This document shows, in pieces, positions 1-64,000 of a stretch of DNA of 64,000 bases. The stretch lies in the IMG/VR virus record IMGVR_UViG_3300042474_001185, positions 1-64,000 of that record; one strand, given 5' to 3'. The stretch comes from a virus. Position 1 is the stretch's first letter; every line of letters starts with the position of its first letter. The position numbers and the translations under genes are program-made. The notes beneath the pieces were generated by a model, which saw nothing but the letters and a program-made list of their open reading frames with translations, was not told the origin of the DNA and made no database searches.

Positions 1-217
1 GTGGGAAAACAAAGAATTCTACAATGGATTATCGGTATTACCTTATGATGGTGGTACATACATTCAGGCACCATTTGAAGATTGTACAAAAGAGAAGTAC
101 GAAGAACTTATGAAAACATTAAACGATGTTGATTTAAGTAAGATAGTTGAAATAGAAGATATGACTGATTTAAGTGGTGAATTGGCGTGTGCTGGTGGTG
201 CATGTGAAATAAAATAA
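1..217 (+). CDS. nrdJ: Class II (B12-dependent) ribonucleotide reductase, C-terminal fragment
   Basis: This reading frame is open from base 2 and ends at 217, so only the last 71 residues are present; the start lies upstream of the window. The segment NGLSVLPYDGGTY followed by QAPFEDC matches the C-terminal part of adenosylcobalamin-dependent ribonucleotide reductase. The tail ACAGGACEIK carries the Cys pair that in this family passes electrons from thioredoxin to the active site. The enzyme makes deoxynucleotides for phage DNA synthesis. The TAA overlaps the ATG of the next gene (taATG), so the two are translationally coupled, and a thioredoxin follows one gene later as the likely reductant. 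Identification is by recall of the family C terminus; the catalytic core is not visible here. Confidence 0.8.
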   Translation, partial: WENKEFYNGLSVLPYDGGTYIQAPFEDCTKEKYEELMKTLNDVDLSKIVEIEDMTDLSGELACAGGACEIK

Positions 218-402
218 TGAAAAGTGATAAAGAATTATATTATTTGGAAAATGGTAAAGTGGTTTTCACTCCTGAGTATCACATTGAACGAGGTAATTGC
301 TGTGGGAGTGGCTGCCGCCATTGTCCATATGAACCAAACCACATAAAAGGAAATATAGAATTAAAAGAACAATATAAAAATAAAAAAGATGGTAACAGTT
401 AA
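217..402 (+). CDS. DUF5522-type Cys-rich small protein
   Basis: This is a 61-residue protein with the compact signature Y-Y-x-E-N-G-x-V-V-F-T (residues 8-18), then YHIERG and the cluster C28 C29 G S G C33 R H C36 P Y. The pattern is that of the DUF5522 family, small proteins common in Bacteroidota. Four cysteines and two histidines suggest a metal or Fe-S site, but the function is unknown. It overlaps the reductase stop by one base and overlaps the thioredoxin gene by 14 bases, so it belongs to the same nucleotide-metabolism transcript. The tail after residue 40 is Lys/Asn-rich. The family name is from memory of its consensus. Confidence 0.75.
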   Translation: MKSDKELYYLENGKVVFTPEYHIERGNCCGSGCRHCPYEPNHIKGNIELKEQYKNKKDGNS

Positions 403-655
403 AAAATTTGGAGCAGTATGGTGTGGTCCTTGTAGAGCATTAGGACCGGTATTAGAAGGATTGAAAAATGATTTTCAAGGTAAAGCAACATTCATAGAAT
501 ATGATGTTGATAATTCGCCTGAAGAATCACAACAATATAATGTGACATCAATTCCAGTAGTAATAATTGAAAGAGATGGTGTAGTTGTTCAAAGATTTCA
601 AGGCTTATCATCTAAGATGGCATACACAAATGCTATCAACGAAGCAATAGGTTAA
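389..655 (+). CDS. Thioredoxin
   Basis: This 88-residue protein is slightly shorter than the usual 105 residues of bacterial thioredoxin. The active site W11-C-G-P-C15 is intact, and the conserved cis-proline is visible in the SIPVV segment. It is a dithiol reductant in the cytoplasm. Its position directly after a class II ribonucleotide reductase suggests it reduces that enzyme, as phage-encoded thioredoxins and glutaredoxins often do. The start overlaps the previous gene by 14 bases. Confidence 0.92.
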   Translation: MVTVKKFGAVWCGPCRALGPVLEGLKNDFQGKATFIEYDVDNSPEESQQYNVTSIPVVIIERDGVVVQRFQGLSSKMAYTNAINEAIG

Positions 656-677
656 ATAAAAAAATAAAGGTTACATA

Positions 678-1274
678 ATGATTGATGATATTATAATAAT
701 TGATGATGTTATACCAAGACATCTTCAAGATAAGTTAGAAGATTTATTTACATCCAACAGACTTCCTTGGGTCTTTTTTAAAGATATAGCAATTCCACCA
801 GCGGAAATAAAAAGACTTGGAATTACCAAATTAACCCCTGGTATAGCTTGTTACATAAAGCAAGATAATCCTAAATTTGTAAACGAGCAATTGTTGAAAG
901 AAGTTAAGGTTATTGTTGATGAATCTTGTAAAAAGATAGGTAAAGAATGTAAAGATATTTTTAATGCACGAAGTTTTATGCATTTTCCATTGGCTACTGA
1001 ATTAAAAAAAGAATATGATAATGTACATGTTGATATAAACTATGACCACTTGGTTTGTTTATATTATGTGAACAATACAGATGGGGATACATATATTTTT
1101 GATAAAACAAAAAAGGAATTAAATCATATTTCTAAAGATACTAAACTTGGGATATTAAAACAAGTAAGTCCAAAAAAAGGAAGAGTTGTATTATTCGATG
1201 GCAGAAGATATCACTCAAGTTCAGGTCCATCTAAAAACATTAGATGCATAATAAATTTTAATGTTCAAATTTAA
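678..1274 (+). CDS. 2-oxoglutarate/Fe(II)-dependent oxygenase (prolyl-4-hydroxylase-like)
   Basis: This 198-residue protein has the double-stranded beta-helix iron triad H117-x-D119 (context VHVDINYDH) and H179 (context RRYHSSSGP). An Arg about nine residues after H179 (context NIRCIINF) would bind 2-oxoglutarate. The arrangement fits the 2OG-Fe(II) oxygenase superfamily, close to the prolyl hydroxylase type. The substrate is unknown: protein (Pro or Lys hydroxylation) and nucleobases are both possible. An AAAGG stretch lies about 10 bases before the ATG. A PLOD-like glycosyltransferase at 5545 and a collagen-like protein at 18760 make protein hydroxylation worth testing; next-door Mom-like genes make DNA modification equally worth testing. 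Confidence 0.75.
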   Translation: MIDDIIIIDDVIPRHLQDKLEDLFTSNRLPWVFFKDIAIPPAEIKRLGITKLTPGIACYIKQDNPKFVNEQLLKEVKVIVDESCKKIGKECKDIFNARSFMHFPLATELKKEYDNVHVDINYDHLVCLYYVNNTDGDTYIFDKTKKELNHISKDTKLGILKQVSPKKGRVVLFDGRRYHSSSGPSKNIRCIINFNVQI

Positions 1275-1289
1275 ACAAAGGTTACATTT

Positions 1290-1493
1290 ATGGCAATTTT
1301 AAGAGGGCAATCGCACCCATCGGCAAAACTTACTGACGAGCAAGTCTTAATTATTCGTGACTTATGGAAAATGGGTCATCGTAATATCAAAGTTATAGCT
1401 CGTAACAATAAGGTATCACCATCAAATGTAATGAAGATAGTTCAACGTAAAACTTGGGCACACTTAAATCAATTTTGGTCTGGTAGTTTATGA
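1290..1493 (+). CDS. Small helix-turn-helix protein
   Basis: This is a 67-residue basic protein. Residues from about 13 to 57 (KLTDEQVLIIRDLW, then an IARNNKVSPSNVMKIV segment and KTW) resemble the HTH tail common in phage HNH/NUMOD endonucleases and small phage regulators. No nuclease residues are present, so it is either a stand-alone DNA-binding protein or the remnant of an endonuclease. It overlaps the next gene by four bases (ATGA), so it is coupled to the first Mom-like gene and could regulate it. The target is not determinable from sequence. Confidence 0.6.
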   Translation: MAILRGQSHPSAKLTDEQVLIIRDLWKMGHRNIKVIARNNKVSPSNVMKIVQRKTWAHLNQFWSGSL

Positions 1494-2263
1494 AAGTAGA
1501 AGGTAAACAATATTGCGATACCTCTAAGTTTTCTATTAGAGAGATTAATAAAAACATAGCAAAGGATATCATTGTCAATAACCACTACAGTGGAATATGG
1601 ACGAAGGTATCCTATGCTATTGGATTATTTTACATATCCGAAGATGAACACAATTTCTTTAGTGGAGTTAATGAACAATTGGTTGGGGTTGCCTGTTATG
1701 GTGACCCGGTTGGTAGAAATGCCGGTGCATCTATTTCCGAATTACTTCCTAGAGATGGTGTATTAGAATTAACTCGTCTATTCGTATTTGATGGATATGG
1801 TACTAACATTGAGAGTTGGTTCGTTGGGCAATCTTTCGAATGGTTAAGAACTAATGTACCTCGTATTAAAGCTCTAATATCATATTCAGACCCAAATGCT
1901 GGACACTTAGGAACGGTATATCAAGCTACCAACTGGATATATCAGGGAAACAAAATCAGATGGTCAGATAGTTGGTCTTTCAAATGGAGTGAGGATGATG
2001 AATGGCATCATTCTCGGACATCTTATGTGAAGTACGGAACGAATGACCCAAAGATAATTCAGACAATGGTTACAAGCCCATTCTGGATTAAAAGAGAACC
2101 CCGTAAGCACCGATATGTGTATATTCTAACCAAAGATAAGAAGGAACGCAAAGCCCTCTTAAAATCGCTTAAACATGAGGTGTTCCCATATCCAAAGGTA
2201 GAGTTGGATATTATTGATGAGGTTCATAAAATGGACCCGATAGATTTGGTAGTTTCAGAATAA
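1490..2263 (+). CDS. Mom-like DNA modification protein, copy 1
   Basis: This 257-residue protein resembles phage Mu Mom, which converts adenine in DNA to N6-carbamoylmethyladenine and protects phage DNA from restriction. Shared landmarks in order are the N-terminal NNHYSG, the CYGDPVGR loop, LELTRLFVFDGYG followed by NIES, SYSDPNAGHLGTVYQATNW, and HRYVYI near the C terminus. Mu Mom has the corresponding LELTRLY-VDD and SYS-GHEGTIYEA blocks. The protein starts MKVEGKQYCDTS, almost identical to the start of the paralogue at 2522. The last 20 bases and the sequence just after the stop hold a promoter for the following genes. Whether the product is the Mu-type modification or a related one cannot be told here. 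Confidence 0.75.
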   Translation: MKVEGKQYCDTSKFSIREINKNIAKDIIVNNHYSGIWTKVSYAIGLFYISEDEHNFFSGVNEQLVGVACYGDPVGRNAGASISELLPRDGVLELTRLFVFDGYGTNIESWFVGQSFEWLRTNVPRIKALISYSDPNAGHLGTVYQATNWIYQGNKIRWSDSWSFKWSEDDEWHHSRTSYVKYGTNDPKIIQTMVTSPFWIKREPRKHRYVYILTKDKKERKALLKSLKHEVFPYPKVELDIIDEVHKMDPIDLVVSE

Positions 2264-2276
2264 TTTCGTATATTTG
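2245..2276 (+). promoter_or_regulatory. Bacteroidota-type promoter inside the end of mom-like copy 1
   Basis: TTTG at 2245-2248 and TATATTTG at 2269-2276 are 20 bases apart, the -33/-7 arrangement of Bacteroidota promoters. Transcription would begin about at the ATG at 2284, so the message would be leaderless or nearly so. Confidence 0.7.
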
Positions 2277-2283
2277 TAATGTT

Positions 2284-2538
2284 ATGGCAAGAGTAGAACC
2301 AAACGCTAAGGATAAACCACGTAAATTTGAACACATCTATAAGGATGATGATGGATGTGAATCAATTTGGAAATACGATTTGGATAAATTCCCAAATGGA
2401 CCTATATCAGTAGAGAACAAATATCCTGCTGGTTATGTGAAAGATTTGAAACAAAGACAAAAATTAGCAAAGGCTGAACGAAGTTTATCTATTTTAGAAA
2501 AAGCAAAACAAGCAAAAAAGAATGAAGGTAGAAGGTAA
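2284..2538 (+). CDS. Hypothetical protein between the Mom-like paralogues
   Basis: This 84-residue protein is highly charged. The N-terminal half has aromatic and acidic residues (HIYKDDDGCESIWKYDLDKF). The C-terminal third is Lys/Ala/Glu-rich and likely helical. I do not recognise a family. It lies just downstream of a strong-looking promoter and overlaps the second Mom-like gene by 17 bases, so it is probably co-expressed with it. In phage Mu, Mom is paired with the regulator Com, but Com is a zinc-finger protein and no such motif is visible here. Confidence 0.6.
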   Translation: MARVEPNAKDKPRKFEHIYKDDDGCESIWKYDLDKFPNGPISVENKYPAGYVKDLKQRQKLAKAERSLSILEKAKQAKKNEGRR

Positions 2539-3322
2539 AAATTATTGTGATACATCGAAAGTATATGTAGCACCAATAGCAAAGAGTATCGCTAAAGATA
2601 TTATTGTTAAGAAACACTATACTCACGCTTGGACAGCTTGTAGATATGCAATTGGAATATATTACAAATCAGAAGATGCCAATACCTTTGATGGTGATAA
2701 ACTTATAGGTTGTTTAATATATGGTTTTCCTGTTGGAGCAAAAGCATCCACTTCTATTTGTGAAGGATTAACCAAAGATAACATTTTAGAATTGACACGT
2801 TTGTATTGTGATGATGGATATGGTTCTAATATTGAATCATTTGCATTAGGACAATCTTTCAAATGGTTAAAGGAACATGATAAAGCAATTAAAGTATTAC
2901 TATCATACGCCGATAACGGACAAGCTCATTTAGGAGGAATATATCAAGCTACCAATTGGATTTATCAGGGATTATCTACGGATATTGCATTGATGCCAAA
3001 TTGGGGTATATCATTACACAAAGACCCGTATCAATGGATTCATAGTAGGACTGTGTTTTCAATGTGGGGTAGTGGTAACTTAGCACACTTACAAATGGAA
3101 ATCGGTAAGCAAGGATATAAAGAGTTTTGGAGAAGGGAAGAACCACCAAAGCATAGATATGTTCAGATACTTGCGCAAGATAAAAAAGAAAAGAAAGATT
3201 TGATGAAACGATTGAAACACGAAATCAGACCTTATCCAAAAGATACCGCTTCATACAATACAGAAGTAGTACATCACCTAACTACATACGAAGTGCCGGA
3301 AGGAACGGCCAATTTTTGGTAA
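2522..3322 (+). CDS. Mom-like DNA modification protein, copy 2
   Basis: This 266-residue paralogue of the gene at 1490 shares the MKVEGKxYCDTSK start, the KKHYTHAW segment, the YGFPVGAKAS loop and LELTRLYCDDGYGSNIES. It also shares SYADNGQAHLGGIYQATNW and HRYVQI. Relative to copy 1, the loop after the Y-P-V-G block and the region after IYQG differ most, which suggests a different substrate or DNA target. The family role is Mom-type adenine modification; two diverged copies side by side suggest duplication. The start used here, at 2522, gives the N terminus that aligns with copy 1 and overlaps the preceding gene by 17 bases. Confidence 0.75.
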   Translation: MKVEGKNYCDTSKVYVAPIAKSIAKDIIVKKHYTHAWTACRYAIGIYYKSEDANTFDGDKLIGCLIYGFPVGAKASTSICEGLTKDNILELTRLYCDDGYGSNIESFALGQSFKWLKEHDKAIKVLLSYADNGQAHLGGIYQATNWIYQGLSTDIALMPNWGISLHKDPYQWIHSRTVFSMWGSGNLAHLQMEIGKQGYKEFWRREEPPKHRYVQILAQDKKEKKDLMKRLKHEIRPYPKDTASYNTEVVHHLTTYEVPEGTANFW

Positions 3323-3332
3323 TATATAACTT

Positions 3333-3353
3333 ATTGATAATCAATGGGTTAGA
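3333..3353 (+). repeat. TTGA-TCAA intergenic element, copy near 3.3 kb
   Basis: The near-palindrome ATTGATAATCAAT (3333-3345) is followed by GGGTTAGA. It matches ATTGATTTTCAATAGGTTAGA at 57943 closely, and lies 25 bases before the -33 box of the promoter at 3371. It is a likely operator or regulatory repeat. Confidence 0.6.
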
Positions 3354-3370
3354 AAAAACTACCTAAAATG

Positions 3371-3402
3371 TTTGGTAGATTCGGTTATTTTTCGTATCTT
3401 TA
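3371..3402 (+). promoter_or_regulatory. Bacteroidota-type promoter for the 3430 gene
   Basis: TTTG at 3371-3374 is followed after 20 bases by TATCTTTA at 3395-3402. The surrounding bases (TTTGGTAGATTC, TTTTTCGTATCTTTAC) match the other promoters in this window beyond the core boxes. The ATG of the next gene is 28 bases after the -7 box. Confidence 0.75.
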
Positions 3403-3429
3403 CATAGTTAAAATCATAAAATATAAAAC

Positions 3430-5274
3430 ATGCAAAAAACATTAAAAGACAGTTTAGTTGAATTTTTAAAATCAACAAAAACAAAACGAATTTTTATATC
3501 ATCTCTAAAAGATATAAGACCTTTATATAGAGCACATCAACCATTTGGTAGTCTTGTTGCTCACATATTTAATTCCGGATGGAATCGTAAACCTAAATTT
3601 GATAGTCCAATTGTTATACAAAGTAAATTGGGTTATGTATTTCGTTTGGGGTCTGGGCTTGCATCAATTAACCAAATACCAATATCATTACTATCCGATA
3701 CAGCATCTCCAATTCAAAATTTCCTATTAAAAGACAGAGGTCATATATTAGAAATTACTTGTAAATTATACGATATTCCTAATTGGAGTGTTATTGATGT
3801 AATTAAAGTAATTGATACCGAAATAAAAGAATTAGCAGAAAATACTCAACATCAAAGTTCAGATAGGAAAGATGCATTGGTTATATTAAATTCCATTAAA
3901 GAATTTATAAATGTAAAACATGGTGAGTTTTTATCAAATGGAGTAACTGAAAAATCTGAAATGAAAATTTCAATTAGAGATATAGCAGATGCAGTTCCTG
4001 CGTTTGAAAATAACTTAAATGATACTGAATTATCTGTTGAAGTTAAACGTGAAAGTGTAGCAACTCATATAAAGGAAATTTTATGGTTAAACAATCATAA
4101 CAACAAATGGTCTGATACCCAATTAGCATGGCTATCATTTTGGGCGTATTCGTTTGAAAGAGATAATAGTTCTGATTATATTGATACCGTTTTGAAATAT
4201 GATAACCTTATTGCAATATTAGATAATAGTCCAGCGTTTAATGGAACTATTAATTCTGAAAATCAATATCCATTAATATCGAACTGTATTACAAAACATT
4301 GTGCTAAACTTACCGAAGGTTCTATTATAATTCCTATAAGATTAATAGCAGCTGATCGTGGTATTGCTGATTTTTCGGAAATAGCTAAAATGCTTGAAAA
4401 GGAAAAACAACAAACGTTTGAAACACTATACAAATATCTACATACTAATAAAGTTTCTAAAGATGAATTTTTAGATTATATAGATTTGTATGAGAAGATA
4501 ATGAATCAGCCGGCTTGGGCTACATTTGTTAAAAAAATTAAAACACTATACAAAACTACATATAACAAAAAAAATAGTGTTGTTGATAGTACCAACTTAG
4601 AACATACTAATATTTTACATTCATCGTATGGCGGCCCTGCTCTTATTGCGTGTGCTAGAATTATTAATGAGATATGTGATAATAGAACTTCGGATTCTCA
4701 AATTAAAAGAGTAATTGATGATTTTTGTAATAGACTTTATAATAAAGTAGAAGAAGTGTGTAATGATGGTACATATTTTTCCGCATCTAACAAATCATCA
4801 ATGCGTGTACTTTTAACAATTTTACCTGTATTTTCTGAAATGATGAAAGGCGCTGAATCAAAGGATAAAACATTGAGTAAGCAAAAAGTTTATGAAATTC
4901 TTTTAAACGAACTTAAAGGATATCTTGATGGGCAAGTTAAGTTCAACGTTGTTAAATTAACAACAAAAGGATATAGTGGACATCCTGAAATTACTGATAT
5001 CGATTTTTCAGAATTTGAGAGAGCTAAAGCTGGATTTGATTTAGGCCAAAGAGAGCAAACTATGGGGTATTCATTAGATAATTGTATTGTTCAACAAAAA
5101 CATCATAATCGTTCTGCACATAATATTGACCATAATGTTACTAATCTTGATTATTGGAAATGGTACGCTAAAACAAACTTAGAAATTGTAACATCAAATA
5201 GACAATATTTTATTGATAACGATATGATAGAAGTTATAGCAGATGCTAAAAAACTTAATGAAAGATTTAATTAA
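3430..5274 (+). CDS. Hypothetical 614-residue protein with possible nuclease-like C terminus
   Basis: I do not recognise this family with confidence. The N-terminal 130 residues are mixed alpha/beta (IRPLYRAHQPFGS, then GYVFRLGSGLASINQ). The middle is largely helical. Near the C terminus there is a striking block of conserved-looking residues: GHPEITDIDFSEF, GFDLGQREQTMGYSLDN, QQKHHNRSAHNIDHN. The D-N plus H-N-R-S-x-H-N pattern recalls the Asn-rich end of His-Me finger nucleases (DUF1524 of GmrSD type), but the usual first His is not evident, so this is only a suggestion. It has its own promoter and a regulatory repeat upstream, and its stop overlaps the next ATG by one base. Confidence 0.8.
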   Translation: MQKTLKDSLVEFLKSTKTKRIFISSLKDIRPLYRAHQPFGSLVAHIFNSGWNRKPKFDSPIVIQSKLGYVFRLGSGLASINQIPISLLSDTASPIQNFLLKDRGHILEITCKLYDIPNWSVIDVIKVIDTEIKELAENTQHQSSDRKDALVILNSIKEFINVKHGEFLSNGVTEKSEMKISIRDIADAVPAFENNLNDTELSVEVKRESVATHIKEILWLNNHNNKWSDTQLAWLSFWAYSFERDNSSDYIDTVLKYDNLIAILDNSPAFNGTINSENQYPLISNCITKHCAKLTEGSIIIPIRLIAADRGIADFSEIAKMLEKEKQQTFETLYKYLHTNKVSKDEFLDYIDLYEKIMNQPAWATFVKKIKTLYKTTYNKKNSVVDSTNLEHTNILHSSYGGPALIACARIINEICDNRTSDSQIKRVIDDFCNRLYNKVEEVCNDGTYFSASNKSSMRVLLTILPVFSEMMKGAESKDKTLSKQKVYEILLNELKGYLDGQVKFNVVKLTTKGYSGHPEITDIDFSEFERAKAGFDLGQREQTMGYSLDNCIVQQKHHNRSAHNIDHNVTNLDYWKWYAKTNLEIVTSNRQYFIDNDMIEVIADAKKLNERFN

Positions 5275-5573
5275 TGAAATTCGATAAAACTAAAGCCGAA
5301 ATAGTATATCATACCCCATCATTTAAAGATGGGTGGATTACTGTTATTGCCGAAGAATGTAAAGCAAATAATCAAAGAATGGTACTAATAATACCAACTT
5401 GTAAAAAATATTCATATCAAATTAATAAATCGTTTTCTATTTTAGGAGATGATTTATTGATATATGAAATGACGATGGGGATGGGTGTGGTATTAGAATC
5501 CCGAGCAAAGAAGTATGTAGAGTACCACAAAAATAGTAAACTATATGAAAAAAATCCATTTTTTAAGTATTGA
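5274..5573 (+). CDS. Hypothetical 99-residue protein
   Basis: This small protein has no recognised family. It contains a hydrophobic stretch in the middle (MVLIIPTCKK) too short to be a clear membrane segment, and a basic C terminus. It is coupled to the upstream 614-residue gene by a one-base overlap and overlaps the glycosyltransferase gene downstream by 29 bases. The coding frame is open and A-rich like its neighbours, so it is probably real. Confidence 0.6.
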   Translation: MKFDKTKAEIVYHTPSFKDGWITVIAEECKANNQRMVLIIPTCKKYSYQINKSFSILGDDLLIYEMTMGMGVVLESRAKKYVEYHKNSKLYEKNPFFKY

Positions 5574-6294
5574 GACCGATACTCATTCTAACATAGAAAA
5601 GAACTTAATTGAAAGTGCTAGAATTAATAGTATTGATTTAAATATAATTGGTAGAGGACATAAGTGGGAAGGTTTTATTACAAAGTTTAAAATTTTAAAA
5701 GAATATCTTCCTACAATTGAAAGTGAATTAGTTTGCTTAACCGATTCTAGGGATGTATTATATATGTCAGATTCCAAAACAATTTATAATACATTTATAA
5801 AAAAGTTTGATAAAGATTCTATTGTATTTAACGGAGAAACTAATTGTTTTCCGGAGAAAGACTTTGCTCCATTACATCCACATCAAAATAAAAAATACAA
5901 ATATTTAAATTCTGGTTGTGTAATTGGTAACAAAAAATTACTAATTGAAGTAGTAGATAAGTGTTTGGAATTGTATGAAAATTGTAAAATAAATGATGAC
6001 CAATATTTACTTCAGGAAGTATTTCTAAGTGGTGAGTATGGTGATAAATTTACTATTGATTATAATTGCGAAATATTTCAATGTATTTGGGATGAAGAAT
6101 ATGGTAGAAGTAATAATTTTGATTTGGTATATACTAAGGAAGAAATTTTTAATAGATTGACTGATACATATCCATTAATATTTCATTATCCCGGCCCAAC
6201 CTGTACTGGTTCTCAAGTTTGGAAAATTCTTAATAGGAGATACTATAAAATTTCAAACGATTCATATTACAAACAAAAGAAAAATAAAAAATAA
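5545..6294 (+). CDS. PLOD/procollagen-galactosyltransferase-like glycosyltransferase
   Basis: This 249-residue GT-A type enzyme has GRGHKWEGFITKFKIL, then LVCLTDSRDVLYM with an acidic nucleotide-sugar site (D-S-R-D), and YLNSGCVIG. This order is that of the glycosyltransferase domain of lysyl hydroxylases (PLOD) and related virus-encoded procollagen glycosyltransferases, which use UDP-sugars on hydroxylysine. The donor and acceptor here are unknown. A 2OG-Fe(II) oxygenase at 678 and a Gly-x-Y repeat protein at 18760 offer a possible partner set. The first 29 bases overlap the preceding gene, and the next gene starts immediately after the stop. Confidence 0.7.
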   Translation: MKKIHFLSIETDTHSNIEKNLIESARINSIDLNIIGRGHKWEGFITKFKILKEYLPTIESELVCLTDSRDVLYMSDSKTIYNTFIKKFDKDSIVFNGETNCFPEKDFAPLHPHQNKKYKYLNSGCVIGNKKLLIEVVDKCLELYENCKINDDQYLLQEVFLSGEYGDKFTIDYNCEIFQCIWDEEYGRSNNFDLVYTKEEIFNRLTDTYPLIFHYPGPTCTGSQVWKILNRRYYKISNDSYYKQKKNKK

Positions 6295-7407
6295 ATGAAA
6301 GTATTAGTAATTCCTAATTACACAAACTTTGGACAAGCCAAAGATATTAATAGAGATTCATTTCTATTAGTTTTTAAATCATTTTTAGATAATACTAAAA
6401 TTGGTAAAGAATGGGAATGGGTATTGCCATATCCTGATATGGATAACCATCCTGGCATTATCAATCAATTTGAATACCCAAATGTTTCACTTCGTAAAAT
6501 GGATGGTGTGGATGCCTTTCCACCTAAAATGAGAGTAAATTATCCTCATAAATTTTTTGATAGATTGGTTGAGAAAGAACATTTTAATTTAGTATGGTCA
6601 CATTTACCTGAATGGACACATGAATTTAAAATCACTCGTATCTATAATAAGACACAACCTATCATTGGTTATTGCCATTGGTGGGAGATAAAAGATAATG
6701 GAGCTAGAGATGATAATTCATTTTGGAAAAACATTAAAGGTACATTAGATATGAAAGTATGTGGTGTAAACTCACAATGGGTTAAAGATTTAATTCTTAA
6801 AAGAGCTTCCGAAGATTTCCAACCACACATTGTAGACAAATTAAATGAAATACTTCAGCCTTGGTATTTGGGTACTGATGAATTTGTACCAACTAAAGAA
6901 TACAAAAAGAAAACTATTGTATTCAATCATAGAAATAATGGTTATACGGGCGGCGAGTGGTTCTTTGAAACTATGGATGCGTTATGGAGTGAAAGACAAG
7001 ATTTCGAAGTATGGACTACATTGGGTAATATGAAAAAACCATATACTAAATATATTGGACATGCTGATAGAGATGTTTATATGAATAAATTAGGAGAAGC
7101 GCATTTTGGAGTTGGTTGTTTTGAAACATATTCGGCGTGGAGTATGAGTACAACTGATGGTCTTAGTAGAGGTGTACCATATTTATTACCAAATAAGTTA
7201 TGTTATCCTGAAATGGTAGGTACTGATTATCCACTTCTATATAATGATAGAAAAGAATTTAAAGAAATGGTTAATATGATTTTAGATGAAAAAATAGAAA
7301 GACCAGATGTTAGTGCTCTTTCAAAAGCATTACTTTGGGAAAACTCATTAAAGAGTTGGGATGTAGAAAACAATTTTGTAAAAACAGCAAGAATATTTGA
7401 AGATTAA
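6295..7407 (+). CDS. GT-B fold glycosyltransferase
   Basis: This 370-residue protein starts MKVLVIPNYTNFG and has the layout of GT-B enzymes. An N-terminal half ends in a CHWWEIKDNG segment, then NSQWVKDLI. A C-terminal half begins KKTIVFNHRNNGYTGGEWF and contains the donor-site stretch HFGVGCFETYSAWSMSTTD, then GLSRGVPYLLP. The last part corresponds to the E-x7-E region of GT4-like enzymes but lacks a textbook motif. The donor sugar is unknown. It directly abuts the PLOD-like gene and is followed two bases later by the DNA polymerase gene, which is an odd position for a sugar enzyme unless it modifies DNA or shares early expression. Confidence 0.75.
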   Translation: MKVLVIPNYTNFGQAKDINRDSFLLVFKSFLDNTKIGKEWEWVLPYPDMDNHPGIINQFEYPNVSLRKMDGVDAFPPKMRVNYPHKFFDRLVEKEHFNLVWSHLPEWTHEFKITRIYNKTQPIIGYCHWWEIKDNGARDDNSFWKNIKGTLDMKVCGVNSQWVKDLILKRASEDFQPHIVDKLNEILQPWYLGTDEFVPTKEYKKKTIVFNHRNNGYTGGEWFFETMDALWSERQDFEVWTTLGNMKKPYTKYIGHADRDVYMNKLGEAHFGVGCFETYSAWSMSTTDGLSRGVPYLLPNKLCYPEMVGTDYPLLYNDRKEFKEMVNMILDEKIERPDVSALSKALLWENSLKSWDVENNFVKTARIFED

Positions 7408-7409
7408 TT

Positions 7410-9932
7410 ATGTATCAAAACGTCTATTATCAAAGAGAGAGGAATTTAGTACACTTGTGGGATGACAAGTTAGGGTATCGTTCATTCCCATATACAAGGT
7501 ACGCATATGAAAAAGCAGAAAGAGGTCAATATACTTCATTGTATGGAGATAAGTTAAGTAAGATTTTTAAATTCACAAAAGATGACCCAAATCTTTTTGA
7601 ATCTGATGTACCTGAAACAACACGTATATTGGTTGATACCTATACTGACTCAGATATCCCATCGGAAGGACACGTTATCTTAACATACGATATTGAGTGT
7701 GAAATGGATACAGGTCTGCCTGATGTTGAGAAGGCTGAGAACGAACTTACCGCAATAGGTTTACATGATTCTGCTACTGACCATTATTGGGTTCTTATTA
7801 TGGACAAAGATGGTAAGATGAAGGAAAGTAAGAATGGTAATCGTAGCGTTATTCCTTTTAGAGATGAGAGGGATATGTGTATGAAATATCTTTCACTATA
7901 CGAATATATTAATCCATCTATTGTAACTGGCTGGAACATAGACTACTTCGATACTCCATACCTTTATAATCGTATGAAAAGAATATTGGGTGTAAAGCAC
8001 GCTAATAGATTATCACCTATCGGAGAATGTTTTTGGTCACCATATCGTAAGAGATTCTTTATGGCCGGTGTATCTTATTTAGATTACATTGGATTATATA
8101 AATCATACACTTATGTTGAGATGGATAACTATCGTTTGGATACGGTAGCTATGAAAGAATTAGGTAGAGGTAAAGTTGAGTACGCTGGTAATTTGGATGA
8201 TTTATTTAAAACCGATATTGAGAAGTTTATTGAGTATAACTTAGTGGACGTACAATTGGTTGTTGATATGGAACGTAAATTACAATTCGTAGATTTATGT
8301 AGAGGTATCTGTCACGCTGGACACGTACCATATGAAGATTTCGTTTACTCATCAAAGTTCTTAGAAGGTGCGATGTTATGTTACCTTAAGAGAAAAGATA
8401 TCGTAGCTCCTAACAAACCTGCGGATAGACAAGAGATGATGCAAGCCCTAAGAGATAATGAGCAAGAGAAGTTTATTGGAGCATATGTTAAAGCACCTAT
8501 TGTCGGTAAGTATGATTGGATATATGACCTGGATTTAACTTCACTATATCCATCAATCATTATGACTACAAATATTTCACCAGAAACAAAGGTAGCAAAA
8601 ATTAGTAATTGGGATGCACAAAAGTTTATGAAAGGTGAGATTGATACTTTCTTTATTGGTGAAAAAACAATTACAAAAGAAAACTTAAGAAAGCTATTAG
8701 ATGAAAGTAAGTATACGGTATCATCCAATGGTGTATTATATACTACTGATAAAGTAGGATGTATTCCAGCTATTTTAGATTTATGGTTTGACCAAAGGGT
8801 TGAGTTCCGTAAGTTAGAGAAAAAATATGGTGAGGAAGGCGATAAAGAAAAATATGCATTCTATAAGAAAAGACAGTTGGTACAAAAAATCTTATTGAAC
8901 TCTTTATATGGAGTATTAGGATTACCTGCATTCCGTTTCTATGATGTGGATAACGCTGAGGCGGTAACACTAACAGGTCAGACGGTAATTAAATCAACTG
9001 CGGAGATGGCTAACATTAAATACAATAAAGAATTAGGTACGGTAGGAAATGATTATAACATTTACATTGATACCGATTCGGTATTCTTTTCAGCAGTTCC
9101 CTTATTAGACCATAGACATAAGAATTGGAAAGAAATGCCGGATAGTGAAGTTGCTTTATTAGTGGATGGTATTGCTGGTGAAACGCAAGATTTTTTAAAT
9201 AACTTTTACAATATACTTGCTGAAAAAATATTCAATGTACCAAAGGATAAACATAGATTCCAAATTAAAAAAGAATTTGTAAGTAGAAGTGGTATTTGGA
9301 TTGCAAAGAAAAGATACGCACAATGGATTATTGCGGAGAATGGTATTCCAACCGATAGATTAGATGTAAAAGGATTGGACGTAGTTCGTTCATCATACCC
9401 TGCACAATTCCGTAATTTTATGAGTGGTGTTTTAATTGATATTCTTAAAGGTGAAACTGAAATGGTATTAACCGATAAGATATATGATTTCAAAAAAGAC
9501 TTAGTGAATATGGACGTAACTTCTATTGCTAAAAATTCAGCAGTAAAAGAATTATCCAAATACATTCCAAAGAAAAAAGATAATAGAGCAATGTTCCAAT
9601 TTAATAGTGGAACTCCGGCGCACGTTAAGGCAGCAATTGCACATAACCAATTATTAGTTCACTTCAAATGTGCAGCTAAGCACGCTCCAATGAGAGATGG
9701 TGATAAAATTAAGTGGGTATATCTAAAACAAAACCCGTTTGGATTAGATGCAGTTGGATTCAAAGGACATGATGATCCTGATGAAATAATGGACTTGGTG
9801 AGAATGTATATCGATTATGATAAAATCTTCGAAAGGGAATTATTGAAGAAATTAGAGGACTTCTATGGGGCTTTAGGTTGGGGTGCAGTACTTTCCTCAC
9901 AAAAGACAGCTGAACAATTCTTTTCTTTCTAA
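7410..9932 (+). CDS. gp43: Family B DNA polymerase, T4 gp43-like
   Basis: This 840-residue replicative polymerase is a little shorter than T4 gp43 (898). It has a proofreading exonuclease with Exo I at D94/E96 (TYDIECE), Exo II GWNIDYFDTPYLYNRM and Exo III YNLVDVQLV. In the polymerase domain, motif A is YDLDLTSLYPS (D373, D375), motif B is KILLNSLYGVLG and motif C is YIDTDSVFF (D554, D556). All catalytic residues are present, so it should be active. The C-terminal segment (GWGAVLSSQKTAEQFFSF) ends in a hydrophobic FF-type tail that may be the clamp-binding peptide. A promoter for the clamp gene follows its stop. Confidence 0.97.
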   Translation: MYQNVYYQRERNLVHLWDDKLGYRSFPYTRYAYEKAERGQYTSLYGDKLSKIFKFTKDDPNLFESDVPETTRILVDTYTDSDIPSEGHVILTYDIECEMDTGLPDVEKAENELTAIGLHDSATDHYWVLIMDKDGKMKESKNGNRSVIPFRDERDMCMKYLSLYEYINPSIVTGWNIDYFDTPYLYNRMKRILGVKHANRLSPIGECFWSPYRKRFFMAGVSYLDYIGLYKSYTYVEMDNYRLDTVAMKELGRGKVEYAGNLDDLFKTDIEKFIEYNLVDVQLVVDMERKLQFVDLCRGICHAGHVPYEDFVYSSKFLEGAMLCYLKRKDIVAPNKPADRQEMMQALRDNEQEKFIGAYVKAPIVGKYDWIYDLDLTSLYPSIIMTTNISPETKVAKISNWDAQKFMKGEIDTFFIGEKTITKENLRKLLDESKYTVSSNGVLYTTDKVGCIPAILDLWFDQRVEFRKLEKKYGEEGDKEKYAFYKKRQLVQKILLNSLYGVLGLPAFRFYDVDNAEAVTLTGQTVIKSTAEMANIKYNKELGTVGNDYNIYIDTDSVFFSAVPLLDHRHKNWKEMPDSEVALLVDGIAGETQDFLNNFYNILAEKIFNVPKDKHRFQIKKEFVSRSGIWIAKKRYAQWIIAENGIPTDRLDVKGLDVVRSSYPAQFRNFMSGVLIDILKGETEMVLTDKIYDFKKDLVNMDVTSIAKNSAVKELSKYIPKKKDNRAMFQFNSGTPAHVKAAIAHNQLLVHFKCAAKHAPMRDGDKIKWVYLKQNPFGLDAVGFKGHDDPDEIMDLVRMYIDYDKIFERELLKKLEDFYGALGWGAVLSSQKTAEQFFSF

Positions 9933-9936
9933 AATA

Positions 9937-9968
9937 TTTGGTAGTTTCAGGTATTTTTCGTATATTTG
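9937..9968 (+). promoter_or_regulatory. Bacteroidota-type promoter for the sliding clamp operon
   Basis: TTTG at 9937-9940 and TATATTTG at 9961-9968 are separated by 20 bases, within the 71-base gap between polymerase and clamp genes. Both core boxes are perfect. Confidence 0.8.
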
Positions 9969-10003
9969 TATAACAAATTAAAACATAAATTAAAATTTCA
10001 ATT

Positions 10004-10699
10004 ATGAACAAAGGCAAATTTGATGGTTTCGTTAATCGTTACAACTTAGGTGGTGAGATTGAATCCGTTATGGTAAAATCCGATGACAAGAACTTATCGG
10101 TAAGAATGATTTCAGATGACAAAACCTTATTAGGTGATGTTACAGTAGTGGGTGGTGAATTTCCAAATGGTGAATTTGGTATTTACACTACTTCACAATT
10201 AAAAAGCTTATTGAGTGTATTAGATGACACTATCACTGTAGAAGAAGTGACTGGTGCATTAAGATTCTCAGATAAGAAAACAAAGGTACAATATATGTTA
10301 GCGGCACCATCGGTGATTCCCGCAGTACCTGATTTAAAAGCATTACCTCCATTTGATACGGAAGTTGCTTTGGATGATGATTTTGTAAATACGTTTATCA
10401 AATCAAAAGGAGCATTATCTGATTCGGATACTTTTACATTTACTGTTAAGGGTGGTAACGCTGAGATTATTTTAGGTTATTCATCAATTAACTCAAACCG
10501 AATTTCAACAGCTGTTCAAGCAACTACTAAAGTTGATATTGAACCAATTGCGTTCTCAGCAAAATATTTGAAAGCTATCTTAATGGCTAACAAAGGTTCT
10601 AAAACATCTTCATTGAAAATCTCATCTAAAGGATTATCGCATCTATCATTTACTGATGGAGATTATACTTCAAACTATTACTTAGTAGAAATTAAATAA
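10004..10699 (+). CDS. gp45: Sliding clamp, T4 gp45-like
   Basis: This 231-residue protein is close to the 228 of T4 gp45. It consists of two similar alpha/beta halves, with the linker region around residues 105-120 (PSVIPAVPDLKALPP) and FSAKYLKAILMANKGSKTSS in the second half, as in trimeric phage clamps. It would encircle DNA and tether the polymerase. Its position between the polymerase and clamp-loader genes supports the call. It has its own promoter, consistent with the high copy number needed. Confidence 0.88.
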   Translation: MNKGKFDGFVNRYNLGGEIESVMVKSDDKNLSVRMISDDKTLLGDVTVVGGEFPNGEFGIYTTSQLKSLLSVLDDTITVEEVTGALRFSDKKTKVQYMLAAPSVIPAVPDLKALPPFDTEVALDDDFVNTFIKSKGALSDSDTFTFTVKGGNAEIILGYSSINSNRISTAVQATTKVDIEPIAFSAKYLKAILMANKGSKTSSLKISSKGLSHLSFTDGDYTSNYYLVEIK

Positions 10700-10704
10700 T
10701 TAAT

Positions 10705-11916
10705 ATGAGCTTTTGGGATACTGAACCACAAAAACCTGTCTTTGACTTTGAATCTGAAAAGACGAAGTTAATAGAAAATATGGACTACCTTATGACAATG
10801 TCTGTTCAAGAACAAACTTTGTATAAGAAGTGGGTTGAATTGCAAGAACCTACAATGATTCAAGCGAAATCCCAAATCGCATCTTATTATGATTTACAAT
10901 GGAAACCAACTGATATCAACAATAAGGAGCTAACGATAAAAGAAATTGAATCGTTAGACCCTTACGTTGAGATTGTTGATGACCCAAAAGAATCTACTAA
11001 ATGGGCAGCGGTAAGACGTATGATTCACACAATGGATTTTACAGCAAACCCTGGTCGTAATGTGAAGATTAATGTAAAGGATAGAGTGAGTGGAAAACTA
11101 TTAGGACAGATTTCATTAGCATCCGATGTTACCGCTATGGGAGTTAGAGATAACTTCATTGGTTGGACTAAGGATAATAAATTTGTTGATGGTAAGTTAA
11201 ACAACACTACTATTGCTTCTACTATTGTATGTACTCAGCCATTAGGTTATAACTTTTTAGGTGGTAAGTTAATCGCTATGATGACAACTGTACCTGAAGT
11301 TAGAAACTATTGGAAATCAAAGTATGATAATGTTTTGATTGCCGTTGGTACAACATCTTTGTATGGTATTCACTCTCAATATAATGGTATTCCACTTTTC
11401 AAAACATTGGGTGAATCCGCTGGTAAGATTAGTTTGAAGCCGGATGATAAATTCTATGACCCTTGGCATCAATGGATTAAGGAAAATAAAAATGATTGGT
11501 ATTTGGAAAACATTACTAGAGAAAGAGCTCGTAATGGTGCTAATATGGGATATGAAGCTAACGGACCTGTTAGTGGTATCAAACAAAAAATATTAGGTCA
11601 AATCTTTAAAGAGTGTGGTATTAAGGCAACTGAATATCATCACGGATTTAAGAGAGGTGTTTATATGGCTATGATGTATGAGAACGGATGTGAGTATCTT
11701 AGAAACGAAATCACCGAAGATAAATTAATCCTTAAAGATAAATTTAAGCAAGGTACAACGTACATCAATAAATGGTGGAAGAAACATGCAATCAGTAGAT
11801 ATACAAAACTACATGATGAAGGAAGAATTAAACCCGAACACTTATTCTACATAGATGCTATTGGAATTAGTTGGGAAGAAATGAAAGCTAAATACCTATC
11901 GGAAGTAGGAAGATAA
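10705..11916 (+). CDS. DUF4338 / DruA-like protein
   Basis: This 403-residue protein has the typical DUF4338 layout. An N-terminal helical part is followed by the core GRNVKINVKDRVSGKLLGQIS, then VRDNFIGW, a run of LNNTTIASTIVCTQPLGYNFLGGKL, and a second half with TTSLYGIHSQYNGIP. The family includes DruA of the Druantia anti-phage system, also near 400 residues, whose biochemical activity is not well defined. In this phage it sits inside the replication operon, five bases after the clamp gene. A role in phage DNA replication, or in competition or counter-defence, is therefore more likely than host defence. The family call is from motif recall. Confidence 0.65.
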   Translation: MSFWDTEPQKPVFDFESEKTKLIENMDYLMTMSVQEQTLYKKWVELQEPTMIQAKSQIASYYDLQWKPTDINNKELTIKEIESLDPYVEIVDDPKESTKWAAVRRMIHTMDFTANPGRNVKINVKDRVSGKLLGQISLASDVTAMGVRDNFIGWTKDNKFVDGKLNNTTIASTIVCTQPLGYNFLGGKLIAMMTTVPEVRNYWKSKYDNVLIAVGTTSLYGIHSQYNGIPLFKTLGESAGKISLKPDDKFYDPWHQWIKENKNDWYLENITRERARNGANMGYEANGPVSGIKQKILGQIFKECGIKATEYHHGFKRGVYMAMMYENGCEYLRNEITEDKLILKDKFKQGTTYINKWWKKHAISRYTKLHDEGRIKPEHLFYIDAIGISWEEMKAKYLSEVGR

Positions 11917-11926
11917 AAATAAAATT

Positions 11927-12283
11927 ATGGCAAAAAGTAAAAAAACAAAAAAAGTAGAAGAAGTAATTGATAATACTCAATTAGAACCAATTGGACAAAT
12001 TGGACTAGCACAAGAAAAATTAGAACAATGTGAATGGTGTTTTCAATTTGATGAAGATGAACCACAAATATTTGCTTGGACTGGTGATAATATGAATAAA
12101 GATGAAGAACCTAAAGTAATATTTACGGTATCTAATACAAAAAATTCTTATATTACATTCACTCATAAAAATGGTAAATCATTTAAATTATTTGCTAGAG
12201 AATTAAGCGATGAGGGTAGACAACTTAGAGAACAACAATTAAAAGTAAATTTAGAAAATGAAAGTACGAATAAAGAAGCTTAG
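11927..12283 (+). CDS. Hypothetical 118-residue protein
   Basis: The N terminus is Lys-rich (MAKSKKTKKVEE) and is followed by a beta-rich middle (QIFAWTGDN, VIFTVSNTKN) and a helical charged C terminus. I do not recognise the family. It lies between the DruA-like gene and dUTPase and overlaps the latter by 26 bases, so it belongs to the replication transcript and may be a small DNA-binding or accessory protein. Confidence 0.65.
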   Translation: MAKSKKTKKVEEVIDNTQLEPIGQIGLAQEKLEQCEWCFQFDEDEPQIFAWTGDNMNKDEEPKVIFTVSNTKNSYITFTHKNGKSFKLFARELSDEGRQLREQQLKVNLENESTNKEA

Positions 12284-12689
12284 TGAAAACGCAGTTATCC
12301 CAACTTATGCAAAAGATGGAGATGCTGGAATGGATTTAGTAGCAACATCAGTTATATCAGAAAACGATACTCAAATTACATATGGTATTGGTTTAGCATT
12401 AGAAATACCAAACGGGTTTGTGGGATTAATATTCCCTCGTTCATCGGTTAGAAAGACTAGATTAATGTTAAGTAATTGTGTTGGTGTAGTTGATAGTGGA
12501 TATAGAGGTGAACTACAAGCTACATTTAACAAAGTTAATCAGAACTCAATTGCTGAAAACGATTATAAGGTAGGTGATAGAATTGCACAAATTATGATTA
12601 TCCCACATCCGCCAATTGAGTTTGAAGAAGCTGATGAGTTATCGGATACTGAAAGAGGTGATGGTGGATTTGGTTCAACTGGAAAATAA
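12258..12689 (+). CDS. dut: dUTP diphosphatase
   Basis: This 143-residue trimeric-type dUTPase hydrolyses dUTP to dUMP, preventing uracil entry into DNA and feeding thymidylate synthesis. The conserved motifs are in order: DAGMDLVA (motif I), PRSSVRKTRLML (II), GVVDSGYRGEL (III, with the catalytic Asp and Tyr), GDRIAQIMI (IV) and RGDGGFGSTGK (V, the C-terminal lid). The length is typical of the family. The start at 12258 overlaps the previous gene by 26 bases and leaves a complete N-terminal strand (MKVRIKKLSENA). Confidence 0.96.
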   Translation: MKVRIKKLSENAVIPTYAKDGDAGMDLVATSVISENDTQITYGIGLALEIPNGFVGLIFPRSSVRKTRLMLSNCVGVVDSGYRGELQATFNKVNQNSIAENDYKVGDRIAQIMIIPHPPIEFEEADELSDTERGDGGFGSTGK

Positions 12690-12699
12690 AAAATACAAT

Positions 12700-13641
12700 A
12701 TGTTTATAGAACAAACGGAAGAAAAAGTAAATAACAATTTGTGGGTAGAGAAGTATCGCCCAACAAAGCTTGTTGATTATGTAGGTAACGAACATTTAAA
12801 ATCAAAAGTAGAAGGTTATTTAGAAACAGGCGAAATTCCACATTTACTTTTATACGGAAAAGCCGGTACTGGTAAAACTACATTAGCAAAGTTAATCGTA
12901 AAATCAATTGAGTGTGATTATATGATTATTAATGCATCTTCGGAGAACAATGTGGATACGGTAAGAAATAAGGTAACTAACTTTGCATCTTCTATGGGAT
13001 TCAAACCATTTAAGATTATTATATTAGATGAGTTTGATTATATGACTCACAACGCACAAGCTATCTTAAGAAACTTAATGGAAACATTTTCAGCACATTG
13101 CCGTTTCATATTAACTTGTAACTATGTTGAGAAAGTAATTGAACCAATTCAAAGTAGATGTCAATCATTTCAGATTGTACCTCCAACTAAAAAAGATGTT
13201 GCAATGCAAATTAGTAAAATCTTAAAGAATGAGGAAGTGGAATTTGAAGTTAAGGATTTAGTTCCAATTATTGACGCAGCTTATCCTGATATTCGTAAGG
13301 TTATCAATACATGTCAACTTAATTCTAACAAAGGTAAGTTGAAAGTAGATGTACAAAATCTATTAGAGAATGATTACAAAAATAAAATTATTGATATCTT
13401 AAAATCTTCGGATGATAAGAGAAACAAATATATGAAAGTAAGACAAGCTCTTATTGATTCTAAAGTTACTGACTTTACTGATTTATATACAATGTTATAT
13501 GATAAGGTAGATGAGTATGGTGGAGAGAACACAGCTAACATCATTCTTTTATTAGGAGATGGTGTAAGTAAATCAGCAGTAGCAATTGATAAAGAAATTA
13601 TCGCAGCAGCTACATTAATTCAAATATTAAATATTATTTAA
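12700..13641 (+). CDS. gp44: Clamp loader ATPase subunit, T4 gp44-like
   Basis: This AAA+ ATPase of about 313 residues is of the RFC small-subunit type. It has LWVEKYRPTKLVDYVGN at the N terminus, Walker A GKAGTGKTT (residues 53-61), Walker B IIILDEFD, sensor 1 FILTCNY, and the SRC arginine-finger motif (QSRCQSF). It loads the sliding clamp on primer-template DNA with the gp62-like partner at 13911. An upstream in-frame ATG at 12616 would bury the start in the dUTPase gene; the ATG at 12700, ten bases after the dUTPase stop, gives the expected N terminus. Confidence 0.94.
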   Translation: MFIEQTEEKVNNNLWVEKYRPTKLVDYVGNEHLKSKVEGYLETGEIPHLLLYGKAGTGKTTLAKLIVKSIECDYMIINASSENNVDTVRNKVTNFASSMGFKPFKIIILDEFDYMTHNAQAILRNLMETFSAHCRFILTCNYVEKVIEPIQSRCQSFQIVPPTKKDVAMQISKILKNEEVEFEVKDLVPIIDAAYPDIRKVINTCQLNSNKGKLKVDVQNLLENDYKNKIIDILKSSDDKRNKYMKVRQALIDSKVTDFTDLYTMLYDKVDEYGGENTANIILLLGDGVSKSAVAIDKEIIAAATLIQILNII

Positions 13642-13642
13642 C

Positions 13643-13909
13643 ATGGCTAACATTTTAGGAGCAGGTGGACAACCAATCGGAGGAAAAGAAGAAACCCCAA
13701 TCTCATTAGAAAAAACCGAAGCAATTGCATGTAAGAAATGCGGTGGTGAGATTTTCGTACAAGGTTTTGGATTTCGTAAGATTTCAAAGTTATTAACTGG
13801 TAAAACAAAGGACGAAGTACTACCAGTAGAATTATTCCTTTGTGGAGATTGTGGTGAAGTATTAAATGATTTATTACCTCCGGGTTTAAAAGTAGAAGAA
13901 GAAGCATAA
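13643..13909 (+). CDS. Zinc-ribbon protein within the clamp-loader operon
   Basis: This 88-residue protein has two Cys pairs, CKKC (context AIACKKCGGEIF) and CGDC (context LFLCGDCGEVL), spaced as in a zinc ribbon, with an acidic C terminus. I do not know a function. It is inserted one base after the gp44-like gene and one base before the gp62-like gene, so it is made together with both clamp-loader subunits and may be an accessory replication factor. Confidence 0.72.
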   Translation: MANILGAGGQPIGGKEETPISLEKTEAIACKKCGGEIFVQGFGFRKISKLLTGKTKDEVLPVELFLCGDCGEVLNDLLPPGLKVEEEA

Positions 13910-13910
13910 T

Positions 13911-14360
13911 ATGGCTAAAACATTATTTGACCATCTAAACGCAATTACGGATAAGAAAGACCCAAAGTATTGGGACACACTTGATGAGAGTGATAAAAAG
14001 ACATGGAGTAACTATATGATACTCCGTTTTCTTTCTATGAAACCTGAGTGGATAGAACTAATTGCAGATATACAACCTTATATTCAGGAGGCACCTCCTA
14101 AAGCAGCATATCTTTGCCTAATTGGATTAATTCCAAAGACACGAGCATTTCTAAAATATATGAAACCAGCTTCATCTGAAAAATATGAAGATTGGATTGT
14201 TAAACTGGTAGCTCAATTTTATGAGGTATCGGAAACGGAGGCTGAGGATTATCTTAAAATCCTATATGAAACAACTGGTGGTAAATTACATATTAAAGAA
14301 ATAGCTGAATCGTATGGTACTGACCCTAAACAAATTACGAAGCTAAAATTAAAGGTTTAG
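13911..14360 (+). CDS. gp62: Clamp loader small subunit, T4 gp62-like
   Basis: This 149-residue protein has LFDHLNAITDKK, then KKTWSNYMILRFLSMKPEW and IPKTRAFLKYMK. I recall this pattern from gp62-type clamp-loader subunits of T4-like phages (T4 gp62 is 187 residues). It has no ATPase motifs. It would form the non-ATPase subunit that completes the ring with four gp44-like subunits. Its place next to the gp44-like gene supports this. The next promoter starts just after its stop. Confidence 0.8.
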   Translation: MAKTLFDHLNAITDKKDPKYWDTLDESDKKTWSNYMILRFLSMKPEWIELIADIQPYIQEAPPKAAYLCLIGLIPKTRAFLKYMKPASSEKYEDWIVKLVAQFYEVSETEAEDYLKILYETTGGKLHIKEIAESYGTDPKQITKLKLKV

Positions 14361-14361
14361 T

Positions 14362-14393
14362 TTTGGTAATATCGGGTATTTTTCGTATCTTTA
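14362..14393 (+). promoter_or_regulatory. Bacteroidota-type promoter for the 14408 nuclease gene
   Basis: TTTG at 14362-14365 and TATCTTTA at 14386-14393 have the 20-base spacing. The ATG is 15 bases after the -7 box, so the leader is only a few bases long. Confidence 0.72.
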
Positions 14394-14407
14394 TATAAAT
14401 AAAAACA

Positions 14408-15280
14408 ATGGCAAAAGTATCATTTTCGCAGTACTCTATGTGGAGTAACTGCCCGCATCAATATAAGTTAAATTACATAGATAAGTTAGGTGAAAGTTCA
14501 TCTAATATACATACAATATTCGGAACTGCTATGCACGAAACAATTCAACATTACCTTTCGGTTATGTATGGTGTTTCCAAAAAGCAAGCAGATGAAATCA
14601 ACAAAGATAAGCTCTTATTAGAAAGAATGAGAGAAGCTTACAAAACCGAAGCTGAAAAAATGAGTGAAGGAACTCCTTGTACTCAAATTGAATTAGAAGA
14701 ATTTTATGGTGATGGTAGAAGAATCTTAGCATGGTTGGATAAGCACATGCACAAATTTTATTCAAAGAGTGGATATGAATTAGTAGGTATTGAAATTCCT
14801 TTAAACGCAACTATTAAAACAGGAGTGCACTTTATTGGATTTATAGATATCGTATTAAGAGATGTGGCAGAGAATTCAATCATTATCATTGACCTTAAGA
14901 CATCTACAATGGGATGGAATCAATATCAGAAAGCCGATAAGATGAAAAACTCTCAAATTCTTTTATATAAAAAATACTATTCTGAATTATTTAATATTCC
15001 ATTATCTAAAATTAAAGTAGAGTATCAAATCCTCCGTAGGAAGTTACCCGAAGATTCAGCATTTCCAATTCCACATGTATCAAAACACGTTCCAGCTCAT
15101 GGGGCTCCATCGGTTACTAAAGTATATGATGAGTTTATGACATTTATTAATGCAGTATTTGATGATGAGGGTAAATTTAGAGATATTGAATTTCCTAAAG
15201 TACCGGGTCCAGCTAAAAAGAATTGTAAATTTTGTGAATTTGGTAATAGGGGAATATGTGATAAAAAGGCTACAAAATAA
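14408..15280 (+). CDS. PD-(D/E)XK nuclease, RecB/Cas4-like with Cys cluster
   Basis: This 290-residue protein begins VSFSQYSMWSNCPHQYKL and contains FGTAMHETIQ, the catalytic GFIDIVL and IIIIDLKTS (D-x-K) blocks, and QILLYKKYY. It ends with CKFCEFGNRGIC. One Cys near the N terminus plus three near the C terminus is the Fe-S cluster pattern of Cas4 and AddB-type nucleases. The likely role is single-strand exonuclease or recombination and DNA processing in phage replication. No CRISPR array or cas gene is nearby, so a Cas4 adaptation role is unlikely. It has its own promoter. Confidence 0.88.
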   Translation: MAKVSFSQYSMWSNCPHQYKLNYIDKLGESSSNIHTIFGTAMHETIQHYLSVMYGVSKKQADEINKDKLLLERMREAYKTEAEKMSEGTPCTQIELEEFYGDGRRILAWLDKHMHKFYSKSGYELVGIEIPLNATIKTGVHFIGFIDIVLRDVAENSIIIIDLKTSTMGWNQYQKADKMKNSQILLYKKYYSELFNIPLSKIKVEYQILRRKLPEDSAFPIPHVSKHVPAHGAPSVTKVYDEFMTFINAVFDDEGKFRDIEFPKVPGPAKKNCKFCEFGNRGICDKKATK

Positions 15281-15304
15281 ATTTTATGTTTTTTTAAATT
15301 CATT

Positions 15305-15323
15305 ATACTTATATATATAAATA
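15305..15323 (+). promoter_or_regulatory. Possible second-class (late-type) promoter
   Basis: ATACTTATA at 15305-15313 overlaps an AT-run containing TATAAATA (15316-15323), identical to the T4 late promoter box. ATACTTATA also occurs upstream of the genes at 51498, 52577 and 53737. The AT-rich background makes chance matches likely. Confidence 0.35.
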
Positions 15324-15328
15324 TATTA

Positions 15329-15532
15329 ATGATGAATCAAGAAAACACAAAACTGACAACAGTGAAAATACTGAAAGATGTATATTCAAGTTTCAAAAAA
15401 GTTTCTTTTACATCGGATGTTACACTTCAAAAGCTGGTAAATAGAACAGTGGAAAGGTATGTTACCGATATAGAATTTAGAGAAGAAATGAACGAATACT
15501 TAAAACTACAAATTTCAGGTTCACAATTTTAA
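15329..15532 (+). CDS. Small protein, possible ribbon-helix-helix regulator
   Basis: This is a 67-residue protein. A short strand (NTKLTTVKILKD) is followed by helices (VYSSFKKVSF; DVTLQKLVNRTVERYV) and an acidic C terminus. The strand-helix-helix order and the VTLQKLVNRTVERY segment resemble ribbon-helix-helix DNA-binding proteins. A second ATG at 15332 is equally possible as the start. It stands alone between the nuclease and the first pair of glycosyltransferases and could regulate one of these groups. Confidence 0.55.
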   Translation: MMNQENTKLTTVKILKDVYSSFKKVSFTSDVTLQKLVNRTVERYVTDIEFREEMNEYLKLQISGSQF

Positions 15533-15547
15533 CAACACAAATAAGTT

Positions 15548-16930
15548 ATGGCAAAAAAGAAGATTCTGTTACTTTCAGATGATTTAAGAATGGCAAGTGG
15601 TATCGCCACAATGTCAAAAGAATTGGTGCTAGGTACGGCACATAAATACGATTGGTTTCAAGTAGGAGCCGCAATTAATCACCCTGAAGCTGGAAAAGTT
15701 TTAGATGTTAGCCAAGATATCCAAGAAAGATATGGTATCGCCGATGCTAATGTAAAGATTTTACCTTGGAATGGTTATGGTAACGCTGATTTGATTAGAC
15801 AATTAATCAACACAGAAAAGCCTGATGCTATTGTACACTTTACTGACCCTCGTTATTGGACATGGTTGTATGATATTGAACATGAAATCAGACAGAATGT
15901 TCCACTTTTATTTTACGCAATTTGGGATGATTTACCAGACCCATTATATAATCGTAACTTCTATGAAAGTTGTGATTGGATTGGTTGTATCTCTAGACAA
16001 ACATATGGTATCATTAAAAGATTATCAGCTTTAGATACAAAACCAACTTGGAAAACAAAGGCAGATTGGCAAGTAGATTATGTACCACATGGTATTAATA
16101 CTGATATCTATAAACCAGCTGATGTTTCAACTGAATTCCGTAAACAAATTTTAGGAGATAAAGAATATGATTTCGTATTATATTGGAGTAATAGAAACAT
16201 TAGAAGGAAACAACCAGCTGATGTTATCGTAGCATTTAAAAAGTTTTGTGATAAGATTGGTAAAGAAAAAGCAGATAAATGTGTATTACTAATGCACACA
16301 CAACCTGTTGATGAAAATGGTACTGATTTACCGGCAGTAATTGACGCAGTTGCTCCGGATGTTAATATTATATTCTCAGATGTAAGAAGACCAGTTGAAG
16401 AATTAAATCTTATTTATAATATAGCAGATGTAACAATCAACATAGCAAACAATGAAGGATTTGGATTAGCAACGGCAGAATCAGTAATGACAGGAACTCC
16501 TATTATTGTAAACGTAACTGGTGGATTGCAAGACCAATGTGGATTTGAAGTTGATGGTAAGTTATTAACACACGAAGATTACATTAAGATTGGTTCTTTA
16601 CATGAGTGGAGAAAATGGGAAGGAAAAGCTAAGCCTGGTCCTTGGGTTAGACCTGTATGGAGTAGAGCATTAGCATTAGCAGGCTCAGTCCCGACACCTT
16701 ATATTTGGGATGATAGAGTTGATGTAGAGGAAGTTGCTGAAGCAATTGAAGAAATGTACAACACACCAAAAGAAGTCCGTAAAGCAAATGGATTGATAGG
16801 TAGAGAGGCATTTATAGGAGATATGGGATTAACACATACAAATATGTGTCAGCAATTAATAAATGGAATTGAATCAACATTTGAAAATTGGAAACCAAGA
16901 GAAAGATTCGAAGTATTTAAAATTAAATAA
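15548..16930 (+). CDS. GT4-like (GT-B) glycosyltransferase
   Basis: This 460-residue enzyme begins KKILLLSDDLRMASGIATM, the N-terminal Rossmann half. The C-terminal half has VLYWSNRNIRRKQP, IADVTINIANNEGFGLATAES (the E-x7-E donor region) and MTGTPIIVNVTGGLQDQ. These are marks of GT4-family retaining glycosyltransferases. The donor and acceptor are unknown. It is one of two tandem GT4-like genes just upstream of the collagen-like fibre gene at 18760, which is a plausible acceptor protein. Confidence 0.85.
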   Translation: MAKKKILLLSDDLRMASGIATMSKELVLGTAHKYDWFQVGAAINHPEAGKVLDVSQDIQERYGIADANVKILPWNGYGNADLIRQLINTEKPDAIVHFTDPRYWTWLYDIEHEIRQNVPLLFYAIWDDLPDPLYNRNFYESCDWIGCISRQTYGIIKRLSALDTKPTWKTKADWQVDYVPHGINTDIYKPADVSTEFRKQILGDKEYDFVLYWSNRNIRRKQPADVIVAFKKFCDKIGKEKADKCVLLMHTQPVDENGTDLPAVIDAVAPDVNIIFSDVRRPVEELNLIYNIADVTINIANNEGFGLATAESVMTGTPIIVNVTGGLQDQCGFEVDGKLLTHEDYIKIGSLHEWRKWEGKAKPGPWVRPVWSRALALAGSVPTPYIWDDRVDVEEVAEAIEEMYNTPKEVRKANGLIGREAFIGDMGLTHTNMCQQLINGIESTFENWKPRERFEVFKIK

Positions 16931-16938
16931 GTTATAAA

Positions 16939-18228
16939 ATGAAACCAACATTAGTATTTCAAGGACCTATATTTACACGTAGTGGTTATGGAGACCATTG
17001 TAGAGATTTAATGAAATCTTTACGCAAGATGGATAAATACGATATTAAGATTATCCCACTTCGTTGGGGAAACACTCCACAAAATCAAGTTGATGGTGAG
17101 AGCGATTTTGGTAGATGGATGTTAGAAAGAGTTATACCTCAATTAAACTTTAAACCTGATGTATTTATGCAGGTTTCTGTAGCAAATGAATTTGAACCAA
17201 AAGGTGAATACAATATAGGAGTAACTGCTGGTGTTGAAACTACAATTGCACCTAAAGATTTTATAGATGGTTGTAATAAAATGGATTTAATTATTGTTCC
17301 ATCTAATTTTACAAAACAAAATATTGGTGGCACTGTGTATCAACAACAAGACCAAGCATCAGGACAAATAGTTGGAGAACTTAGAGTTACAAAACCTATT
17401 CAGGTTCTTTTTGAAGGAGTTGATACTGAAATATTTTCTAAGGGAACTGATAAAGATGTGTTAGCAAATGTAAAAGAAGATTTCAACTTCTTAATTGTAG
17501 GACATTGGTTGAAAGGAGATTTAGGACAAGATAGGAAGGATATTGGTATGGCAATCAAAACATTGGCAACTGTATTTCAATATCTACCAGCTGATAAAAA
17601 ACCTGGTATAATTGTTAAAACATCTCACGCTGGATTTAGTGTAATTGATAGAGAGGGAACTAGAGAAAAAATAGATGCAGTATTAAAACCATTTGGTGAT
17701 AAATGCCCATCTGTATATTTGATACATGGTGATATGGAAGAAACTGATATGAGCAATTTATACCACCATCCTAAAGTAAAAGCAATGGTTTCATTTGCTA
17801 AAGGTGAAGGATATGGTAGACCTATGGCTGAGTTTACTTTGACAGGTAAACCAATTATAGCTAGTGGTTGGAGTGGACAAATGGATTTTTTACCTGCAGA
17901 ACATGCAGTATTATTAGAAGGTTCTTTAACAGCTGTACACGAATCAGCAGCTGACCAATTTTGCATGAAAGAAGCTCAATGGTTTACTGTAAACTACTCA
18001 AATGCAGCTAATAAATTATATGATGTTTATAAAAACTATGATATTTATTTAAAACAATCCGAAGGATTAAAAGAAAATACAAAATCTAAATTTACATTAG
18101 ATAAAATGCATGATACATTTTCGGAAATATTAGATGCAAATATCAAATCTAAGCCTAAGCTTGTTCCGTTTAATATTCCTAAATTAAATAGTTCTAAAAT
18201 GCAAATACCAAAACTTAACAAAATATAA
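16939..18228 (+). CDS. GT4-like (GT-B) glycosyltransferase
   Basis: This 429-residue enzyme opens with LVFQGPIFTRSGYGDHCRDL. The C-terminal half has FLIVGHWLKGDLGQDRKD, VKAMVSFAKGEGYGRPMAE (donor region) and FTLTGKPIIASGWSGQMDF. The order matches GT4 enzymes. The last 30 residues (KPKLVPFNIPKLNSSKMQIPKLNKI region) are a low-complexity basic tail not expected in the family and may bind a partner. It follows the previous glycosyltransferase by eight bases and overlaps the next gene by one base. Confidence 0.85.
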   Translation: MKPTLVFQGPIFTRSGYGDHCRDLMKSLRKMDKYDIKIIPLRWGNTPQNQVDGESDFGRWMLERVIPQLNFKPDVFMQVSVANEFEPKGEYNIGVTAGVETTIAPKDFIDGCNKMDLIIVPSNFTKQNIGGTVYQQQDQASGQIVGELRVTKPIQVLFEGVDTEIFSKGTDKDVLANVKEDFNFLIVGHWLKGDLGQDRKDIGMAIKTLATVFQYLPADKKPGIIVKTSHAGFSVIDREGTREKIDAVLKPFGDKCPSVYLIHGDMEETDMSNLYHHPKVKAMVSFAKGEGYGRPMAEFTLTGKPIIASGWSGQMDFLPAEHAVLLEGSLTAVHESAADQFCMKEAQWFTVNYSNAANKLYDVYKNYDIYLKQSEGLKENTKSKFTLDKMHDTFSEILDANIKSKPKLVPFNIPKLNSSKMQIPKLNKI

Positions 18229-18695
18229 TGTCATTTGCTTTACAATATAAATCTCTTATTGAAAGTGAGAAGAAGTTGGGTAAGGCTTTAATAAAGCCCG
18301 GAAATATTTATAGAATTATGGTATATAAATATGCCGATGGAATTACAAAATCATTATCAGGACCAACTTCATCTTTGATATTCGCAATTGGTATATACGA
18401 TAAACAATTATTTTGTTTAAAAATTAGTGAAATTAAACCTGAAAAGTTTTTTAAATGGCTAAAGGTAGTTTTTTTAAAAAATTTAAATGATGAGAGTTTT
18501 GATACATCTGAACATCTTATGGAATTGCTTGTAAAAGCAGATAAGTCTGGTAAAAAATTGTATTCTTCCTATGTTAAGCCATCTACAATAGCTAAAGGAC
18601 CACTAAATCCATATAGAACATATAATCTTAGTGGTATAACACTTGTTCAGGAGGTTAAGATAAAAAAGGAAATACTTAAGAAGTATTACAAATAG
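18228..18695 (+). CDS. Hypothetical 155-residue protein
   Basis: This protein is basic and mostly hydrophilic, with an N-terminal helix (ALQYKSLIESEKKLGKAL), a beta-rich centre (IYRIMVYKYADG; LIFAIGIYDKQLFCLKISEI) and a Lys-rich tail. No family is recognised. It is coupled to the upstream glycosyltransferase (one-base overlap) and sits just before the fibre gene, so an assembly or structural accessory role is possible. Confidence 0.65.
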   Translation: MSFALQYKSLIESEKKLGKALIKPGNIYRIMVYKYADGITKSLSGPTSSLIFAIGIYDKQLFCLKISEIKPEKFFKWLKVVFLKNLNDESFDTSEHLMELLVKADKSGKKLYSSYVKPSTIAKGPLNPYRTYNLSGITLVQEVKIKKEILKKYYK

Positions 18696-18759
18696 TTTAT
18701 TTTCCCAATCGGTTATATTTACTGTTACAACATTACAATTATAATAGTAAATAAAGGAT

Positions 18760-20826
18760 ATGGCATTAACTAAAAGATTAAGTAAAGGTTCTCCACTTAC
18801 TGCAGCTGAGATGGATGGTAACTTAGATTTTTTACAATCTCAAATTACAGCTGGTTCATCTGGAACTAGTGGAACATCTGGGGTAAATGGTTCACAAGGA
18901 ATATCGGGAACGGGAGGTACATCTGGTACATCAGGTACTTCTGGAACATCTGGTGTAAAGGGTGATTTGTTTACATCCACATCAAATAATAATCATGATA
19001 TTTCATTAGGTTCAAAGACATTTACAATAGCAGGGGGTCTGTCTTGGACACCTGGTCAACAAACTATTATATCTCAAAATGGTAGTAACTACATGACCGC
19101 TACAGTAACATCTTACAATAGTGGTACAGGTCAATTTATTGTAAATGTGGTGTCTGTTGTTGGTAGTGGTACTGGTATAACATCTTGGTTTATAAATACC
19201 GCAGGTGCAACTGGACAGGCTGGTTCTTCAGGCTCATCCGGAACTTCTGGAACTTCTGGAACATCGGGAACTTCTGGAACATCAGGAACTTCTGGAACTA
19301 GCGGAACATCGGGAACTTCTGGGATTAATGGTACATCCGGAACATCAGGAACGTCTGGAACTAGCGGAACATCGGGTACATCTGGTACATCTGGTACATC
19401 AGGAACTTCTGGAACATCTGGAACATCTGGTATAAATGGTAATGATGGAACATTTTTTGGTTCATCTGGAACTTCTGGAGAAAGTGGAACATCTGGAGTG
19501 AATGGTACATCCGGAGTTAATGGAACTTCTGGTGTAAACGGAACATCTGGAACAAGTGGAACAAGCGGTACATCCGGAACATCTGGTATAAATGGTGTGG
19601 CTGGTAGTAGTGGTACATCGGGTACATCTGGAACATCTGGTACATCTGGGACAACTTTTAATTTAAGTGGAACAACCGATAATGGTGTTATTACATCAAA
19701 TAATGGTACAGCCGGTACTGTAGAATCTAATTTATTATTTGATGGAACTCTATTAACAATTAGAGGAAATCTTTCAGCATCTGGAGCATTTACATCATCA
19801 TTAAGACAAGGATATGTTTTAGTTGGTGGTGCTGGTAATGTAACTACGTTAGTAGCAACATCATCATTTGGTGGCGCAGGTACTACAACAACCGATGGGA
19901 TATTCAGAGCAACTGGTTCAATCGTAGCAACAACAAACAATTTACAAATTACAGGTTCTTTGGATATATTAGGACCTATTACGGCATCATTAAGAACGGG
20001 ATATGTTTGGGTTGGTGATAATAGTAGAAGTACAAGACAAGTAGCAACATCATCATTTGGAGCAACTTTGACTGTAGAAGATGGTACTCCTACAATAGTA
20101 CCTAATGTAACTAAAATAATATTTAGTGGAGCATCTGTTACTAATAATGGTAGTGGTCAAATTACTGTAACTGTTACCGGTGGAGGTGGTGGTGGTACAT
20201 CTGGTACATCGGGAACATCTGGCGCCTCTGGTGTAGCTGGTACATCTGGTTCATCTGGTACATCTGGTGCTAATGGTAAAGATGGTACGATGGGTACATC
20301 CGGTACATCTGGTATTAGTGGTGGTGTTAGTTCGGCCGGCTCATCGGGAACTTCTGGAACATCTGGTACATCTGGTTCTAACGGATTTGGTACAAGTGGT
20401 ACAAGTGGTACAAGTGGTATAAATGGTACTTCTGGTGCTAGTGGATTGAATGGAGATGCTGGTACGTCTGGTTCATCTGGAACTAGCGGTACATCTGGTG
20501 TAACTGGTGGAGCATCTACTGGAGGTACGTCTGGAACTTCTGGTACATCTGGTAATTTAACTTTAAGTGGTACAACAAATGATGGTATTTTAACATTTGA
20601 TGGAGGTCTTGTTCAGGGTATAGTTGAATCCGACTTTACATTTAACGCAAGTAGTAAAATTTTAACTGTAAGTGGATCTGTATTAGCATATACATCAGTT
20701 ACATTAAGACCGGTTGATACCCTACCGGCAGGCGCAGTTGGTAAATTAGCATCATATGCTCCGGTATCACCAGCATCGGCATCTTTATATTTCCATAATG
20801 GTTCAGATTGGGTTAAGGTAGTTTAA
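18760..20826 (+). CDS. Collagen-like (Gly-Thr-Ser)n tail fibre protein
   Basis: This 688-residue protein starts ALTKRLSKGSPLTAAEMDGNLDFLQ, a start I recall from Bacteroidota phage fibre proteins. It has three Gly-x-Y blocks, mainly Gly-Thr-Ser, that should form collagen-like triple helices. Between them lie two related segments (LRQGYVLVGGAGN and LRTGYVWVGDNS, each followed by VATSSFG). The C-terminal knob (LPAGAVGKLASY, then LYFHNGSDWVKVV) resembles fibre tips. The Thr/Ser repeats offer many O-glycosylation sites, as in the spore protein BclA. It is bounded by a terminator and lies between glycosyltransferase genes. Confidence 0.85.
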   Translation: MALTKRLSKGSPLTAAEMDGNLDFLQSQITAGSSGTSGTSGVNGSQGISGTGGTSGTSGTSGTSGVKGDLFTSTSNNNHDISLGSKTFTIAGGLSWTPGQQTIISQNGSNYMTATVTSYNSGTGQFIVNVVSVVGSGTGITSWFINTAGATGQAGSSGSSGTSGTSGTSGTSGTSGTSGTSGTSGTSGINGTSGTSGTSGTSGTSGTSGTSGTSGTSGTSGTSGINGNDGTFFGSSGTSGESGTSGVNGTSGVNGTSGVNGTSGTSGTSGTSGTSGINGVAGSSGTSGTSGTSGTSGTTFNLSGTTDNGVITSNNGTAGTVESNLLFDGTLLTIRGNLSASGAFTSSLRQGYVLVGGAGNVTTLVATSSFGGAGTTTTDGIFRATGSIVATTNNLQITGSLDILGPITASLRTGYVWVGDNSRSTRQVATSSFGATLTVEDGTPTIVPNVTKIIFSGASVTNNGSGQITVTVTGGGGGGTSGTSGTSGASGVAGTSGSSGTSGANGKDGTMGTSGTSGISGGVSSAGSSGTSGTSGTSGSNGFGTSGTSGTSGINGTSGASGLNGDAGTSGSSGTSGTSGVTGGASTGGTSGTSGTSGNLTLSGTTNDGILTFDGGLVQGIVESDFTFNASSKILTVSGSVLAYTSVTLRPVDTLPAGAVGKLASYAPVSPASASLYFHNGSDWVKVV
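18853..18966 (+). repeat. Collagen-like Gly-Thr-Ser repeat block 1
   Basis: Nine-base units (GGA/T ACA/T TCT/A) encode Gly-Thr-Ser and Gly-x-Y variants such as GVN and GIS in the N-terminal part of the fibre protein. Confidence 0.85.
19201..19653 (+). repeat. Collagen-like Gly-Thr-Ser repeat block 2
   Basis: This is the longest of three Gly-x-Y blocks, about 150 residues, mostly Gly-Thr-Ser with interruptions (GINGND, a FFGS bulge near 19456, GVNGTSGVN). Synonymous codons vary among units, so the protein repeat is under selection rather than being a very recent DNA expansion. Confidence 0.85.
20179..20553 (+). repeat. Collagen-like Gly-Thr-Ser repeat block 3
   Basis: This third Gly-x-Y block begins with a poly-Gly run and carries GAS, GKD and GLN variants. 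It precedes the C-terminal knob of the fibre protein. Confidence 0.82.
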
Positions 20827-20841
20827 AAATAAATTAAAAAT

Positions 20842-20878
20842 AAAAATGGGTAATTCTAAAAAAGTTACCCATTTTTTT
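20842..20878 (+). terminator. Rho-independent terminator after the collagen-like fibre gene
   Basis: A perfect 12-bp stem, AAAAATGGGTAA (20842-20853) with TTACCCATTTTT (20865-20876), has an 11-base loop and runs into a T tract. It starts 15 bases after the fibre stop codon. Confidence 0.85.
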
Positions 20879-20933
20879 ATGCTTTACTTGAAAATTGTAT
20901 ATTTATATCTATATATACATATACAAAGATATA

Positions 20934-20965
20934 TTTGGAAAATATAATAAATTGTTGTATATTTG
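20934..20965 (+). promoter_or_regulatory. Bacteroidota-type promoter for the large sugar block
   Basis: TTTG at 20934-20937 and TATATTTG at 20958-20965 are 20 bases apart. The site lies between the terminator at 20842 and the glycosyltransferase ATG at 20983, so a new transcript for the sugar genes starts here. Confidence 0.78.
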
Positions 20966-20982
20966 TATTCAAATAAAATATT

Positions 20983-21618
20983 ATGGCAATAAATGTAACA
21001 TATGCAATTACCGTTTGTAATGAGCATGAAGAAATTATGAAATTGATAAATTTCTTACACCCTAGAATTAAAAAAGATGATGAAATATTAATCCAATATG
21101 ATGAGGATTCTGTAACACCACAGGTTAAAGATTATCTAAATGTTATACACCAATTACATTCATCTAATATAAAGGTTATAGGATTTCCCTTAAATAATGA
21201 TTTTGCTTCGTATAAAAATAATTTAAAAAATCATGCAAAAGGTATTTTTATTTTTCAAATAGATGCTGATGAAATTCCATCGGAGTATATGGTAGAAAAT
21301 CTTTCTGATTTTTTATTAGCAAATAAAGATGTGGATTTATTCTTTGTACCACGTATAAATACAGTAGAAGGACTTACCCAAGAGCACATTAAAAAATGGG
21401 GATGGCAAGTTAATGAAAATGGTTGGGTAAATTTCCCCGATTATCAAACAAGATTATATAGAAGGACATCCGATATTGAATGGGAAGGTAAAGTACATGA
21501 AAGAATAAAAGGATATAACACTCTATCGGTTTTACCAGCAGATGCAGATTATTGTTTAACTCATCATAAGCAAATTGAAAGACAAGAAAAACAAAACGCT
21601 TACTATGATACAATCTAA
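20983..21618 (+). CDS. GT2-like glycosyltransferase
   Basis: This 211-residue GT-A enzyme begins NVTYAITVCNEHEEI and has the nucleotide-sugar site IFQIDADEIP (D-x-D). It continues with YQTRLYRRTSDIEWEGKVHERI and TLSVLPADADYCLTHHK, as in short GT2 enzymes acting on lipopolysaccharide cores or proteins. It is the first gene after the promoter at 20934. Donor and acceptor are unknown. Confidence 0.85.
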   Translation: MAINVTYAITVCNEHEEIMKLINFLHPRIKKDDEILIQYDEDSVTPQVKDYLNVIHQLHSSNIKVIGFPLNNDFASYKNNLKNHAKGIFIFQIDADEIPSEYMVENLSDFLLANKDVDLFFVPRINTVEGLTQEHIKKWGWQVNENGWVNFPDYQTRLYRRTSDIEWEGKVHERIKGYNTLSVLPADADYCLTHHKQIERQEKQNAYYDTI

Positions 21619-22606
21619 GATAGCTTTCCTTACTGAAATGGGATTTGTTGGCAAAGTTCCAGCAAATCATCCAAATATGAGAACGGAGTTTGCTTGGATG
21701 CATGCTTTAGATGCTGACCATTTTAATATTCATTTGTTTGGTGCAGATAAAAATTTGACAGGTTATGACCATGTCTTTATTATATTTCCAAAAGGTAAAC
21801 CATTTTTAAATTCAACTGCGGTAGAATTGATAAAAGGTATTAATCCAATATCAGAATTACTTCAGCAAGATATTGTTGGTAGAATAAAAGAAAAAGGAAA
21901 TACAAATGTACATTATGTGCAAGAAGGACCTCATTGGTTTCAAAATGATTATAGTGTAGAAGACCAAATTTACTTCTATAACTTTTTACAATCTTGCGAT
22001 TCAATCTTTACTCACAATGATTCTGATGTATATTATTACAAAGGATTATTTCCCAATAAAAAAGTGAGACCAATTGGTACACTAATGATTGATGAATTAG
22101 TTAAAGATATCGTACCTACAAAAGAAGATAAAGTAATTATAGGTGGTAACTTTGCAAGATGGTATGGTGGATTTGAAAGTTATATGATAGCTGATAATTT
22201 TGGAGTTCCTGTTTGGGCACAAACATCACATGCTATGAGAGAAAACGAAGGTATGGGTGGTGTATTAAATCACTTACCAAGAATGATGTGGAGTGAATGG
22301 ATGGCAGTATTATCAACATTCAAATATGCAGTACATATGATGCCAACGGTAGCCGCTGGTACATTTGCTTTGAATTGTGCATACTTTGGGATACCATGTA
22401 TTGGAAATCAAGATGTGGATACTCAATTACTATGTCACCCATCGTTATCCGTAGCAGTAAATGATTTGGAAGGAGCAAGAGAATTAGCAATACAATTGAG
22501 AGATGATAAAGAGTTTTATAATCAATGTTCTGAAATAGCAAAGAATAATTATGAAGCTTGTTTTTCAAAAGAACTTTGGTTAAGAAATATAAAAAGAGAA
22601 TTATAA
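21605..22606 (+). CDS. Probable GT-B glycosyltransferase
   Basis: This enzyme of about 333 residues begins MIQSKIAFLTEMGFVGK. The C-terminal half includes FTHNDSDVYYYKGLFP, VIIGGNFARWYGGFES and TVAAGTFALNCAYFGIPCIGNQD, where a GT-B donor site is expected. The fold call is moderate and the family is not certain. The ATG at 21605 overlaps the previous gene by 14 bases; an upstream in-frame ATG at 21575 would extend the overlap to 44 bases and adds only a basic stretch. Confidence 0.7.
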   Translation: MIQSKIAFLTEMGFVGKVPANHPNMRTEFAWMHALDADHFNIHLFGADKNLTGYDHVFIIFPKGKPFLNSTAVELIKGINPISELLQQDIVGRIKEKGNTNVHYVQEGPHWFQNDYSVEDQIYFYNFLQSCDSIFTHNDSDVYYYKGLFPNKKVRPIGTLMIDELVKDIVPTKEDKVIIGGNFARWYGGFESYMIADNFGVPVWAQTSHAMRENEGMGGVLNHLPRMMWSEWMAVLSTFKYAVHMMPTVAAGTFALNCAYFGIPCIGNQDVDTQLLCHPSLSVAVNDLEGARELAIQLRDDKEFYNQCSEIAKNNYEACFSKELWLRNIKREL

Positions 22607-22607
22607 T

Positions 22608-23324
22608 ATGGATTTTGAAATTAAAGGAACTAAGTTGGTAGAGATACCTTATTTGGAAAGAGAATTATCAGAACAAAAAGAATCTGATAAAGTATTGATT
22701 GTTGGTGAACGAATTGCAACGGAAGGTATATTACAAGCCGTATTAAAAAGACCCTTCACATCATGCTTATGTACCGACATTATGCCAATGGGACCTGGCT
22801 CTACATTGGAAAGAATAATAGATGCTGATAAAAGAGTTACATTTGTTCAGCAAGATTTTATATTAGCTGAAGAAGAAACAAAATACGATTATATTATTTG
22901 TATTAATGTATTGGAACACTTTGGTATGAACTTCGCTGAATTCTCTGGATTTGCAGGGGAATATGCTGGGGATGATTATATTAGATGGAATCACGATTTG
23001 AGAGCAATTGAAAAAATGATTACATTATTAAATAAAGATGGAAAAATAATTATCACAGTACCAGCTGGTCAACCTATATTGTCTGGAGATATTAATCCCG
23101 GAAATAAAATGCCATTCCTTCGTAGATATGATGAAATGCGAATTAAGTTAATTGAAGATTTATCAGTTAAAAATGCAATGAAAATTGAAAATACATTTTT
23201 CTATTCAGAAAATTTTAATGATTGGTTTGAGAGTGATATAACAATAACATCTCCACAATATACTCAGGCAAATAATCCATATACTCCTAATATGATATGG
23301 GCATTTACATTGAAACAAAAATAA
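22608..23324 (+). CDS. SAM-dependent methyltransferase (class I)
   Basis: This 238-residue protein has a Rossmann methyltransferase layout. Motif I region is VLIVGERIATEGIL, the acidic residue of motif II is in CLCTDIMPMG, VTFVQQDFIL follows, motif IV is DYIICINVLEHFG, and a late strand is GKIIITVPAG. The Gly-rich loop is atypical (V-G-E-R-I-A rather than G-x-G-x-G). It probably methylates a sugar or a glycosylated product, given that it lies between glycosyltransferases. Confidence 0.8.
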   Translation: MDFEIKGTKLVEIPYLERELSEQKESDKVLIVGERIATEGILQAVLKRPFTSCLCTDIMPMGPGSTLERIIDADKRVTFVQQDFILAEEETKYDYIICINVLEHFGMNFAEFSGFAGEYAGDDYIRWNHDLRAIEKMITLLNKDGKIIITVPAGQPILSGDINPGNKMPFLRRYDEMRIKLIEDLSVKNAMKIENTFFYSENFNDWFESDITITSPQYTQANNPYTPNMIWAFTLKQK

Positions 23325-23325
23325 A

Positions 23326-24093
23326 ATGATAACAGTTATATTAAATGGTTATAAGAGACCTGAAAATCTTAATGAACAATTAGAGGCATTAAAAAATCAA
23401 ACATTACCACCTGATGAAATACTTTTTTGGTATAATAATCCGGGTGATAATGATTTAATTAATTACGATATTGGAACTGAAATAGCTGGTGCTTATTGTA
23501 ATTACAATTTTGGTGTGTGGGCTAGATTTGCATTTGCACTTAACGCAAAAAACGATTATGTATGTGTATTTGATGATGATACAATTCCTGGTAAGAAATG
23601 GTTAGAGAATTGTATGAACACTATGAATGAGAAAGAAGGTCTATTGGGTACGGTAGGATTATTATATCCAGCACCATTACCACCTCAACATTCATCTTAC
23701 TACGAACATTATTTAAGATTTGGATGGCCTGAAAGTGGTAACAATGATAGGACTGTAGAAGTTGATTTAGTAGGACACAGCTGGTTCTTTAAAAAGGAAT
23801 GGTTATCTCATATGTTTAGAGAATTACCAGACCCTAAATATAATACCTGTGGTGAGGATATGCACTTCTCATATATGTTACAAAAGTATGCTGGTATTAA
23901 AACATATGTACCACCACATCCTCGTTCTGATATGGAAATGTGGGGAAGTATTAAAGGTGCATACGGAGGAGATTCTGCTTCACTTTGGGAATCAAATCAA
24001 GCTGGTATAGATGGTACTCCATTTAAGCAATTGATGAACGATTATTTTCACAAACAAAGAGTAAAAGGATGGAGGTTAGTAAATGAAAAATAA
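23326..24093 (+). CDS. GT2-family glycosyltransferase
   Basis: This 255-residue enzyme starts MITVILNGYKRPENLNEQLEAL, with LKNQTLPPDEILFW and the donor site YVCVFDDDTIPGKKWLENC (D-D-D). The later VDLVGHSWFFKKEW and CGEDMHFSYMLQKY provide the acceptor-side acidic residues typical of GT2 enzymes (the ED motif). The sugar is unknown. The gene overlaps the 2-epimerase gene by 11 bases. Confidence 0.88.
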   Translation: MITVILNGYKRPENLNEQLEALKNQTLPPDEILFWYNNPGDNDLINYDIGTEIAGAYCNYNFGVWARFAFALNAKNDYVCVFDDDTIPGKKWLENCMNTMNEKEGLLGTVGLLYPAPLPPQHSSYYEHYLRFGWPESGNNDRTVEVDLVGHSWFFKKEWLSHMFRELPDPKYNTCGEDMHFSYMLQKYAGIKTYVPPHPRSDMEMWGSIKGAYGGDSASLWESNQAGIDGTPFKQLMNDYFHKQRVKGWRLVNEK

Positions 24094-25084
24094 ATTACCA
24101 ATATTAATATGTTTCGGAACTAGACCGGAATGGTTAAAGATAAAGCCTTTAATTAAAATAATGGACCGTAGTGAGTATAAATTATTCTTTACAGGTCAGC
24201 ATGAAGATTTACTTAAAGAAGTTGATGTTGATTATAAAGCAACTATCAAAGAAGGTTCTAATAGATTGGATGAAGTGGTAAAAGGATGTTTAGATTTGCC
24301 GGAAGGTGAGTTTAGAGGTGTATTGGTACAAGGTGATACCGCATCTGCTTTCGCTTGTGCCATTGGGGCATATCATAGAGGATTGAGAATCTATTATTTA
24401 GAAGCTGGACTTAGAAGTAAGAGTTTAAAACATCCATACCCTGAAGAAGGTTATAGACAAATGATATCTCGTATTGCTGATGTAAGTTTTTCACCAACAC
24501 ATTTATCACTTACTAACTTATTTAATGAAAATACATTAGGTGATGCTTGGTTAGTTGGTAACACTGTGTTAGATAACTTAGTTGATTTACCTAAACCAAC
24601 ATACGGAAACAAAATATTAGTTACATTACATCGTAGAGAGAATCATCCTATAATGCATGAATGGTTTAGAGAGGTGAATGATTTAGCAATACAATATCCA
24701 GAGTTAGAGTTTATACTTCCAATACATCCAAATCCAAATGTACAAATTCATAGAAACTTACTAACAAACGTTAAAGTAGTAGAACCACTTTCACATGATG
24801 AATTGATAGCTATACTATTAGAATGTAAGTTAGTAATAAGTGATAGTGGCGGAATACAGGAAGAAGCATCTTTCCTTAATAAGAAAGTAATTGTATGTAG
24901 AGAAAAAACGGAAAGACCTGAAGCGATTTATACGGGACATTTGCATCTTTGTAAATCTACTGATAAATTAAAAGATTTATTTGTTACTTTGGAAAAAGAT
25001 TCGTATATTTGTAAAGATTCACCATATGGGGATGGGTACGCAGCGGAAAAAATTAAAAAGATATTAGATGCAGAAAAACTTTAG
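24083..25084 (+). CDS. wecB: UDP-N-acetylglucosamine 2-epimerase
   Basis: This 333-residue enzyme is of the WecB/MnaA type, which interconverts UDP-GlcNAc and UDP-ManNAc. Visible landmarks are CFGTRPEWLKIKPL, FTGQHEDLL, VQGDTASAFACAIGAYHRG, YLEAGLRSK-x7-PEEGYRQMIS (bridging HPY), LVTLHRRENH, ILPIHPNPNV, and SDSGGIQEEASFLNKKV. All family blocks are present, so activity is likely. ManNAc could go directly into a glycan or toward sialic-acid-like sugars, though no sialic acid synthase is seen in the window. A promoter-like site lies in its 3-prime part. Confidence 0.92.
   Translation: MKNKLPILICFGTRPEWLKIKPLIKIMDRSEYKLFFTGQHEDLLKEVDVDYKATIKEGSNRLDEVVKGCLDLPEGEFRGVLVQGDTASAFACAIGAYHRGLRIYYLEAGLRSKSLKHPYPEEGYRQMISRIADVSFSPTHLSLTNLFNENTLGDAWLVGNTVLDNLVDLPKPTYGNKILVTLHRRENHPIMHEWFREVNDLAIQYPELEFILPIHPNPNVQIHRNLLTNVKVVEPLSHDELIAILLECKLVISDSGGIQEEASFLNKKVIVCREKTERPEAIYTGHLHLCKSTDKLKDLFVTLEKDSYICKDSPYGDGYAAEKIKKILDAEKL
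24980..25011 (+). promoter_or_regulatory. Possible internal promoter within wecB
   Basis: TTTG at 24980-24983 and TATATTTG at 25004-25011 have the exact 20-base spacing, and the preceding TTCG matches the intergenic promoters. It lies inside the wecB reading frame and could drive the gene at 25068. Coding sequence can produce such matches by chance. Confidence 0.45.
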
Positions 25085-25847
25085 AGAACATTTTATTAAG
25101 TTTACGGAAATGATTCGTAATAATCACCATTTTGGATTTGCAAGATATTCGGATGGTGAAATGTATATTCTTCAAAATAAAGAATCTAAATTAGATGAAG
25201 GTCTAATTCAAATTGGAGACCATAAGCAAGGTGGATTTTATCAACCACTTGATTTTAAACATTTTGACCCAAAACAACATCAATGGTTTTTAGAAAAATT
25301 AATAGAGGCTTATAAACATAAACAACCAAATTATTACAAAGGTATTAGCTGTAGTTGTTGTGTTGGTAAGGAAAATTTTGATTGGCAAATAAATTTACAC
25401 GGTGGTGATGATGAAAGTTTGACTTGGGCAAATTTATGGGTTAATGGTAATTACCCACTATTCATTATGAATACACTTCCAATACTTTATAGTAAGGATT
25501 GTGTATTTGTTGGTCATGAAAAAGCTGATATATCAAAATTACCATTTATAGTAAAAGATTTTAGAGTGGGATATAATGCATTTGTAAACGATTATGACAA
25601 GATTGAAACAATTAGACAATGGATTAAAGAGAATAACATTGAAAATCATGTATTCTTATTTTCAGCTTCAACGTTTTCTAATTTGGCAATATACGAACTA
25701 TTCAAAGAGTTTCCAAATAATTCCTATATTGATATCGGAACGTGTCTTACTCCAATGATGAACATGCCAACTGAAAGAGATTACTTAAAAGGATTTTGGA
25801 GTTATAAAGGTTCGCAAAGTTTAAGTCAAATGTGTATATGGAATTAA
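25068..25847 (+). CDS. GT-D fold glycosyltransferase-like protein
   Basis: This 259-residue protein has FGFARYSDGEMYIL near the N terminus, then KGISCSCCVG, CVFVGHEKAD, HVFLFSASTFSNLAIYELF and SYIDIGTCLTPMM. The R-Y-x-D-G-E block and the late D-x-G-T block recall the GT-D fold (DUF1792, SP_1767 type) that transfers glucose in serine-rich adhesin glycosylation. If so, it would fit modification of Thr/Ser-rich phage proteins. The start overlaps wecB by 17 bases. The family call is moderate. Confidence 0.65.
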   Translation: MQKNFREHFIKFTEMIRNNHHFGFARYSDGEMYILQNKESKLDEGLIQIGDHKQGGFYQPLDFKHFDPKQHQWFLEKLIEAYKHKQPNYYKGISCSCCVGKENFDWQINLHGGDDESLTWANLWVNGNYPLFIMNTLPILYSKDCVFVGHEKADISKLPFIVKDFRVGYNAFVNDYDKIETIRQWIKENNIENHVFLFSASTFSNLAIYELFKEFPNNSYIDIGTCLTPMMNMPTERDYLKGFWSYKGSQSLSQMCIWN

Positions 25848-25859
25848 TAAAATAAAAAA

Positions 25860-26093
25860 ATGACAAACCCAAATTTAAAATCATCAATAACAAAAAAAGG
25901 AAGATATGTTTCTCAAATACTTCATTTTATCAATGGAGAGAAAAGAACGTTTGAGGGAGTTGATTCATATTCAATTAAGCAAGGTCAATTTACTAAGTTT
26001 GAAACCATAGATGGAAGATTAGTGATGGTAAATGATAAAAATATACTTTGTATTGAAATAATAGGACAAGAAAATTCAGAAATTAAAAAATAA
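25860..26093 (+). CDS. Hypothetical 77-residue protein
   Basis: This small beta-rich protein (ILHFINGEKRTFEGV; IKQGQFTKFETIDGRLVMVNDKNILCIEII) is Lys-rich at both ends. It looks like a small barrel or a phage accessory fold, but no family is recognised. It sits between the GT-D-like gene and the aminotransferase-like gene in the same transcript. Confidence 0.6.
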   Translation: MTNPNLKSSITKKGRYVSQILHFINGEKRTFEGVDSYSIKQGQFTKFETIDGRLVMVNDKNILCIEIIGQENSEIKK

Positions 26094-26099
26094 TTAATT

Positions 26100-26732
26100 A
26101 TGCCAATGTTACACAATCCGTACAAAATCGTTAGAATGTTTGAAGAAGAAATAGCAGCTTATACGGGAGCTCCTTACGCTATTTCGGTTGATAGTTGCAC
26201 TAATGCACTATTCTTAATGTGTAAGTACTTAGAAGTTAAAGAGGTAACCATTCCATCTAAAACTTATTTATCAGTACCGCAATCAATTATACACGCTGGT
26301 GGTGAAGTTATCTTTGATAAAAGACCTGAAACAAATCATTGGGTGGGTGCATATCAATTAAAACCATATCCAATTTGGGATGCGGCTAAAAGATTAACAA
26401 AAGGTATGTATCAACCTGGAACTTATATGGGATTATCATTCCATATTAAAAAGCAATTACCAATTTGGAAAGGTGGTATGATTCTAACTGATGATGCTAA
26501 AGCAGCTGAATGGTTTAAGAAAGCTCGTTACGAAGGTAGAAGTGAGAAGTATTACAAAGATGATAATATTGAGTTTTGTGGTTGGAATATGTATATGACT
26601 CCACAGCAAGCGGCGCAAGGATTAGCAATGTTTCAAAACTATCCTGAACATAATGCAGATTTGGGTGAATTGAATGGTTATAGAGATTTAACTGAGTTCA
26701 CTGTTTTTAAAAATAATAAAGTAATCGAATAA
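26100..26732 (+). CDS. DegT/DnrJ/EryC1-type aminotransferase, short form
   Basis: This 210-residue protein aligns with the PLP-binding domain of sugar aminotransferases that make amino sugars on nucleotide carriers. Landmarks are FEEEIAAYTGAPYAISVDSCTNALFL, PSKTYLSVPQSIIHAGG, then WDAAKRLTKGM (the cofactor Asp) and LSFHIKKQLPIWKGGMI with the candidate Schiff-base Lys. Full-length family members have about 370 residues; the C-terminal domain and part of the middle are missing. The frame closes normally, so this is a compact variant or a decayed enzyme. It begins the ACP/AMP-ligase/SDR/GNAT gene set. Confidence 0.8.
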   Translation: MPMLHNPYKIVRMFEEEIAAYTGAPYAISVDSCTNALFLMCKYLEVKEVTIPSKTYLSVPQSIIHAGGEVIFDKRPETNHWVGAYQLKPYPIWDAAKRLTKGMYQPGTYMGLSFHIKKQLPIWKGGMILTDDAKAAEWFKKARYEGRSEKYYKDDNIEFCGWNMYMTPQQAAQGLAMFQNYPEHNADLGELNGYRDLTEFTVFKNNKVIE

Positions 26733-26733
26733 T

Positions 26734-26952
26734 ATGGAATTGTTACAAATAATAAATAAAGTATTGGAAAACAATGGTTACCAAACAATATCAGACTTAA
26801 ATGATGATATGAATTTAAAAAATGATATTGGATTTGATAGCTTTATGTTAGCTGAATTGACAGTTGAAATTGAAGAAGCTTGTAATATTGATATTTTCAA
26901 AGATAGCTTGATTTTTACTATTGGTGATATTAAAAAGAAGCTAAATGGATAA
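26734..26952 (+). CDS. Acyl carrier protein
   Basis: This 72-residue acidic protein is of typical ACP size. The phosphopantetheine attachment serine is S36 in the GFDSFMLAEL context, the canonical D-S-[FLM] site. It follows the predicted helix 1 (LLQIINKVLEN) and precedes EIEEACNIDIF. A holo-ACP synthase of the host would be needed to activate it. It lies one base after the aminotransferase stop and overlaps the AMP-ligase gene by eight bases, so it is probably the carrier for an acyl or aminoacyl group loaded by that enzyme. Confidence 0.9.
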   Translation: MELLQIINKVLENNGYQTISDLNDDMNLKNDIGFDSFMLAELTVEIEEACNIDIFKDSLIFTIGDIKKKLNG

Positions 26953-28045
26953 TATATTTTTTATAGATGAGAATGTGATAACCTACGCACAACTAATTTC
27001 AGAATTAAATGAGCCAAACACTATTTGCAATCTATCGGAAATAGAAAAATCAATTATTAATGTAATTAGAGCATTAATTTCAGATACTATAATTGATTAT
27101 AATCATTTAATTGAAAATATAAAAACAACAAATAGTATAATACAATTAAAAACATCTGGAACAACTGCAGAACCAAAGACTATTAATCATACCTTTGAAA
27201 GTATCACACGTAATATAAAAGTTTCTAATAATAGAATTGATGATGTTTGGGGGTTTACATACAATCCAACAAAAATGGCAGGGTATCAAGTATTATTTCA
27301 ATCAATATTAAATAAAAATACTTTAGTTAATTTGTTTAAATGCAGTTATACAAATACATCCAATAGAATAAAAAAATATAATATAACTCATATATCAGCA
27401 ACTCCAACATTTTATAAAATTTTAACATCTGAAAAAATAACATATCCAAATGTAAAACATATATCATTAGGAGGTGAGGGCTCTAATGGTGAATTTCAAA
27501 ATAAATTAAAAGTAAGTTTTCCAAATGCAAGAATAAAAAATATATATGCATCAACTGAAGTTAGTTCTTTATTTGCAACAGAAGGTGATACTTTTAAAAT
27601 ACCTGCGAAATATAAAAATTTAATACGATTTAATTCTGGTAAATTAATTGTACATAAAAGTTTAGTTGGTAGTTCGGATAATATAGTTTTTGATGGTGAT
27701 TGGTATGATACTGGTGATTTGATTGAATTAATTGATGCTAGTACTTTTAAAATAATTGGACGTGATGGATTTTTAGTAAATGTGGGCGGATACCAAATCA
27801 ATCCAATATACATTGAACAAAAGATAACAGAATTGGATTATGTTAAATTGTGTAAAGTATATTCAAAATCAAATTCACTTCTTGGCAACATTATAATTTG
27901 TGATTTGGTATTATTTAATGATGTTAGTATATTTGAAATAAAAACTGATATGAAAACTATTTTAAATGAGTATGAGATACCAGCAAAGATAAACATAGTT
28001 GATGAAATAATAATAAATGAAAATGGAAAAATCTCAAGAAAATAA
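26945..28045 (+). CDS. AMP-forming acyl ligase (ANL family), compact
   Basis: This 366-residue protein lacks part of the usual N-terminal region (family about 500). The phosphate-binding loop is LKTSGTTAEPKT (A for the usual G). Later motifs are HISLGGEGSNGEF, the YASTEVSS region, WYDTGDLIEL (ATP ribose Asp), GRDGFLVNVGGYQINPIYIE, and NGKISRK with the catalytic Lys. It would activate a small acid as adenylate and load it on the adjacent acyl carrier protein. The substrate cannot be read from sequence. The neighbouring SDR, GNAT and aminotransferase genes suggest N-acylation of an amino sugar. Confidence 0.88.
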   Translation: MDNIFFIDENVITYAQLISELNEPNTICNLSEIEKSIINVIRALISDTIIDYNHLIENIKTTNSIIQLKTSGTTAEPKTINHTFESITRNIKVSNNRIDDVWGFTYNPTKMAGYQVLFQSILNKNTLVNLFKCSYTNTSNRIKKYNITHISATPTFYKILTSEKITYPNVKHISLGGEGSNGEFQNKLKVSFPNARIKNIYASTEVSSLFATEGDTFKIPAKYKNLIRFNSGKLIVHKSLVGSSDNIVFDGDWYDTGDLIELIDASTFKIIGRDGFLVNVGGYQINPIYIEQKITELDYVKLCKVYSKSNSLLGNIIICDLVLFNDVSIFEIKTDMKTILNEYEIPAKINIVDEIIINENGKISRK

Positions 28046-28748
28046 AAATATTTTAATAACTGGAATTTCTAAAGGTCTTGGATTTGAAATTTCTAAATTG
28101 TTATTATCTAAATCATATAATGTATATGGTTTGGGTAGAAATTCCAATTCTGAATTAGAAAAATTTGATAACTTCAAATTTATTAATATCGATTTAGTAA
28201 ATATTGACACATTGGAATCCGACCTAAAAAATTTAATCGGAAATACTATAAAATTGCATGGATTTGTAAATAACGCAGCAGTTGCATATGATGATATTAT
28301 TACTAATATGAATTTGGATAGGTTAGAAAGTATGTACAAAGTAAATGTATTCTCACCATTATTAATAACTAAATTTGCTATTAGAAATATGATATACAAT
28401 AAAGTTGCCGGTTGTATTATACACATATCAAGTATAAGTGTACATACTGGTTACAATGGATTGTCTATGTACGCATCAAGTAAAGGCGCATTAGAGGCAT
28501 TTTCAAAAAATACTGCTAGGGAGTGGGGACGGAAAGGAATTCGTTCAAATTGTATTGTTGCTGGTTTTATGGAAACTGATATGAGTAGTACATTAACGGA
28601 CGAGCAAAAAGATAGAATATATAATAGAACATCCTTAAAGAAACCAACTAACAAACAGTCGGTGGCCAGTACAGTAGAATTTTTATTATCAGATAATTCT
28701 TATTCAATAACAGGTCAACTAATAAATGTAGATAACGGAACTATATAA
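28017..28748 (+). CDS. Short-chain dehydrogenase/reductase, FabG-like
   Basis: This SDR of about 243 residues has the NAD(P)-binding loop ITGISKGLGFEI, the GFVNNAAVAYDD block, and the catalytic ISSISV-x9-SMYASSKGA (Ser and Y-x3-K). It ends with GQLINVDNGTI. It resembles 3-oxoacyl-ACP reductases, and with an ACP and an acyl ligase next door it may reduce an ACP-bound 3-oxoacyl group. A sugar ketoreductase role is an alternative. The start at 28017 overlaps the ligase gene by 29 bases; an ATG at 28023 is also possible. Confidence 0.9.
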   Translation: MKMEKSQENKNILITGISKGLGFEISKLLLSKSYNVYGLGRNSNSELEKFDNFKFINIDLVNIDTLESDLKNLIGNTIKLHGFVNNAAVAYDDIITNMNLDRLESMYKVNVFSPLLITKFAIRNMIYNKVAGCIIHISSISVHTGYNGLSMYASSKGALEAFSKNTAREWGRKGIRSNCIVAGFMETDMSSTLTDEQKDRIYNRTSLKKPTNKQSVASTVEFLLSDNSYSITGQLINVDNGTI

Positions 28749-28749
28749 T

Positions 28750-29523
28750 ATGCAAACTATAAAAATAAACGATTCAAATTATATTTCATTTGATAATACT
28801 GAATGGAATTCTAGAGCATTGGGCTATCTTACCAATGAAATATATGATATACAATTTGATTCAATAGAATTGGCAAATGAATTATTTAATCAATTTGAAA
28901 CTAATTGCTTAAATAACAATATAGTATATACTTCACTAAGAATTAATCCAGACTCTAAAATTAAAAAAGAAATATTAGAAAGATTTGGATTTATCAATGT
29001 TGAAACTAGTATTCTAGTCAATGGTTCTTTAAAAAATGTAAAAGAAAATAAAATACTGAGTAAGTTTAAATTTACATTACGAAAGTGTGAAGATACTGAT
29101 GTTAATACTGTCAAACAAATAGCATCAAATGATTTTAATCATGGTAGATTTTTTGAAGACCATATGATTGATGCCGATGTTGCCAAATTGAGAAATTCAA
29201 ATTGGATAGATGATTTAAGAAAAAAATCAAAAGTATTAGTTGGTGAATATGATGGGATTGTTTTTGGATTTATGGCACTCAAAACTAATAATCTTATTGT
29301 TAATTTGGAATTGGGTGGTGTTGATTCCAAATATTCTCATCTAGCTTATTCATTTTGGTATAAAATTTTTGAGTATCTAAAGAATGAAAACAACTTAAGT
29401 GTGAACGCATTAATTAGTGCACATAATATTAGTGTAATAAATTTGTATTCTTTTTTTGATTTTAAATTTAAAGAATCGTACATAGGATACAGAAAATTAA
29501 GAAAAACAAATTTTAAATTATAA
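28750..29523 (+). CDS. GNAT-family N-acyltransferase (WecD/RffC-like)
   Basis: This 257-residue protein has an N-terminal domain of about 100 residues with the WNSRALGYLT block seen in WecD. A GNAT domain follows: FTLRKCEDTDVNTVKQIA, HGRFFEDHMIDADVAK, VLVGEYDGIVFGFMAL, and SAHNISVINLYSFFDFKFKESYIGYRK, the last being the acyl-donor end of the fold. WecD acetylates TDP-fucosamine. Here the acyl donor may be acyl-ACP from the neighbouring genes rather than acetyl-CoA. It lies one base after the SDR stop. Confidence 0.85.
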   Translation: MQTIKINDSNYISFDNTEWNSRALGYLTNEIYDIQFDSIELANELFNQFETNCLNNNIVYTSLRINPDSKIKKEILERFGFINVETSILVNGSLKNVKENKILSKFKFTLRKCEDTDVNTVKQIASNDFNHGRFFEDHMIDADVAKLRNSNWIDDLRKKSKVLVGEYDGIVFGFMALKTNNLIVNLELGGVDSKYSHLAYSFWYKIFEYLKNENNLSVNALISAHNISVINLYSFFDFKFKESYIGYRKLRKTNFKL

Positions 29524-29526
29524 ATT

Positions 29527-30612
29527 ATGCAAAACGAAGAATGTGATATTTTGTATGTTAGTGGTATTTTTGATTATGGTGAATCTGTTAGCGGTAGTTA
29601 TATATTGTACAAAATACTTAAAAAACTTAATTTTACTTTAAAAGTATTACCAATGTTTGATGGTACAAATCACCCCATTGATACCAAAGACTTTTTACCT
29701 TATATTCACCCATATACACAAAACGCTTTAGAAGTACTTTTAAATACAATACCAAACCATAAAATATTAATAGCATCGGGTAACGATTTTAATGTTGAGT
29801 TAATTGAGTATATATGTAAAAAATTTGACAGCAAATTTGTACTTATAACAGGTACACATTGGATGTATGGTAATAATAGTGAGTATCCTGAATTAGATGG
29901 TGCATTTTATGGTGATGTGATTAGTAAGAGAGCTGAAATATATAAATCCATACATTCTTATTTAATTCCCGGCTCAACTCATTCTGTAAATGTACATAAT
30001 CAAAGTTTACTAAAAGATATACCATATGAATTGATACCATTTCCATTTGATGAAATTGAAATTGACGATTCTCCAAAAAATCAGCAAACTAAAAAAGTAA
30101 TACTATGGGGAACAACTCAACCAAATCAACCTAGAAAAGGAAAAGATTATTTTGAAAATATATTAGAATGGTTATATAAAAAAGTTGATAATCCAGAAGA
30201 AATTCTTATAAAAACGATAGGTCCTAAAGCAGAATTAAAAACTAAATTTAACGTTGAATATTTAGGAGTTATTCCGAATAGAACTGAATTATCAAAAATT
30301 TATAAAAATGTAAAAGTGTTTGCATTAACAACAATCGCTGATGCTGGTCCTATGATGGCTACGGAATGTGTTAAAAATAGTACACCCTTAGTATCCTTTT
30401 CAACTAACATAGCAGCTGATTTTGTAAAAGATGGTAAAAATGGTTATATAGTAAATGGTACTGAAGAATATGCGGACAGACTTATAGATATTTTATACAA
30501 CGATAAATTTCACATAGATTTGGATTATGTAAAACAATTTAATTCAGAAGAAATTGTTGTAAACAAATATAATAACTTTTTTAAAAAAATTATAAATGAT
30601 AACATTTCATAA
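29527..30612 (+). CDS. GT4-like (GT-B) glycosyltransferase
   Basis: This 361-residue enzyme begins CDILYVSGIFDYGESVSGSY. The C-terminal half has KKVILWGTTQPNQPRKGK, VEYLGVIPNRTELSKIY, VFALTTIADAGPMMATECV (donor site) and KNGYIVNGTEEYADRLIDIL. These blocks are typical of GT4 enzymes. It directly follows the acyl-sugar set and overlaps the fucosyltransferase-like gene by 17 bases, so it may transfer the modified sugar. Confidence 0.87.
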   Translation: MQNEECDILYVSGIFDYGESVSGSYILYKILKKLNFTLKVLPMFDGTNHPIDTKDFLPYIHPYTQNALEVLLNTIPNHKILIASGNDFNVELIEYICKKFDSKFVLITGTHWMYGNNSEYPELDGAFYGDVISKRAEIYKSIHSYLIPGSTHSVNVHNQSLLKDIPYELIPFPFDEIEIDDSPKNQQTKKVILWGTTQPNQPRKGKDYFENILEWLYKKVDNPEEILIKTIGPKAELKTKFNVEYLGVIPNRTELSKIYKNVKVFALTTIADAGPMMATECVKNSTPLVSFSTNIAADFVKDGKNGYIVNGTEEYADRLIDILYNDKFHIDLDYVKQFNSEEIVVNKYNNFFKKIINDNIS

Positions 30613-31453
30613 ATTGGGAGAGTTAGGAAGATTGGGAAATCAATTGTTCCAATATGCAGCGTTAAAGGGATTGGCATTAAAAAATGGATATGAAGTAAAA
30701 ATACCAAATCCACAAACAATGAGCTGGCATGGACAAACTTCTTTGTTAGATAAATTTAATATTGAGTGTGAATATGCTACTCAAGATGATATGAATACCT
30801 TACAAAATTTATATGAAGAGCCAACATGGCAAAAGTATGATGATAAATTCTTTAATGTTCCAGACAATACAACATTACAAGGATTCTTTCAAAGTACATT
30901 TTATTTTGAGCACATTGAATCTCAAATTAAAAAAGAACTTACTCCTAAAGATGAGTATTTAAACAAAGGTAAAGAATACATTCAATCTTTGAAAGATGAG
31001 CATAATTGTGAAATAGTAAGTGTGCATGTTAGACGTGGTGATAATATGACAAACGGACAAACTGAACTTATACAGGCATTTGAACCCGGTGGTTTATATG
31101 AACAATATTTTACAAATGCTAAAAAAGTGTTTGACGGTAAAAAAATGAAGTTTTTAATATTCACCGGTGGTCAAAGATTTAATGAAGATAATTCAACTGA
31201 TGTGGAGTGGTGCAAGAACTTCTTTAAGGGAGATGAGTTTTTGTTTTCAGAAGGTCAAACACAAATAGATGATTTTTGCAGAATTATGTTATGTGACCAT
31301 AATATACTTTCGCATGCTAGTAGTTTTGGATGGTGGGCAGCATATATAAACCCAAATCCAAATAAAATAGTAGTTGCACCGGAATATTACTCACCGGATT
31401 CTCCAACTTTAAAAAGAGAAAAATTTTATCCAAAAGAATACATTTTAAAATAA
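30596..31453 (+). CDS. GT11-family alpha-1,2-fucosyltransferase-like
   Basis: This 285-residue enzyme has the GT11 hallmarks. GELGRLGNQLFQYAALKGLA is at the N terminus, VSVHVRRGDN is the GDP-fucose binding HxRRxD block, and SHASSFGWWAAYINP is near the C terminus. GT11 enzymes transfer fucose in alpha-1,2 linkage, usually to galactose, as in mucin-like and blood-group-type glycans. A GDP-fucose synthase-like gene lies two genes downstream. An in-frame start at 30596 overlaps the upstream gene by 17 bases. Confidence 0.88.
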   Translation: MITFHKLGELGRLGNQLFQYAALKGLALKNGYEVKIPNPQTMSWHGQTSLLDKFNIECEYATQDDMNTLQNLYEEPTWQKYDDKFFNVPDNTTLQGFFQSTFYFEHIESQIKKELTPKDEYLNKGKEYIQSLKDEHNCEIVSVHVRRGDNMTNGQTELIQAFEPGGLYEQYFTNAKKVFDGKKMKFLIFTGGQRFNEDNSTDVEWCKNFFKGDEFLFSEGQTQIDDFCRIMLCDHNILSHASSFGWWAAYINPNPNKIVVAPEYYSPDSPTLKREKFYPKEYILK

Positions 31454-31458
31454 ATAAT

Positions 31459-32160
31459 ATGAATTTAATATTTGACATCGGCTTTAATGTTGGGGAGTTT
31501 ACACAAACTTGTTTCAACAAATACAAAAATTGTAATGTAATAGCTGTAGAGGCTAATCCAACACTGTGTAATTCAGTATCACAACACTTTTTTACAAATT
31601 ACAATTTTACATTACATAATAATTTAGTTTCACATACAGAAGGGGAAGAAATTGATTTTTATGTATCCCCATATGCAACCGGAGTGTCTACCGCTTCTAC
31701 TGAATTTATGCAAAACTCTAGATTTACAAAAGGTAGTAAACATCTTCCTGAAAATTCTATTAAATGGAACGAACCAATTAAAATACAATCAATAACAATT
31801 GATAGTATGATTGAAAGATATGGTATGCCTGATTTAATTAAAATAGATGTTGAGGGATACGAGTATAATGTATTAAGTGGATTAACTCAAAAAGCTAATG
31901 ATATTTGCTTTGAATGGCATGAGGAAGAAAGTGAAAGTTTGTATAAAATATTACAACACTTACAAAATATAGGATATACTCAATTTGGAGTAATTGGTTG
32001 GTTTGATGAAGGTGATGTTTTTCCAAAAGCAACATTTTCAGATAAAGGTGACCCATACTTAGAATATCCTAAAAACTTTTATACTTTAGATGAATTAGAA
32101 TTGGATAGACTATTAAATCCAACACGTAGGATAAATTACGGAATGTTTTTTGCAAAATAA
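31459..32160 (+). CDS. FkbM-family methyltransferase
   Basis: This 233-residue protein has the FkbM pattern: NLIFDIGFNVGEFTQTCF (SAM loop), VIAVEANPTLCNSV, TIDSMIERYGMPDLIKIDVEGYEYNVLSGL, and CFEWHEEESE near the C terminus. FkbM enzymes O-methylate sugars, polyketides and glycolipids. Placed between a fucosyltransferase and GDP-fucose synthase genes, the likely substrate is a sugar hydroxyl. Confidence 0.9.
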   Translation: MNLIFDIGFNVGEFTQTCFNKYKNCNVIAVEANPTLCNSVSQHFFTNYNFTLHNNLVSHTEGEEIDFYVSPYATGVSTASTEFMQNSRFTKGSKHLPENSIKWNEPIKIQSITIDSMIERYGMPDLIKIDVEGYEYNVLSGLTQKANDICFEWHEEESESLYKILQHLQNIGYTQFGVIGWFDEGDVFPKATFSDKGDPYLEYPKNFYTLDELELDRLLNPTRRINYGMFFAK

Positions 32161-32166
32161 AAAATT

Positions 32167-33120
32167 ATGAATATAGAACAATTTAAAAACAAAAAGATTT
32201 TAATCACCGGAGCTAGTGGTTTCGTTGGTAAAAATTTAGTAGAAGAACTACAATCAAAAGGATTTACGAATCTTTTAACACCAACATCAACTGAAGCTGA
32301 TTTGACTGTTGAGGCCGATGTAAAAAAGTACTTTGAGGAAAACAAACCTGAAGTTGTATTACACATAGCTGGTTTGGTTGGTGGAATTGCTGCTAATAAA
32401 GCAAGACCGGGTGATTTCTTTTATAAGAACGCAATGATGAGTGTATTAATCAATCATTACTCTTATATCAATGGTGTTGAGAAATTAGTATCATTAGCAG
32501 CAGGATGTGGATATCCAAAAGATATTCCTGTACCATTTTCAGAAGATGACTTTTGGAACGGATTGCCTGATATGAATTCGTATGGTTATTCATTAGCTAA
32601 GAAAAACTTAGTAATTGGTGGATGGGCATATAGAGAGCAATATGGTTTCAATACAACGGTATTATTACCAGCTAATCTTTACGGACCTTATGATAACTTT
32701 CATTTAGAAAATTCGCATGTAATTCCTGCATTGATTAGAAAGTTCATCGCAGCTAAAGAATCAAATTCACCAACCGTTGAAGTTTGGGGAACTGGTGTAG
32801 CAACTAGAGAATTTTTATATGTTGGTGATACTGTTAAAGCAATCATAGATGCTATGGCTTGTAATGAAACAGGTCCTTTCAATTTAGGAACTGGTGTGGA
32901 AACATCCATTAAAGAATTGAATGAAGCTATTGCTAAATTGGTAGGATATGAAGGTGAGATTGTTTGGGATACAACTAGACCAGATGGACAACCTAAGAGA
33001 TTCTACGATATGAGTAAGTTCAAAGAAACATTTGGTTATGTACCAAACACAACTTTAGAAGATGGATTGAGAGAAACAATTGAGTGGTATTCAAACAACA
33101 AAGAAACAGCAAGATTATAA
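32167..33120 (+). CDS. fcl: GDP-L-fucose synthase-like SDR
   Basis: This 317-residue extended SDR has KKILITGASGFVGKNL (NADP loop), HIAGLVGGIAANKARPGDFFYKN, LAAGCGYPKDIPVPFSEDDF and YGYSLAKKNL (Y-x3-K). It continues with NLYGPYDNFHLENSHVIPALI and FLYVGDTVKA. This order is that of GDP-4-keto-6-deoxymannose epimerase-reductase (WcaG/Fcl), the last step to GDP-L-fucose. The preceding enzyme, GDP-mannose 4,6-dehydratase, is not seen in the window and would have to come from the host or from elsewhere in the genome. Confidence 0.87.
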   Translation: MNIEQFKNKKILITGASGFVGKNLVEELQSKGFTNLLTPTSTEADLTVEADVKKYFEENKPEVVLHIAGLVGGIAANKARPGDFFYKNAMMSVLINHYSYINGVEKLVSLAAGCGYPKDIPVPFSEDDFWNGLPDMNSYGYSLAKKNLVIGGWAYREQYGFNTTVLLPANLYGPYDNFHLENSHVIPALIRKFIAAKESNSPTVEVWGTGVATREFLYVGDTVKAIIDAMACNETGPFNLGTGVETSIKELNEAIAKLVGYEGEIVWDTTRPDGQPKRFYDMSKFKETFGYVPNTTLEDGLRETIEWYSNNKETARL

Positions 33121-34094
33121 TGAAAAAAATATTAGTTACAGGCGGTGCCGGATTCATAGGTTCTCATTTAGTTAAGAGATTAGTTAAGCAAGGACATGAC
33201 ATTACGGTAATTGATAATTTGGAAAGAGGTAAGATAGAATTTTTATCAGATATTATTACTGATATTAAAATGGTTCATACTGATTTAACTGATTATGATG
33301 AATGTAGTAGATATTTTATTGGTAAAGATATGGTAATTCACTTAGCATCTAAAGTGGGTGGTATTGGTACTTACCTATCCAAACCATATGATGTGATGAA
33401 CTCAAATATGAAAATGGATAGTAATGTATTGAGGGGTATCATTGAAAACAAAATAGATACATACTTCTACGCATCATCGGCACACATTTATCCAAAGGAA
33501 TTACAAACACTAGCAGATTCTCCAATGATTAAAGAATCAGATGCTTACCCAGCTAATCCTGAACTATCATATGGTTGGGCAAAGTTGATTGGTGAGAAAG
33601 CAATTGAATCAGCAGTAGTTGAGAATGACTGGATGAAAGTAGCAATAGCAAGATTCATTGGCATCTACGGACCAAATCAGGACTTTAAGTTAGAGAGTGG
33701 TTCGGTTATTCCTGTATTCTCACATAGAGCAATCAAATATCCTGAAGTAGCATTTAGTGTATGGGGAACTGGAAAGGAAACTCGTTCTTATTGTTTCATT
33801 GATGATGCATTAGATTGTATTGAGAAGATGATTAAAGCAATGGATACTAAACAAATCGTTGGACCATATAATGTTGGTAAGGGTGAAAGATGTACCATTG
33901 AAGATATAGCAAACACTGTTGTTGAGATTAGTGGTAAGGATATTAACATTGAATGGGATACAACAAAGAACACAGTCATTTGGGGACAATGGTGTGATTG
34001 TAGTTTAGCAAAAAAAGAATTAGGTTGGGAAGCACAAACATCTTTAAGAGATGGATTAACAATAGTATATAACGATATAAAACAAAGAGTATGA
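33120..34094 (+). CDS. NAD-dependent sugar epimerase/dehydratase (extended SDR)
   Basis: This extended SDR of about 324 residues has MKKILVTGGAGFIGSHLVKRL, HLASKVGGIGTYLSKPYD, FYASSAHIYPKEL, ELSYGWAKLIGEK (Y-x3-K), GIYGPNQDFKLESGSVIPVF, and RSYCFIDDALDCI. The V-G-G-I block and SSAHIYP recall GDP-mannose 3,5-epimerase-like enzymes, but the substrate is not certain. The ATG at 33120 overlaps the previous stop by one base; an upstream in-frame ATG at 33084 lies inside the preceding gene and adds a non-SDR tail. Confidence 0.85.
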   Translation: MKKILVTGGAGFIGSHLVKRLVKQGHDITVIDNLERGKIEFLSDIITDIKMVHTDLTDYDECSRYFIGKDMVIHLASKVGGIGTYLSKPYDVMNSNMKMDSNVLRGIIENKIDTYFYASSAHIYPKELQTLADSPMIKESDAYPANPELSYGWAKLIGEKAIESAVVENDWMKVAIARFIGIYGPNQDFKLESGSVIPVFSHRAIKYPEVAFSVWGTGKETRSYCFIDDALDCIEKMIKAMDTKQIVGPYNVGKGERCTIEDIANTVVEISGKDINIEWDTTKNTVIWGQWCDCSLAKKELGWEAQTSLRDGLTIVYNDIKQRV

Positions 34095-35026
34095 AAGTAT
34101 TAATTACGGGAGGAGCTGGTTATTTAGGTTCAAATTTAACTAGACATTTATTAGAGGTAGGTTACTCTGTTACGGTATTGGACAATTTAATGTATGACCA
34201 AGTAACTTTATTACATTTATTTGGCAATCCTAAATTTCAATTTGAATTAGGTGATGTAATAGATAAAAAACTTTTACAAGAGTTAGTAGGATTAAATGAT
34301 GTGATTATTCCATTAGCAGCAATTGTGGGTATGCCTGCATGTAAAGCTAATCCGGAATTAACGGTAGCTGTAAATTATCAGCAAGTAGCTGATATTGTTG
34401 AGGTATTAAGAGATGACCAAAAATTAATCCTACCTAATACTAACTCACAATATGGTTCATCTGATTCAATTATTACGGAAGAATCACCATTCAATCCATT
34501 ATCACTTTACGCTAAAACTAAATGTGATGCGGAGAACATTATGTTAGAAAATGGAAATGGAGTATCATTAAGATTAGCAACTGTATTTGGTGTATCGCCA
34601 CGTATGAGAACTGATTTATTAGTAAACGATTTCGTATATAAGAGTGTAGTGGATGGATACTTAGTATTATTTGAAGCACACTTTAAAAGAAACTACATTC
34701 ATGTTCAGGATATAGCTCGTACATTCCAATTTATTATTGAGAATTATGATAAGTGCAAAGGACACGCATTCAATGTAGGTTTATCAACTGCTAACTTAAG
34801 CAAATTAGAATTAGCAGAAAAAATTAAATCACACATTCCATCATTGGTGATTAAGCAAGATGATTTTAAAGAAGATTTTGATAAGAGAAACTATATTGTA
34901 TCAAATGAGAAGTTAGAATCTTTAGGATGGAAACCAATTTATGATTTAGATTACGGAATCAAACAGTTGATATCAGCTTACAAAATAGTAATAAATAAAA
35001 ACAATCAAAATTTTACAAACCTTTAA
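34091..35026 (+). CDS. NAD-dependent sugar epimerase/dehydratase (extended SDR)
   Basis: This 311-residue protein has MKVLITGGAGYLGSNLTRHL, VIIPLAAIVGMPACKANPE, LPNTNSQYGSS, LSLYAKTKCDAENI (Y-x3-K) and FKRNYIHVQDIARTFQFI. It is an extended SDR acting on a nucleotide sugar, different from the two preceding ones. The substrate is unknown. The ATG overlaps the end of the previous gene by four bases (ATGA type), so the three SDRs are one translational unit. Confidence 0.85.
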   Translation: MKVLITGGAGYLGSNLTRHLLEVGYSVTVLDNLMYDQVTLLHLFGNPKFQFELGDVIDKKLLQELVGLNDVIIPLAAIVGMPACKANPELTVAVNYQQVADIVEVLRDDQKLILPNTNSQYGSSDSIITEESPFNPLSLYAKTKCDAENIMLENGNGVSLRLATVFGVSPRMRTDLLVNDFVYKSVVDGYLVLFEAHFKRNYIHVQDIARTFQFIIENYDKCKGHAFNVGLSTANLSKLELAEKIKSHIPSLVIKQDDFKEDFDKRNYIVSNEKLESLGWKPIYDLDYGIKQLISAYKIVINKNNQNFTNL

Positions 35027-35028
35027 TT

Positions 35029-35433
35029 ATGGCAGATAGAAAGTACTTACCAACATTGAGTGAATTAGTAGATAGATTATCTATCGTACAATTGAAAGAA
35101 GTGTTTATTGCTGAACACAAAGCAGAATATGCAGAAGAGATTAACGCAATTGTACATGATATTCAATTATATTTGGATGAGAGTAAAGAACCAATTACAG
35201 CAGAAACAATCAGAGCAATTGTAGTGTTATCACAAATGAACTTACATATTTGGCATAATGAATCAAACTATCGTAAGGGAATCAAAGATGGTAACAATTT
35301 AGAATTAACACACGGATTGAATGGTATCCGTAACGTAGCTAAGAATAAGATTCAAGAAGTTATGGGTGGTAGAAAGGATTATAAAATTGATTGCTTAGCA
35401 GCCGATTTTAAAGATTGGGAAATAAGTTGGTAA
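35029..35433 (+). CDS. Hypothetical protein, DUF4254-like
   Basis: This 134-residue, probably all-helical protein contains LSELVDRLSIVQLKEVF, SQMNLHIWHNESNYRKG, then GLNGIRNVAKNKIQEVMGG. The pattern of H-x-W-x-x-E-x-x-x-R followed by N-x-x-R-N recalls DUF4254 proteins that sit near heptose or LPS genes in Bacteroidota. This is a tentative resemblance. It lies between the epimerases and the heptose-type kinase gene, so a role in the same sugar pathway is likely. Confidence 0.6.
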   Translation: MADRKYLPTLSELVDRLSIVQLKEVFIAEHKAEYAEEINAIVHDIQLYLDESKEPITAETIRAIVVLSQMNLHIWHNESNYRKGIKDGNNLELTHGLNGIRNVAKNKIQEVMGGRKDYKIDCLAADFKDWEISW

Positions 35434-35444
35434 AATAAAAATTT

Positions 35445-36200
35445 ATGAAAATATTAGTTATAGGAGATAGTTGTAAAGATGTATTCATCTATGGTACAGC
35501 CAATAGGTTGTGTCCTGAAGCTCCTGTGCCTGTATTCATTCCTAAAAGAAAAACGGAAACAGGTGGTATGGCAGCTAATGTATATGAGAATATAGAATCA
35601 CTAAATGTTGAAGTTGATTTGATAACAAATTCAGAACCTATCACAAAGACAAGATATGTTGAGGAAAAAACAAATCACCAAATTATTAGAGTTGATTCAG
35701 ATGCAACAAAATCACAAAGAGTTGAAGGATTGGAACATATACCATATTCAAACTATTGTGCCGTAATTATATCAGATTACAACAAAGGGTTTTTGGAGTA
35801 TGATGATATTGAATACATTTGTTCAAAGCATGATACGGTATTCATTGATACTAAAAAGATTGTGAATGAAAAAATGTTGGGAGCTAAGTTCATTAAAATA
35901 AATGAACATGAGTATGAAAACAATATCGCAGCTGGGCAATACTTCAAAGAATTCTACGATAAGTTAATTGTAACTATGAGTGGTAAGGGATGCAAGTATA
36001 TGGAGAAAGAGTTCAATGTTGACGAAGTGGAAGTGAGAGATAATAGTGGAGCAGGTGATTCATTCATATCAGCATTAACAATTGAATATTGTAGAAGTAA
36101 GAATATTGATAAAGCTATTGTGTATGCTAATGAATGTGCTACAATCGCAGTTCAACACAAAGGAGTAACGAAGGTTGGTAATCATATTAAAATTTACTAA
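35445..36200 (+). CDS. PfkB-family sugar kinase, heptose-7-phosphate kinase (HldE/RfaE)-like
   Basis: This 251-residue ribokinase-fold protein has ILVIGDSCKDVFIYG, RLCPEAPVPVF, TGGMAANVYENI (substrate Gly-Gly), IISDYNKGFL, and VRDNSGAGDSFISAL (the anion hole and catalytic Asp). The RLCPEAPVPV and DYNKG blocks are characteristic of the kinase domain of HldE/RfaE, which phosphorylates D-glycero-D-manno-heptose 7-phosphate. It is shorter than the usual 315 residues but retains the key motifs. It overlaps the following phosphatase-nucleotidyltransferase gene by one base. Confidence 0.85.
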   Translation: MKILVIGDSCKDVFIYGTANRLCPEAPVPVFIPKRKTETGGMAANVYENIESLNVEVDLITNSEPITKTRYVEEKTNHQIIRVDSDATKSQRVEGLEHIPYSNYCAVIISDYNKGFLEYDDIEYICSKHDTVFIDTKKIVNEKMLGAKFIKINEHEYENNIAAGQYFKEFYDKLIVTMSGKGCKYMEKEFNVDEVEVRDNSGAGDSFISALTIEYCRSKNIDKAIVYANECATIAVQHKGVTKVGNHIKIY

Positions 36201-37564
36201 TGACAAAATTAATTATCTTTGACTTGGATGGTGTGCTGGTTGAAGCAAAGCAAATACACTATGATACATTAAATCAAGCTCTAAGAGAAATAGATGAAAA
36301 ATATATAATATCTGAAGCTGAGCATCTATCCACATATGATGGATTAAAGACAACACAAAAGTTAGAGTTACTTACTAAAAACAAAGGATTACATCCTGAA
36401 TTTTATGATGATATTTGGTATAGAAAGCAACATCTAACTATTGAAGCTATTTCACAATTACAACCAGATTCACAAAAAATTGAATTGTTTAAAGAGTTGA
36501 GAGATGGGGGATATAAGTTAGCATGTGCTTCAAACTCAATTAGAAGGTCTGTGTTAGTTATGTTAGCAAAGATAGGTATAATTGAGTATATGGACTTAAT
36601 CATCTCCAATGAGGACGTAAAGAACTCTAAACCGCATCCTGAGATGTATTGGAAGGCAATGAGTATGATGAGTGTGTTGCCGGAAGAAACCCTAATTGTA
36701 GAAGATTCACCACATGGTTTATTGGCGGCAAGTAGAAGTAGAGCAAATGTATTGAGAGTAGATAATCCAAAAGATTTGGTAATTTCAAAAATTATTCGTA
36801 AATTAGAACAAACTAAAAAAGTTATGAGCATACCAAAATGGCAAGGTGGTAAGATGAATGTACTTATCCCAATGGCCGGAGCTGGAAGTAGATTCCAACA
36901 AGCAGGTTATACATTTCCAAAACCACTAATTGATGTGGAAGGTAAACCAATGATTCAGGTTGTAGTAGATAACCTAAACATAGAAGCTACATACATTTAT
37001 GTAGTTCAAAAAGAACATAGAGAGAAGTACAACTTAGATACTCTATTAAACTTAATAACTCCTAATTGTAAGATTGTGGAAGTTGATGGTTTGACAGAGG
37101 GAGCTGCTTGTACAACTCTATTAGCTAAGGAACATATTGATAATGATGCTCCTTTAGTTATGGCAAACTCTGACCAATTCGTAGAATGGGATAGTAATGA
37201 GTTTATGTATAAGATGATTGAACAAAAAGTAGATGGTGGTATCTTAACATTTACAGCAACACATCCTAAATGGTCATTTGCTAAAGTAGATGAGTATGGA
37301 TATGTAACGGAAGTAGCAGAGAAGAATCCAATTTCAGATATTGCAACTGTTGGAGTTTACTATTGGGCTAAAGGTTCTGATTATGTAAAGTATGCAGAAC
37401 AAATGATTGAAAAGAATATCAGAACTAACAATGAGTTTTATACTTGCCCAACTTTTAACGAAGCAATTGCGGATGGTAAAAAAATAAAAACATTTAACAT
37501 TGATAAGATGTGGGGATTGGGAACGCCAGAAGATTTAAAATATTACTTAGAAAACAAAAAATAA
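36200..37564 (+). CDS. HAD phosphatase fused to sugar nucleotidyltransferase
   Basis: This 454-residue fusion has an N-terminal HAD domain of about 210 residues: LIIFDLDGVLVEAK (nucleophile Asp), LACASNSIRRSV, SNEDVKNSKPHPEMY, VEDSPHGLLAA. A nucleotidyltransferase domain starts near residue 218: MNVLIPMAGAGSRFQQAGY, FPKPLIDVEGKPMI, LVMANSDQFVEWD, and GLGTPEDLKYYL at the end. With the HldE-like kinase just upstream, this gives kinase, phosphatase and nucleotidyltransferase steps like those of NDP-heptose synthesis. The exact sugar and base are not determined; a GmhA-type isomerase was not found. Confidence 0.87.
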   Translation: MTKLIIFDLDGVLVEAKQIHYDTLNQALREIDEKYIISEAEHLSTYDGLKTTQKLELLTKNKGLHPEFYDDIWYRKQHLTIEAISQLQPDSQKIELFKELRDGGYKLACASNSIRRSVLVMLAKIGIIEYMDLIISNEDVKNSKPHPEMYWKAMSMMSVLPEETLIVEDSPHGLLAASRSRANVLRVDNPKDLVISKIIRKLEQTKKVMSIPKWQGGKMNVLIPMAGAGSRFQQAGYTFPKPLIDVEGKPMIQVVVDNLNIEATYIYVVQKEHREKYNLDTLLNLITPNCKIVEVDGLTEGAACTTLLAKEHIDNDAPLVMANSDQFVEWDSNEFMYKMIEQKVDGGILTFTATHPKWSFAKVDEYGYVTEVAEKNPISDIATVGVYYWAKGSDYVKYAEQMIEKNIRTNNEFYTCPTFNEAIADGKKIKTFNIDKMWGLGTPEDLKYYLENKK

Positions 37565-38790
37565 TGACACAAAATCAACCGGTTACATTTATAATTCCTT
37601 GTAGAAATAATCTAAAGTATTTGCAGCAAGCAGTTCAAAGTATAGAAACTCATTATGGAGAATATCATCATATTGTTATATTAGATGATGCTTCAACCGA
37701 TGGTACTAATGATTGGGTAAGTTCAATAAATAAACCAAATATTATATCATATAGAAATGGTGGACCTGATAGAGTGGGACATACTGTGTTATATGATATT
37801 GGTATTAAATTAGCAACAACTCCCATAGTTACAATTCTACATTCAGATATGATTGTAACACAAAACTATGTTGGTAATATGTTAAAGCATTTAAAACCAT
37901 TGACTGTAGTTTCTGCTACTCGTATTGAACCACCATTACATCCACCGGGTCCTGAAAAGTATGTTAAGGATTTTGGTATGGAGCCTGAAACATTTGATAA
38001 TTCGTCTTTTCAAAAGTTTGTATATGAAACGGAATATACAACGGAGGGAAAAACCACAAAAGGTATCTTTGCACCTTGGATGTTATATAAAGAAGATTTT
38101 GCACAAATAGGTGGACATGATTTATTATTTGCACCAATGGAGTTAGAAGATTCGGATATATTCAATAGATTCCATTTACAGCAATATGAATTAATACAAA
38201 GTAGAGATGCTTTTGTATATCATATGACTTGTAGAGGTAGTAGATTTAAAGATGGTATTGAAATTGAAAGAGAGATACCATTACCAGACGGAACTATTTG
38301 GTATAAACCTAAAGATTCGGAAGAATATACAAAATTAAGAAATAATAAATTTAGAGAATGGTGGAGAAAATGGCATACTGATGTATTGCATGATGACCTT
38401 ATGATGCCAATAGTTCCAAATAGATATACTACTTCATTTGTAGTTCATAATTGTAATCCACATCTTTTGGGAGTATTGGAACCTTGGTGCGATGACATAT
38501 ATATTGATTGTGATTTTGGAAGTTATGTAGCTAGTGAGGAAAATGAATCAATGTTTAAGATAACGGATAAAGTACATAATATTGGGGATGTTATGAAAAA
38601 TGATGTGCAAATATTATTTGATGGTAGTAAACTAACAAATGAACATTATACACAATTCATAAAAAACATACCATTTATAGTTCAGCAAACTGATTCAATT
38701 GGAAGTTTTGAATGGGATATATTCCAACTTCACATACTTAATTTAAGAACAAAAGATATGGTACAGCCATTCTTCAAAAATATATTTTAA
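37564..38790 (+). CDS. GT2-family glycosyltransferase
   Basis: This enzyme of about 408 residues begins MTQNQPVTFIIPCRNNLKYL, with IVILDDASTDGTNDW, VTILHSDMIVTQNYV (donor site), GIFAPWMLYKEDFAQIGGHD, and PMELEDSDIFNRF (acceptor-side ED). A C-terminal part of about 130 residues (from VVHNCNPHLLGVLEPW) is extra and unrecognised. The ATG at 37564 overlaps the previous stop; an in-frame ATG at 37510 lies inside the upstream gene and is unlikely. Confidence 0.87.
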   Translation: MTQNQPVTFIIPCRNNLKYLQQAVQSIETHYGEYHHIVILDDASTDGTNDWVSSINKPNIISYRNGGPDRVGHTVLYDIGIKLATTPIVTILHSDMIVTQNYVGNMLKHLKPLTVVSATRIEPPLHPPGPEKYVKDFGMEPETFDNSSFQKFVYETEYTTEGKTTKGIFAPWMLYKEDFAQIGGHDLLFAPMELEDSDIFNRFHLQQYELIQSRDAFVYHMTCRGSRFKDGIEIEREIPLPDGTIWYKPKDSEEYTKLRNNKFREWWRKWHTDVLHDDLMMPIVPNRYTTSFVVHNCNPHLLGVLEPWCDDIYIDCDFGSYVASEENESMFKITDKVHNIGDVMKNDVQILFDGSKLTNEHYTQFIKNIPFIVQQTDSIGSFEWDIFQLHILNLRTKDMVQPFFKNIF

Positions 38791-39680
38791 TGAAAAAAAG
38801 AACACTAATTTGCATACATGTTATGCCATCCGAAATTGAAATGTTTGAAAGACAAATAGTTCAAATGAAAAAAGCATTCATGTATTTGGATGAAAGAGAT
38901 GATGTTACATTAAAAGTAACATTAAACCTAAACCCAGAATTAACTGATTGGGAAAATAGTGAATTAAAAAATGGCCACTTCATATCTCGTTTTGCAATAT
39001 TATTTAATGGAATGAAAAATATAAATGAAATTATATTGGATACTCAATGTTGGGGAACTACTCAACAAAAGAGAGAAGCTATTAAATTAGATTATGACCA
39101 ATTTATATTTTGTGATACCGATATAATTTTCCACGAGCATATGTTAAGATATCAATTAGATGTATCTTACCAAATGGAAGGTATGTATATTGTTTCACCA
39201 TCATTAGCAAAGTTTTGGGACACTAGTTGGGATGTATTATGTCATTCTGATTATATGGATAAGCATATAGGATATTCAACGGAAAGAGAAGCCATAGAAA
39301 ATACAACTGTACAAAAAGTAGAATCTATTACAGTAAAAAGAGTACCTGTTATTAAGTTTGGATGTGGGATGCATACTTTATATTCTAAATCATTTTGGGA
39401 GTTTGTTGGTATACCTGAATCATTTGGTGGGTATGGTCCTGAAGATACATACGCAATGTCAGCCGCTGAAATAGCAATTAAATTAGGACATGATATAGTT
39501 CAAGTATATATGGATGGTATTTACATTACGGAAGATTATATAAACAGACAGCCATCATTTGATGGAAAGATTAAACCAATTGATAAAAAAACAGAATTTT
39601 GGCAAAAAGCATTTAATCTTGGCCAAGAGGAAATTACAAAGTTTGCAACAAAATTAATCAAAAATAAATCAAATCCATAA
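38790..39680 (+). CDS. GT-A fold glycosyltransferase
   Basis: This 296-residue protein has YDQFIFCDTDIIFHEHML (D-x-D) and a C-terminal GIPESFGGYGPEDTYAMSAAEIA block, which is like the acceptor and catalytic region of polypeptide-type GT2/GT27 enzymes (G-G-x-x-x-E-D). The first 80 residues (LICIHVMPSEIEMFERQI) differ from standard GT2. The donor is unknown. It is the last gene of the long sugar block and overlaps its upstream neighbour by one base. Confidence 0.75.
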   Translation: MKKRTLICIHVMPSEIEMFERQIVQMKKAFMYLDERDDVTLKVTLNLNPELTDWENSELKNGHFISRFAILFNGMKNINEIILDTQCWGTTQQKREAIKLDYDQFIFCDTDIIFHEHMLRYQLDVSYQMEGMYIVSPSLAKFWDTSWDVLCHSDYMDKHIGYSTEREAIENTTVQKVESITVKRVPVIKFGCGMHTLYSKSFWEFVGIPESFGGYGPEDTYAMSAAEIAIKLGHDIVQVYMDGIYITEDYINRQPSFDGKIKPIDKKTEFWQKAFNLGQEEITKFATKLIKNKSNP

Positions 39681-39713
39681 ATCTTTATATTTATATTGGT
39701 AAATACGAATATA

Positions 39714-40316
39714 ATGAAGCTTAGTCAATTAAAAGAGCAAATACGTTCTGTAATTAGAGAACAATTTATAGATGAGATGTCACAAAACGATATCCATTTT
39801 AAAGCAATAATGAAATTCTACGATAAGGGAACTTCAAATGCTAAGAAAGCAATATCTTTATATTGTTGCGCTAAACCAAATGCAAATAGACAACAAATTG
39901 TTAAAGAATTGATGGATATGGATTATAATGATATCCAAGACTTACAAAAGCATTTCAAAATTAAAGAATACGTTGACAAGAAAGGTGTTGAGCATGTTGC
40001 AGCAGCGTTACCTCAAACGGAAGAAGAACCTGTAAACGAAGCAAAAGTAATTGATATTGTAGATAGATTCCATGATTTGAAATTACCAAATATAGTTTAT
40101 TTAAACAAAAAGCCATATACTGGAAATGCTTTTGTTATGAATGGATATAATGGTTATACATCATCTAGTACTGATGGTTGGGTATATGATTCCAAAACAA
40201 GAAAACCATTAACTGATAAGCAAGGGAGTACATTGAGGGCAACTACACATAGGGGAGCTAAATGGAATTTTAAAAATGGTATAAAAGAATCGGTAAACGA
40301 ATGTAAAACTTGTTAA
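39714..40316 (+). CDS. Hypothetical phage protein (probable virion-associated)
   Basis: This protein of about 200 residues starts MKLSQLKEQIRSVIREQF, a helical start I recall in many T4-like virion-associated proteins. A helical middle and a beta-rich C-terminal part (IVYLNKKPYTGNAFVMNGY, then SSSTDGWVYDSKTRKPL) follow. No family is recognised. An upstream TTG at 39696 is in frame, but the ATG at 39714 gives the clean helical start. It begins the structural region after the sugar block. Confidence 0.6.
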   Translation: MKLSQLKEQIRSVIREQFIDEMSQNDIHFKAIMKFYDKGTSNAKKAISLYCCAKPNANRQQIVKELMDMDYNDIQDLQKHFKIKEYVDKKGVEHVAAALPQTEEEPVNEAKVIDIVDRFHDLKLPNIVYLNKKPYTGNAFVMNGYNGYTSSSTDGWVYDSKTRKPLTDKQGSTLRATTHRGAKWNFKNGIKESVNECKTC

Positions 40317-40318
40317 GT

Positions 40319-40633
40319 ATGGAAAATATGTATTCAGTAATAATCACAGCTATCACCGTATTGGGTGGAACAGGAGCTTGGAGATATTACGAAAAGAGAG
40401 CACTAAATAAAGAAAGAGATGATGAGTTTATCAGACACGATTGTAAAGATAGAATCTCTAAATTAGAAGCCTTATTAGAAAATAGTTCAAAAGAGAAAGA
40501 TGAACTTCGTAGTATGGTATTAGAACTTACAAAAGAAGTAGCAGCATTGGGTGTTAAAGTTGAGTTCCTTACAAAAGAAAACGATAAGTTAGAAAAAGCA
40601 CTCCCAAAGACTAAGAGACAAATAAACGGATAA
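40319..40633 (+). CDS. Small membrane-anchored coiled-coil protein
   Basis: This protein of about 104 residues has an N-terminal hydrophobic helix (MYSVIITAITVLGGTGAW) followed by a long charged coiled coil with heptad-like leucines (ISKLEALLENSSKEKDELRS; VKVEFLTKENDKLEKAL). This layout is common in small phage inner-membrane or lysis accessory proteins. A TTG at 40310 lies upstream, but ATG 40319 or 40328 is more likely. Function is not known. Confidence 0.65.
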   Translation: MENMYSVIITAITVLGGTGAWRYYEKRALNKERDDEFIRHDCKDRISKLEALLENSSKEKDELRSMVLELTKEVAALGVKVEFLTKENDKLEKALPKTKRQING

Positions 40634-40634
40634 G

Positions 40635-41162
40635 ATGCCATTAGCAAGAGCTCTATTTACAGAAGATAGGAAATTAAGAATATTTGATTTTGATGATACA
40701 CTTGTCAAAACAAATTCATTCATATATGTAACGCATAAGGATGGCAAGAAATCAAAACTAACTCCTGGTCAATATGCGGTTTACAAAGAAAGACCGGGTG
40801 ATGAATTTGATTATAAAGATTTTCAACAAGTAACAAATCCTCAAATTATAAAGGGGTATGTTGAATTATTAAGAAGAATGGTTAATAGTGGTGGAAGCAG
40901 AGAAGTATTCATCTTAACAGCTCGTTCCGCAGAAAGACCAGTATCCCAATTCATAAAAGACTTAGGTATAAAGGGAGTAACAGTAGTAGCATTGGGTGAT
41001 AATAACCCTGAAAAGAAAGCTGACTGGATTGAAGATAAAGTAAAGGATGGATTTGATGATGTTTACTTTGTAGATGATTCCCCTAAAAACGTAGATGCGG
41101 TCCGCAAAAGACTAAGTAATTACAATATAAAGAAAAAAATCCAACAAGTTAAACACTTCTAA
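40635..41162 (+). CDS. HAD-superfamily phosphatase
   Basis: This 175-residue HAD phosphatase has KLRIFDFDDTLVKTNS (nucleophile D-x-D), FILTARSAERPVSQFI (motif II Thr), KADWIEDKV (motif III Lys) and VYFVDDSPKNVDAVRKRL (acidic motif). The T-A-R block resembles the phosphatase domain of T4 polynucleotide kinase, so a DNA or RNA 3-prime-phosphatase is possible, but no kinase domain is present. It begins two bases after the previous gene. A sugar phosphatase role cannot be excluded given the context. Confidence 0.8.
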   Translation: MPLARALFTEDRKLRIFDFDDTLVKTNSFIYVTHKDGKKSKLTPGQYAVYKERPGDEFDYKDFQQVTNPQIIKGYVELLRRMVNSGGSREVFILTARSAERPVSQFIKDLGIKGVTVVALGDNNPEKKADWIEDKVKDGFDDVYFVDDSPKNVDAVRKRLSNYNIKKKIQQVKHF

Positions 41163-41238
41163 CTTGTAGTAGTAGTTTATTTAAATTTTTCAATATTTAT
41201 AAGAGTTAAATACTAACTTTACGAAACAATATTGAGAA

Positions 41239-43356
41239 ATGGCAAATAAAAAGATAACCGAATTACCTTATATTACAGGAATATCGGGCTCTACGATAGC
41301 GGATAATCCACTAATTAACACTGTGGTTCCTGTGGTTTTATATGGTACTACGAATCAAATAAATATTGAGAATTTCTCAAGGTTTATGAATTTGTACACT
41401 GCTACAACTGGTTCTGCTGGTAATATATTTGTAGGTCCTCAAACTATTAATAATAATGTAACTATTAATGGAAATCAAGCGGTAAATGGAAATGTTAGTA
41501 TTAGTGGTAGATTAACAGTTAATGAAGTTGTTGCTCAATATGAAACGGCATCGATATTATTTTCAACGGGTTCTACAAAATTAGGTGACCAAATAACCGA
41601 TAAGCACGAATTTACTGGTTCAACAAATATAACTGGTTCACTTATTATAAATGGTGTAAACTTTACCGATTTTAGCGCATCTAATTCAACTGTATTTACA
41701 AACTTCAGTAGTTCAAACTCAACTGTATTTACAAACTTTAGTAGTTCTAATTCAACATTATTTACAAATACCAGTAGTTCTATAAACACTACTCTATTTG
41801 CAGTAAGTAGTTCTATAAACACTACTTTATTTGCATTGAGTAGTTCAAACTCAACTGTATTTACAAACTTTAGTAGTTCAAACTCAACTGTATTTACAAA
41901 TTATAGTTCATCGAATTCAATTGTATTTACAAACTTTAGTAGTTCAAACTCAACTGTATTTACAAATTATAGTTCATCGAATTCAACTTTAATAACAAAT
42001 TATAGTAGCTCAATTAATACTACTATATACACAATAAGTGCTTCGATAGATACCACAATATACACAATAAGTGCTTCAATAGATGATACTTTATTTGCGG
42101 TAAGTGCTTCAATAGATTCTACTATTAAGGCTAATTTGGGAGCAACTAATGATGTAGTATTTAGAATTCAACAAGCAACAGCATCAATACAAGAATATAC
42201 TGCATCTTTAAAAACAGCAATATTACCTAATGGTACTAATTTAGATGTTATTGGTAATTTAAGAGTTAGTGGTTCTACTACTTTGGGTGATACTAATACT
42301 GATAAGGTTGAAGTAACTGGTTCGGTTAATGTAACTGGATATGTATCAGCATCTGGTATTAATATCTATTCAACTGGTACTCCTGAAATTCTATCTACAA
42401 ACAATTTAAGATTAACGGCAGATAGCTCGGTTGTAATTACTACTGATAATTCTGGAACAGCAAAGGTATGGGATTTTGATAATGGTGGTACAATAAATTT
42501 ACCGGGCGGAGCTACAATATCAACACCAAATACTGTGGATGTGATTGTTGCAGCTGGTTCGGCTGGGGCAGCTCAATTAGCAAACTTTAATAAGGGTAAC
42601 TACTTTGCAATAAATGATACTCTTGCAACAATTAATGTGGATGCTGGGGCTACAAATAAGGTATGGCAATTTACAAATGTTGGTAGTATTAATTTACCGG
42701 GTTCAATTATTAAACCTGATGGGGGAGAGTATTCAGCATCATTAACATTGACATCTTCATTCCATGCATTTACCGCATCAATAGGTTCTACATCAAATGA
42801 TTATAGAATTGAATTAAATAGTATTGAAGCTTACACTGCATCTTTAAAAACTGCAGCAATTGTATCATCTTCAACGCAAGTTCAAAACTATGACCTATTC
42901 GCATTAAACTCTAACTTATATATTGGTACTGGTTCATTACAAGCACAACTTAATGGTTTAATGGGATTCACTGCATCATTGGATAATACATACGCAACTG
43001 ATGCACAATTACTTCCAATATTACAGGCAACTCGTTCATTGGAATTACATAGTGGTTCAATGATTGGTATTACAAATGAATTGATGAGTTACACCGCATC
43101 ACTTAAAGCAGCAGCAATTGTATCTTCTTCACAACAGGTACAAAACTACTTCGCATTTGCATTAACTTCATCTAATAATAGTTTCTTTGGTGAAAGTACA
43201 TTTACAAATAAAGTTACGCATACAAATGGTTATGTAGTATTATCGCAAGTTTCAGCAAGTTTAAATTTTGTGGATGATGCCGCAGCAGCAATTGGTGGTG
43301 TACCTTTGGGTGGATTATATAGAAACGGAAACTTTATAGTAATTAGAATAGCATAA
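41239..43356 (+). CDS. Fibre-like structural protein with 11-residue repeats
   Basis: This 705-residue protein starts ANKKITELPYITGISGSTIADN, the kind of start found on phage tail-fibre and head-fibre proteins. It has ITGSLIINGVNF and SGSTTLGDTNTDKVEVTGS beta-modules. Residues 145-299 hold an 11-residue repeat (F-S-S-S-N-S-T-V-F-T-N consensus), likely a trimeric stalk. Later parts repeat EYTASLKTA and VSSSTQVQNY. Ser, Thr and Asn are very frequent. It shares modules with the next gene. Confidence 0.82.
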   Translation: MANKKITELPYITGISGSTIADNPLINTVVPVVLYGTTNQINIENFSRFMNLYTATTGSAGNIFVGPQTINNNVTINGNQAVNGNVSISGRLTVNEVVAQYETASILFSTGSTKLGDQITDKHEFTGSTNITGSLIINGVNFTDFSASNSTVFTNFSSSNSTVFTNFSSSNSTLFTNTSSSINTTLFAVSSSINTTLFALSSSNSTVFTNFSSSNSTVFTNYSSSNSIVFTNFSSSNSTVFTNYSSSNSTLITNYSSSINTTIYTISASIDTTIYTISASIDDTLFAVSASIDSTIKANLGATNDVVFRIQQATASIQEYTASLKTAILPNGTNLDVIGNLRVSGSTTLGDTNTDKVEVTGSVNVTGYVSASGINIYSTGTPEILSTNNLRLTADSSVVITTDNSGTAKVWDFDNGGTINLPGGATISTPNTVDVIVAAGSAGAAQLANFNKGNYFAINDTLATINVDAGATNKVWQFTNVGSINLPGSIIKPDGGEYSASLTLTSSFHAFTASIGSTSNDYRIELNSIEAYTASLKTAAIVSSSTQVQNYDLFALNSNLYIGTGSLQAQLNGLMGFTASLDNTYATDAQLLPILQATRSLELHSGSMIGITNELMSYTASLKAAAIVSSSQQVQNYFAFALTSSNNSFFGESTFTNKVTHTNGYVVLSQVSASLNFVDDAAAAIGGVPLGGLYRNGNFIVIRIA
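41671..42135 (+). repeat. 33-base / 11-residue repeats in fibre-like gene
   Basis: About 14 tandem units follow the consensus F-S-S-S-N-S-T-V-F-T-N and drift to SASIDTTIYTI at the 3-prime end. Many adjacent units are almost identical in DNA, suggesting recent expansion. Most units contain an N-S-T triplet. Confidence 0.85.
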
Positions 43357-43368
43357 AACAATAAACAA

Positions 43369-44484
43369 ATGGCATTAGAATTATCGGGTTCAATAAATAT
43401 AAGTGGTTCAATGACCGCAACAACAATAATAGTATCTGCGCCAGGAGCACCTGGTATGGTATCATCTTCAAATCAATTAGTAGAATTAAATACTGCTACG
43501 GGTTCTTTAATAGGAATCACAAATGATTTGACGGCATATACGGCATCATTAAAAGGAGCAATTGAAGTAAGTGGACAAAATGTAAATGTATTAGGTACTC
43601 TAACCGCACAAGAAATATATACAACTTATGTAACATCTTCAATACTGTTTAAAAGTGGGTCAACTAAATTTGGCGATGATACCGGTGATATACATCAATT
43701 TACAGGTTCATTAAGAACACGTTTTGGTACTAATGAAAACTTACATATTTTCAGTCTTGGTTCTGGTGATATGAGATTATCAGCATTAAATGACACTGCA
43801 AATTCTAATGTTCAATTATCTGTTCAAGCTTATCCATTAATATTTAAAACCGCTGGTGGTCTTGATGTAATACGAATAACAACTGGCAGTATATCTAGTG
43901 GTAGAACTGAAATTACTGGTTCATTTAATGTTAATGGTGAAATTAGAATGGATGGCTCTACATTATTTAGAGGGATGAGTAGTAATACTTTACAATTATG
44001 TGGTGGTACTTCAAGTTCTAATATTAAAATTAATGGTGCAACAGAAGTTATAACACTGGATACCAATGGCGCAACAAGAGTTACCGTCGCCTCATCCGGA
44101 ACAACAACATTTGGTGGTGCAATTGATACTTCCGAAAATTTAATATATTCCAAAAGAACTTCACCTTCTAATGTAACTACTGGTGCAACAACTGTATTTA
44201 CTATAACACAAAAGAGTGGTGAGTTTCAATCAACTTATATGATATCTATTATAGGTCTATATGATTCGGGTGGAGCTAATCAAAATGGATACTATACCGG
44301 AATTGCATCATTCTTTAATGATGGAGCTGTTGCACAGGCAGCTATATCAGGATTACATTCCAACGGATGGTCGGCATCTGCGGCCGCAACATTGGGAGGG
44401 TCTTTTACGGTAACCTTTACAAATGCTGCAGCAACAACAATGACTAATATTAGAATTACTGCGTTAAAAATAAACGCAACTTAA
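43369..44484 (+). CDS. Fibre-like structural protein
   Basis: This 371-residue protein has an N-terminal LSGSINISGSMTATTIIVSAPGAPG. It shares SSILFKSGSTKFGDDTGDIHQFTGSL with the upstream 705-residue protein (SILFSTGSTKLGDQITDKHEF), so the two are related in their shaft modules. The C-terminal domain (from ENLIYSKRTSP; TVFTITQKSGEFQSTYMISI) is different and could be a receptor-binding or trimerising head. It follows the upstream gene by 12 bases. Confidence 0.78.
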   Translation: MALELSGSINISGSMTATTIIVSAPGAPGMVSSSNQLVELNTATGSLIGITNDLTAYTASLKGAIEVSGQNVNVLGTLTAQEIYTTYVTSSILFKSGSTKFGDDTGDIHQFTGSLRTRFGTNENLHIFSLGSGDMRLSALNDTANSNVQLSVQAYPLIFKTAGGLDVIRITTGSISSGRTEITGSFNVNGEIRMDGSTLFRGMSSNTLQLCGGTSSSNIKINGATEVITLDTNGATRVTVASSGTTTFGGAIDTSENLIYSKRTSPSNVTTGATTVFTITQKSGEFQSTYMISIIGLYDSGGANQNGYYTGIASFFNDGAVAQAAISGLHSNGWSASAAATLGGSFTVTFTNAAATTMTNIRITALKINAT

Positions 44485-44499
44485 TTCAAATAATAACTA

Positions 44500-46083
44500 A
44501 TGAAACAATACAACGTTATTTTAAAAAAGGATGTAGACTATGATTCTTTTTGGAATGATATTGAAAGTGATACCGATGGTGGTAAACTTTATATTCCAAA
44601 TAGAGCAGTAGAATTTACAAACGAAAGATTAGCTTCACTTCGTCAATGTTGGTATTTGCTGACAGATGAAGAAGCAGAATTACTTAGACAGGATGATAGA
44701 GTTTTGGGAGTAGAGATACCGCCAGAGTATAGAGATGATATTGTGATGTTACCTAGAGCAACTCAAACTGGAAATTTTACAAAGACAACATCTGATAGTG
44801 GTACATTTCTTAATTGGGGATTGATTCGTTCATCAAACCCAACTAACGTTTATGGTACTGGTACAACTACCGCATTAAATTATGAATATACCTTAGATGG
44901 AACTGGTGTTGATGTGGTAATTCAAGATAGTGGATTACAGGTAGACCATCCTGAATTTCAAGATGGAAGCGGTAATACAAGAGTTCAACAAATAGATTGG
45001 AGTGATTATAGTGCTGGTTTTGTACAAAGTGCAAATCATTATAGAGATTTTGATGGACATGGTACACATGTAGCTGGTATTGCTTGTGGTAAAACATATG
45101 GTTGGGCAAAAGAAGCAAGAGTATATTCTCAAAAATTAAGTGGTTTGGAAGGTAGTGGGGATAGTGGTACTGGTATTAGTATTACTTACGCATTTGATGC
45201 TATTAAAACTTGGCATACATCTAAAGCAGGTAGTAGACCGACAGTAGTCAATATGAGTTGGGGATATGGAACTTATTATAATACTGTAACATCATTAACT
45301 TATAGAGGAGTAACATATTCCGATGGTAGTACTACTGGAAACGCATCATATAGATTTTCAAACTATGGATTAAATTCATCTTCTGGTTCTCCTGTTGCAA
45401 CTTATATTGCTAATGTAAGAATTGCTTCGGTGGATACTGATATAGAAGAAATGATTGATGCTGGCGTTGTAGTTTGCATAGCAGCCGGTAATAGAGGAAC
45501 TAAAATAGATGTGTTCGGAGGATTAGATTATAATAATTTTGTGACAACTAACTCTGGAATTAAATATTATCATAGAGGAAGTTCTCCATATTCAGATAGA
45601 GCATTAATGGTAGGTTCAATTGATAGTACGGTATATGATGTGAACAATGACCAAAAAGCTACATATTCCGAAACAGGACCTGGAGTTAGTATTTGGGCGC
45701 CTGGCACAAACATTATGAGTGCATGTTCTAATACAAACGCATTTGGTGCACAATCATATTATTTGAATGCATCATTTAAGCAAGTTAATATTAGTGGTAC
45801 TTCAATGGCTGCACCGCAAGTTGCAGGAGTTGCTGCATTAGCATTACAATTAAATCCAACATATACACCAACGCAAGTTAAATCATCTTTAGTAGAAAAT
45901 GCTTCGGATGATATATATACTACTGGAAATACTACGGATTATTCTAACACAAGAAGTTTATTAGGGTCTGGTATAAAAATGTTATATAGCAGTTTTACAC
46001 AGGCACCGATATCTGGTGGTCCTACAGCGTTAGTAGTAAAAGGTGGGGGATTGAGAATAACTGCGGATATAAGAATGGTATAA
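44500..46083 (+). CDS. Subtilisin-like serine protease (S8)
   Basis: This 527-residue protein has the complete catalytic triad. D143 is in VVIQDSGLQVDHPEF, H187 is in DGHGTHVAG, and S435 is in ISGTSMAAPQVAG; the oxyanion Asn is in CIAAGNRG. About 90 residues more than in subtilisin lie between His and Ser. Residues 1-115 could be a propeptide-like domain (ADEAELLRQDDRVLGVEIP type). No clear signal peptide is visible. Placed among fibre genes, it may be a virion protease that processes fibres or degrades host surface protein. Confidence 0.93.
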   Translation: MKQYNVILKKDVDYDSFWNDIESDTDGGKLYIPNRAVEFTNERLASLRQCWYLLTDEEAELLRQDDRVLGVEIPPEYRDDIVMLPRATQTGNFTKTTSDSGTFLNWGLIRSSNPTNVYGTGTTTALNYEYTLDGTGVDVVIQDSGLQVDHPEFQDGSGNTRVQQIDWSDYSAGFVQSANHYRDFDGHGTHVAGIACGKTYGWAKEARVYSQKLSGLEGSGDSGTGISITYAFDAIKTWHTSKAGSRPTVVNMSWGYGTYYNTVTSLTYRGVTYSDGSTTGNASYRFSNYGLNSSSGSPVATYIANVRIASVDTDIEEMIDAGVVVCIAAGNRGTKIDVFGGLDYNNFVTTNSGIKYYHRGSSPYSDRALMVGSIDSTVYDVNNDQKATYSETGPGVSIWAPGTNIMSACSNTNAFGAQSYYLNASFKQVNISGTSMAAPQVAGVAALALQLNPTYTPTQVKSSLVENASDDIYTTGNTTDYSNTRSLLGSGIKMLYSSFTQAPISGGPTALVVKGGGLRITADIRMV

Positions 46084-46096
46084 AAATAAAAAAGTT

Positions 46097-47542
46097 ATGG
46101 CTAGTGGATATGTTAGTTGGACAACACCTGATGGTAATTCACCTAACCCAGTTTATATAGATGATACAAATAAAAGTGTAGAATTTTCTGCAAGAGAAGA
46201 TGTAGCACCTTATACAATCACTAGGCCAGTCGGTTCAGTAATTTACACATTATCAAATTTAGGAATTATTAATGGTTTTCAATGTTATAGATATGCGGTA
46301 TATGTAACAGCAACTACAACAACTACAACAACTACAACTGAACCACCTGAAATAACTTTAACTACTGTTGGTAGTTGTACTGGTATTGGAATAGAGGGTA
46401 CTGGTAGAGTAGTAGCAAGTGGATTTAGTGGCGGTAGTGGTACATACTCTACTATAAGAATTGGTACATCTATGGAAAACGCATTTGATGCAACTCCAAT
46501 TAATTTAAGTGGAGCTACGTCATACCAATTTGATAATTTAAATAGTGCGGTATGGTTTGTATTAGTAACAGATAGTGCTGGTTATCAGGGATATGCTAGA
46601 CAGATTATAAATTGTACAAACACAACAACAACAGCTGGGCCAACATCAACTACTACTGAAGCATCAACAACAACTACAACATCTACATCAACAACATCTA
46701 CATCAACTACAACAACTACGGGAGCACCGCTATCATTTAATCTTGCATTTGATGCTAGTTCAGGTACAACCGCATGTAGTAATTATCCTGCAACTAATAC
46801 GGCTCTTAGATACGCATATTATACTGCAACTTTAGGAAATGGAATACAATTATTTACATCTACTGCACTAAGTACTGCTGTTGCAAACGGATACTATTCA
46901 AATGGTACGAACTATTGGTTAGCTACATCTGGTATATTGAATTCTCAAGTATCTTGTACTAACCCTTGTGGATTTAATGGAGGAACTGCTGTATATACGG
47001 CACCAACAACTACAACTACTACAACCGCAGCACCAACAACAACAACTGCAGCACCAACAACAACTACTGCAGCACCAACAACAACTACTGCAGCACCAAC
47101 AACTACAACCGCAGCACCAACAACAACTACTGCGGCTCCAACTACAACTACTGCGGCTCCAACTACAACTACTGCAGCACCAACAACAACTACTGCAGCA
47201 CCAACAACAACTACGGCAGCACCAACTACAACTACTGCAGCACCAACAACTACAACCGCAGCACCATCGTTTACAACATACAATATAGGACCAGATTACG
47301 CAAATGCTACATCAGCTTGTACTTCGTTTTCTATGGATTTCCATACAGAAGTATATGCAGCGGAAGCTGCTCCAGCTTTAGTTACACGATTCTACACAGA
47401 TACTGCATTGACAGTAGGATTTGTGGGTTCATCAGACTTTTATGCATGGGCTTTAGCGCCAGAAAGTACAACACCATTTGTTAATGGACAAGTTAGCTCA
47501 TTAGGAAATGTAAGTAATATCACAGGATGTGCTGGTATCTAA
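46097..47542 (+). CDS. Mucin-like Thr/Pro/Ala-repeat protein with two Cys-containing beads
   Basis: This 481-residue protein combines an N-terminal beta domain (residues 1-75), a Thr run, a beta domain (about 90-173), a Thr/Ser/Pro linker, and a bead domain at about 211-300. That bead has paired Cys, TACSNYPATN and QVSCTNPCG. About 12 TTTTAAP units (about 305-390) follow, then a second bead. The Thr-Pro-rich linkers resemble mucin domains and would be excellent O-glycosylation targets. No signal peptide is evident. It is probably a virion surface protein, given its position after fibre and protease genes. Confidence 0.75.
   Translation: MASGYVSWTTPDGNSPNPVYIDDTNKSVEFSAREDVAPYTITRPVGSVIYTLSNLGIINGFQCYRYAVYVTATTTTTTTTTEPPEITLTTVGSCTGIGIEGTGRVVASGFSGGSGTYSTIRIGTSMENAFDATPINLSGATSYQFDNLNSAVWFVLVTDSAGYQGYARQIINCTNTTTTAGPTSTTTEASTTTTTSTSTTSTSTTTTTGAPLSFNLAFDASSGTTACSNYPATNTALRYAYYTATLGNGIQLFTSTALSTAVANGYYSNGTNYWLATSGILNSQVSCTNPCGFNGGTAVYTAPTTTTTTTAAPTTTTAAPTTTTAAPTTTTAAPTTTTAAPTTTTAAPTTTTAAPTTTTAAPTTTTAAPTTTTAAPTTTTAAPTTTTAAPSFTTYNIGPDYANATSACTSFSMDFHTEVYAAEAAPALVTRFYTDTALTVGFVGSSDFYAWALAPESTTPFVNGQVSSLGNVSNITGCAGI
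46308..46728 (+). repeat. Thr-rich low-complexity linkers (two)
   Basis: Runs of ACA/ACT codons occur at about 46308-46340 and 46619-46728. The second encodes Thr/Ser with single Pro, Glu and Ala residues. The segment between them codes for a normal beta domain. Confidence 0.75.
47012..47268 (+). repeat. 21-base / TTTTAAP tandem repeats
   Basis: About 12 units of ACA-ACA-ACT-ACT-GCA-GCA-CCA type encode Thr4-Ala2-Pro. Units are nearly identical in DNA, so copy number may vary between related phages by slippage or recombination. Confidence 0.9.
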
Positions 47543-47602
47543 TAATGATTGTTATTACACATGTAGTATATAAAATAAAAAATGAAATAATTATAAAATA
47601 GA

Positions 47603-48472
47603 ATGAATGTAACGATAACATATACTTCACTTGGTGTGGATTCTGGATTTAATTATAATCTAACAGCAAATGTAGGTTCAGTAACACCATCAACTGCAAC
47701 AAAAACGGAATTGTTAGCTGGTAAACTTGTGACTGTTGATGATACTGCTACTAATGTTACTATTACATCTACGGGAACTTGTACTAACGCAAGTACGTTA
47801 AGTATAACAGGTATCCCAACAACTACTACAACCACAACTACAACAACGACAACAACTACAACAACTACAACAACTACGGCAGCACCAACTACAACAACCG
47901 CCGCACCAACAACTACAACCGCAGCACCAACAACAACTACTGCAGCACCAACTACTACAACGGCAGCTCCATTAAATCAAGTAAACTATGGATATGATGC
48001 TTCCGATCCTGATGTGGCTTGTACAAATTTTGAAACCTTTACTTTTTTCGCATTGTTTAATAATAATAATGACCCTTCTGCAAATGGTGTAATTGTGTGG
48101 ACAAATAACAACGGAACTGGAACTCCTGCTAATGGATATTATGCTAGAGGTGGTAATGTATGGTATATGACTGGTGGAGTATTAGGAAGTCAAGCAGTAT
48201 GTTATAGTGGAACACCTACAACTACTACAACCGCAGCTCCAACTACAACCGCAGCACCACCACAAGATTATTATGATTATGAAAGATGTGTTAATCCAAA
48301 TGCATATGAGGGTGGAATTTATAGTATTGGCTTAAATTCGGGAGATTCGCCACCATCAACAATTTTAGTGAGTGGAGATTGTCATAGTATAGTATCATAC
48401 ACACCATCGGCATTTGCTAGTTATACAACCCCTGTATATAGCATACCATCACCTGCGTGTGCTTGTATATAA
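47603..48472 (+). CDS. Mucin-like Thr/Pro/Ala-repeat protein with Cys-containing bead
   Basis: This 289-residue protein has an N-terminal beta domain (residues 1-72, with VTITYTSLGVDSGFNYNL and ITSTGTCTNASTLSIT). A run of about 20 Thr and four TTTTAAP units follow, then a bead (about 123-203) related to those in the upstream protein: DVACTNFETFTFFAL, TPANGYYARGGNVWYM, VLGSQAVC. A short TTTTTAAPTTTAAPP linker and a C-terminal domain with CHS and CACI motifs close the protein. The shared bead and linker show the two genes derive from common modules. Confidence 0.75.
   Translation: MNVTITYTSLGVDSGFNYNLTANVGSVTPSTATKTELLAGKLVTVDDTATNVTITSTGTCTNASTLSITGIPTTTTTTTTTTTTTTTTTTTTAAPTTTTAAPTTTTAAPTTTTAAPTTTTAAPLNQVNYGYDASDPDVACTNFETFTFFALFNNNNDPSANGVIVWTNNNGTGTPANGYYARGGNVWYMTGGVLGSQAVCYSGTPTTTTTAAPTTTAAPPQDYYDYERCVNPNAYEGGIYSIGLNSGDSPPSTILVSGDCHSIVSYTPSAFASYTTPVYSIPSPACACI
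47815..47971 (+). repeat. Thr run and TTTTAAP repeats in second mucin-like gene
   Basis: About 20 consecutive Thr codons (alternating ACA, ACT, ACG, ACC) lead into four or five Thr4-Ala2-Pro units. The pattern is the same as at 47012. Confidence 0.88.
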
Positions 48473-48518
48473 AATTAAAAATATTAATATAAGATAATTA
48501 TATATACAAATAAAGGTT

Positions 48519-49463
48519 ATGAAGAATTTACGTTTCGTATGTGCTCAACCCGCAATTCCATATTACACTTGGCAGGTTGAAGTAATGATACACAATTTTA
48601 TTGAAATGGGAGTTAATCCAAACAATATGGATATAGTTTGTTATGCGGCAAATGGAATAGTACCTCCTGATTGGAGAAAGTTAGCAGACAAATACAACTA
48701 TGTTAGATTTTTCTTTTATGATGATACAAGACGAAATAGAGGATATACATCATCCATAAGACCTAATATATTAAAACAACATTGGAAAGCTAGACCTGAA
48801 ATACATGATGATGTAATTTTTTATCATGATTGTGATATTGCCTTCACAAAACCAATTGGAGAATGGATAACGGACGAAATGATTAATGATAATAATTGGT
48901 ATGGTTCGGATTGTAGATGGTACATATCTTATTCTTATATAAAATCAAAAGGAAATGATGTATTAAGTGCTATGTGTTCACTAATGGAAATTGATGAAAA
49001 GGTTGTTGAAGATAATGAACTAAATGGAATTGGTGCACAATATATAATGAAAGGTATATCCGAAAAATATTGGGAAACAATAGAAATGGATTGTGAAAAG
49101 TTATTTGTTAATATTACAGAGTTAAATAGAATTAAAGTAGAACAAGACCCAACACACCATTCATTACAAATATGGTGTGCTGATATGTGGGCTGTTTTAT
49201 GGAACGCTTGGAAGATGGGATATAAAACAATATGTCATCCTAATTTAGAATTCAGCTGGGCAACATCTCCTGAAAATTTATGGGATAAATGTAATATATT
49301 TCATAACGCAGGTGCTACAACTTCAAAGGATGGATTGTTTTACAAAGCAGAATATATGAACAAATTACCATATAATGAAAATTTAAATATTAAAGAAGGA
49401 ACTACTTCATATGAGTATTGGAAACTAATACAAAAAACAGCAAAAAAATCAGTATTGATATGA
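48519..49463 (+). CDS. GT-A-like glycosyltransferase
   Basis: This 314-residue protein begins RFVCAQPAIPYYTWQVEVMI, has VIFYHDCDIAFTKPIGEW (D-x-D) and YGSDCRWYIS. The C-terminal part contains HHSLQIWCADMWAVLWNAWK and FHNAGATTSKDG, which may provide the catalytic acid and His residues. The shape recalls protein-directed GT-A enzymes of plant and virus type, but no family is assigned. An AAAGG stretch precedes the ATG. It stands immediately after the two mucin-like genes, which are plausible acceptors. Confidence 0.7.
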   Translation: MKNLRFVCAQPAIPYYTWQVEVMIHNFIEMGVNPNNMDIVCYAANGIVPPDWRKLADKYNYVRFFFYDDTRRNRGYTSSIRPNILKQHWKARPEIHDDVIFYHDCDIAFTKPIGEWITDEMINDNNWYGSDCRWYISYSYIKSKGNDVLSAMCSLMEIDEKVVEDNELNGIGAQYIMKGISEKYWETIEMDCEKLFVNITELNRIKVEQDPTHHSLQIWCADMWAVLWNAWKMGYKTICHPNLEFSWATSPENLWDKCNIFHNAGATTSKDGLFYKAEYMNKLPYNENLNIKEGTTSYEYWKLIQKTAKKSVLI

Positions 49464-50425
49464 GTAAATCTTATAGTGTATTTGTTGATGATAAATATTA
49501 TTATGACTTTGTAGCATTATATAATAGTTGGAAATATTATGAAAGTAAAATCCCAATTAAAGTTTATATTGCTGGCGATTTGAGTGAAGAAAGAAGAATC
49601 GCTTTGGAAAAAATAGTAAAAGTTATTAACGTAAGTAGTGATGGTTATGGATATCCGCACTTTAAAGGAAAGTACTTATTTAAATGGATTGGCTTATCAA
49701 AGTATATGGATGATTATGAAATACTATTAGATGCCGATACATTATTTTTATCTAATATTGATTTTCTATTTGATGAATTGGAAAAAGGAAAATTTATAGG
49801 AGCTAGAGAGCATGTAGATGTTATACACAATTCATATGTAACCAATGATGAATGGCCAGATGAATGTATGAGAATAAGAAATCAATTGAAAAAATATATA
49901 GGCGATGTGGCTGATAATTATGTAGAAGATTTAATAACACCAACATATAATGCAGGACTTATTGGATTTAGTAAAGTTCATCATAAATTTTTATTAGATA
50001 AATCCATAGAAATATTAACAAGTGATTTTCACACTGATAAAAATCCAATATCACACTTAGAGCAATATATGATGAATTTATTATTACAATTATATTCAAT
50101 AGATATTCATATTTTACCTCAATTAGAATGGATGAATACATGGCATTGGCATCTTAATCCAAAAAAGATACTAAAAATAGAAGATAGTAAATTTGCATTG
50201 TATAATGATGGAGGTAATAAAATAAATTTTTATCATTTTACAGGAGGTATTGGTTTAGTTGACCCGATTGATAAGATAATGAAACCATGCAGAATGCATC
50301 AGATATACGAATCTCAAGTCTACGAATCTCAATTTAAACGAGACGATGTTGAGAAACTTTGGTATAGTAGATATCAAAATCCAGTAATTTTATTATACGA
50401 ACACTTTGCAAATAAAGGGTTATAA
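49460..50425 (+). CDS. GT-A-like glycosyltransferase (GT8-like)
   Basis: This protein of about 321 residues starts SKSYSVFVDDKYYYDFVAL, with YEILLDADTLFLSNIDFLF (D-x-D), YNAGLIGFSKVHHKFL and NFYHFTGGIGLVDP. The last has the H-x-x-G-type block seen near the end of GT8-like enzymes. The ATG at 49460 overlaps the preceding stop by four bases (ATGA). An upstream in-frame ATG at 49418 would sit in the previous gene. Confidence 0.75.
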   Translation: MSKSYSVFVDDKYYYDFVALYNSWKYYESKIPIKVYIAGDLSEERRIALEKIVKVINVSSDGYGYPHFKGKYLFKWIGLSKYMDDYEILLDADTLFLSNIDFLFDELEKGKFIGAREHVDVIHNSYVTNDEWPDECMRIRNQLKKYIGDVADNYVEDLITPTYNAGLIGFSKVHHKFLLDKSIEILTSDFHTDKNPISHLEQYMMNLLLQLYSIDIHILPQLEWMNTWHWHLNPKKILKIEDSKFALYNDGGNKINFYHFTGGIGLVDPIDKIMKPCRMHQIYESQVYESQFKRDDVEKLWYSRYQNPVILLYEHFANKGL

Positions 50426-50436
50426 AACAAAAACAT

Positions 50437-51465
50437 ATGACAATAAAAGAACAATTTCAAACTTACAAAATTCATCAATTACAATTAGACCCATATGGTG
50501 TATGTAATGCTAGATGCTGGTTCTGTCCAGTAAAATATAAAGGAAACCCAGCGGAAGGGAAAGAAGTGATGAGTGTTGAATTATTAGAAAAAATAATTAA
50601 AAATCTTATTGATGAAAGAGATAGAGAAGATGGTTTAGTACATAAACATTTTGGAGGATTTTATACAGCACATTATAACGAAATTCTTTTATATCCACAC
50701 TTTGAACAATTATTACAAATCTGCCAAAAATATAGATTATGTTTTATGGTATTATCCAATGGAGTTCCTTTGACTCCTGACAAGGTTGATTTAATTGTAA
50801 AATACAAAGGTGTTGTAAATGGTATATGTCTAAATATTCCAGCATTTGAACCTGAAGTTTGGAGTTTAAGAAGTGGTATAAACATAAAGCAATTTGATAA
50901 ACTAATATCTAATGTAAAATATGCTATGGAACAACTACCTGATATGGTACAAAACAAATCATTCTCAATTCAAATAAATGGTTCTAGTGAACATTCTTTT
51001 AGTGATAAGGGTGGTTGGTTAGATAAGGGTATTGAATTTCCAACTGATATAGATTTGGACCCAGTTACTGGTGAGTTAGCTAAGCAAACCCAAATAGCTA
51101 AAAATTTATTTGAAGGTTTACAAATATATCCATGTGCATCTTTAATTGATAGAGCTGGTTTGTTGGACCATATAATGACTAATAAAGAAGCAATAAAAAG
51201 AAACTTACAGCATGGAGATGAAACTAAAAAAGTTATTGGATGTGGTAATGGTAGAGAAGTAGGTGGTAGACCTGTTGGTTGGATTCATGTAAACGCAGCG
51301 GGTAAAGTATTCCTTTGTTGTAATGACTATGATATGGAAGTTCAGTTTGGAGATTTTAAAACGCAAGAATTAAGTGAATTCTGGGGAAGTACAGAGCACC
51401 AAAGAAAAGTGCAAAAATCATACGATACGATTTGTAGAGGATGTGCTTCGGCTATTTTTGAATAA
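50437..51465 (+). CDS. Radical SAM/SPASM-like protein
   Basis: This 342-residue protein has the radical SAM cluster motif C-N-A-R-C-W-F-C (CxxxCxxC) at about residues 24-31, preceded by QLDPYGV. A C-terminal Cys set follows (GKVFLCCNDYDMEVQFGDF, then TICRGCASA), typical of SPASM or twitch auxiliary clusters. Such proteins modify peptides or sugars by radical chemistry. Here it sits between glycosyltransferases and APS kinase, so a sugar or glycoprotein substrate is plausible, but none can be named. Confidence 0.87.
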   Translation: MTIKEQFQTYKIHQLQLDPYGVCNARCWFCPVKYKGNPAEGKEVMSVELLEKIIKNLIDERDREDGLVHKHFGGFYTAHYNEILLYPHFEQLLQICQKYRLCFMVLSNGVPLTPDKVDLIVKYKGVVNGICLNIPAFEPEVWSLRSGINIKQFDKLISNVKYAMEQLPDMVQNKSFSIQINGSSEHSFSDKGGWLDKGIEFPTDIDLDPVTGELAKQTQIAKNLFEGLQIYPCASLIDRAGLLDHIMTNKEAIKRNLQHGDETKKVIGCGNGREVGGRPVGWIHVNAAGKVFLCCNDYDMEVQFGDFKTQELSEFWGSTEHQRKVQKSYDTICRGCASAIFE

Positions 51466-51476
51466 TTAAAAAAATA

Positions 51477-51485
51477 ATACTTATA
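51477..51485 (+). promoter_or_regulatory. ATACTTATA motif before APS kinase gene
   Basis: ATACTTATA lies 13 bases before the ATG at 51498. The same nonamer occurs before the genes at 15329, 52577 and 53737. It may be part of a second promoter class. Confidence 0.35.
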
Positions 51486-51497
51486 AAAAACTAAGTT

Positions 51498-51968
51498 ATG
51501 ATATATTGGTTTACGGGTCAACCCGGTGCAGGTAAGACGGTATTAGGTACTAAGTTAAAAGACTTTTTACAAACCGAAAAGAGAAATTGGAGAAAGGATG
51601 TATTCCATATTGACGGAGATGATTTAAGAGAATTGACTCTTAATAAAGATTACACAGAACAAGGTAGAATTCAAAACATTAAGAATGCACAATTATTAGC
51701 ATATTTCCTACAAGCTAATGAGTGTGATGTTGTTGTTTCTTTAGTCGCACCATATAAAGAATTAAGAGAGGAATTTAAAAAAATATGTGCGGATAATATA
51801 ATTGAAATTTATGTTCATACTAATCGTAAAAGACAAAGAGAACAATTTAAAGTAGAGGGATACGAAGCACCTGAAACGAACTTCTTTGATATGGATACAA
51901 CATCTGATAATCCAACACAATCTTTTACAAAATTAATACATCACTTAAGAGAAATAGATAAATTATAA
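51498..51968 (+). CDS. cysC: Adenylylsulfate (APS) kinase
   Basis: This 156-residue kinase makes PAPS, the activated sulfate donor, from APS and ATP. It has Walker A FTGQPGAGKTVLG, the HIDGDDLREL block, GRIQNIKNAQLLAYFL, VVVSLVAPYKELREEF (the family S-x-I-x-P-Y block) and IYVHTNRKRQRE. The length is near the CysC family (about 180). It starts a small set with an HxGH nucleotidyltransferase and DUF2061, and a sulfotransferase-like gene lies 5.3 kb downstream. Confidence 0.88.
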   Translation: MIYWFTGQPGAGKTVLGTKLKDFLQTEKRNWRKDVFHIDGDDLRELTLNKDYTEQGRIQNIKNAQLLAYFLQANECDVVVSLVAPYKELREEFKKICADNIIEIYVHTNRKRQREQFKVEGYEAPETNFFDMDTTSDNPTQSFTKLIHHLREIDKL

Positions 51969-51972
51969 AGTT

Positions 51973-52332
51973 ATGAAAAAATACGCAATGTACATTGGAA
52001 GATGGCAAAATTGGCACAAAGGACATGAGTGGTTAATAAACCAACAATTAGAAAAAGGTAAAAACGTTTGGGTAGCAATTAGAGATGTTCAGCAAGATGA
52101 GAACAATCCAAAGACGGCTCAACAAATCCTAAAAGAATTATCAGCAGAACCATTTTTTACAAACAATTTTGATAAGATTTTGTTATCTATTATTCCTGAT
52201 ATTGAATCGGTGAACTATGGCAGAGGTGTAGGATATGATGTAATTTATCACGAACCACCTGCAGATGTAGCTGTAATTAGTGGTACTGCTATCCGTAATG
52301 GAGAAATGAAATCAGATGGTAGTTCAACGTAA
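51973..52332 (+). CDS. HxGH nucleotidyltransferase
   Basis: This 119-residue protein of the cytidylyl/adenylyltransferase fold has YIGRWQNWHKGHEWL with the H-K-G-H active site, VWVAIRDVQ, and ISGTAIRNGEM near the C terminus. The two motifs are shared by NMN/pantetheine-phosphate adenylyltransferases and by ATP sulfurylase. Four bases after APS kinase, an adenylyltransferase supplying APS is a tempting idea, but the protein is much shorter than known ATP sulfurylases. It overlaps the DUF2061 gene by 17 bases. Confidence 0.8.
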   Translation: MKKYAMYIGRWQNWHKGHEWLINQQLEKGKNVWVAIRDVQQDENNPKTAQQILKELSAEPFFTNNFDKILLSIIPDIESVNYGRGVGYDVIYHEPPADVAVISGTAIRNGEMKSDGSST

Positions 52333-52525
52333 GAGACATATAGCTAAGACCATCTCATATCGTATTTTAAGTACGCTTATAGGGTTTTGTATAATGTGGT
52401 GGGTAAGTGGTTCAATCAAAGTTGGAGCGGCATTTGGGGTAGCAGAATTGATTTATAAACCCATCCAATACTACATTCACGAAAGAATTTGGTATAAGTG
52501 GATAAAATATGGATTGAAAAAATAA
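52316..52525 (+). CDS. DUF2061 membrane protein
   Basis: This 69-residue protein starts with a basic stretch (QRKRHIAKTISYRIL) followed by two hydrophobic segments (STLIGFCIMWWVSG and VGAAFGVAELIYKPIQYYIHERIWY). The T-I-S-Y-R and HERxW blocks match DUF2061. In Bacteroidota, DUF2061 genes are, as I recall, often found beside sulfate-activation genes such as cysC and cysD, which fits this place after APS kinase. The molecular role is unknown. Confidence 0.8.
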   Translation: MVVQRKRHIAKTISYRILSTLIGFCIMWWVSGSIKVGAAFGVAELIYKPIQYYIHERIWYKWIKYGLKK

Positions 52526-52570
52526 AATTGATATACTTATATGTAGAAATACAAAATAGTATATCAATTT
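52525..52570 (+). promoter_or_regulatory. Perfect 13-bp inverted repeat upstream of HTH-HNH gene
   Basis: AAATTGATATACT (52525-52537) and AGTATATCAATTT (52558-52570) are exact reverse complements separated by 20 bases. An ATACTTATA motif (52533-52541) overlaps the left arm. The right arm ends 6 bases before the ATG at 52577. It may be an operator, or an mRNA hairpin controlling translation. Confidence 0.65.
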
Positions 52571-52576
52571 AGTTAT

Positions 52577-53137
52577 ATGGAAGATGAAGAAGTAAAAGGG
52601 TTTCCTAATTTTGACCCAACGAAAGATTTATCATTAGCACCTCAAAAGAGAACAAAGAGAGGATTGGGTGCTAGACCTTTATTAGAAAGTGAAATAAAGG
52701 CTATACAAAAGAAAGCCCGTTCAGCGGCTGAAGCAGCAAGATTATTAGGTGTATCGTACAACACATACAAAAAGTACGCAAGAGAATATAAAGTATTTGA
52801 TGATTTAAAGAATCCATCTGGTATTGGTATTCGTAAAGGTACTCAAACTAGTGGTGGATTCCATGCATTGGATGATGTATTAAATGGAAAATATCCGAAT
52901 TACCCAGTTTGGAAATTAAAAAAGAGATTATTACTTAATTCATATATGGAAGAAAAGTGTAATAATTGTGGATTTTGTGAAAGGAGGGTAACAGACCATA
53001 GAGTTCCATTGATTTTGGACTTTTTGGATGGAAATCGTAAGAATTTCGCATATGAAAACCTTAGAATGTTATGTTTTAACTGTTCGTTCCTAATAAATGG
53101 AAATCTTACAGGTCCTAGAAAAGAATATGAGTATTAA
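52577..53137 (+). CDS. HTH protein with HNH-type zinc-bound nuclease-like domain
   Basis: This 186-residue protein has an HTH in the middle (AIQKKARSAAEAARLLGVSYNTYKKYARE, residues about 45-72). A C-terminal domain has CNNCGFCERRVTDHRVPLIL followed by ENLRMLCFNCSF. The D-H (first HNH His), the following N and the two C-x-x-C pairs are the layout of HNH nucleases with a structural zinc. The usual third His is not obvious, so activity is uncertain. It could be a free-standing homing-type endonuclease or a regulator derived from one. A perfect inverted repeat precedes it. Confidence 0.75.
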   Translation: MEDEEVKGFPNFDPTKDLSLAPQKRTKRGLGARPLLESEIKAIQKKARSAAEAARLLGVSYNTYKKYAREYKVFDDLKNPSGIGIRKGTQTSGGFHALDDVLNGKYPNYPVWKLKKRLLLNSYMEEKCNNCGFCERRVTDHRVPLILDFLDGNRKNFAYENLRMLCFNCSFLINGNLTGPRKEYEY

Positions 53138-53169
53138 TTTGGTAGATTCAGAAAATTATCGTATATTTA
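53138..53169 (+). promoter_or_regulatory. Bacteroidota-type promoter for the 53197 gene
   Basis: TTTG at 53138-53141 and TATATTTA at 53162-53169 are 20 bases apart. The core starts right after the previous stop, and the context (TTTGGTAGATTCAG, ATCGTATATTTAC) matches the other promoters. Confidence 0.75.
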
Positions 53170-53196
53170 CATAAATCAAATTTAAAACAATAAATT

Positions 53197-53418
53197 ATGG
53201 CAAAGTATTTTGAAGTTACAGTGACCGTTCAACACGAAGTAGATGGCGGCAAAGGTGGTACAAAAATTAAGAAAGTAAAAGAAAGTTATTTAGTAGATGC
53301 TATGACCGTTACGGAAGCAGAAGCTAGAGTAGTTAAAGAATTCGAATCAGCAGGTGTAAGCTTAGAGTATGAAGTATCAGCTGCAAGAGAATCTAAAATC
53401 TTACAAGTAATTCAATAA
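53197..53418 (+). CDS. DUF4494-like small protein
   Basis: This 73-residue protein has KYFEVTVTVQHEVDGG, KKVKESYLVDAMTVTEAEARVVKEF. The order (strand, loop, strand, YLVDA, then T-E-A-E-A) is that of DUF4494, a family seen in Bacteroidota and their phages. Function is unknown. It is coupled by a one-base overlap to the following gene and has its own promoter, suggesting strong or early expression. Confidence 0.72.
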   Translation: MAKYFEVTVTVQHEVDGGKGGTKIKKVKESYLVDAMTVTEAEARVVKEFESAGVSLEYEVSAARESKILQVIQ

Positions 53419-53675
53419 TGGGAATCGAAACAAAAATCGAAGAAGTTAAAGAAGTAATAATGAAAAGAGTTCCACCGGGTGATAGATGGTCACCTGTGGA
53501 TTCTCCTTCTGTTACTTTGGATAGTTTGACTGATGCATTGGAATATCATTTCCAAAACACAGGCCAAACTGAATTTTTCTTGTCTGCTAGAAAGGGTACT
53601 GTAGAGGTTATCCACAAACAAGAAGTTAAATTTGAGAAACCTGTTAAAAGGTATTCTCTATATGATGAGGATTAA
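53418..53675 (+). CDS. Hypothetical 85-residue protein
   Basis: This small protein has KEVIMKRVPPGDRWSPVDSP and a helix (TLDSLTDALEYHF), then FFLSARKGTVEVIHK. No family is recognised. It overlaps the DUF4494-like stop by one base and is in the same transcript. Confidence 0.6.
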   Translation: MGIETKIEEVKEVIMKRVPPGDRWSPVDSPSVTLDSLTDALEYHFQNTGQTEFFLSARKGTVEVIHKQEVKFEKPVKRYSLYDED

Positions 53676-53681
53676 AAATCG

Positions 53682-53717
53682 TTATGTTTACTAAAAAACA
53701 TAATACTTATATAAATA
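53682..53717 (+). promoter_or_regulatory. Small hairpin followed by late-type promoter motif
   Basis: TTATGTTT (53682-53689) pairs with AAACATAA (53696-53703). ATACTTATA (53703-53711) and TATAAATA (53710-53717) follow. The hairpin may end the upstream transcript, with the motifs starting the next; no T tract follows the stem, so the terminator role is weak. Confidence 0.35.
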
Positions 53718-53736
53718 ACATAAAAAACAAACAATT

Positions 53737-53988
53737 ATGAGTACATTCGCTATCGTAGTATTGGTTATCGCAATCGGTGCCGTTGCTACATTTATCGCTA
53801 TGAAAAAGGGTACAATCGCAGACGCAAACAACAACAACATTCCAGATGCAATTGAAGAAAAAGTTGCTGAAGTAAAAGAAGTTGCTAAGAAAGTAAAAGC
53901 AGTTGCTGAAAAAGCTACTAAAGTTGCAAAGACCGTTGTAGTAGAAAAGAAAGCTACAAAGAAGCCAGCAGCTAAGAAAACAAAATAG
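53737..53988 (+). CDS. Single-span membrane protein with Ala/Lys-rich tail
   Basis: This 83-residue protein has an N-terminal transmembrane helix (FAIVVLVIAIGAVATFIAM). A short Asp/Asn-rich motif follows (ADANNNNIPDAIEE, resembling Ca-binding thrombospondin type 3 loops), then a long Lys/Ala helix with a histone-H1-like end (KKATKKPAAKKTK). Such a protein could link membrane and DNA, but this is only inferred from composition. No family is known to me. Confidence 0.65.
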   Translation: MSTFAIVVLVIAIGAVATFIAMKKGTIADANNNNIPDAIEEKVAEVKEVAKKVKAVAEKATKVAKTVVVEKKATKKPAAKKTK

Positions 53989-54045
53989 TATAGAAATATA
54001 CGTCAATATGTTACGTTACACTTTACAACAAAAATGTAACAACAA

Positions 54046-54174
54046 ATGGCAAAGTCAGTAGGTTCAGCAAACAAAGTATCTTTCGGTAAAAGAAAGACTG
54101 GAAAGATTAATGGTAGAAAATCATACGGCCCTAAATCACAAGCACCTAAGAGGTACAAAGGACAGGGGAAGTAA
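54046..54174 (+). CDS. Very small basic protein
   Basis: This short frame encodes 42 residues (MAKSVGSANKVSFGKRKTGK at the start, ending KRYKGQGK). It is very rich in Lys, Gly and Ser and has no acidic residue, suggesting nucleic-acid binding. It lies between the Ala/Lys-rich membrane protein and the DUF454-like gene, in the same orientation, and fills the gap well. Confidence 0.6.
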   Translation: MAKSVGSANKVSFGKRKTGKINGRKSYGPKSQAPKRYKGQGK

Positions 54175-54190
54175 TTAAAATAAAGAAGTT

Positions 54191-54601
54191 ATGAAAATTT
54201 GGTTATGGAGATTACTCGGACTATTGTTCGTAGGTTGCGCATACATCGGAGCTATTGTTCCTGGCGTACCTATGACAACATTTGTAATCTTAGCAGCATG
54301 GGCATTCGCTAAGAGTTCACCAAAGTTAAATCATTGGTTGCATACTCACCCAACATTCTCACCATATCTTATTAGATGGGAGGAAAAAAGCATTTATCCA
54401 ACGAAAGTTAAATGGATAATGGCTATTACTATGGTTGTAAGTTATTCCATTTTACTATTCACATTACATAAACCAGCAGCACTTATTGGTATTGGTTGCT
54501 TTATGTTATTTTGGGTAGTATGGGCTTGGAGATATCCGGGTTCAGAAGAAGAATATGAGCGTAGAAAGAAAGCTGGAGAGAAAATTGGTTGGACAAAATA
54601 G
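54191..54601 (+). CDS. DUF454 (YbaN-like) membrane protein
   Basis: This 136-residue protein has three or four hydrophobic segments. LWRLLGLLFVGCAYIGAIVPGVPMTTF is first, and WAFAKSSPKLNHWLHTHPTFSPYLIRWEE follows. Later come IMAITMVVSYSILLF and AALIGIGCFMLFWVVWAW. The P-G-V-P-M-T-T and S-S-P-K-L-x-x-W-L-x-x-H blocks match the DUF454/YbaN family of inner-membrane proteins. Its role is unknown. An AAGTT ATG start context is the same as in neighbouring genes. Confidence 0.85.
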   Translation: MKIWLWRLLGLLFVGCAYIGAIVPGVPMTTFVILAAWAFAKSSPKLNHWLHTHPTFSPYLIRWEEKSIYPTKVKWIMAITMVVSYSILLFTLHKPAALIGIGCFMLFWVVWAWRYPGSEEEYERRKKAGEKIGWTK

Positions 54602-54612
54602 TTTAATCTAAT

Positions 54613-55380
54613 ATGGAAGATGTTACACTTATCATTCAAGGAAGATTGACACAAGAAACATATGATTTTTATCTAAAGACTTGTACCAATTTTCCTGTTC
54701 TTATTTCCACATGGGTGGATTGTAAAATAGATTTCTCTAGTTTACCACCTAATTTTTTAGTAATATTATCACAAATTCCTGAAGAGCCTGGTGCTCAAAA
54801 TTTTCATTATCAAACTGTTTCTACTTTAACTGCATTAGAAAGAATAAAAACAAAGTATGCAATTAAAGTGAGAGGTGATGAATTTTATTCAAATTTGCAA
54901 TATATTCATAATGTATTAAGAGTAGATCCCGATAAAATACATTCTGCTCCGGTATTTTTTAGAGCGTGGCAGTACTCGGAATATCATATATCAGACCATG
55001 TTATAGCTGGTACAACTGAAAATCTATTGATTATGTTTAGAGCATGTAAGCACAACTTTGATACTGGTAAGATGAATGTTTCAAAATGGAAAATTGATGG
55101 AAACTTTCATAAATACGTTACAACTCATGCACCCGAAGAACGAATAACTAAATCTTATTTAGATGCTAAAGCTCCTGATAAGTTTGAAAGAGTTGATGGT
55201 AGAATATTAATGAAAGAATATTTTGATATATTAGATTTAAATTTATTAAAACCATACAAAGTAAAAGCAAATTTATTTAGAGTAGAATGGTATGATAACT
55301 TCCTTCCAGAAGCAAATTATAGTATATCAACCATAGACCAATTATTTAGTGATGACCCATATAAAATACCAAACCAATGA
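54613..55380 (+). CDS. WavE-like glycosyltransferase
   Basis: This 255-residue protein begins VTLIIQGRLTQETYDFYL, with FPVLISTWVDC and NFHYQTVSTLTALERIKTKYAIKVRGDEF, the acidic R-G-D-E site. The order is that of WavE-type LPS glycosyltransferases (IIQG, STW, QxxS, KxRxDE). Donor and acceptor are unknown. It overlaps the next gene by four bases (ATGA). Confidence 0.75.
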   Translation: MEDVTLIIQGRLTQETYDFYLKTCTNFPVLISTWVDCKIDFSSLPPNFLVILSQIPEEPGAQNFHYQTVSTLTALERIKTKYAIKVRGDEFYSNLQYIHNVLRVDPDKIHSAPVFFRAWQYSEYHISDHVIAGTTENLLIMFRACKHNFDTGKMNVSKWKIDGNFHKYVTTHAPEERITKSYLDAKAPDKFERVDGRILMKEYFDILDLNLLKPYKVKANLFRVEWYDNFLPEANYSISTIDQLFSDDPYKIPNQ

Positions 55381-55802
55381 TACTAATATCGCATAGAGGA
55401 AACATAGATGGTAAAATACCTGAATACGAAAACAATCCAAATTATATACAAGCTGCATTAGAGTTAGGTTACGATGTAGAAGTTGATGTATGGTTTGTTG
55501 ATGGTAAGTTTATGTTAGGACATGATGAACCGCAATACGAAACTGATTATAAGTTTTTGATGAACGAAAAGTTATGGTGTCATGCTAAACACTTGGATGC
55601 ATTGTTTGAAATGAAAAAATATGCAATTCATTACTTTTGGCATGAAACTGATACCGTAGCACTTACATCTAAAAATTATGTTTGGGCATATCCTGGTAAG
55701 CAACCAATCAAAGGAAGTATAGCTTGTATGCCTGAATTGGAAAATGATAATGTACTACTTTGTAAAGGTATTTGTTCTGATTATATAAAAAGGTATAGGT
55801 AA
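55377..55802 (+). CDS. GDPD-like (PI-PLC fold) protein, short
   Basis: This 141-residue protein starts MILISHRGNIDGK, with YDVEVDVWFVDGKFMLGHDEPQYE. The H-R-G, E-x-D and H-D residues match the active site of glycerophosphodiester phosphodiesterases (H-R, E-x-D, H). The family normally has 230-300 residues, so the second half of the barrel is missing or much reduced. It might trim phosphodiester-linked glycan groups, but its shortness leaves activity uncertain. Confidence 0.72.
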   Translation: MILISHRGNIDGKIPEYENNPNYIQAALELGYDVEVDVWFVDGKFMLGHDEPQYETDYKFLMNEKLWCHAKHLDALFEMKKYAIHYFWHETDTVALTSKNYVWAYPGKQPIKGSIACMPELENDNVLLCKGICSDYIKRYR

Positions 55803-56204
55803 ATGAATATATATCCTCCAGCTAAAGTTTATATAGCAAAAAGTAGTGTTCATGGCTGGGGTGTTTTTGCCAAAGAAATAATCTATGAAGGGGAGGTAAT
55901 AGAAGAAACCCCGTTATTAGACCTAAAGATTGAGAAAGGGTCACCATCATCGGTTTTATTAGATTATAGATTCAATTGGCCGCAAGGAAGTGGTAACAAT
56001 TGGGAAAAACAAGTTATACCTTGGGGATATGGTTGTTTATATAATCATTCCAACGAAGCTAATGCATATTGGCGCTCAAATTTGGAAAATGAAACTTTTG
56101 AATTTGTAGCAAATAGAGATATAGAAATTGATGACGAAATATTTACCTATTATGGTGGTGTTGAGTATTGGGAAGATGGTAGAACTAAAACAAATGTAGT
56201 ATAA
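55803..56204 (+). CDS. SET-domain protein
   Basis: This 133-residue protein has KVYIAKSSVHGWGVFAKEII, GEVIEETPLLDL, YGCLYNHSNEANAYW (the N-H-S SAM site) and NRDIEIDDEIFTYYGG (the ELTxxYG-type block). These are all SET-domain motifs, so it probably methylates lysine in a protein. The substrate is unknown; phage basic proteins or host proteins are candidates. It is one base away from the previous gene and overlaps the next by one base. Confidence 0.9.
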   Translation: MNIYPPAKVYIAKSSVHGWGVFAKEIIYEGEVIEETPLLDLKIEKGSPSSVLLDYRFNWPQGSGNNWEKQVIPWGYGCLYNHSNEANAYWRSNLENETFEFVANRDIEIDDEIFTYYGGVEYWEDGRTKTNVV

Positions 56205-57016
56205 TGAAAATAGCACTTTGTTTTTCTGGATTTATTAGAGATTTAGATGAAACTAAAAACTTTTGGACAGAACTTATAGAAAAACATAAGATAGATGTGT
56301 ATGCCTCTTTTTGGGATACTGAAAAACCTGAATTGAATGATACTATAAACAATTTCTTAACAATATATACTCCTAAAAAATATGAAGTTGAGAATTATAA
56401 AATATTCAAAGAAACAACGCAAGATTTTGCTTCAATGAATATAGCATCTCCACAAAACTTACTTCCACATTTACAAGATACCTCAAAAGCATTTGGGCAA
56501 CTATCAATGTATTATAAAGTTTGGAAATGTAATATGCTTACTAAGCAATTGGGTATAGAGTATGATTTAGTTATAAGAGCTAGAACCGATGTTATTTTAG
56601 ATGAGCATTTTGAAATAGTTGAAAATGATATGTTAAATATACCAATGGGATGGATGAGTTGTTTTTCATATCCGCACTCCGATGGTATAAATGATTGCTT
56701 TGCATACGGAAGACCAAAGATAATGGATTATTATAGTTTTATATATCTTAGAATGATGGAATATCTAAATGTAGGACATTATGTATTCCCACCAGAACAT
56801 TTCTTAGCTGTACATTTTAGTAAGATTCATATTCAAATGAGATACTTTCCAAACTATATGATAATAACAAGAATATCAAAAGGTACACCACATGATGTTT
56901 ACAATTCTTTTATAACAAAACCATACGAAGATATAAGATGGAGTGATTGGAATGATTTTATTCCGGATGAAAGGTGGACATTTAAGAAATCAATAAAAGA
57001 TGATTTTATCGTTTAA
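56204..57016 (+). CDS. Glycosyltransferase-like protein
   Basis: This 270-residue protein starts IALCFSGFIRDLDETKNFW, has SKAFGQLSMYYKVWKCNML and LVIRARTDVILDEHF, where R-x-R-x-D probably forms the donor site. Proteins with this A-L-x-x-S-G-x-x-R start occur in LPS and capsule clusters. The fold is likely GT-A, but no family is assigned. It is coupled to the SET gene by a one-base overlap. Confidence 0.65.
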   Translation: MKIALCFSGFIRDLDETKNFWTELIEKHKIDVYASFWDTEKPELNDTINNFLTIYTPKKYEVENYKIFKETTQDFASMNIASPQNLLPHLQDTSKAFGQLSMYYKVWKCNMLTKQLGIEYDLVIRARTDVILDEHFEIVENDMLNIPMGWMSCFSYPHSDGINDCFAYGRPKIMDYYSFIYLRMMEYLNVGHYVFPPEHFLAVHFSKIHIQMRYFPNYMIITRISKGTPHDVYNSFITKPYEDIRWSDWNDFIPDERWTFKKSIKDDFIV

Positions 57017-57052
57017 ATGTATAATGTTATATTTAATAAAAAATAAAGCATT

Positions 57053-57220
57053 ATGAATGTAGAAAACAAAATCAAAGACATTATAGATATGTTAGAAGAT
57101 GCTATCTCATTTGAAGATTGGAATAGAGTTGAGGAAGCACAAAAAGAACTAACATTTATATATGAAGAAATGCAATCATCATTTCCTCTAGATGAGTGGG
57201 ATGAGAATGATATAGATTAA
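57053..57220 (+). CDS. Small acidic helical protein
   Basis: This short frame encodes 55 residues, MNVENKIKDIIDMLEDAISF at the start, with an acidic C terminus (LDEWDENDID). It is probably one or two helices. No family is recognised. It fits neatly between the 56204 gene and the sulfotransferase-like gene, starting 36 bases after the former. Confidence 0.6.
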   Translation: MNVENKIKDIIDMLEDAISFEDWNRVEEAQKELTFIYEEMQSSFPLDEWDENDID

Positions 57221-57227
57221 TAAAAAT

Positions 57228-57947
57228 ATGGTAAAAAAAATACTGGTTACGGGATTCCCCCATAGTGGGACTACTATACTTCGTGCTAAAATTGGAGAAT
57301 GTAAAAACATATATGAGGCTCAATATGAATGTGTAGACCCACCAAACTTCTACCCAGCTATGCCATATGATTTTTATGTATGGAAGCATCCTTTTTTGGA
57401 TACGCCATTTAGAAATCATACGTTTGCAATAAAGCCTGACAGTAAATACGTTGATACAATTGTTATTCCAATTATTAGAAATCCTTGGAATATATTTTCA
57501 TCCTTACATAAGAGAGGTACACAAAGTGGAGAATTTTCAATATATGATAGTAGACAGGGACATTCTTTACCTTGGTATGAAAATACATGCGAAGTTATAT
57601 TTGATGCATTTCAAAAAAATTATAAAGATGTATATCCAATAAAATACGAAGAAATGTTTGATAATAATTTTGAAAAGCTTAGAAATATTTTTGATAGTAT
57701 TGGATTGGAATATGATGATGATATATTTGAAAAAAGAACCAAAGAATTTAGTCATGGTGATGCTATGTATGTAGAAGATTATGATAAAAACGGAAAGTAT
57801 GATGGTGGTTTGAGAGCTTGGCAAATAAACCAACCTTTTAAAAATATGAATGGAGATATTAATTTACCCGATGATTTTTCTCAAATGTTAGCAAATTCAC
57901 CAAGCATTCAAAAATTAGGGTATTCGGACCCTCGTATAACTGATTGA
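57228..57947 (+). CDS. Sulfotransferase-like protein
   Basis: This 239-residue protein begins KKILVTGFPHSGTTILRAKI, where G-x-P-x-S-G-T-T is the 5-prime-phosphosulfate loop of PAPS-dependent sulfotransferases. The 3-prime-phosphate site follows in IPIIRNPWNIFSSLHKRG (R-x-P-x-x-x-x-x-S). YPIKYEEMFDNNFEKLRNIFDSIGL is the usual C-terminal block of the family. It would transfer sulfate from PAPS to a sugar or protein hydroxyl. The APS kinase at 51498 would make the donor. The stop codon overlaps a regulatory repeat. Confidence 0.82.
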   Translation: MVKKILVTGFPHSGTTILRAKIGECKNIYEAQYECVDPPNFYPAMPYDFYVWKHPFLDTPFRNHTFAIKPDSKYVDTIVIPIIRNPWNIFSSLHKRGTQSGEFSIYDSRQGHSLPWYENTCEVIFDAFQKNYKDVYPIKYEEMFDNNFEKLRNIFDSIGLEYDDDIFEKRTKEFSHGDAMYVEDYDKNGKYDGGLRAWQINQPFKNMNGDINLPDDFSQMLANSPSIQKLGYSDPRITD

Positions 57948-57963
57948 TTTTCAATAGGTTAGA
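57943..57963 (+). repeat. TTGA-TCAA intergenic element (57.9 kb)
   Basis: ATTGATTTTCAATAGGTTAGA overlaps the stop of the sulfotransferase-like gene and matches the element at 3333 (ATTGATAATCAATGGGTTAGA) at nearly all positions. Confidence 0.6.
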
Positions 57964-57993
57964 CATATAATAAAAAAATATATCTGTAAAGCG

Positions 57994-58012
57994 TTGATTC
58001 TCAAGAAACAAT
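57994..58012 (+). repeat. TTGA-TCAA intergenic element (58.0 kb)
   Basis: TTGATTCTCAAGAAACAAT differs at one position from TTGATTCTCAATAAACAAT at 60377-60395. It lies 13 bases before the promoter at 58026. Confidence 0.6.
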
Positions 58013-58025
58013 TTTTGGGATAAAA

Positions 58026-58057
58026 TTTGGTAGTCTCAAATAATTGTTGTATATTTA
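58026..58057 (+). promoter_or_regulatory. Bacteroidota-type promoter for the VWA gene
   Basis: TTTG at 58026-58029 and TATATTTA at 58050-58057 are 20 bases apart. Two TTGA-TCAA elements lie just upstream and may regulate it. Confidence 0.75.
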
Positions 58058-58087
58058 CATATAATTAATTCACAAAAACCCCTTTAT

Positions 58088-60313
58088 ATGAGTTGGTACA
58101 ACGATTTCAAAACAGGTACAAAGGATTATCTAACAAAAGGTAATTCAAAACAATCAAAGACTTATAGTAAGTATGGTAGCTCCTCTTGGTGGATGAGTGA
58201 TTGGGATGACACAGGTTATTCTAATTCGTTCACTACTACACAAGTTAAATCAAAGAACTTGTATAAGATGGCAGCTCATCGTAGAGCAATCGCTAACTTC
58301 GTAAGTATTGTAACAGGTAAAGCTATACCTGTAAAATTTAACACCAAAGGTAATTCATACACCGATGGTACTACAGTAGTAATTTCATCCAAAGTAGCAG
58401 AACCAAATGAGTTTGACCCGGCAGTAGGGTTGGCATTGCATGAAGGTTCACACATTAAGTTATCCAATTTTAAGTTATTGGCTGATATGTACCAATCTAT
58501 TCAAAAAGTAGTTGGACCGGCTAAATTAAAAGAATGGCAGGAAACCGCTAAAAAGAAAAACATTGATGATATTATCTATACCATTAAGGATATTCTTAAC
58601 TGGGTAGAGGATAGACGTATTGACCAATTCATATTTGATGGTGCACCGGGTTATAGAGATTACTATCGTTCAATGTATGATAAGTACTTTAATGACCCTG
58701 CTATTGATAAGGGTATGCAATCCGATGAATTCAAAACGGAAACAATGGATGCTTATATGTTCCGTTTGATTAACTTACATTCTAAGTTCAGTAAAGCAAA
58801 CGCACTTAAAGGTTTGAGTGAGATTACAAAGATAGCTAAGTTATCAGATATCAATCGTTTAAAAACTACGGATGATGCCTTAGTAGTTGCTTGTGATATC
58901 TTTGAGGTTATTCTTAACAACATAGATGCCGAAGAACAAAAAGCTGAGAACAAAGCTAATGGTAAGAAACAAAAAGGTAATGGTAACGGACAAGGACAAG
59001 CTCAGCAAGCAGGTGAGGGCGAAGAAGAAGCTGGTGAAGATGATATTGAAGTAGAGATGGGTGATGGTGGTAGTGAAGGTATGGGTGATGATGGTGAAGA
59101 TTTTGATGAGGCTGGTGATAATGGACCTGCTGAACCCGGTAAAGGTGTGGTAGGTAAGATTAAAGCAGTATTAGGTGGTAAGGGTAAAGGTAAACCTGCC
59201 GATGGTAAGTTATCCCAAAGGCAAATGGATATCCTTAAAAAGAAAATTGAAAAGCAAAAAGAATTCCTAAGAGGTGAAGTTAAGAAAGGTAGTGTAAGTA
59301 GTAGTGAAAATAAATCATTAGATACCATTGACCAATCTGGTACTGAATTAAAGAAGGTAGGTGAGGAATTGGCAAATGGTAAGGTAGTAACGAAAGGTAT
59401 TGATTGTATTGTTGTTAAGAAGATGACACAAACCTTATTAGAATCGCATGATTTCCCATTATCATCTTTACGATACAACGCCAAAGAAGGTGAGCATCAG
59501 TGTCAATCACAATGTGCTAGTGAGGTAGCTGAAGGCATTCGTATTGGTACGGTATTGGGTAAGAAGTTGCAAGTTCGTAGTGAGAGTAGAGAAACAATCT
59601 TCAATCGCCAATTGGTTGGTAGAATGGATAAGAGAATGATTTCATCTTTGGGTTTTGGAAATGAGCATGTGTTCTATACAAAAGAGATTGATGCATATAA
59701 GAAAGCTAACTTACATATTTCAGTAGATGCCTCTGGTTCTATGAGTGGTACGAAATGGAGAAAGACTATGACTAACGTTGTAGCATTGGCTAAGGCAGTT
59801 AGTATGATTCCTAATTTAGAAATTCAAATTAGTTTCCGTACTACGTCTGGTGAGTTACCTTATATCGTAGTTGCTTATGATAGTAGAGTTGATAAGTTTA
59901 TCAAAGTAAAAACTTTGTTCCAATACTTACAGCCGGGTGGTACAACGCCGGAAGGATTGGCATTTGAAGGTGTGATGAAACAAATGGTGGGTAGTACTAC
60001 TGATGTTGATAGTTACTTCTTAAATATATCCGATGGTGAACCTTACTTTCACGGTAAAGGTTACAACTATCACGGTTATTACGCTAGTAAGCATACCCGT
60101 AAGATGGTAGATAAGATTGAGGCTATGGGTATCAAAGTAATGAGTTACTTTGTTAGTGATTATAGTGGTGATATGGATTCTACATCTGGTAGTGGTAAAG
60201 TATTCAAAGATTGTTATGGTAAAGCAGCTCATTATATCAATGTAACAAATGTAAACGAAGTAGTTCGCACAATGAATAAATTGTTTATGAATAAGCCCGC
60301 TGGTATTGAATAA
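58088..60313 (+). CDS. VWA-domain protein with HExxH motif (MoxR partner)
   Basis: This 741-residue protein has an N-terminal region with a zinc-protease-like H118-E-G-S-H122 (VGLALHEGSHIKLSN) and helical DRRIDQFIFDGAPGYR. A highly acidic low-complexity linker follows (about residues 290-355). The C-terminal von Willebrand A domain has the metal site D547-x-S-x-S in LHISVDASGSMSGTKW, with TPEGLAFEGVM and FLNISDGEPYF. It is paired with the AAA+ ATPase at 60494. The layout resembles CobT/CoxE or DUF2201-type proteins that work with MoxR ATPases as chaperone-like machines. The target is unknown. Confidence 0.88.
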   Translation: MSWYNDFKTGTKDYLTKGNSKQSKTYSKYGSSSWWMSDWDDTGYSNSFTTTQVKSKNLYKMAAHRRAIANFVSIVTGKAIPVKFNTKGNSYTDGTTVVISSKVAEPNEFDPAVGLALHEGSHIKLSNFKLLADMYQSIQKVVGPAKLKEWQETAKKKNIDDIIYTIKDILNWVEDRRIDQFIFDGAPGYRDYYRSMYDKYFNDPAIDKGMQSDEFKTETMDAYMFRLINLHSKFSKANALKGLSEITKIAKLSDINRLKTTDDALVVACDIFEVILNNIDAEEQKAENKANGKKQKGNGNGQGQAQQAGEGEEEAGEDDIEVEMGDGGSEGMGDDGEDFDEAGDNGPAEPGKGVVGKIKAVLGGKGKGKPADGKLSQRQMDILKKKIEKQKEFLRGEVKKGSVSSSENKSLDTIDQSGTELKKVGEELANGKVVTKGIDCIVVKKMTQTLLESHDFPLSSLRYNAKEGEHQCQSQCASEVAEGIRIGTVLGKKLQVRSESRETIFNRQLVGRMDKRMISSLGFGNEHVFYTKEIDAYKKANLHISVDASGSMSGTKWRKTMTNVVALAKAVSMIPNLEIQISFRTTSGELPYIVVAYDSRVDKFIKVKTLFQYLQPGGTTPEGLAFEGVMKQMVGSTTDVDSYFLNISDGEPYFHGKGYNYHGYYASKHTRKMVDKIEAMGIKVMSYFVSDYSGDMDSTSGSGKVFKDCYGKAAHYINVTNVNEVVRTMNKLFMNKPAGIE

Positions 60314-60324
60314 TTCATAACTTG

Positions 60325-60395
60325 TTGAGAATCAATGGATTATAACTGGTTGAAAATCAATCACTTATGTAACTCATTGATTCTCAATAAACAAT
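60325..60395 (+). repeat. Three TTGA-TCAA elements forming an inverted repeat
   Basis: TTGAGAATCAATG (60325-60337) and CATTGATTCTCAA (60375-60387) are a perfect 13-bp inverted repeat. A third element, TTGAAAATCAAT (60350-60361), sits between them. The last unit continues as TAAACAAT, matching 57994. Confidence 0.7.
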
Positions 60396-60417
60396 CTTTT
60401 TAAGTAAGCAAAATAAA

Positions 60418-60449
60418 TTAGGTAATCTCAGGAAAGTTTCGTATCTTTA
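60418..60449 (+). promoter_or_regulatory. Bacteroidota-type promoter for the AAA+ gene
   Basis: TTAG at 60418-60421 (one mismatch to TTTG) and TATCTTTA at 60442-60449 are 20 bases apart, in the context GGTAATCTCAGG and TTTCGTATCTTTAC shared with other promoters here. Confidence 0.7.
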
Positions 60450-60493
60450 CGAAGTAAAGTTGATAAATTATATAAACATTAAATAACCCCGTT

Positions 60494-61699
60494 ATGGTAA
60501 AGTCTAAAAAAGACAAAGTAAGTAACCAAATTTACAAAGTTGTAAAAGTTGGTACACATTTTAAGTTGGCAAATACAGCCGGTACAATTGTAGGTACGAA
60601 TGGTATAAACACAGGTACTCGTAAGAAAGCTTATGAGACTAAGAAAGCTCTTAGAGAGGTAGTAGGTAAAGGTGGAAAAATTTCATATCGTTTAGTTGAT
60701 ATGAAAGAATATTCGGATTTAGTTGCTCCATTAAAGAGTAACGCTGAAGTGAATAACGAAGTGAGTAGTGCGCATGAAGATATCAAAAACTTCATACACA
60801 ATGATTCAGTAGCATTAAAGCCTGAATCAATCGTAATGACTGACCTTAAGTGGAAGTACTTAATTCGTTCAGCAGTTAGAGCAAAAAATATTATGATGAC
60901 TGGACCTGCTGGTTGTGGTAAAACAATGGCAGCTAAAGCATTAACTAAAGGTTTAAATCGTCCTGATTTCTACTTTAACTTAGGTGCTACGCAGGATGCT
61001 AGAGCAACCTTAATTGGTAACACACACTTTGATAGTAAGAAGGGTACATTCTTTAGTGAATCTGCTTTCGTAAAAGCTATCAGTACTAAAAACGCTGTTA
61101 TCTTATTGGATGAGTTGAGTAGAGCACATCCGGACGCTTGGAATATCTTAATGACAGTATTGGACCAGGGCCAAAGGTACTTAAGATTGGATGAGGCTGT
61201 TAATTCTCCAATTGTGAATGTGGCTGAAGGTGTAACCTTTATCGCTACCGCTAATATCGGGGGTGAATACACGTCAACACGTGTTATTGATAGAGCAATT
61301 ATGGACCGTTTCACTACAATTGAAATGGATGTGTTGAATGATGAGCAAGAATTTGGATTATTGAAATATATGTACCCAGCGGTGAATGAAGAAGATTTGA
61401 AAGCAGTAGCTGAAATCGCTCATCACACTCGTGAGGTAAGTAAGGGTGGTGATGGTAAGTTGAGTACAATGGTATCAACTCGTGCTAGTGTTGAAGTAGC
61501 TGGGTTGTTGTATGATGGATTCAATTTGTTTGAAGCAGCTGAGATTGGTATTTTCCCATTCTTTAGTAACGATGGTGGAGCAGATAGTGAAAGAACTTAT
61601 GTGAAGCAATTAGTTCAGAAGTATGTGAAGGACGAGAAGGCTGATGAGAAATTATTCACCGAACCAACCGAAGAAGATAGTGAAACTATTGTTTGGTAG
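60494..61699 (+). CDS. MoxR-type AAA+ ATPase
   Basis: This 401-residue protein has a non-ATPase N-terminal part of about 115 residues, then Walker A MTGPAGCGKTMAAKAL, the LGATQDARATLIGNTHF loop, Walker B AVILLDELSRA, sensor 1 FIATANIGGEYT, and the arginine-finger region DRAIMDRFTT. These features are of MoxR/CbbQ/CobS type. It should use ATP to remodel a protein or complex together with the VWA protein upstream. The N-terminal part contains KAYETKKALREVVGKGGK and may bind substrate. It ends 28 bases before a terminator. Confidence 0.9.
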   Translation: MVKSKKDKVSNQIYKVVKVGTHFKLANTAGTIVGTNGINTGTRKKAYETKKALREVVGKGGKISYRLVDMKEYSDLVAPLKSNAEVNNEVSSAHEDIKNFIHNDSVALKPESIVMTDLKWKYLIRSAVRAKNIMMTGPAGCGKTMAAKALTKGLNRPDFYFNLGATQDARATLIGNTHFDSKKGTFFSESAFVKAISTKNAVILLDELSRAHPDAWNILMTVLDQGQRYLRLDEAVNSPIVNVAEGVTFIATANIGGEYTSTRVIDRAIMDRFTTIEMDVLNDEQEFGLLKYMYPAVNEEDLKAVAEIAHHTREVSKGGDGKLSTMVSTRASVEVAGLLYDGFNLFEAAEIGIFPFFSNDGGADSERTYVKQLVQKYVKDEKADEKLFTEPTEEDSETIVW

Positions 61700-61727
61700 T
61701 GTTAAGGGGTTAGCCTCCAAACATAAC

Positions 61728-61755
61728 GGGAGGGCTTCGGTCCTCCCATTTTTTT
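61728..61755 (+). terminator. Rho-independent terminator with UUCG tetraloop
   Basis: GGGAGGGC-TTCG-GTCCTCCC (61728-61747) forms an 8-bp stem with one G-T wobble, closed by C(TTCG)G, followed by ATTTTTTT. It ends the VWA/AAA+ transcript. Confidence 0.92.
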
Positions 61756-61775
61756 AACCCTATAAAATTTAAATT

Positions 61776-61952
61776 ATGAAAGAAAATTATTTTAATTATT
61801 GGTATAAAAAATTCATCAAAGATGGATTGAAGGCATGTAAAACAATTGTTGGATTAGGTATCGCAGTAGGATTATGGTATTCGGTTAATTTACCAATTGG
61901 TATTATGTTCTTTGGTTGGGTATTGATAGAAGCATTAATAGATAGAAATTAA
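61776..61952 (+). CDS. Small membrane protein
   Basis: This 58-residue protein starts MKENYFNYWYKKFIKDGL and has two hydrophobic segments (TIVGLGIAVGLWYSV and LPIGIMFFGWVLIEALI). No family is recognised. It is the first gene after the terminator and begins a run of three membrane proteins. Confidence 0.65.
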   Translation: MKENYFNYWYKKFIKDGLKACKTIVGLGIAVGLWYSVNLPIGIMFFGWVLIEALIDRN

Positions 61953-61963
61953 AAAAAACAAAA

Positions 61964-62137
61964 ATGAAAAAATTTAGTGTAAGCGAAATGCTTATTTTGG
62001 TGGTATGTGTAGTGTGTATATTCGTAAGTGAATACATCTACTTAGTTCAAGACAATATATTAAAAGCAATCTTTATAGGTTTATGGCCACCAACCATATT
62101 GGGATTGTTAAACTTTATTAATATCAAAAGAAAGTAA
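61964..62137 (+). CDS. Small membrane protein
   Basis: This 57-residue protein starts MKKFSVSEMLILVVCVVCIF, a transmembrane helix, followed by a short polar stretch and a second hydrophobic segment (AIFIGLWPPTILGLLNFI). It ends Lys/Arg-rich. No family is recognised. The next gene begins one base after its stop. Confidence 0.65.
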   Translation: MKKFSVSEMLILVVCVVCIFVSEYIYLVQDNILKAIFIGLWPPTILGLLNFINIKRK

Positions 62138-62138
62138 A

Positions 62139-62516
62139 ATGGAAAATTTAGATATAATAATTCTTACATCTATTGTTTCAACATTATTCATTGTATTTGG
62201 TATTGTTATGTATAAGGAATTCAAAAATGCATCTGACCAAAGTGATGATTTGTATGATAACGGCCCTAGAGCAAATATGATTAGGTTCATTGGTTCTATG
62301 TTTGATAGTGAATCAACACGTAAGATGACAAAGAAAGAAAAGGTAGCGGTATATAACGCAGTTAAACGAACTATATCGGATATGGAAAGTGATGGTGTAT
62401 ATTTTCCTGAAGATGTTAAACAGGAGCTTGAAAAGAAAAGAGAAGAATTACATTGTGAATATAGTGGGCTACCATCAGTAAAAGCATATGAATCAGTTAA
62501 TAATATTATTAAATAA
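62139..62516 (+). CDS. Membrane-anchored hypothetical protein
   Basis: This 125-residue protein has an N-terminal transmembrane helix (LDIIILTSIVSTLFIVFGIVM) and a soluble helical C-terminal region (TRKMTKKEKVAVYNAVKRTI; VKQELEKKREEL). No family is recognised. It is part of the membrane-protein run just upstream of folE. Confidence 0.7.
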   Translation: MENLDIIILTSIVSTLFIVFGIVMYKEFKNASDQSDDLYDNGPRANMIRFIGSMFDSESTRKMTKKEKVAVYNAVKRTISDMESDGVYFPEDVKQELEKKREELHCEYSGLPSVKAYESVNNIIK

Positions 62517-62521
62517 ATTAT

Positions 62522-63148
62522 ATGTTAAGTAAAGCAAACGGAAACGAAGTAATAGATAAGTTTGAAAAGAGTAAACGATTGGATTCGGCAGCTAAATACT
62601 ATGGCCTGTTTTTAGAATCATTGGGATTTGATTACGAATCTGACCCTCAAACAATAGATACCCCTAAGAGAGTAGCTAAGGCTTGGTTGGATGATTTGAT
62701 TAAAGGTAGTATAACAAAGGAACCTGATATCACTGTGTTCCCAAATGAGGAGCATTACAATGGTGTGGTTATTCAGACGGGTATCAAAGTTAATTCAATG
62801 TGTGCTCATCATAACTTACCTTTCTATGGATATGCAGCTGTTGCTTACATACCTAAAGAAAATGTAATTGGATTGAGTAAGTTGAATAGAATTGTAGAAT
62901 GGTTTAGTAGGAGACCTCAAATGCAGGAATCCCTAACGGCTCAAATACATAAATTCGTTAGTGATAAATTGCAGTGTGATGATGTGGCTGTATCAATTAG
63001 TGGACATCACCTTTGTTGTGGTATGAGGGGAGTACAACATCCCGATAGTGTAATGACCACCAACAAATTTAGTGGGGCATTTGTGGAGAAAGATAACTTA
63101 GTAAGACAGGAATTTCTACATGCAATTAAAATGAATAATTTAAAATAA
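62522..63148 (+). CDS. folE: GTP cyclohydrolase I
   Basis: This 208-residue enzyme converts GTP to dihydroneopterin triphosphate. It has DTPKRVAKAWLDDL, the zinc-binding VNSMCAHHNLPFYGYAAVAYIP, IGLSKLNRIVEWFSRRPQMQE, and HHLCCGMRGVQ with the second zinc Cys. All active-site blocks are intact. In phages FolE commonly supplies the first step of 7-deazaguanine (preQ0) synthesis for DNA modification, or folate for nucleotide synthesis. No queC, queD or queE is in this window; they could lie downstream. Confidence 0.95.
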   Translation: MLSKANGNEVIDKFEKSKRLDSAAKYYGLFLESLGFDYESDPQTIDTPKRVAKAWLDDLIKGSITKEPDITVFPNEEHYNGVVIQTGIKVNSMCAHHNLPFYGYAAVAYIPKENVIGLSKLNRIVEWFSRRPQMQESLTAQIHKFVSDKLQCDDVAVSISGHHLCCGMRGVQHPDSVMTTNKFSGAFVEKDNLVRQEFLHAIKMNNLK

Positions 63149-63153
63149 ACGTT

Positions 63154-63315
63154 ATGAGTAATCAAACAAACAATTGGATGGAGAAATTAGCAAAGAGCTA
63201 TAAGTTACCAACCGAACAACCGATAGTAAATAAAGAGAAAGTATCACTCCTAAAAGAATCTCAATTGAAGATTATAATGGGGAGGGATAAAAAAGATTTG
63301 GTAAATAAGAAATAA
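63154..63315 (+). CDS. Small hypothetical protein
   Basis: This 53-residue protein begins MSNQTNNWMEKLAKSYKLPT and is basic at its end. It has no recognised family. It starts six bases after folE. Its last codons overlap the promoter for the next gene. Confidence 0.6.
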   Translation: MSNQTNNWMEKLAKSYKLPTEQPIVNKEKVSLLKESQLKIIMGRDKKDLVNKK

Positions 63316-63328
63316 TTTCGTATATTTG
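63297..63328 (+). promoter_or_regulatory. Bacteroidota-type promoter for the 63346 gene
   Basis: TTTG at 63297-63300 and TATATTTG at 63321-63328 are 20 bases apart. The -33 box is inside the end of the preceding small gene. Confidence 0.75.
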
Positions 63329-63345
63329 TATAAATAAAATTAGTT

Positions 63346-63609
63346 ATGAAAACATTTAAAGACTTAGAATTCATTGAACATCCTAGTCATATGGGAGGTG
63401 TTCAATCTCGTATCCAATTTGATAATGGATATGGTGCTAGTGTAGTTAAAACTCCTTATACCTATGGAGGTGATAAAGGTTTGTATGAATTAGCAGTATT
63501 AGATAGTGAAGGGCATTTAACATACGCTACTTCGGTTACGAATGATGTGATTGGATATTTAAGACCGGAAGATGTAACTGATGTATTGGCTAAAATTCAA
63601 CAACTATAA
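63346..63609 (+). CDS. Hypothetical 87-residue protein
   Basis: This protein has a beta-rich core (VQSRIQFDNGYGASVVKTPYT; GLYELAVLDSEGHLTYATSV) and a C-terminal helix (RPEDVTDVLAKIQQL). The layout resembles small phage-encoded proteins that bind nucleotides or DNA, but no family is assigned. It has its own promoter 18 bases upstream. Confidence 0.65.
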   Translation: MKTFKDLEFIEHPSHMGGVQSRIQFDNGYGASVVKTPYTYGGDKGLYELAVLDSEGHLTYATSVTNDVIGYLRPEDVTDVLAKIQQL

Positions 63610-63610
63610 T

Positions 63611-64000
63611 ATGATAGCTAATATACTAAGAGGTACAAAGAGAAATCCATATTCAGCATCCAAAGTAAGAAAGATGCGTAGTGATAGATTACTTACTAAG
63701 GCTAAGAAGGATGGAGTTAGTAATGACCAAGTCCAATTTTATTTAGGTAAGTTACAGGCTGCGGGACATATGAGACTAAATAATATGAGTAATTTTGATG
63801 TTCAGATTGAAGCCGGAGTAAACCCTGGCCAAGCACTAAAAGAAACTAGAATAACATTCGCTACTTTTATAGAGAAGGGAATGGGTGAAAAACCGCATAT
63901 GACTGGTTATTTGACATCGGCTAGTGATAATGATAAACAATATAAATTAAAGGGTTGGTTTAATGAGGATGGAACATTCCGAATTGAACTTGTAAACTAA
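63611..64000 (+). CDS. Hypothetical 129-residue protein
   Basis: The frame starting at ATG 63611 ends with the last base of the window (TAA 63998-64000), so it is complete. The N terminus is basic (MIANILRGTKRNPYSASKVRKM), followed by a helical part (DGVSNDQVQFYLGKLQAAG) and a beta-rich C terminus (TGYLTSASDNDKQYKLKGWF). An upstream in-frame ATG at 63581 lies in the previous gene. No family is recognised. Confidence 0.65.
   Translation: MIANILRGTKRNPYSASKVRKMRSDRLLTKAKKDGVSNDQVQFYLGKLQAAGHMRLNNMSNFDVQIEAGVNPGQALKETRITFATFIEKGMGEKPHMTGYLTSASDNDKQYKLKGWFNEDGTFRIELVN

Follow-up and report, generated by a model that had tools for sequence, protein, structure and literature searches.

Within the window (the whole stretch of DNA that was analysed, 64,000 nucleotides long), which derives from an uncultured phage with no near-identical phage in INPHARED, four open reading frames that an earlier note had read as a sulfation module were confirmed in position and strand (Table 1). 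Three of them form a compact trio: 4 bp separate the kinase gene (51498) from the nucleotidyltransferase (NTase) gene (51973), which overlaps the DUF2061 gene (52316) by 17 bp. Between the trio and the sulfotransferase gene (57228) further downstream are 4.7 kb that hold glycan genes and unrelated ones, and the four therefore do not make up a single contiguous operon. The WavE-like, SET-domain and GT-like genes (54613, 55803 and 56204) all lie in this interval, and their order is also found in loci L002 and L003, as well as in L017, where the SET gene was not detected. Directly 5′ of the kinase gene is a radical SAM/SPASM gene; counting the window, only 2 of the 81 loci with the kinase have it, and its tie to the cassette is uncertain. 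The glycosyltransferase-like genes further upstream are possibly acceptor-side genes. Two Thr-rich proteins (46097 and 47603) are no more than a hint of a mucin-like acceptor.

Table 1. Genes of the sulfation locus and its surroundings
Feature	Position	Strand	Family or match
Glycosyltransferase-like gene	48519-49463	+	phrog_4417, of unknown function
Glycosyltransferase-like gene	49418-50425	+	weak Mannosyl_trans3, E 3e-4, below cut-off
Radical SAM/SPASM protein	50437..51465	+	PF04055 E 7e-11, PF13186 E 3e-8
APS-kinase-family P-loop kinase, 156 aa, shortened lid	51498..51968	+	PF01583
Small HxGH nucleotidyltransferase (NTase), 119 aa	51973..52332	+	candidate non-canonical ATP sulfurylase
DUF2061 small membrane protein, 69 aa	52316..52525	+	PF09834
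WavE-like gene	54613 (region 54613..57016)	+	PF07507 E 3e-8
Small SET-domain gene	55803 (region 54613..57016)	+	PF00856 E 2e-12
GT-like gene	56204 (region 54613..57016)	+	
PAPS-type sulfotransferase, 239 aa	57228..57947	+	PF13469

The description of 51498 as an APS kinase with an intact P-loop is borne out as to family and P-loop: the protein passes the gathering score of PF01583 (59.7 bits against 21.1; E 4e-16), its best PDB match is the APS kinase 2yvu (E 6e-13), and all four motifs (Walker A, DGDxxR, RxxNI and SxxPYxxxR) are present. It falls under the cut-off of the NCBIfam equivalog TIGR00455 (55.1 bits against 138.7). Similarly, the assignment of 52316 to DUF2061 stands, with 56.6 bits against a gathering score of 23.1 (E 3e-15). 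Bacterial sulfate-activation operons also contain DUF2061: of 34 genomes of Flavobacteriales in which the family is strongly matched, 24 encode it at most 1 kb from APS kinase or CysD.

Among 80 kinase-anchored viral contigs, the NTase is nearby in 69 and DUF2061 in 63. Because the trio recurs in most of these loci, it is not a chance grouping, and from its sequence it is probably a compact pathway from sulfate to PAPS, the donor used by cells for attaching sulfate groups. In 18 of the 80 contigs, a second sulfotransferase (PF13469, E 2e-17) is encoded immediately upstream of the kinase or within 1.6 kb of it, in several cases overlapping the kinase gene by 4 bp; reciprocally, a kinase is nearby in 36 of 80 sulfotransferase-anchored contigs. 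The viral loci yielded no homologue of CysH or CysQ. The proposed module stands as a donor-making enzyme set with a sulfotransferase: conserved gene order in viruses supports it, as do the surroundings of all three cassette genes in cells, but the distant 57228 is not the usual partner. The glycan acceptor and the comparison with mucin offered in the earlier note are conjectural.

The protein encoded by 57228 passes the gathering score of PF13469 (Sulfotransfer_3; 31.6 bits against 27; E 2.5e-7), and its family profile matches solved sulfotransferases (CurM, E 8e-7). Both PAPS-binding loops described earlier, GFPHSGTTIL (5′-PSB-like) and RNPWNIFSSL (3′-PB-like), assigned by the PAPS-loop consensus, are conserved in an eight-member alignment of the family, as is a C-terminal R-W-Q-I motif. 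The structure comparison called for in the earlier note used an AlphaFold model from three sequences, which is of low confidence (pLDDT 54) and serves as supporting evidence only; the top 50 structural matches (VIA) are all PAPS sulfotransferases (Z 7.7-9.3), and the match extends over the whole length, so that 57228 does not turn out to be a kinase of the P-loop type that lacks a pocket for PAPS. The family is rare: neither a single-sequence scan nor INPHARED yielded relatives, and with the three-sequence alignment as query it was found in 11 viral loci. Its rarity and its distance from the trio would fit a real sulfotransferase that uses host PAPS independently of the trio, as would the four loci in which the family occurs with no kinase detected (L085, L087, L088 and L092). 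However, the family accompanies the trio in the window, in L002 and L003 and in L017, and lies within 3 kb of both kinase and NTase in L089-L091, so that such independence is unlikely.

Biological use of sulfate begins with ATP sulfurylase, of which, to our knowledge, only two types, unrelated to each other, are generally recognised (Sat and CysDN). The possible adenylyltransferase 51973 resembles neither in sequence. It has no match to PF01747 (Sat) at E 0.1, and its Pfam match is weak (CTP_transf_like, E 0.06). It belongs to the HxGH nucleotidyltransferase superfamily by its HxGH and ISxTxIR (SxTxxR) motifs and Rossmann-like fold: the AlphaFold model (pLDDT 84.7) has PPAT/NMNAT fold matches with Z about 10, and no Sat chain is among the best 50 VIA structural matches listed, which counts neither for nor against kinship with Sat. 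The family residues are invariant across 45 viral relatives, and the series GRxQxxHxGH ... PD ... GRxVGY ... SxTxxR is invariant in 161 distinct NTase sequences; the segment with GRxVGY is the weakest part of the model (pLDDT about 51).

That the nearest relatives by both sequence and fold are NMNAT and PPAT, and not Sat, speaks for another reading, in which the host supplies APS or PAPS, sulfation depends on the kinase and sulfotransferase alone, and the NTase does other work, e.g., NMNAT-like NAD or cofactor salvage. In the same direction, the fused kinase-NTase of cultured Stenotrophomonas phages is encoded near NADAR and DNA methyltransferase genes (in phage Bhz60 it adjoins the NADAR protein), with no annotated sulfotransferase near it. 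On the other side, 51973 scores far under the NadM equivalog TIGR01527 (22.4 bits against 181.2, over the N-terminal 50 residues only), and profile alignments with NMNATs end before the conserved GRxVGY motif, which is without counterpart there. Haloarchaea with a kinase-NTase fusion have, in addition, another gene that is as long as an NMNAT gene and matches less strongly. Together, this second gene and the early end of the alignment make a role in NAD synthesis unlikely.

Cellular relatives of the NTase occur in many marine bacteria and archaea, and their neighbours point to sulfate activation. In 79 cellular loci, the NTase has an APS kinase as its neighbour in 40 and as its fusion partner in 31 (about 70 of 79 together), CysQ is within 4 kb in 31, and sulfotransferases are present in about 15; in four Nitrospirales loci, the NTase is beside APS reductase and a sulfite/nitrite-reductase-family protein. 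A Sulfotransfer_5 gene near the Marinimicrobia NTases is given no weight, since in most of those loci it keeps the same flanking genes whether it is close to the NTase or far away.

Of 50 NTase genomes (genome completeness is not stated), 42 are without Sat and without a full CysD, and 8 carry Sat or CysD alongside the NTase. Among Flavobacteriales genomes with APS kinase, CysD is present in 59 of 59 without the NTase versus 0 of 5 with it (Fisher 1.3e-7, kinship of the genomes being ignored); the five appear to share one clade, so this may be a single replacement event. By these two counts, the NTase takes the place of Sat or CysDN beside APS kinase. In Chitinophagales, the NTase occurs in 1 of 199 genomes, which is without CysD, and 159 genomes have CysD (a single point). 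The Halobacteriales are uninformative on complementarity, since most NTase-profile matches there are NMNATs (113/117 ring), with a strong match in only 6 genomes, and Sat is rare. The MGII genomes examined here yielded no CysD; against this, cysD/cysN have been annotated in MGIIb archaea (PMC6864105). Host-supplied APS or PAPS with an unrelated NTase is thus quite unlikely, given how closely the NTase tracks APS kinase and how it complements CysD. The linkage to APS kinase, the missing Sat and CysD, the Flavobacteriales contrast and the DUF2061 of sulfate-activation operons make the NTase, as judged from sequence, most likely a non-canonical ATP sulfurylase. The passing suggestion that the short NTase may supply APS has become the best-supported new point.

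In known APS kinases, the lid (KGLY..FTGID) contacts APS. A motif check for KGLY..A..FTGID found no such lid in 51498; of the viral kinases, 121 are without it and 3 have it, and among 72 cellular proteins 53 do. The missing APS-specific lid and the glycan genes close by would suit a kinase and NTase that make another 3′-phospho-nucleotide-activated group, to be moved by the "sulfotransferases". There is a precedent in Campylobacter, where four enzymes (Cj1415-Cj1418), including a diphosphoramidate kinase, make CDP-phosphoramidate 3′-phosphate for capsule decoration (PMC11800397). However, the partners of the NTase in cells are APS kinases with a full lid, CysQ, APS reductase and sulfotransferases, and in L089-L091 a full-lid kinase and a protein related to 57228 accompany the NTase, which renders another activated group very unlikely. 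That the cassette comprises auxiliary genes with which sulfate is reduced and assimilated into cysteine, the published reading of viral cysC and cysH (PMC9529941) and one that the APS reductase beside the Nitrospirales NTase might indicate, is highly improbable: the viral loci searched contain no CysH homologue and no APS/PAPS reductase, and PAPS made for reduction leaves the sulfotransferases adjoining the kinase unexplained.

The explanation favoured here, and held to be probable, is that the trio and 57228 comprise a new type of ATP sulfurylase, an APS kinase, DUF2061 and a sulfotransferase acting on PAPS. It draws on what the sequences show: family membership, synteny and the replacement of canonical ATP sulfurylases in cells. 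The catalytic steps, the part played by DUF2061 and the choice of acceptor, as we infer them, would be the following. The NTase, as a non-orthologous ATP sulfurylase, would convert ATP and sulfate to APS and PPi; the kinase would phosphorylate the 3′-OH of APS to give PAPS; DUF2061, as a membrane protein of sulfate-activation operons, may take part in sulfate uptake; and 57228 would use PAPS to place its sulfuryl group on an acceptor, which might be a protein or a glycan made through neighbouring genes.

The chances are about even that a wider reading holds, in which the GRxVGY NTase is a third class of ATP sulfurylase spread across cellular lineages (marine Bacteroidota, Marinimicrobia, Nitrospirales, haloarchaea and Marine Group II/III archaea), some with single-chain PAPS synthases formed by its fusion to APS kinase, and in which, in many aquatic phages, it is part of a sulfation cassette that is complete and self-sufficient and alters the surface of the infected cell or the virion. 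If so, a third type of 110-120 residues would supply a step missing from the pathway of abundant marine bacteria and archaea, genes now annotated as NMN adenylyltransferases would need correction, DUF2061 would be tied to sulfate activation, and phage "cysC" would shift from sulfur nutrition to a sulfation pathway. As sulfation could change virion or cell surfaces, adsorption, superinfection or defence might be affected.

Among viruses, APS-kinase-like proteins from marine samples have been described as cysC; links to an NTase, DUF2061 or sulfotransferase are not mentioned in the excerpted text (PMC9529941). The cyanophages S-SKS1, S-SRM01 and S-SCSM1 have a sulfotransferase about 30% identical to the cassette-adjacent one, but no cassette is annotated around that of S-SCSM1; the phrase phage sulfotransferase gave no match in the open-access PMC literature. 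The kinase shares with CysC (PF01583) four motifs and significant matches to solved structures, but differs in its lid and in lying far under equivalog cut-offs. In fold the NTase resembles NadM and CoaD (PPAT), whose GRxQPxHxGH and SxTxxR motifs it shares, but it is under their family cut-offs, has the distinct GRxVGY segment, and is found in a genomic context of sulfate activation, not of NAD or CoA. With Campylobacter Cj1415-Cj1418, the likeness is of a small set of enzymes making a 3′-phosphorylated nucleotide donor for surface decoration; the activated group differs, and we know of no link of those enzymes to CysQ or APS reductase. With CysD/CysN the NTase would share the proposed reaction but no kinship with CysD. 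The same reaction would be shared with the Sat/PAPSS type, which is also an HxGH nucleotidyltransferase but has about 400 residues, compared with 119, and differs in the GRxQPxH motif and GRxVGY signature. Finally, the archaeal fusions have the domain order of animal PAPS synthase: kinase, then adenylyltransferase.

The four genes on which an earlier note had founded a phage sulfation module are all present on the plus strand of the window (see table), which is part of an IMG/VR virus record of 79,837 bases. The genes for the kinase and the small nucleotidyltransferase (NTase), a candidate non-canonical ATP sulfurylase, are 4 bp apart, and the latter overlaps the DUF2061 gene by 17 bp, so that the three genes are tightly packed as one unit. 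The gene for the sulfotransferase (57228) lies 4.7 kb downstream, with a WavE-like gene and others in between. The best solved relative of the kinase is the APS kinase 2yvu (E 6e-13), and the phage kinase is without the canonical lid (the KGLY..FTGID segment of APS kinases). Further downstream are a large open reading frame (ORF), which recurs in 6 related viral loci, followed by an ATPase gene, and a phage-encoded FolE with a possible role in folate metabolism or base modification. In the rest of the contig (L296), consecutive IscU-like, ferredoxin-like and IscA-like ORFs, judged by eye, occupy 65343-66898.

Features of the window
Feature	Position	Strand	Match or motif
Glycan genes	15548-18228		phrog_2170 glycosyltransferases at 15548 and 16939
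Tail fibre/collagen-like tail protein	18760-20826		9-bp tandem repeats
Glycan genes	29527-38790		GT1 at 29527; epimerase at 34091; GT2 at 37510
Subtilase-family peptidase	44500-46083		PF00082, E 9e-35
Thr-rich ORF	46097-47542		many TTTTAAP-type repeats
TTTTAAP-type repeat	47033-47266		21-bp unit, 11 copies
Thr-rich ORF	47603-48472		many TTTTAAP-type repeats
APS_kinase protein, 156 aa	51498-51968	+	PF01583, E 4e-16, 59.7 bits
Small HxGH NTase, 119 aa	51973-52332	+	GRWQNWHKGH, SGTAIR
DUF2061	52316-52525	+	E 3e-15
Sulfotransfer_3	57228-57947	+	E 2.5e-7, exceeds gathering score
Large ORF	58088-60313		no family match
AAA_5 ATPase	60494-61699		
FolE, GTP cyclohydrolase I	62522-63148		E 5e-51

Viruses carry the trio as a conserved cassette: among the best 80 of 348 viral relatives of the kinase, profile searches place the NTase close to the kinase in 69 and DUF2061 in 63. 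A HAD-family phosphatase gene, the product of which might act on a nucleotide by-product, often sits between kinase and NTase (e.g. L074, 8441-8797) and is absent from the window's cassette. A genuine sulfotransferase gene is directly upstream of the kinase, or no more than 1.6 kb away, in 18 of these 80 contigs (L022 copy: PF13469, E 2e-17); in several, the two genes share 4 bp at the start of the kinase. Contigs anchored on this sulfotransferase have a kinase nearby in 36/80. No homologues of CysH or CysQ were found in the viral loci searched. The trio and its neighbours also occur on a contig of a Chitinophagaceae metagenome-assembled genome (L173), probably a phage contig inside the bin, which hints at a Bacteroidota host.

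The family of 57228 is small, comprising 11 viral loci in a search with a 3-sequence alignment; across the 79.8 kb contig, 57228 is the sole member of the two sulfotransferase families searched. The trio is upstream of its relatives in L082-L084 and L086 (the contigs of L002, L003 and L017 found again, and a further near copy), and in L089-L091 kinase and NTase are 2-3 kb downstream. The family conserves GFPHSGTTIL (5′-PSB-like), RNPWNIFSSL (3′-PB-like) and a C-terminal RTWQINQPF. Profile comparison links it to the CurM sulfotransferase (E 8e-7) and to the viral sulfotransferase found upstream of the kinase (hhalign 96.8%). AlphaFold yielded a weak model (pLDDT 54), for which the top 50 structural matches are all PAPS sulfotransferases (Z 7.7-9.3). 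The acceptor is possibly a glycan or mucin, as originally proposed. Just upstream of glycosyltransferase-like genes, and immediately after the peptidase gene, are the two Thr-rich ORFs, whose products could be O-glycosylated, mucin-like virion proteins, both name and role being guesses.

The predicted NTase fold resembles PPAT and NMNAT (Z about 10 for each; model pLDDT 84.7), and sequence matches to both fall mainly in the N-terminal half, under curated cut-offs. By sequence, the NTase falls outside the Sat family of ATP sulfurylases. A GRxVGY segment is invariant or nearly so among 161 distinct NTase sequences, and has no counterpart in printed NMNAT alignments. Fusion-bearing haloarchaea have a second, weaker match of 28-31 bits, in most cases 180-210 aa long, which is probably their own NMNAT. 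A tree of 147 NTase domains, which rests on few columns and leaves many forks unresolved, shows strong clustering of viral and of cellular sequences, with about six changes from one to the other; sequences of Marinimicrobia are near neighbours of most viral ones. Transfers that were few and old fit this pattern better than captures that were recent and repeated.

Scanning genome contigs with the NTase alignment gave 467 relatives, and 80 of these were retained; leaving out L173, which carries the phage trio, 79 cellular loci were counted. The NTase adjoins an APS kinase in 40/79 and is fused to one in 31/79 (L219 counted twice), the fusions occurring in Marine Group II archaea, haloarchaea, some Bacteroidota, Nomurabacteria and DPANN archaea. 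CysQ is within 4 kb in 31/79 (L250 copy: TIGR01331, E 1e-72), as are k11/k90 sulfotransferases in about 15/79. Some kinases at these loci are full-lid APS kinases and some are short-lid like that of the phage; thus, one NTase family pairs with different kinases. Four Nitrospirales loci (L193, L195, L202, L212) adjoin APS reductase (TIGR02055, E 3e-81) and a sulfite/nitrite-reductase-family protein; thus, the NTase also operates beside a reductase that uses APS. These genomes also have a Sat-containing frame of 587-593 aa. Judged from gene neighbourhoods, APS is the common denominator of the cellular contexts.

Among 50 genomes with the NTase (completeness unstated), Sat (PF01747) is found in 6, full CysD in 2 and neither in 42. 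Sat is found in none of 148 Flavobacteriales genomes, 64 of which have an APS kinase scoring at least 100 bits, counted as strong: CysD is present in 59/59 without the NTase and in 0/5 with it (G025, G029, G036, G048, G148; Fisher p 1.3e-7). The tree places these flavobacterial NTases in what appears to be one clade, so the independent replacement events may number one; wider support for replacement comes from the 50-genome test, where it recurs across phyla. In the Marine Group II genomes tested here no CysD was detected, in contrast to a study that annotated cysD/cysN in MGIIb (PMC6864105). DUF2061 is within 1 kb of an APS kinase or CysD in 24 of the 34 Flavobacteriales genomes with a strong DUF2061 match, so it is part of sulfate-activation operons in cells too; a role in sulfate uptake is a guess.

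Cultured phages of Stenotrophomonas, Xanthomonas and Clavibacter also carry NTase relatives, and in two inspected Stenotrophomonas phages kinase and NTase are a single chain (L263, 6599-7339; L264, 5590-6321). In Stenotrophomonas phage Bhz60 the single chain adjoins NADAR and DNA methyltransferase genes, with no annotated sulfotransferase nearby in the stretch inspected, so the module may serve other uses. That the cassette might make a donor other than a sulfate-based one is, by analogy, a real rival, because Cj1415-Cj1418 of Campylobacter produce a 3′-phosphorylated CDP-phosphoramidate donor (PMC11800397). Within open-access PMC, no paper was found on phage sulfotransferases, by that phrase, or describing the NTase as an ATP sulfurylase. 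A published account (PMC9529941) assigns viral cysC genes an auxiliary role in assimilatory sulfate reduction; the finding here is read as a pathway of sulfate activation and sulfation, with a first enzyme that is probably of a new type.
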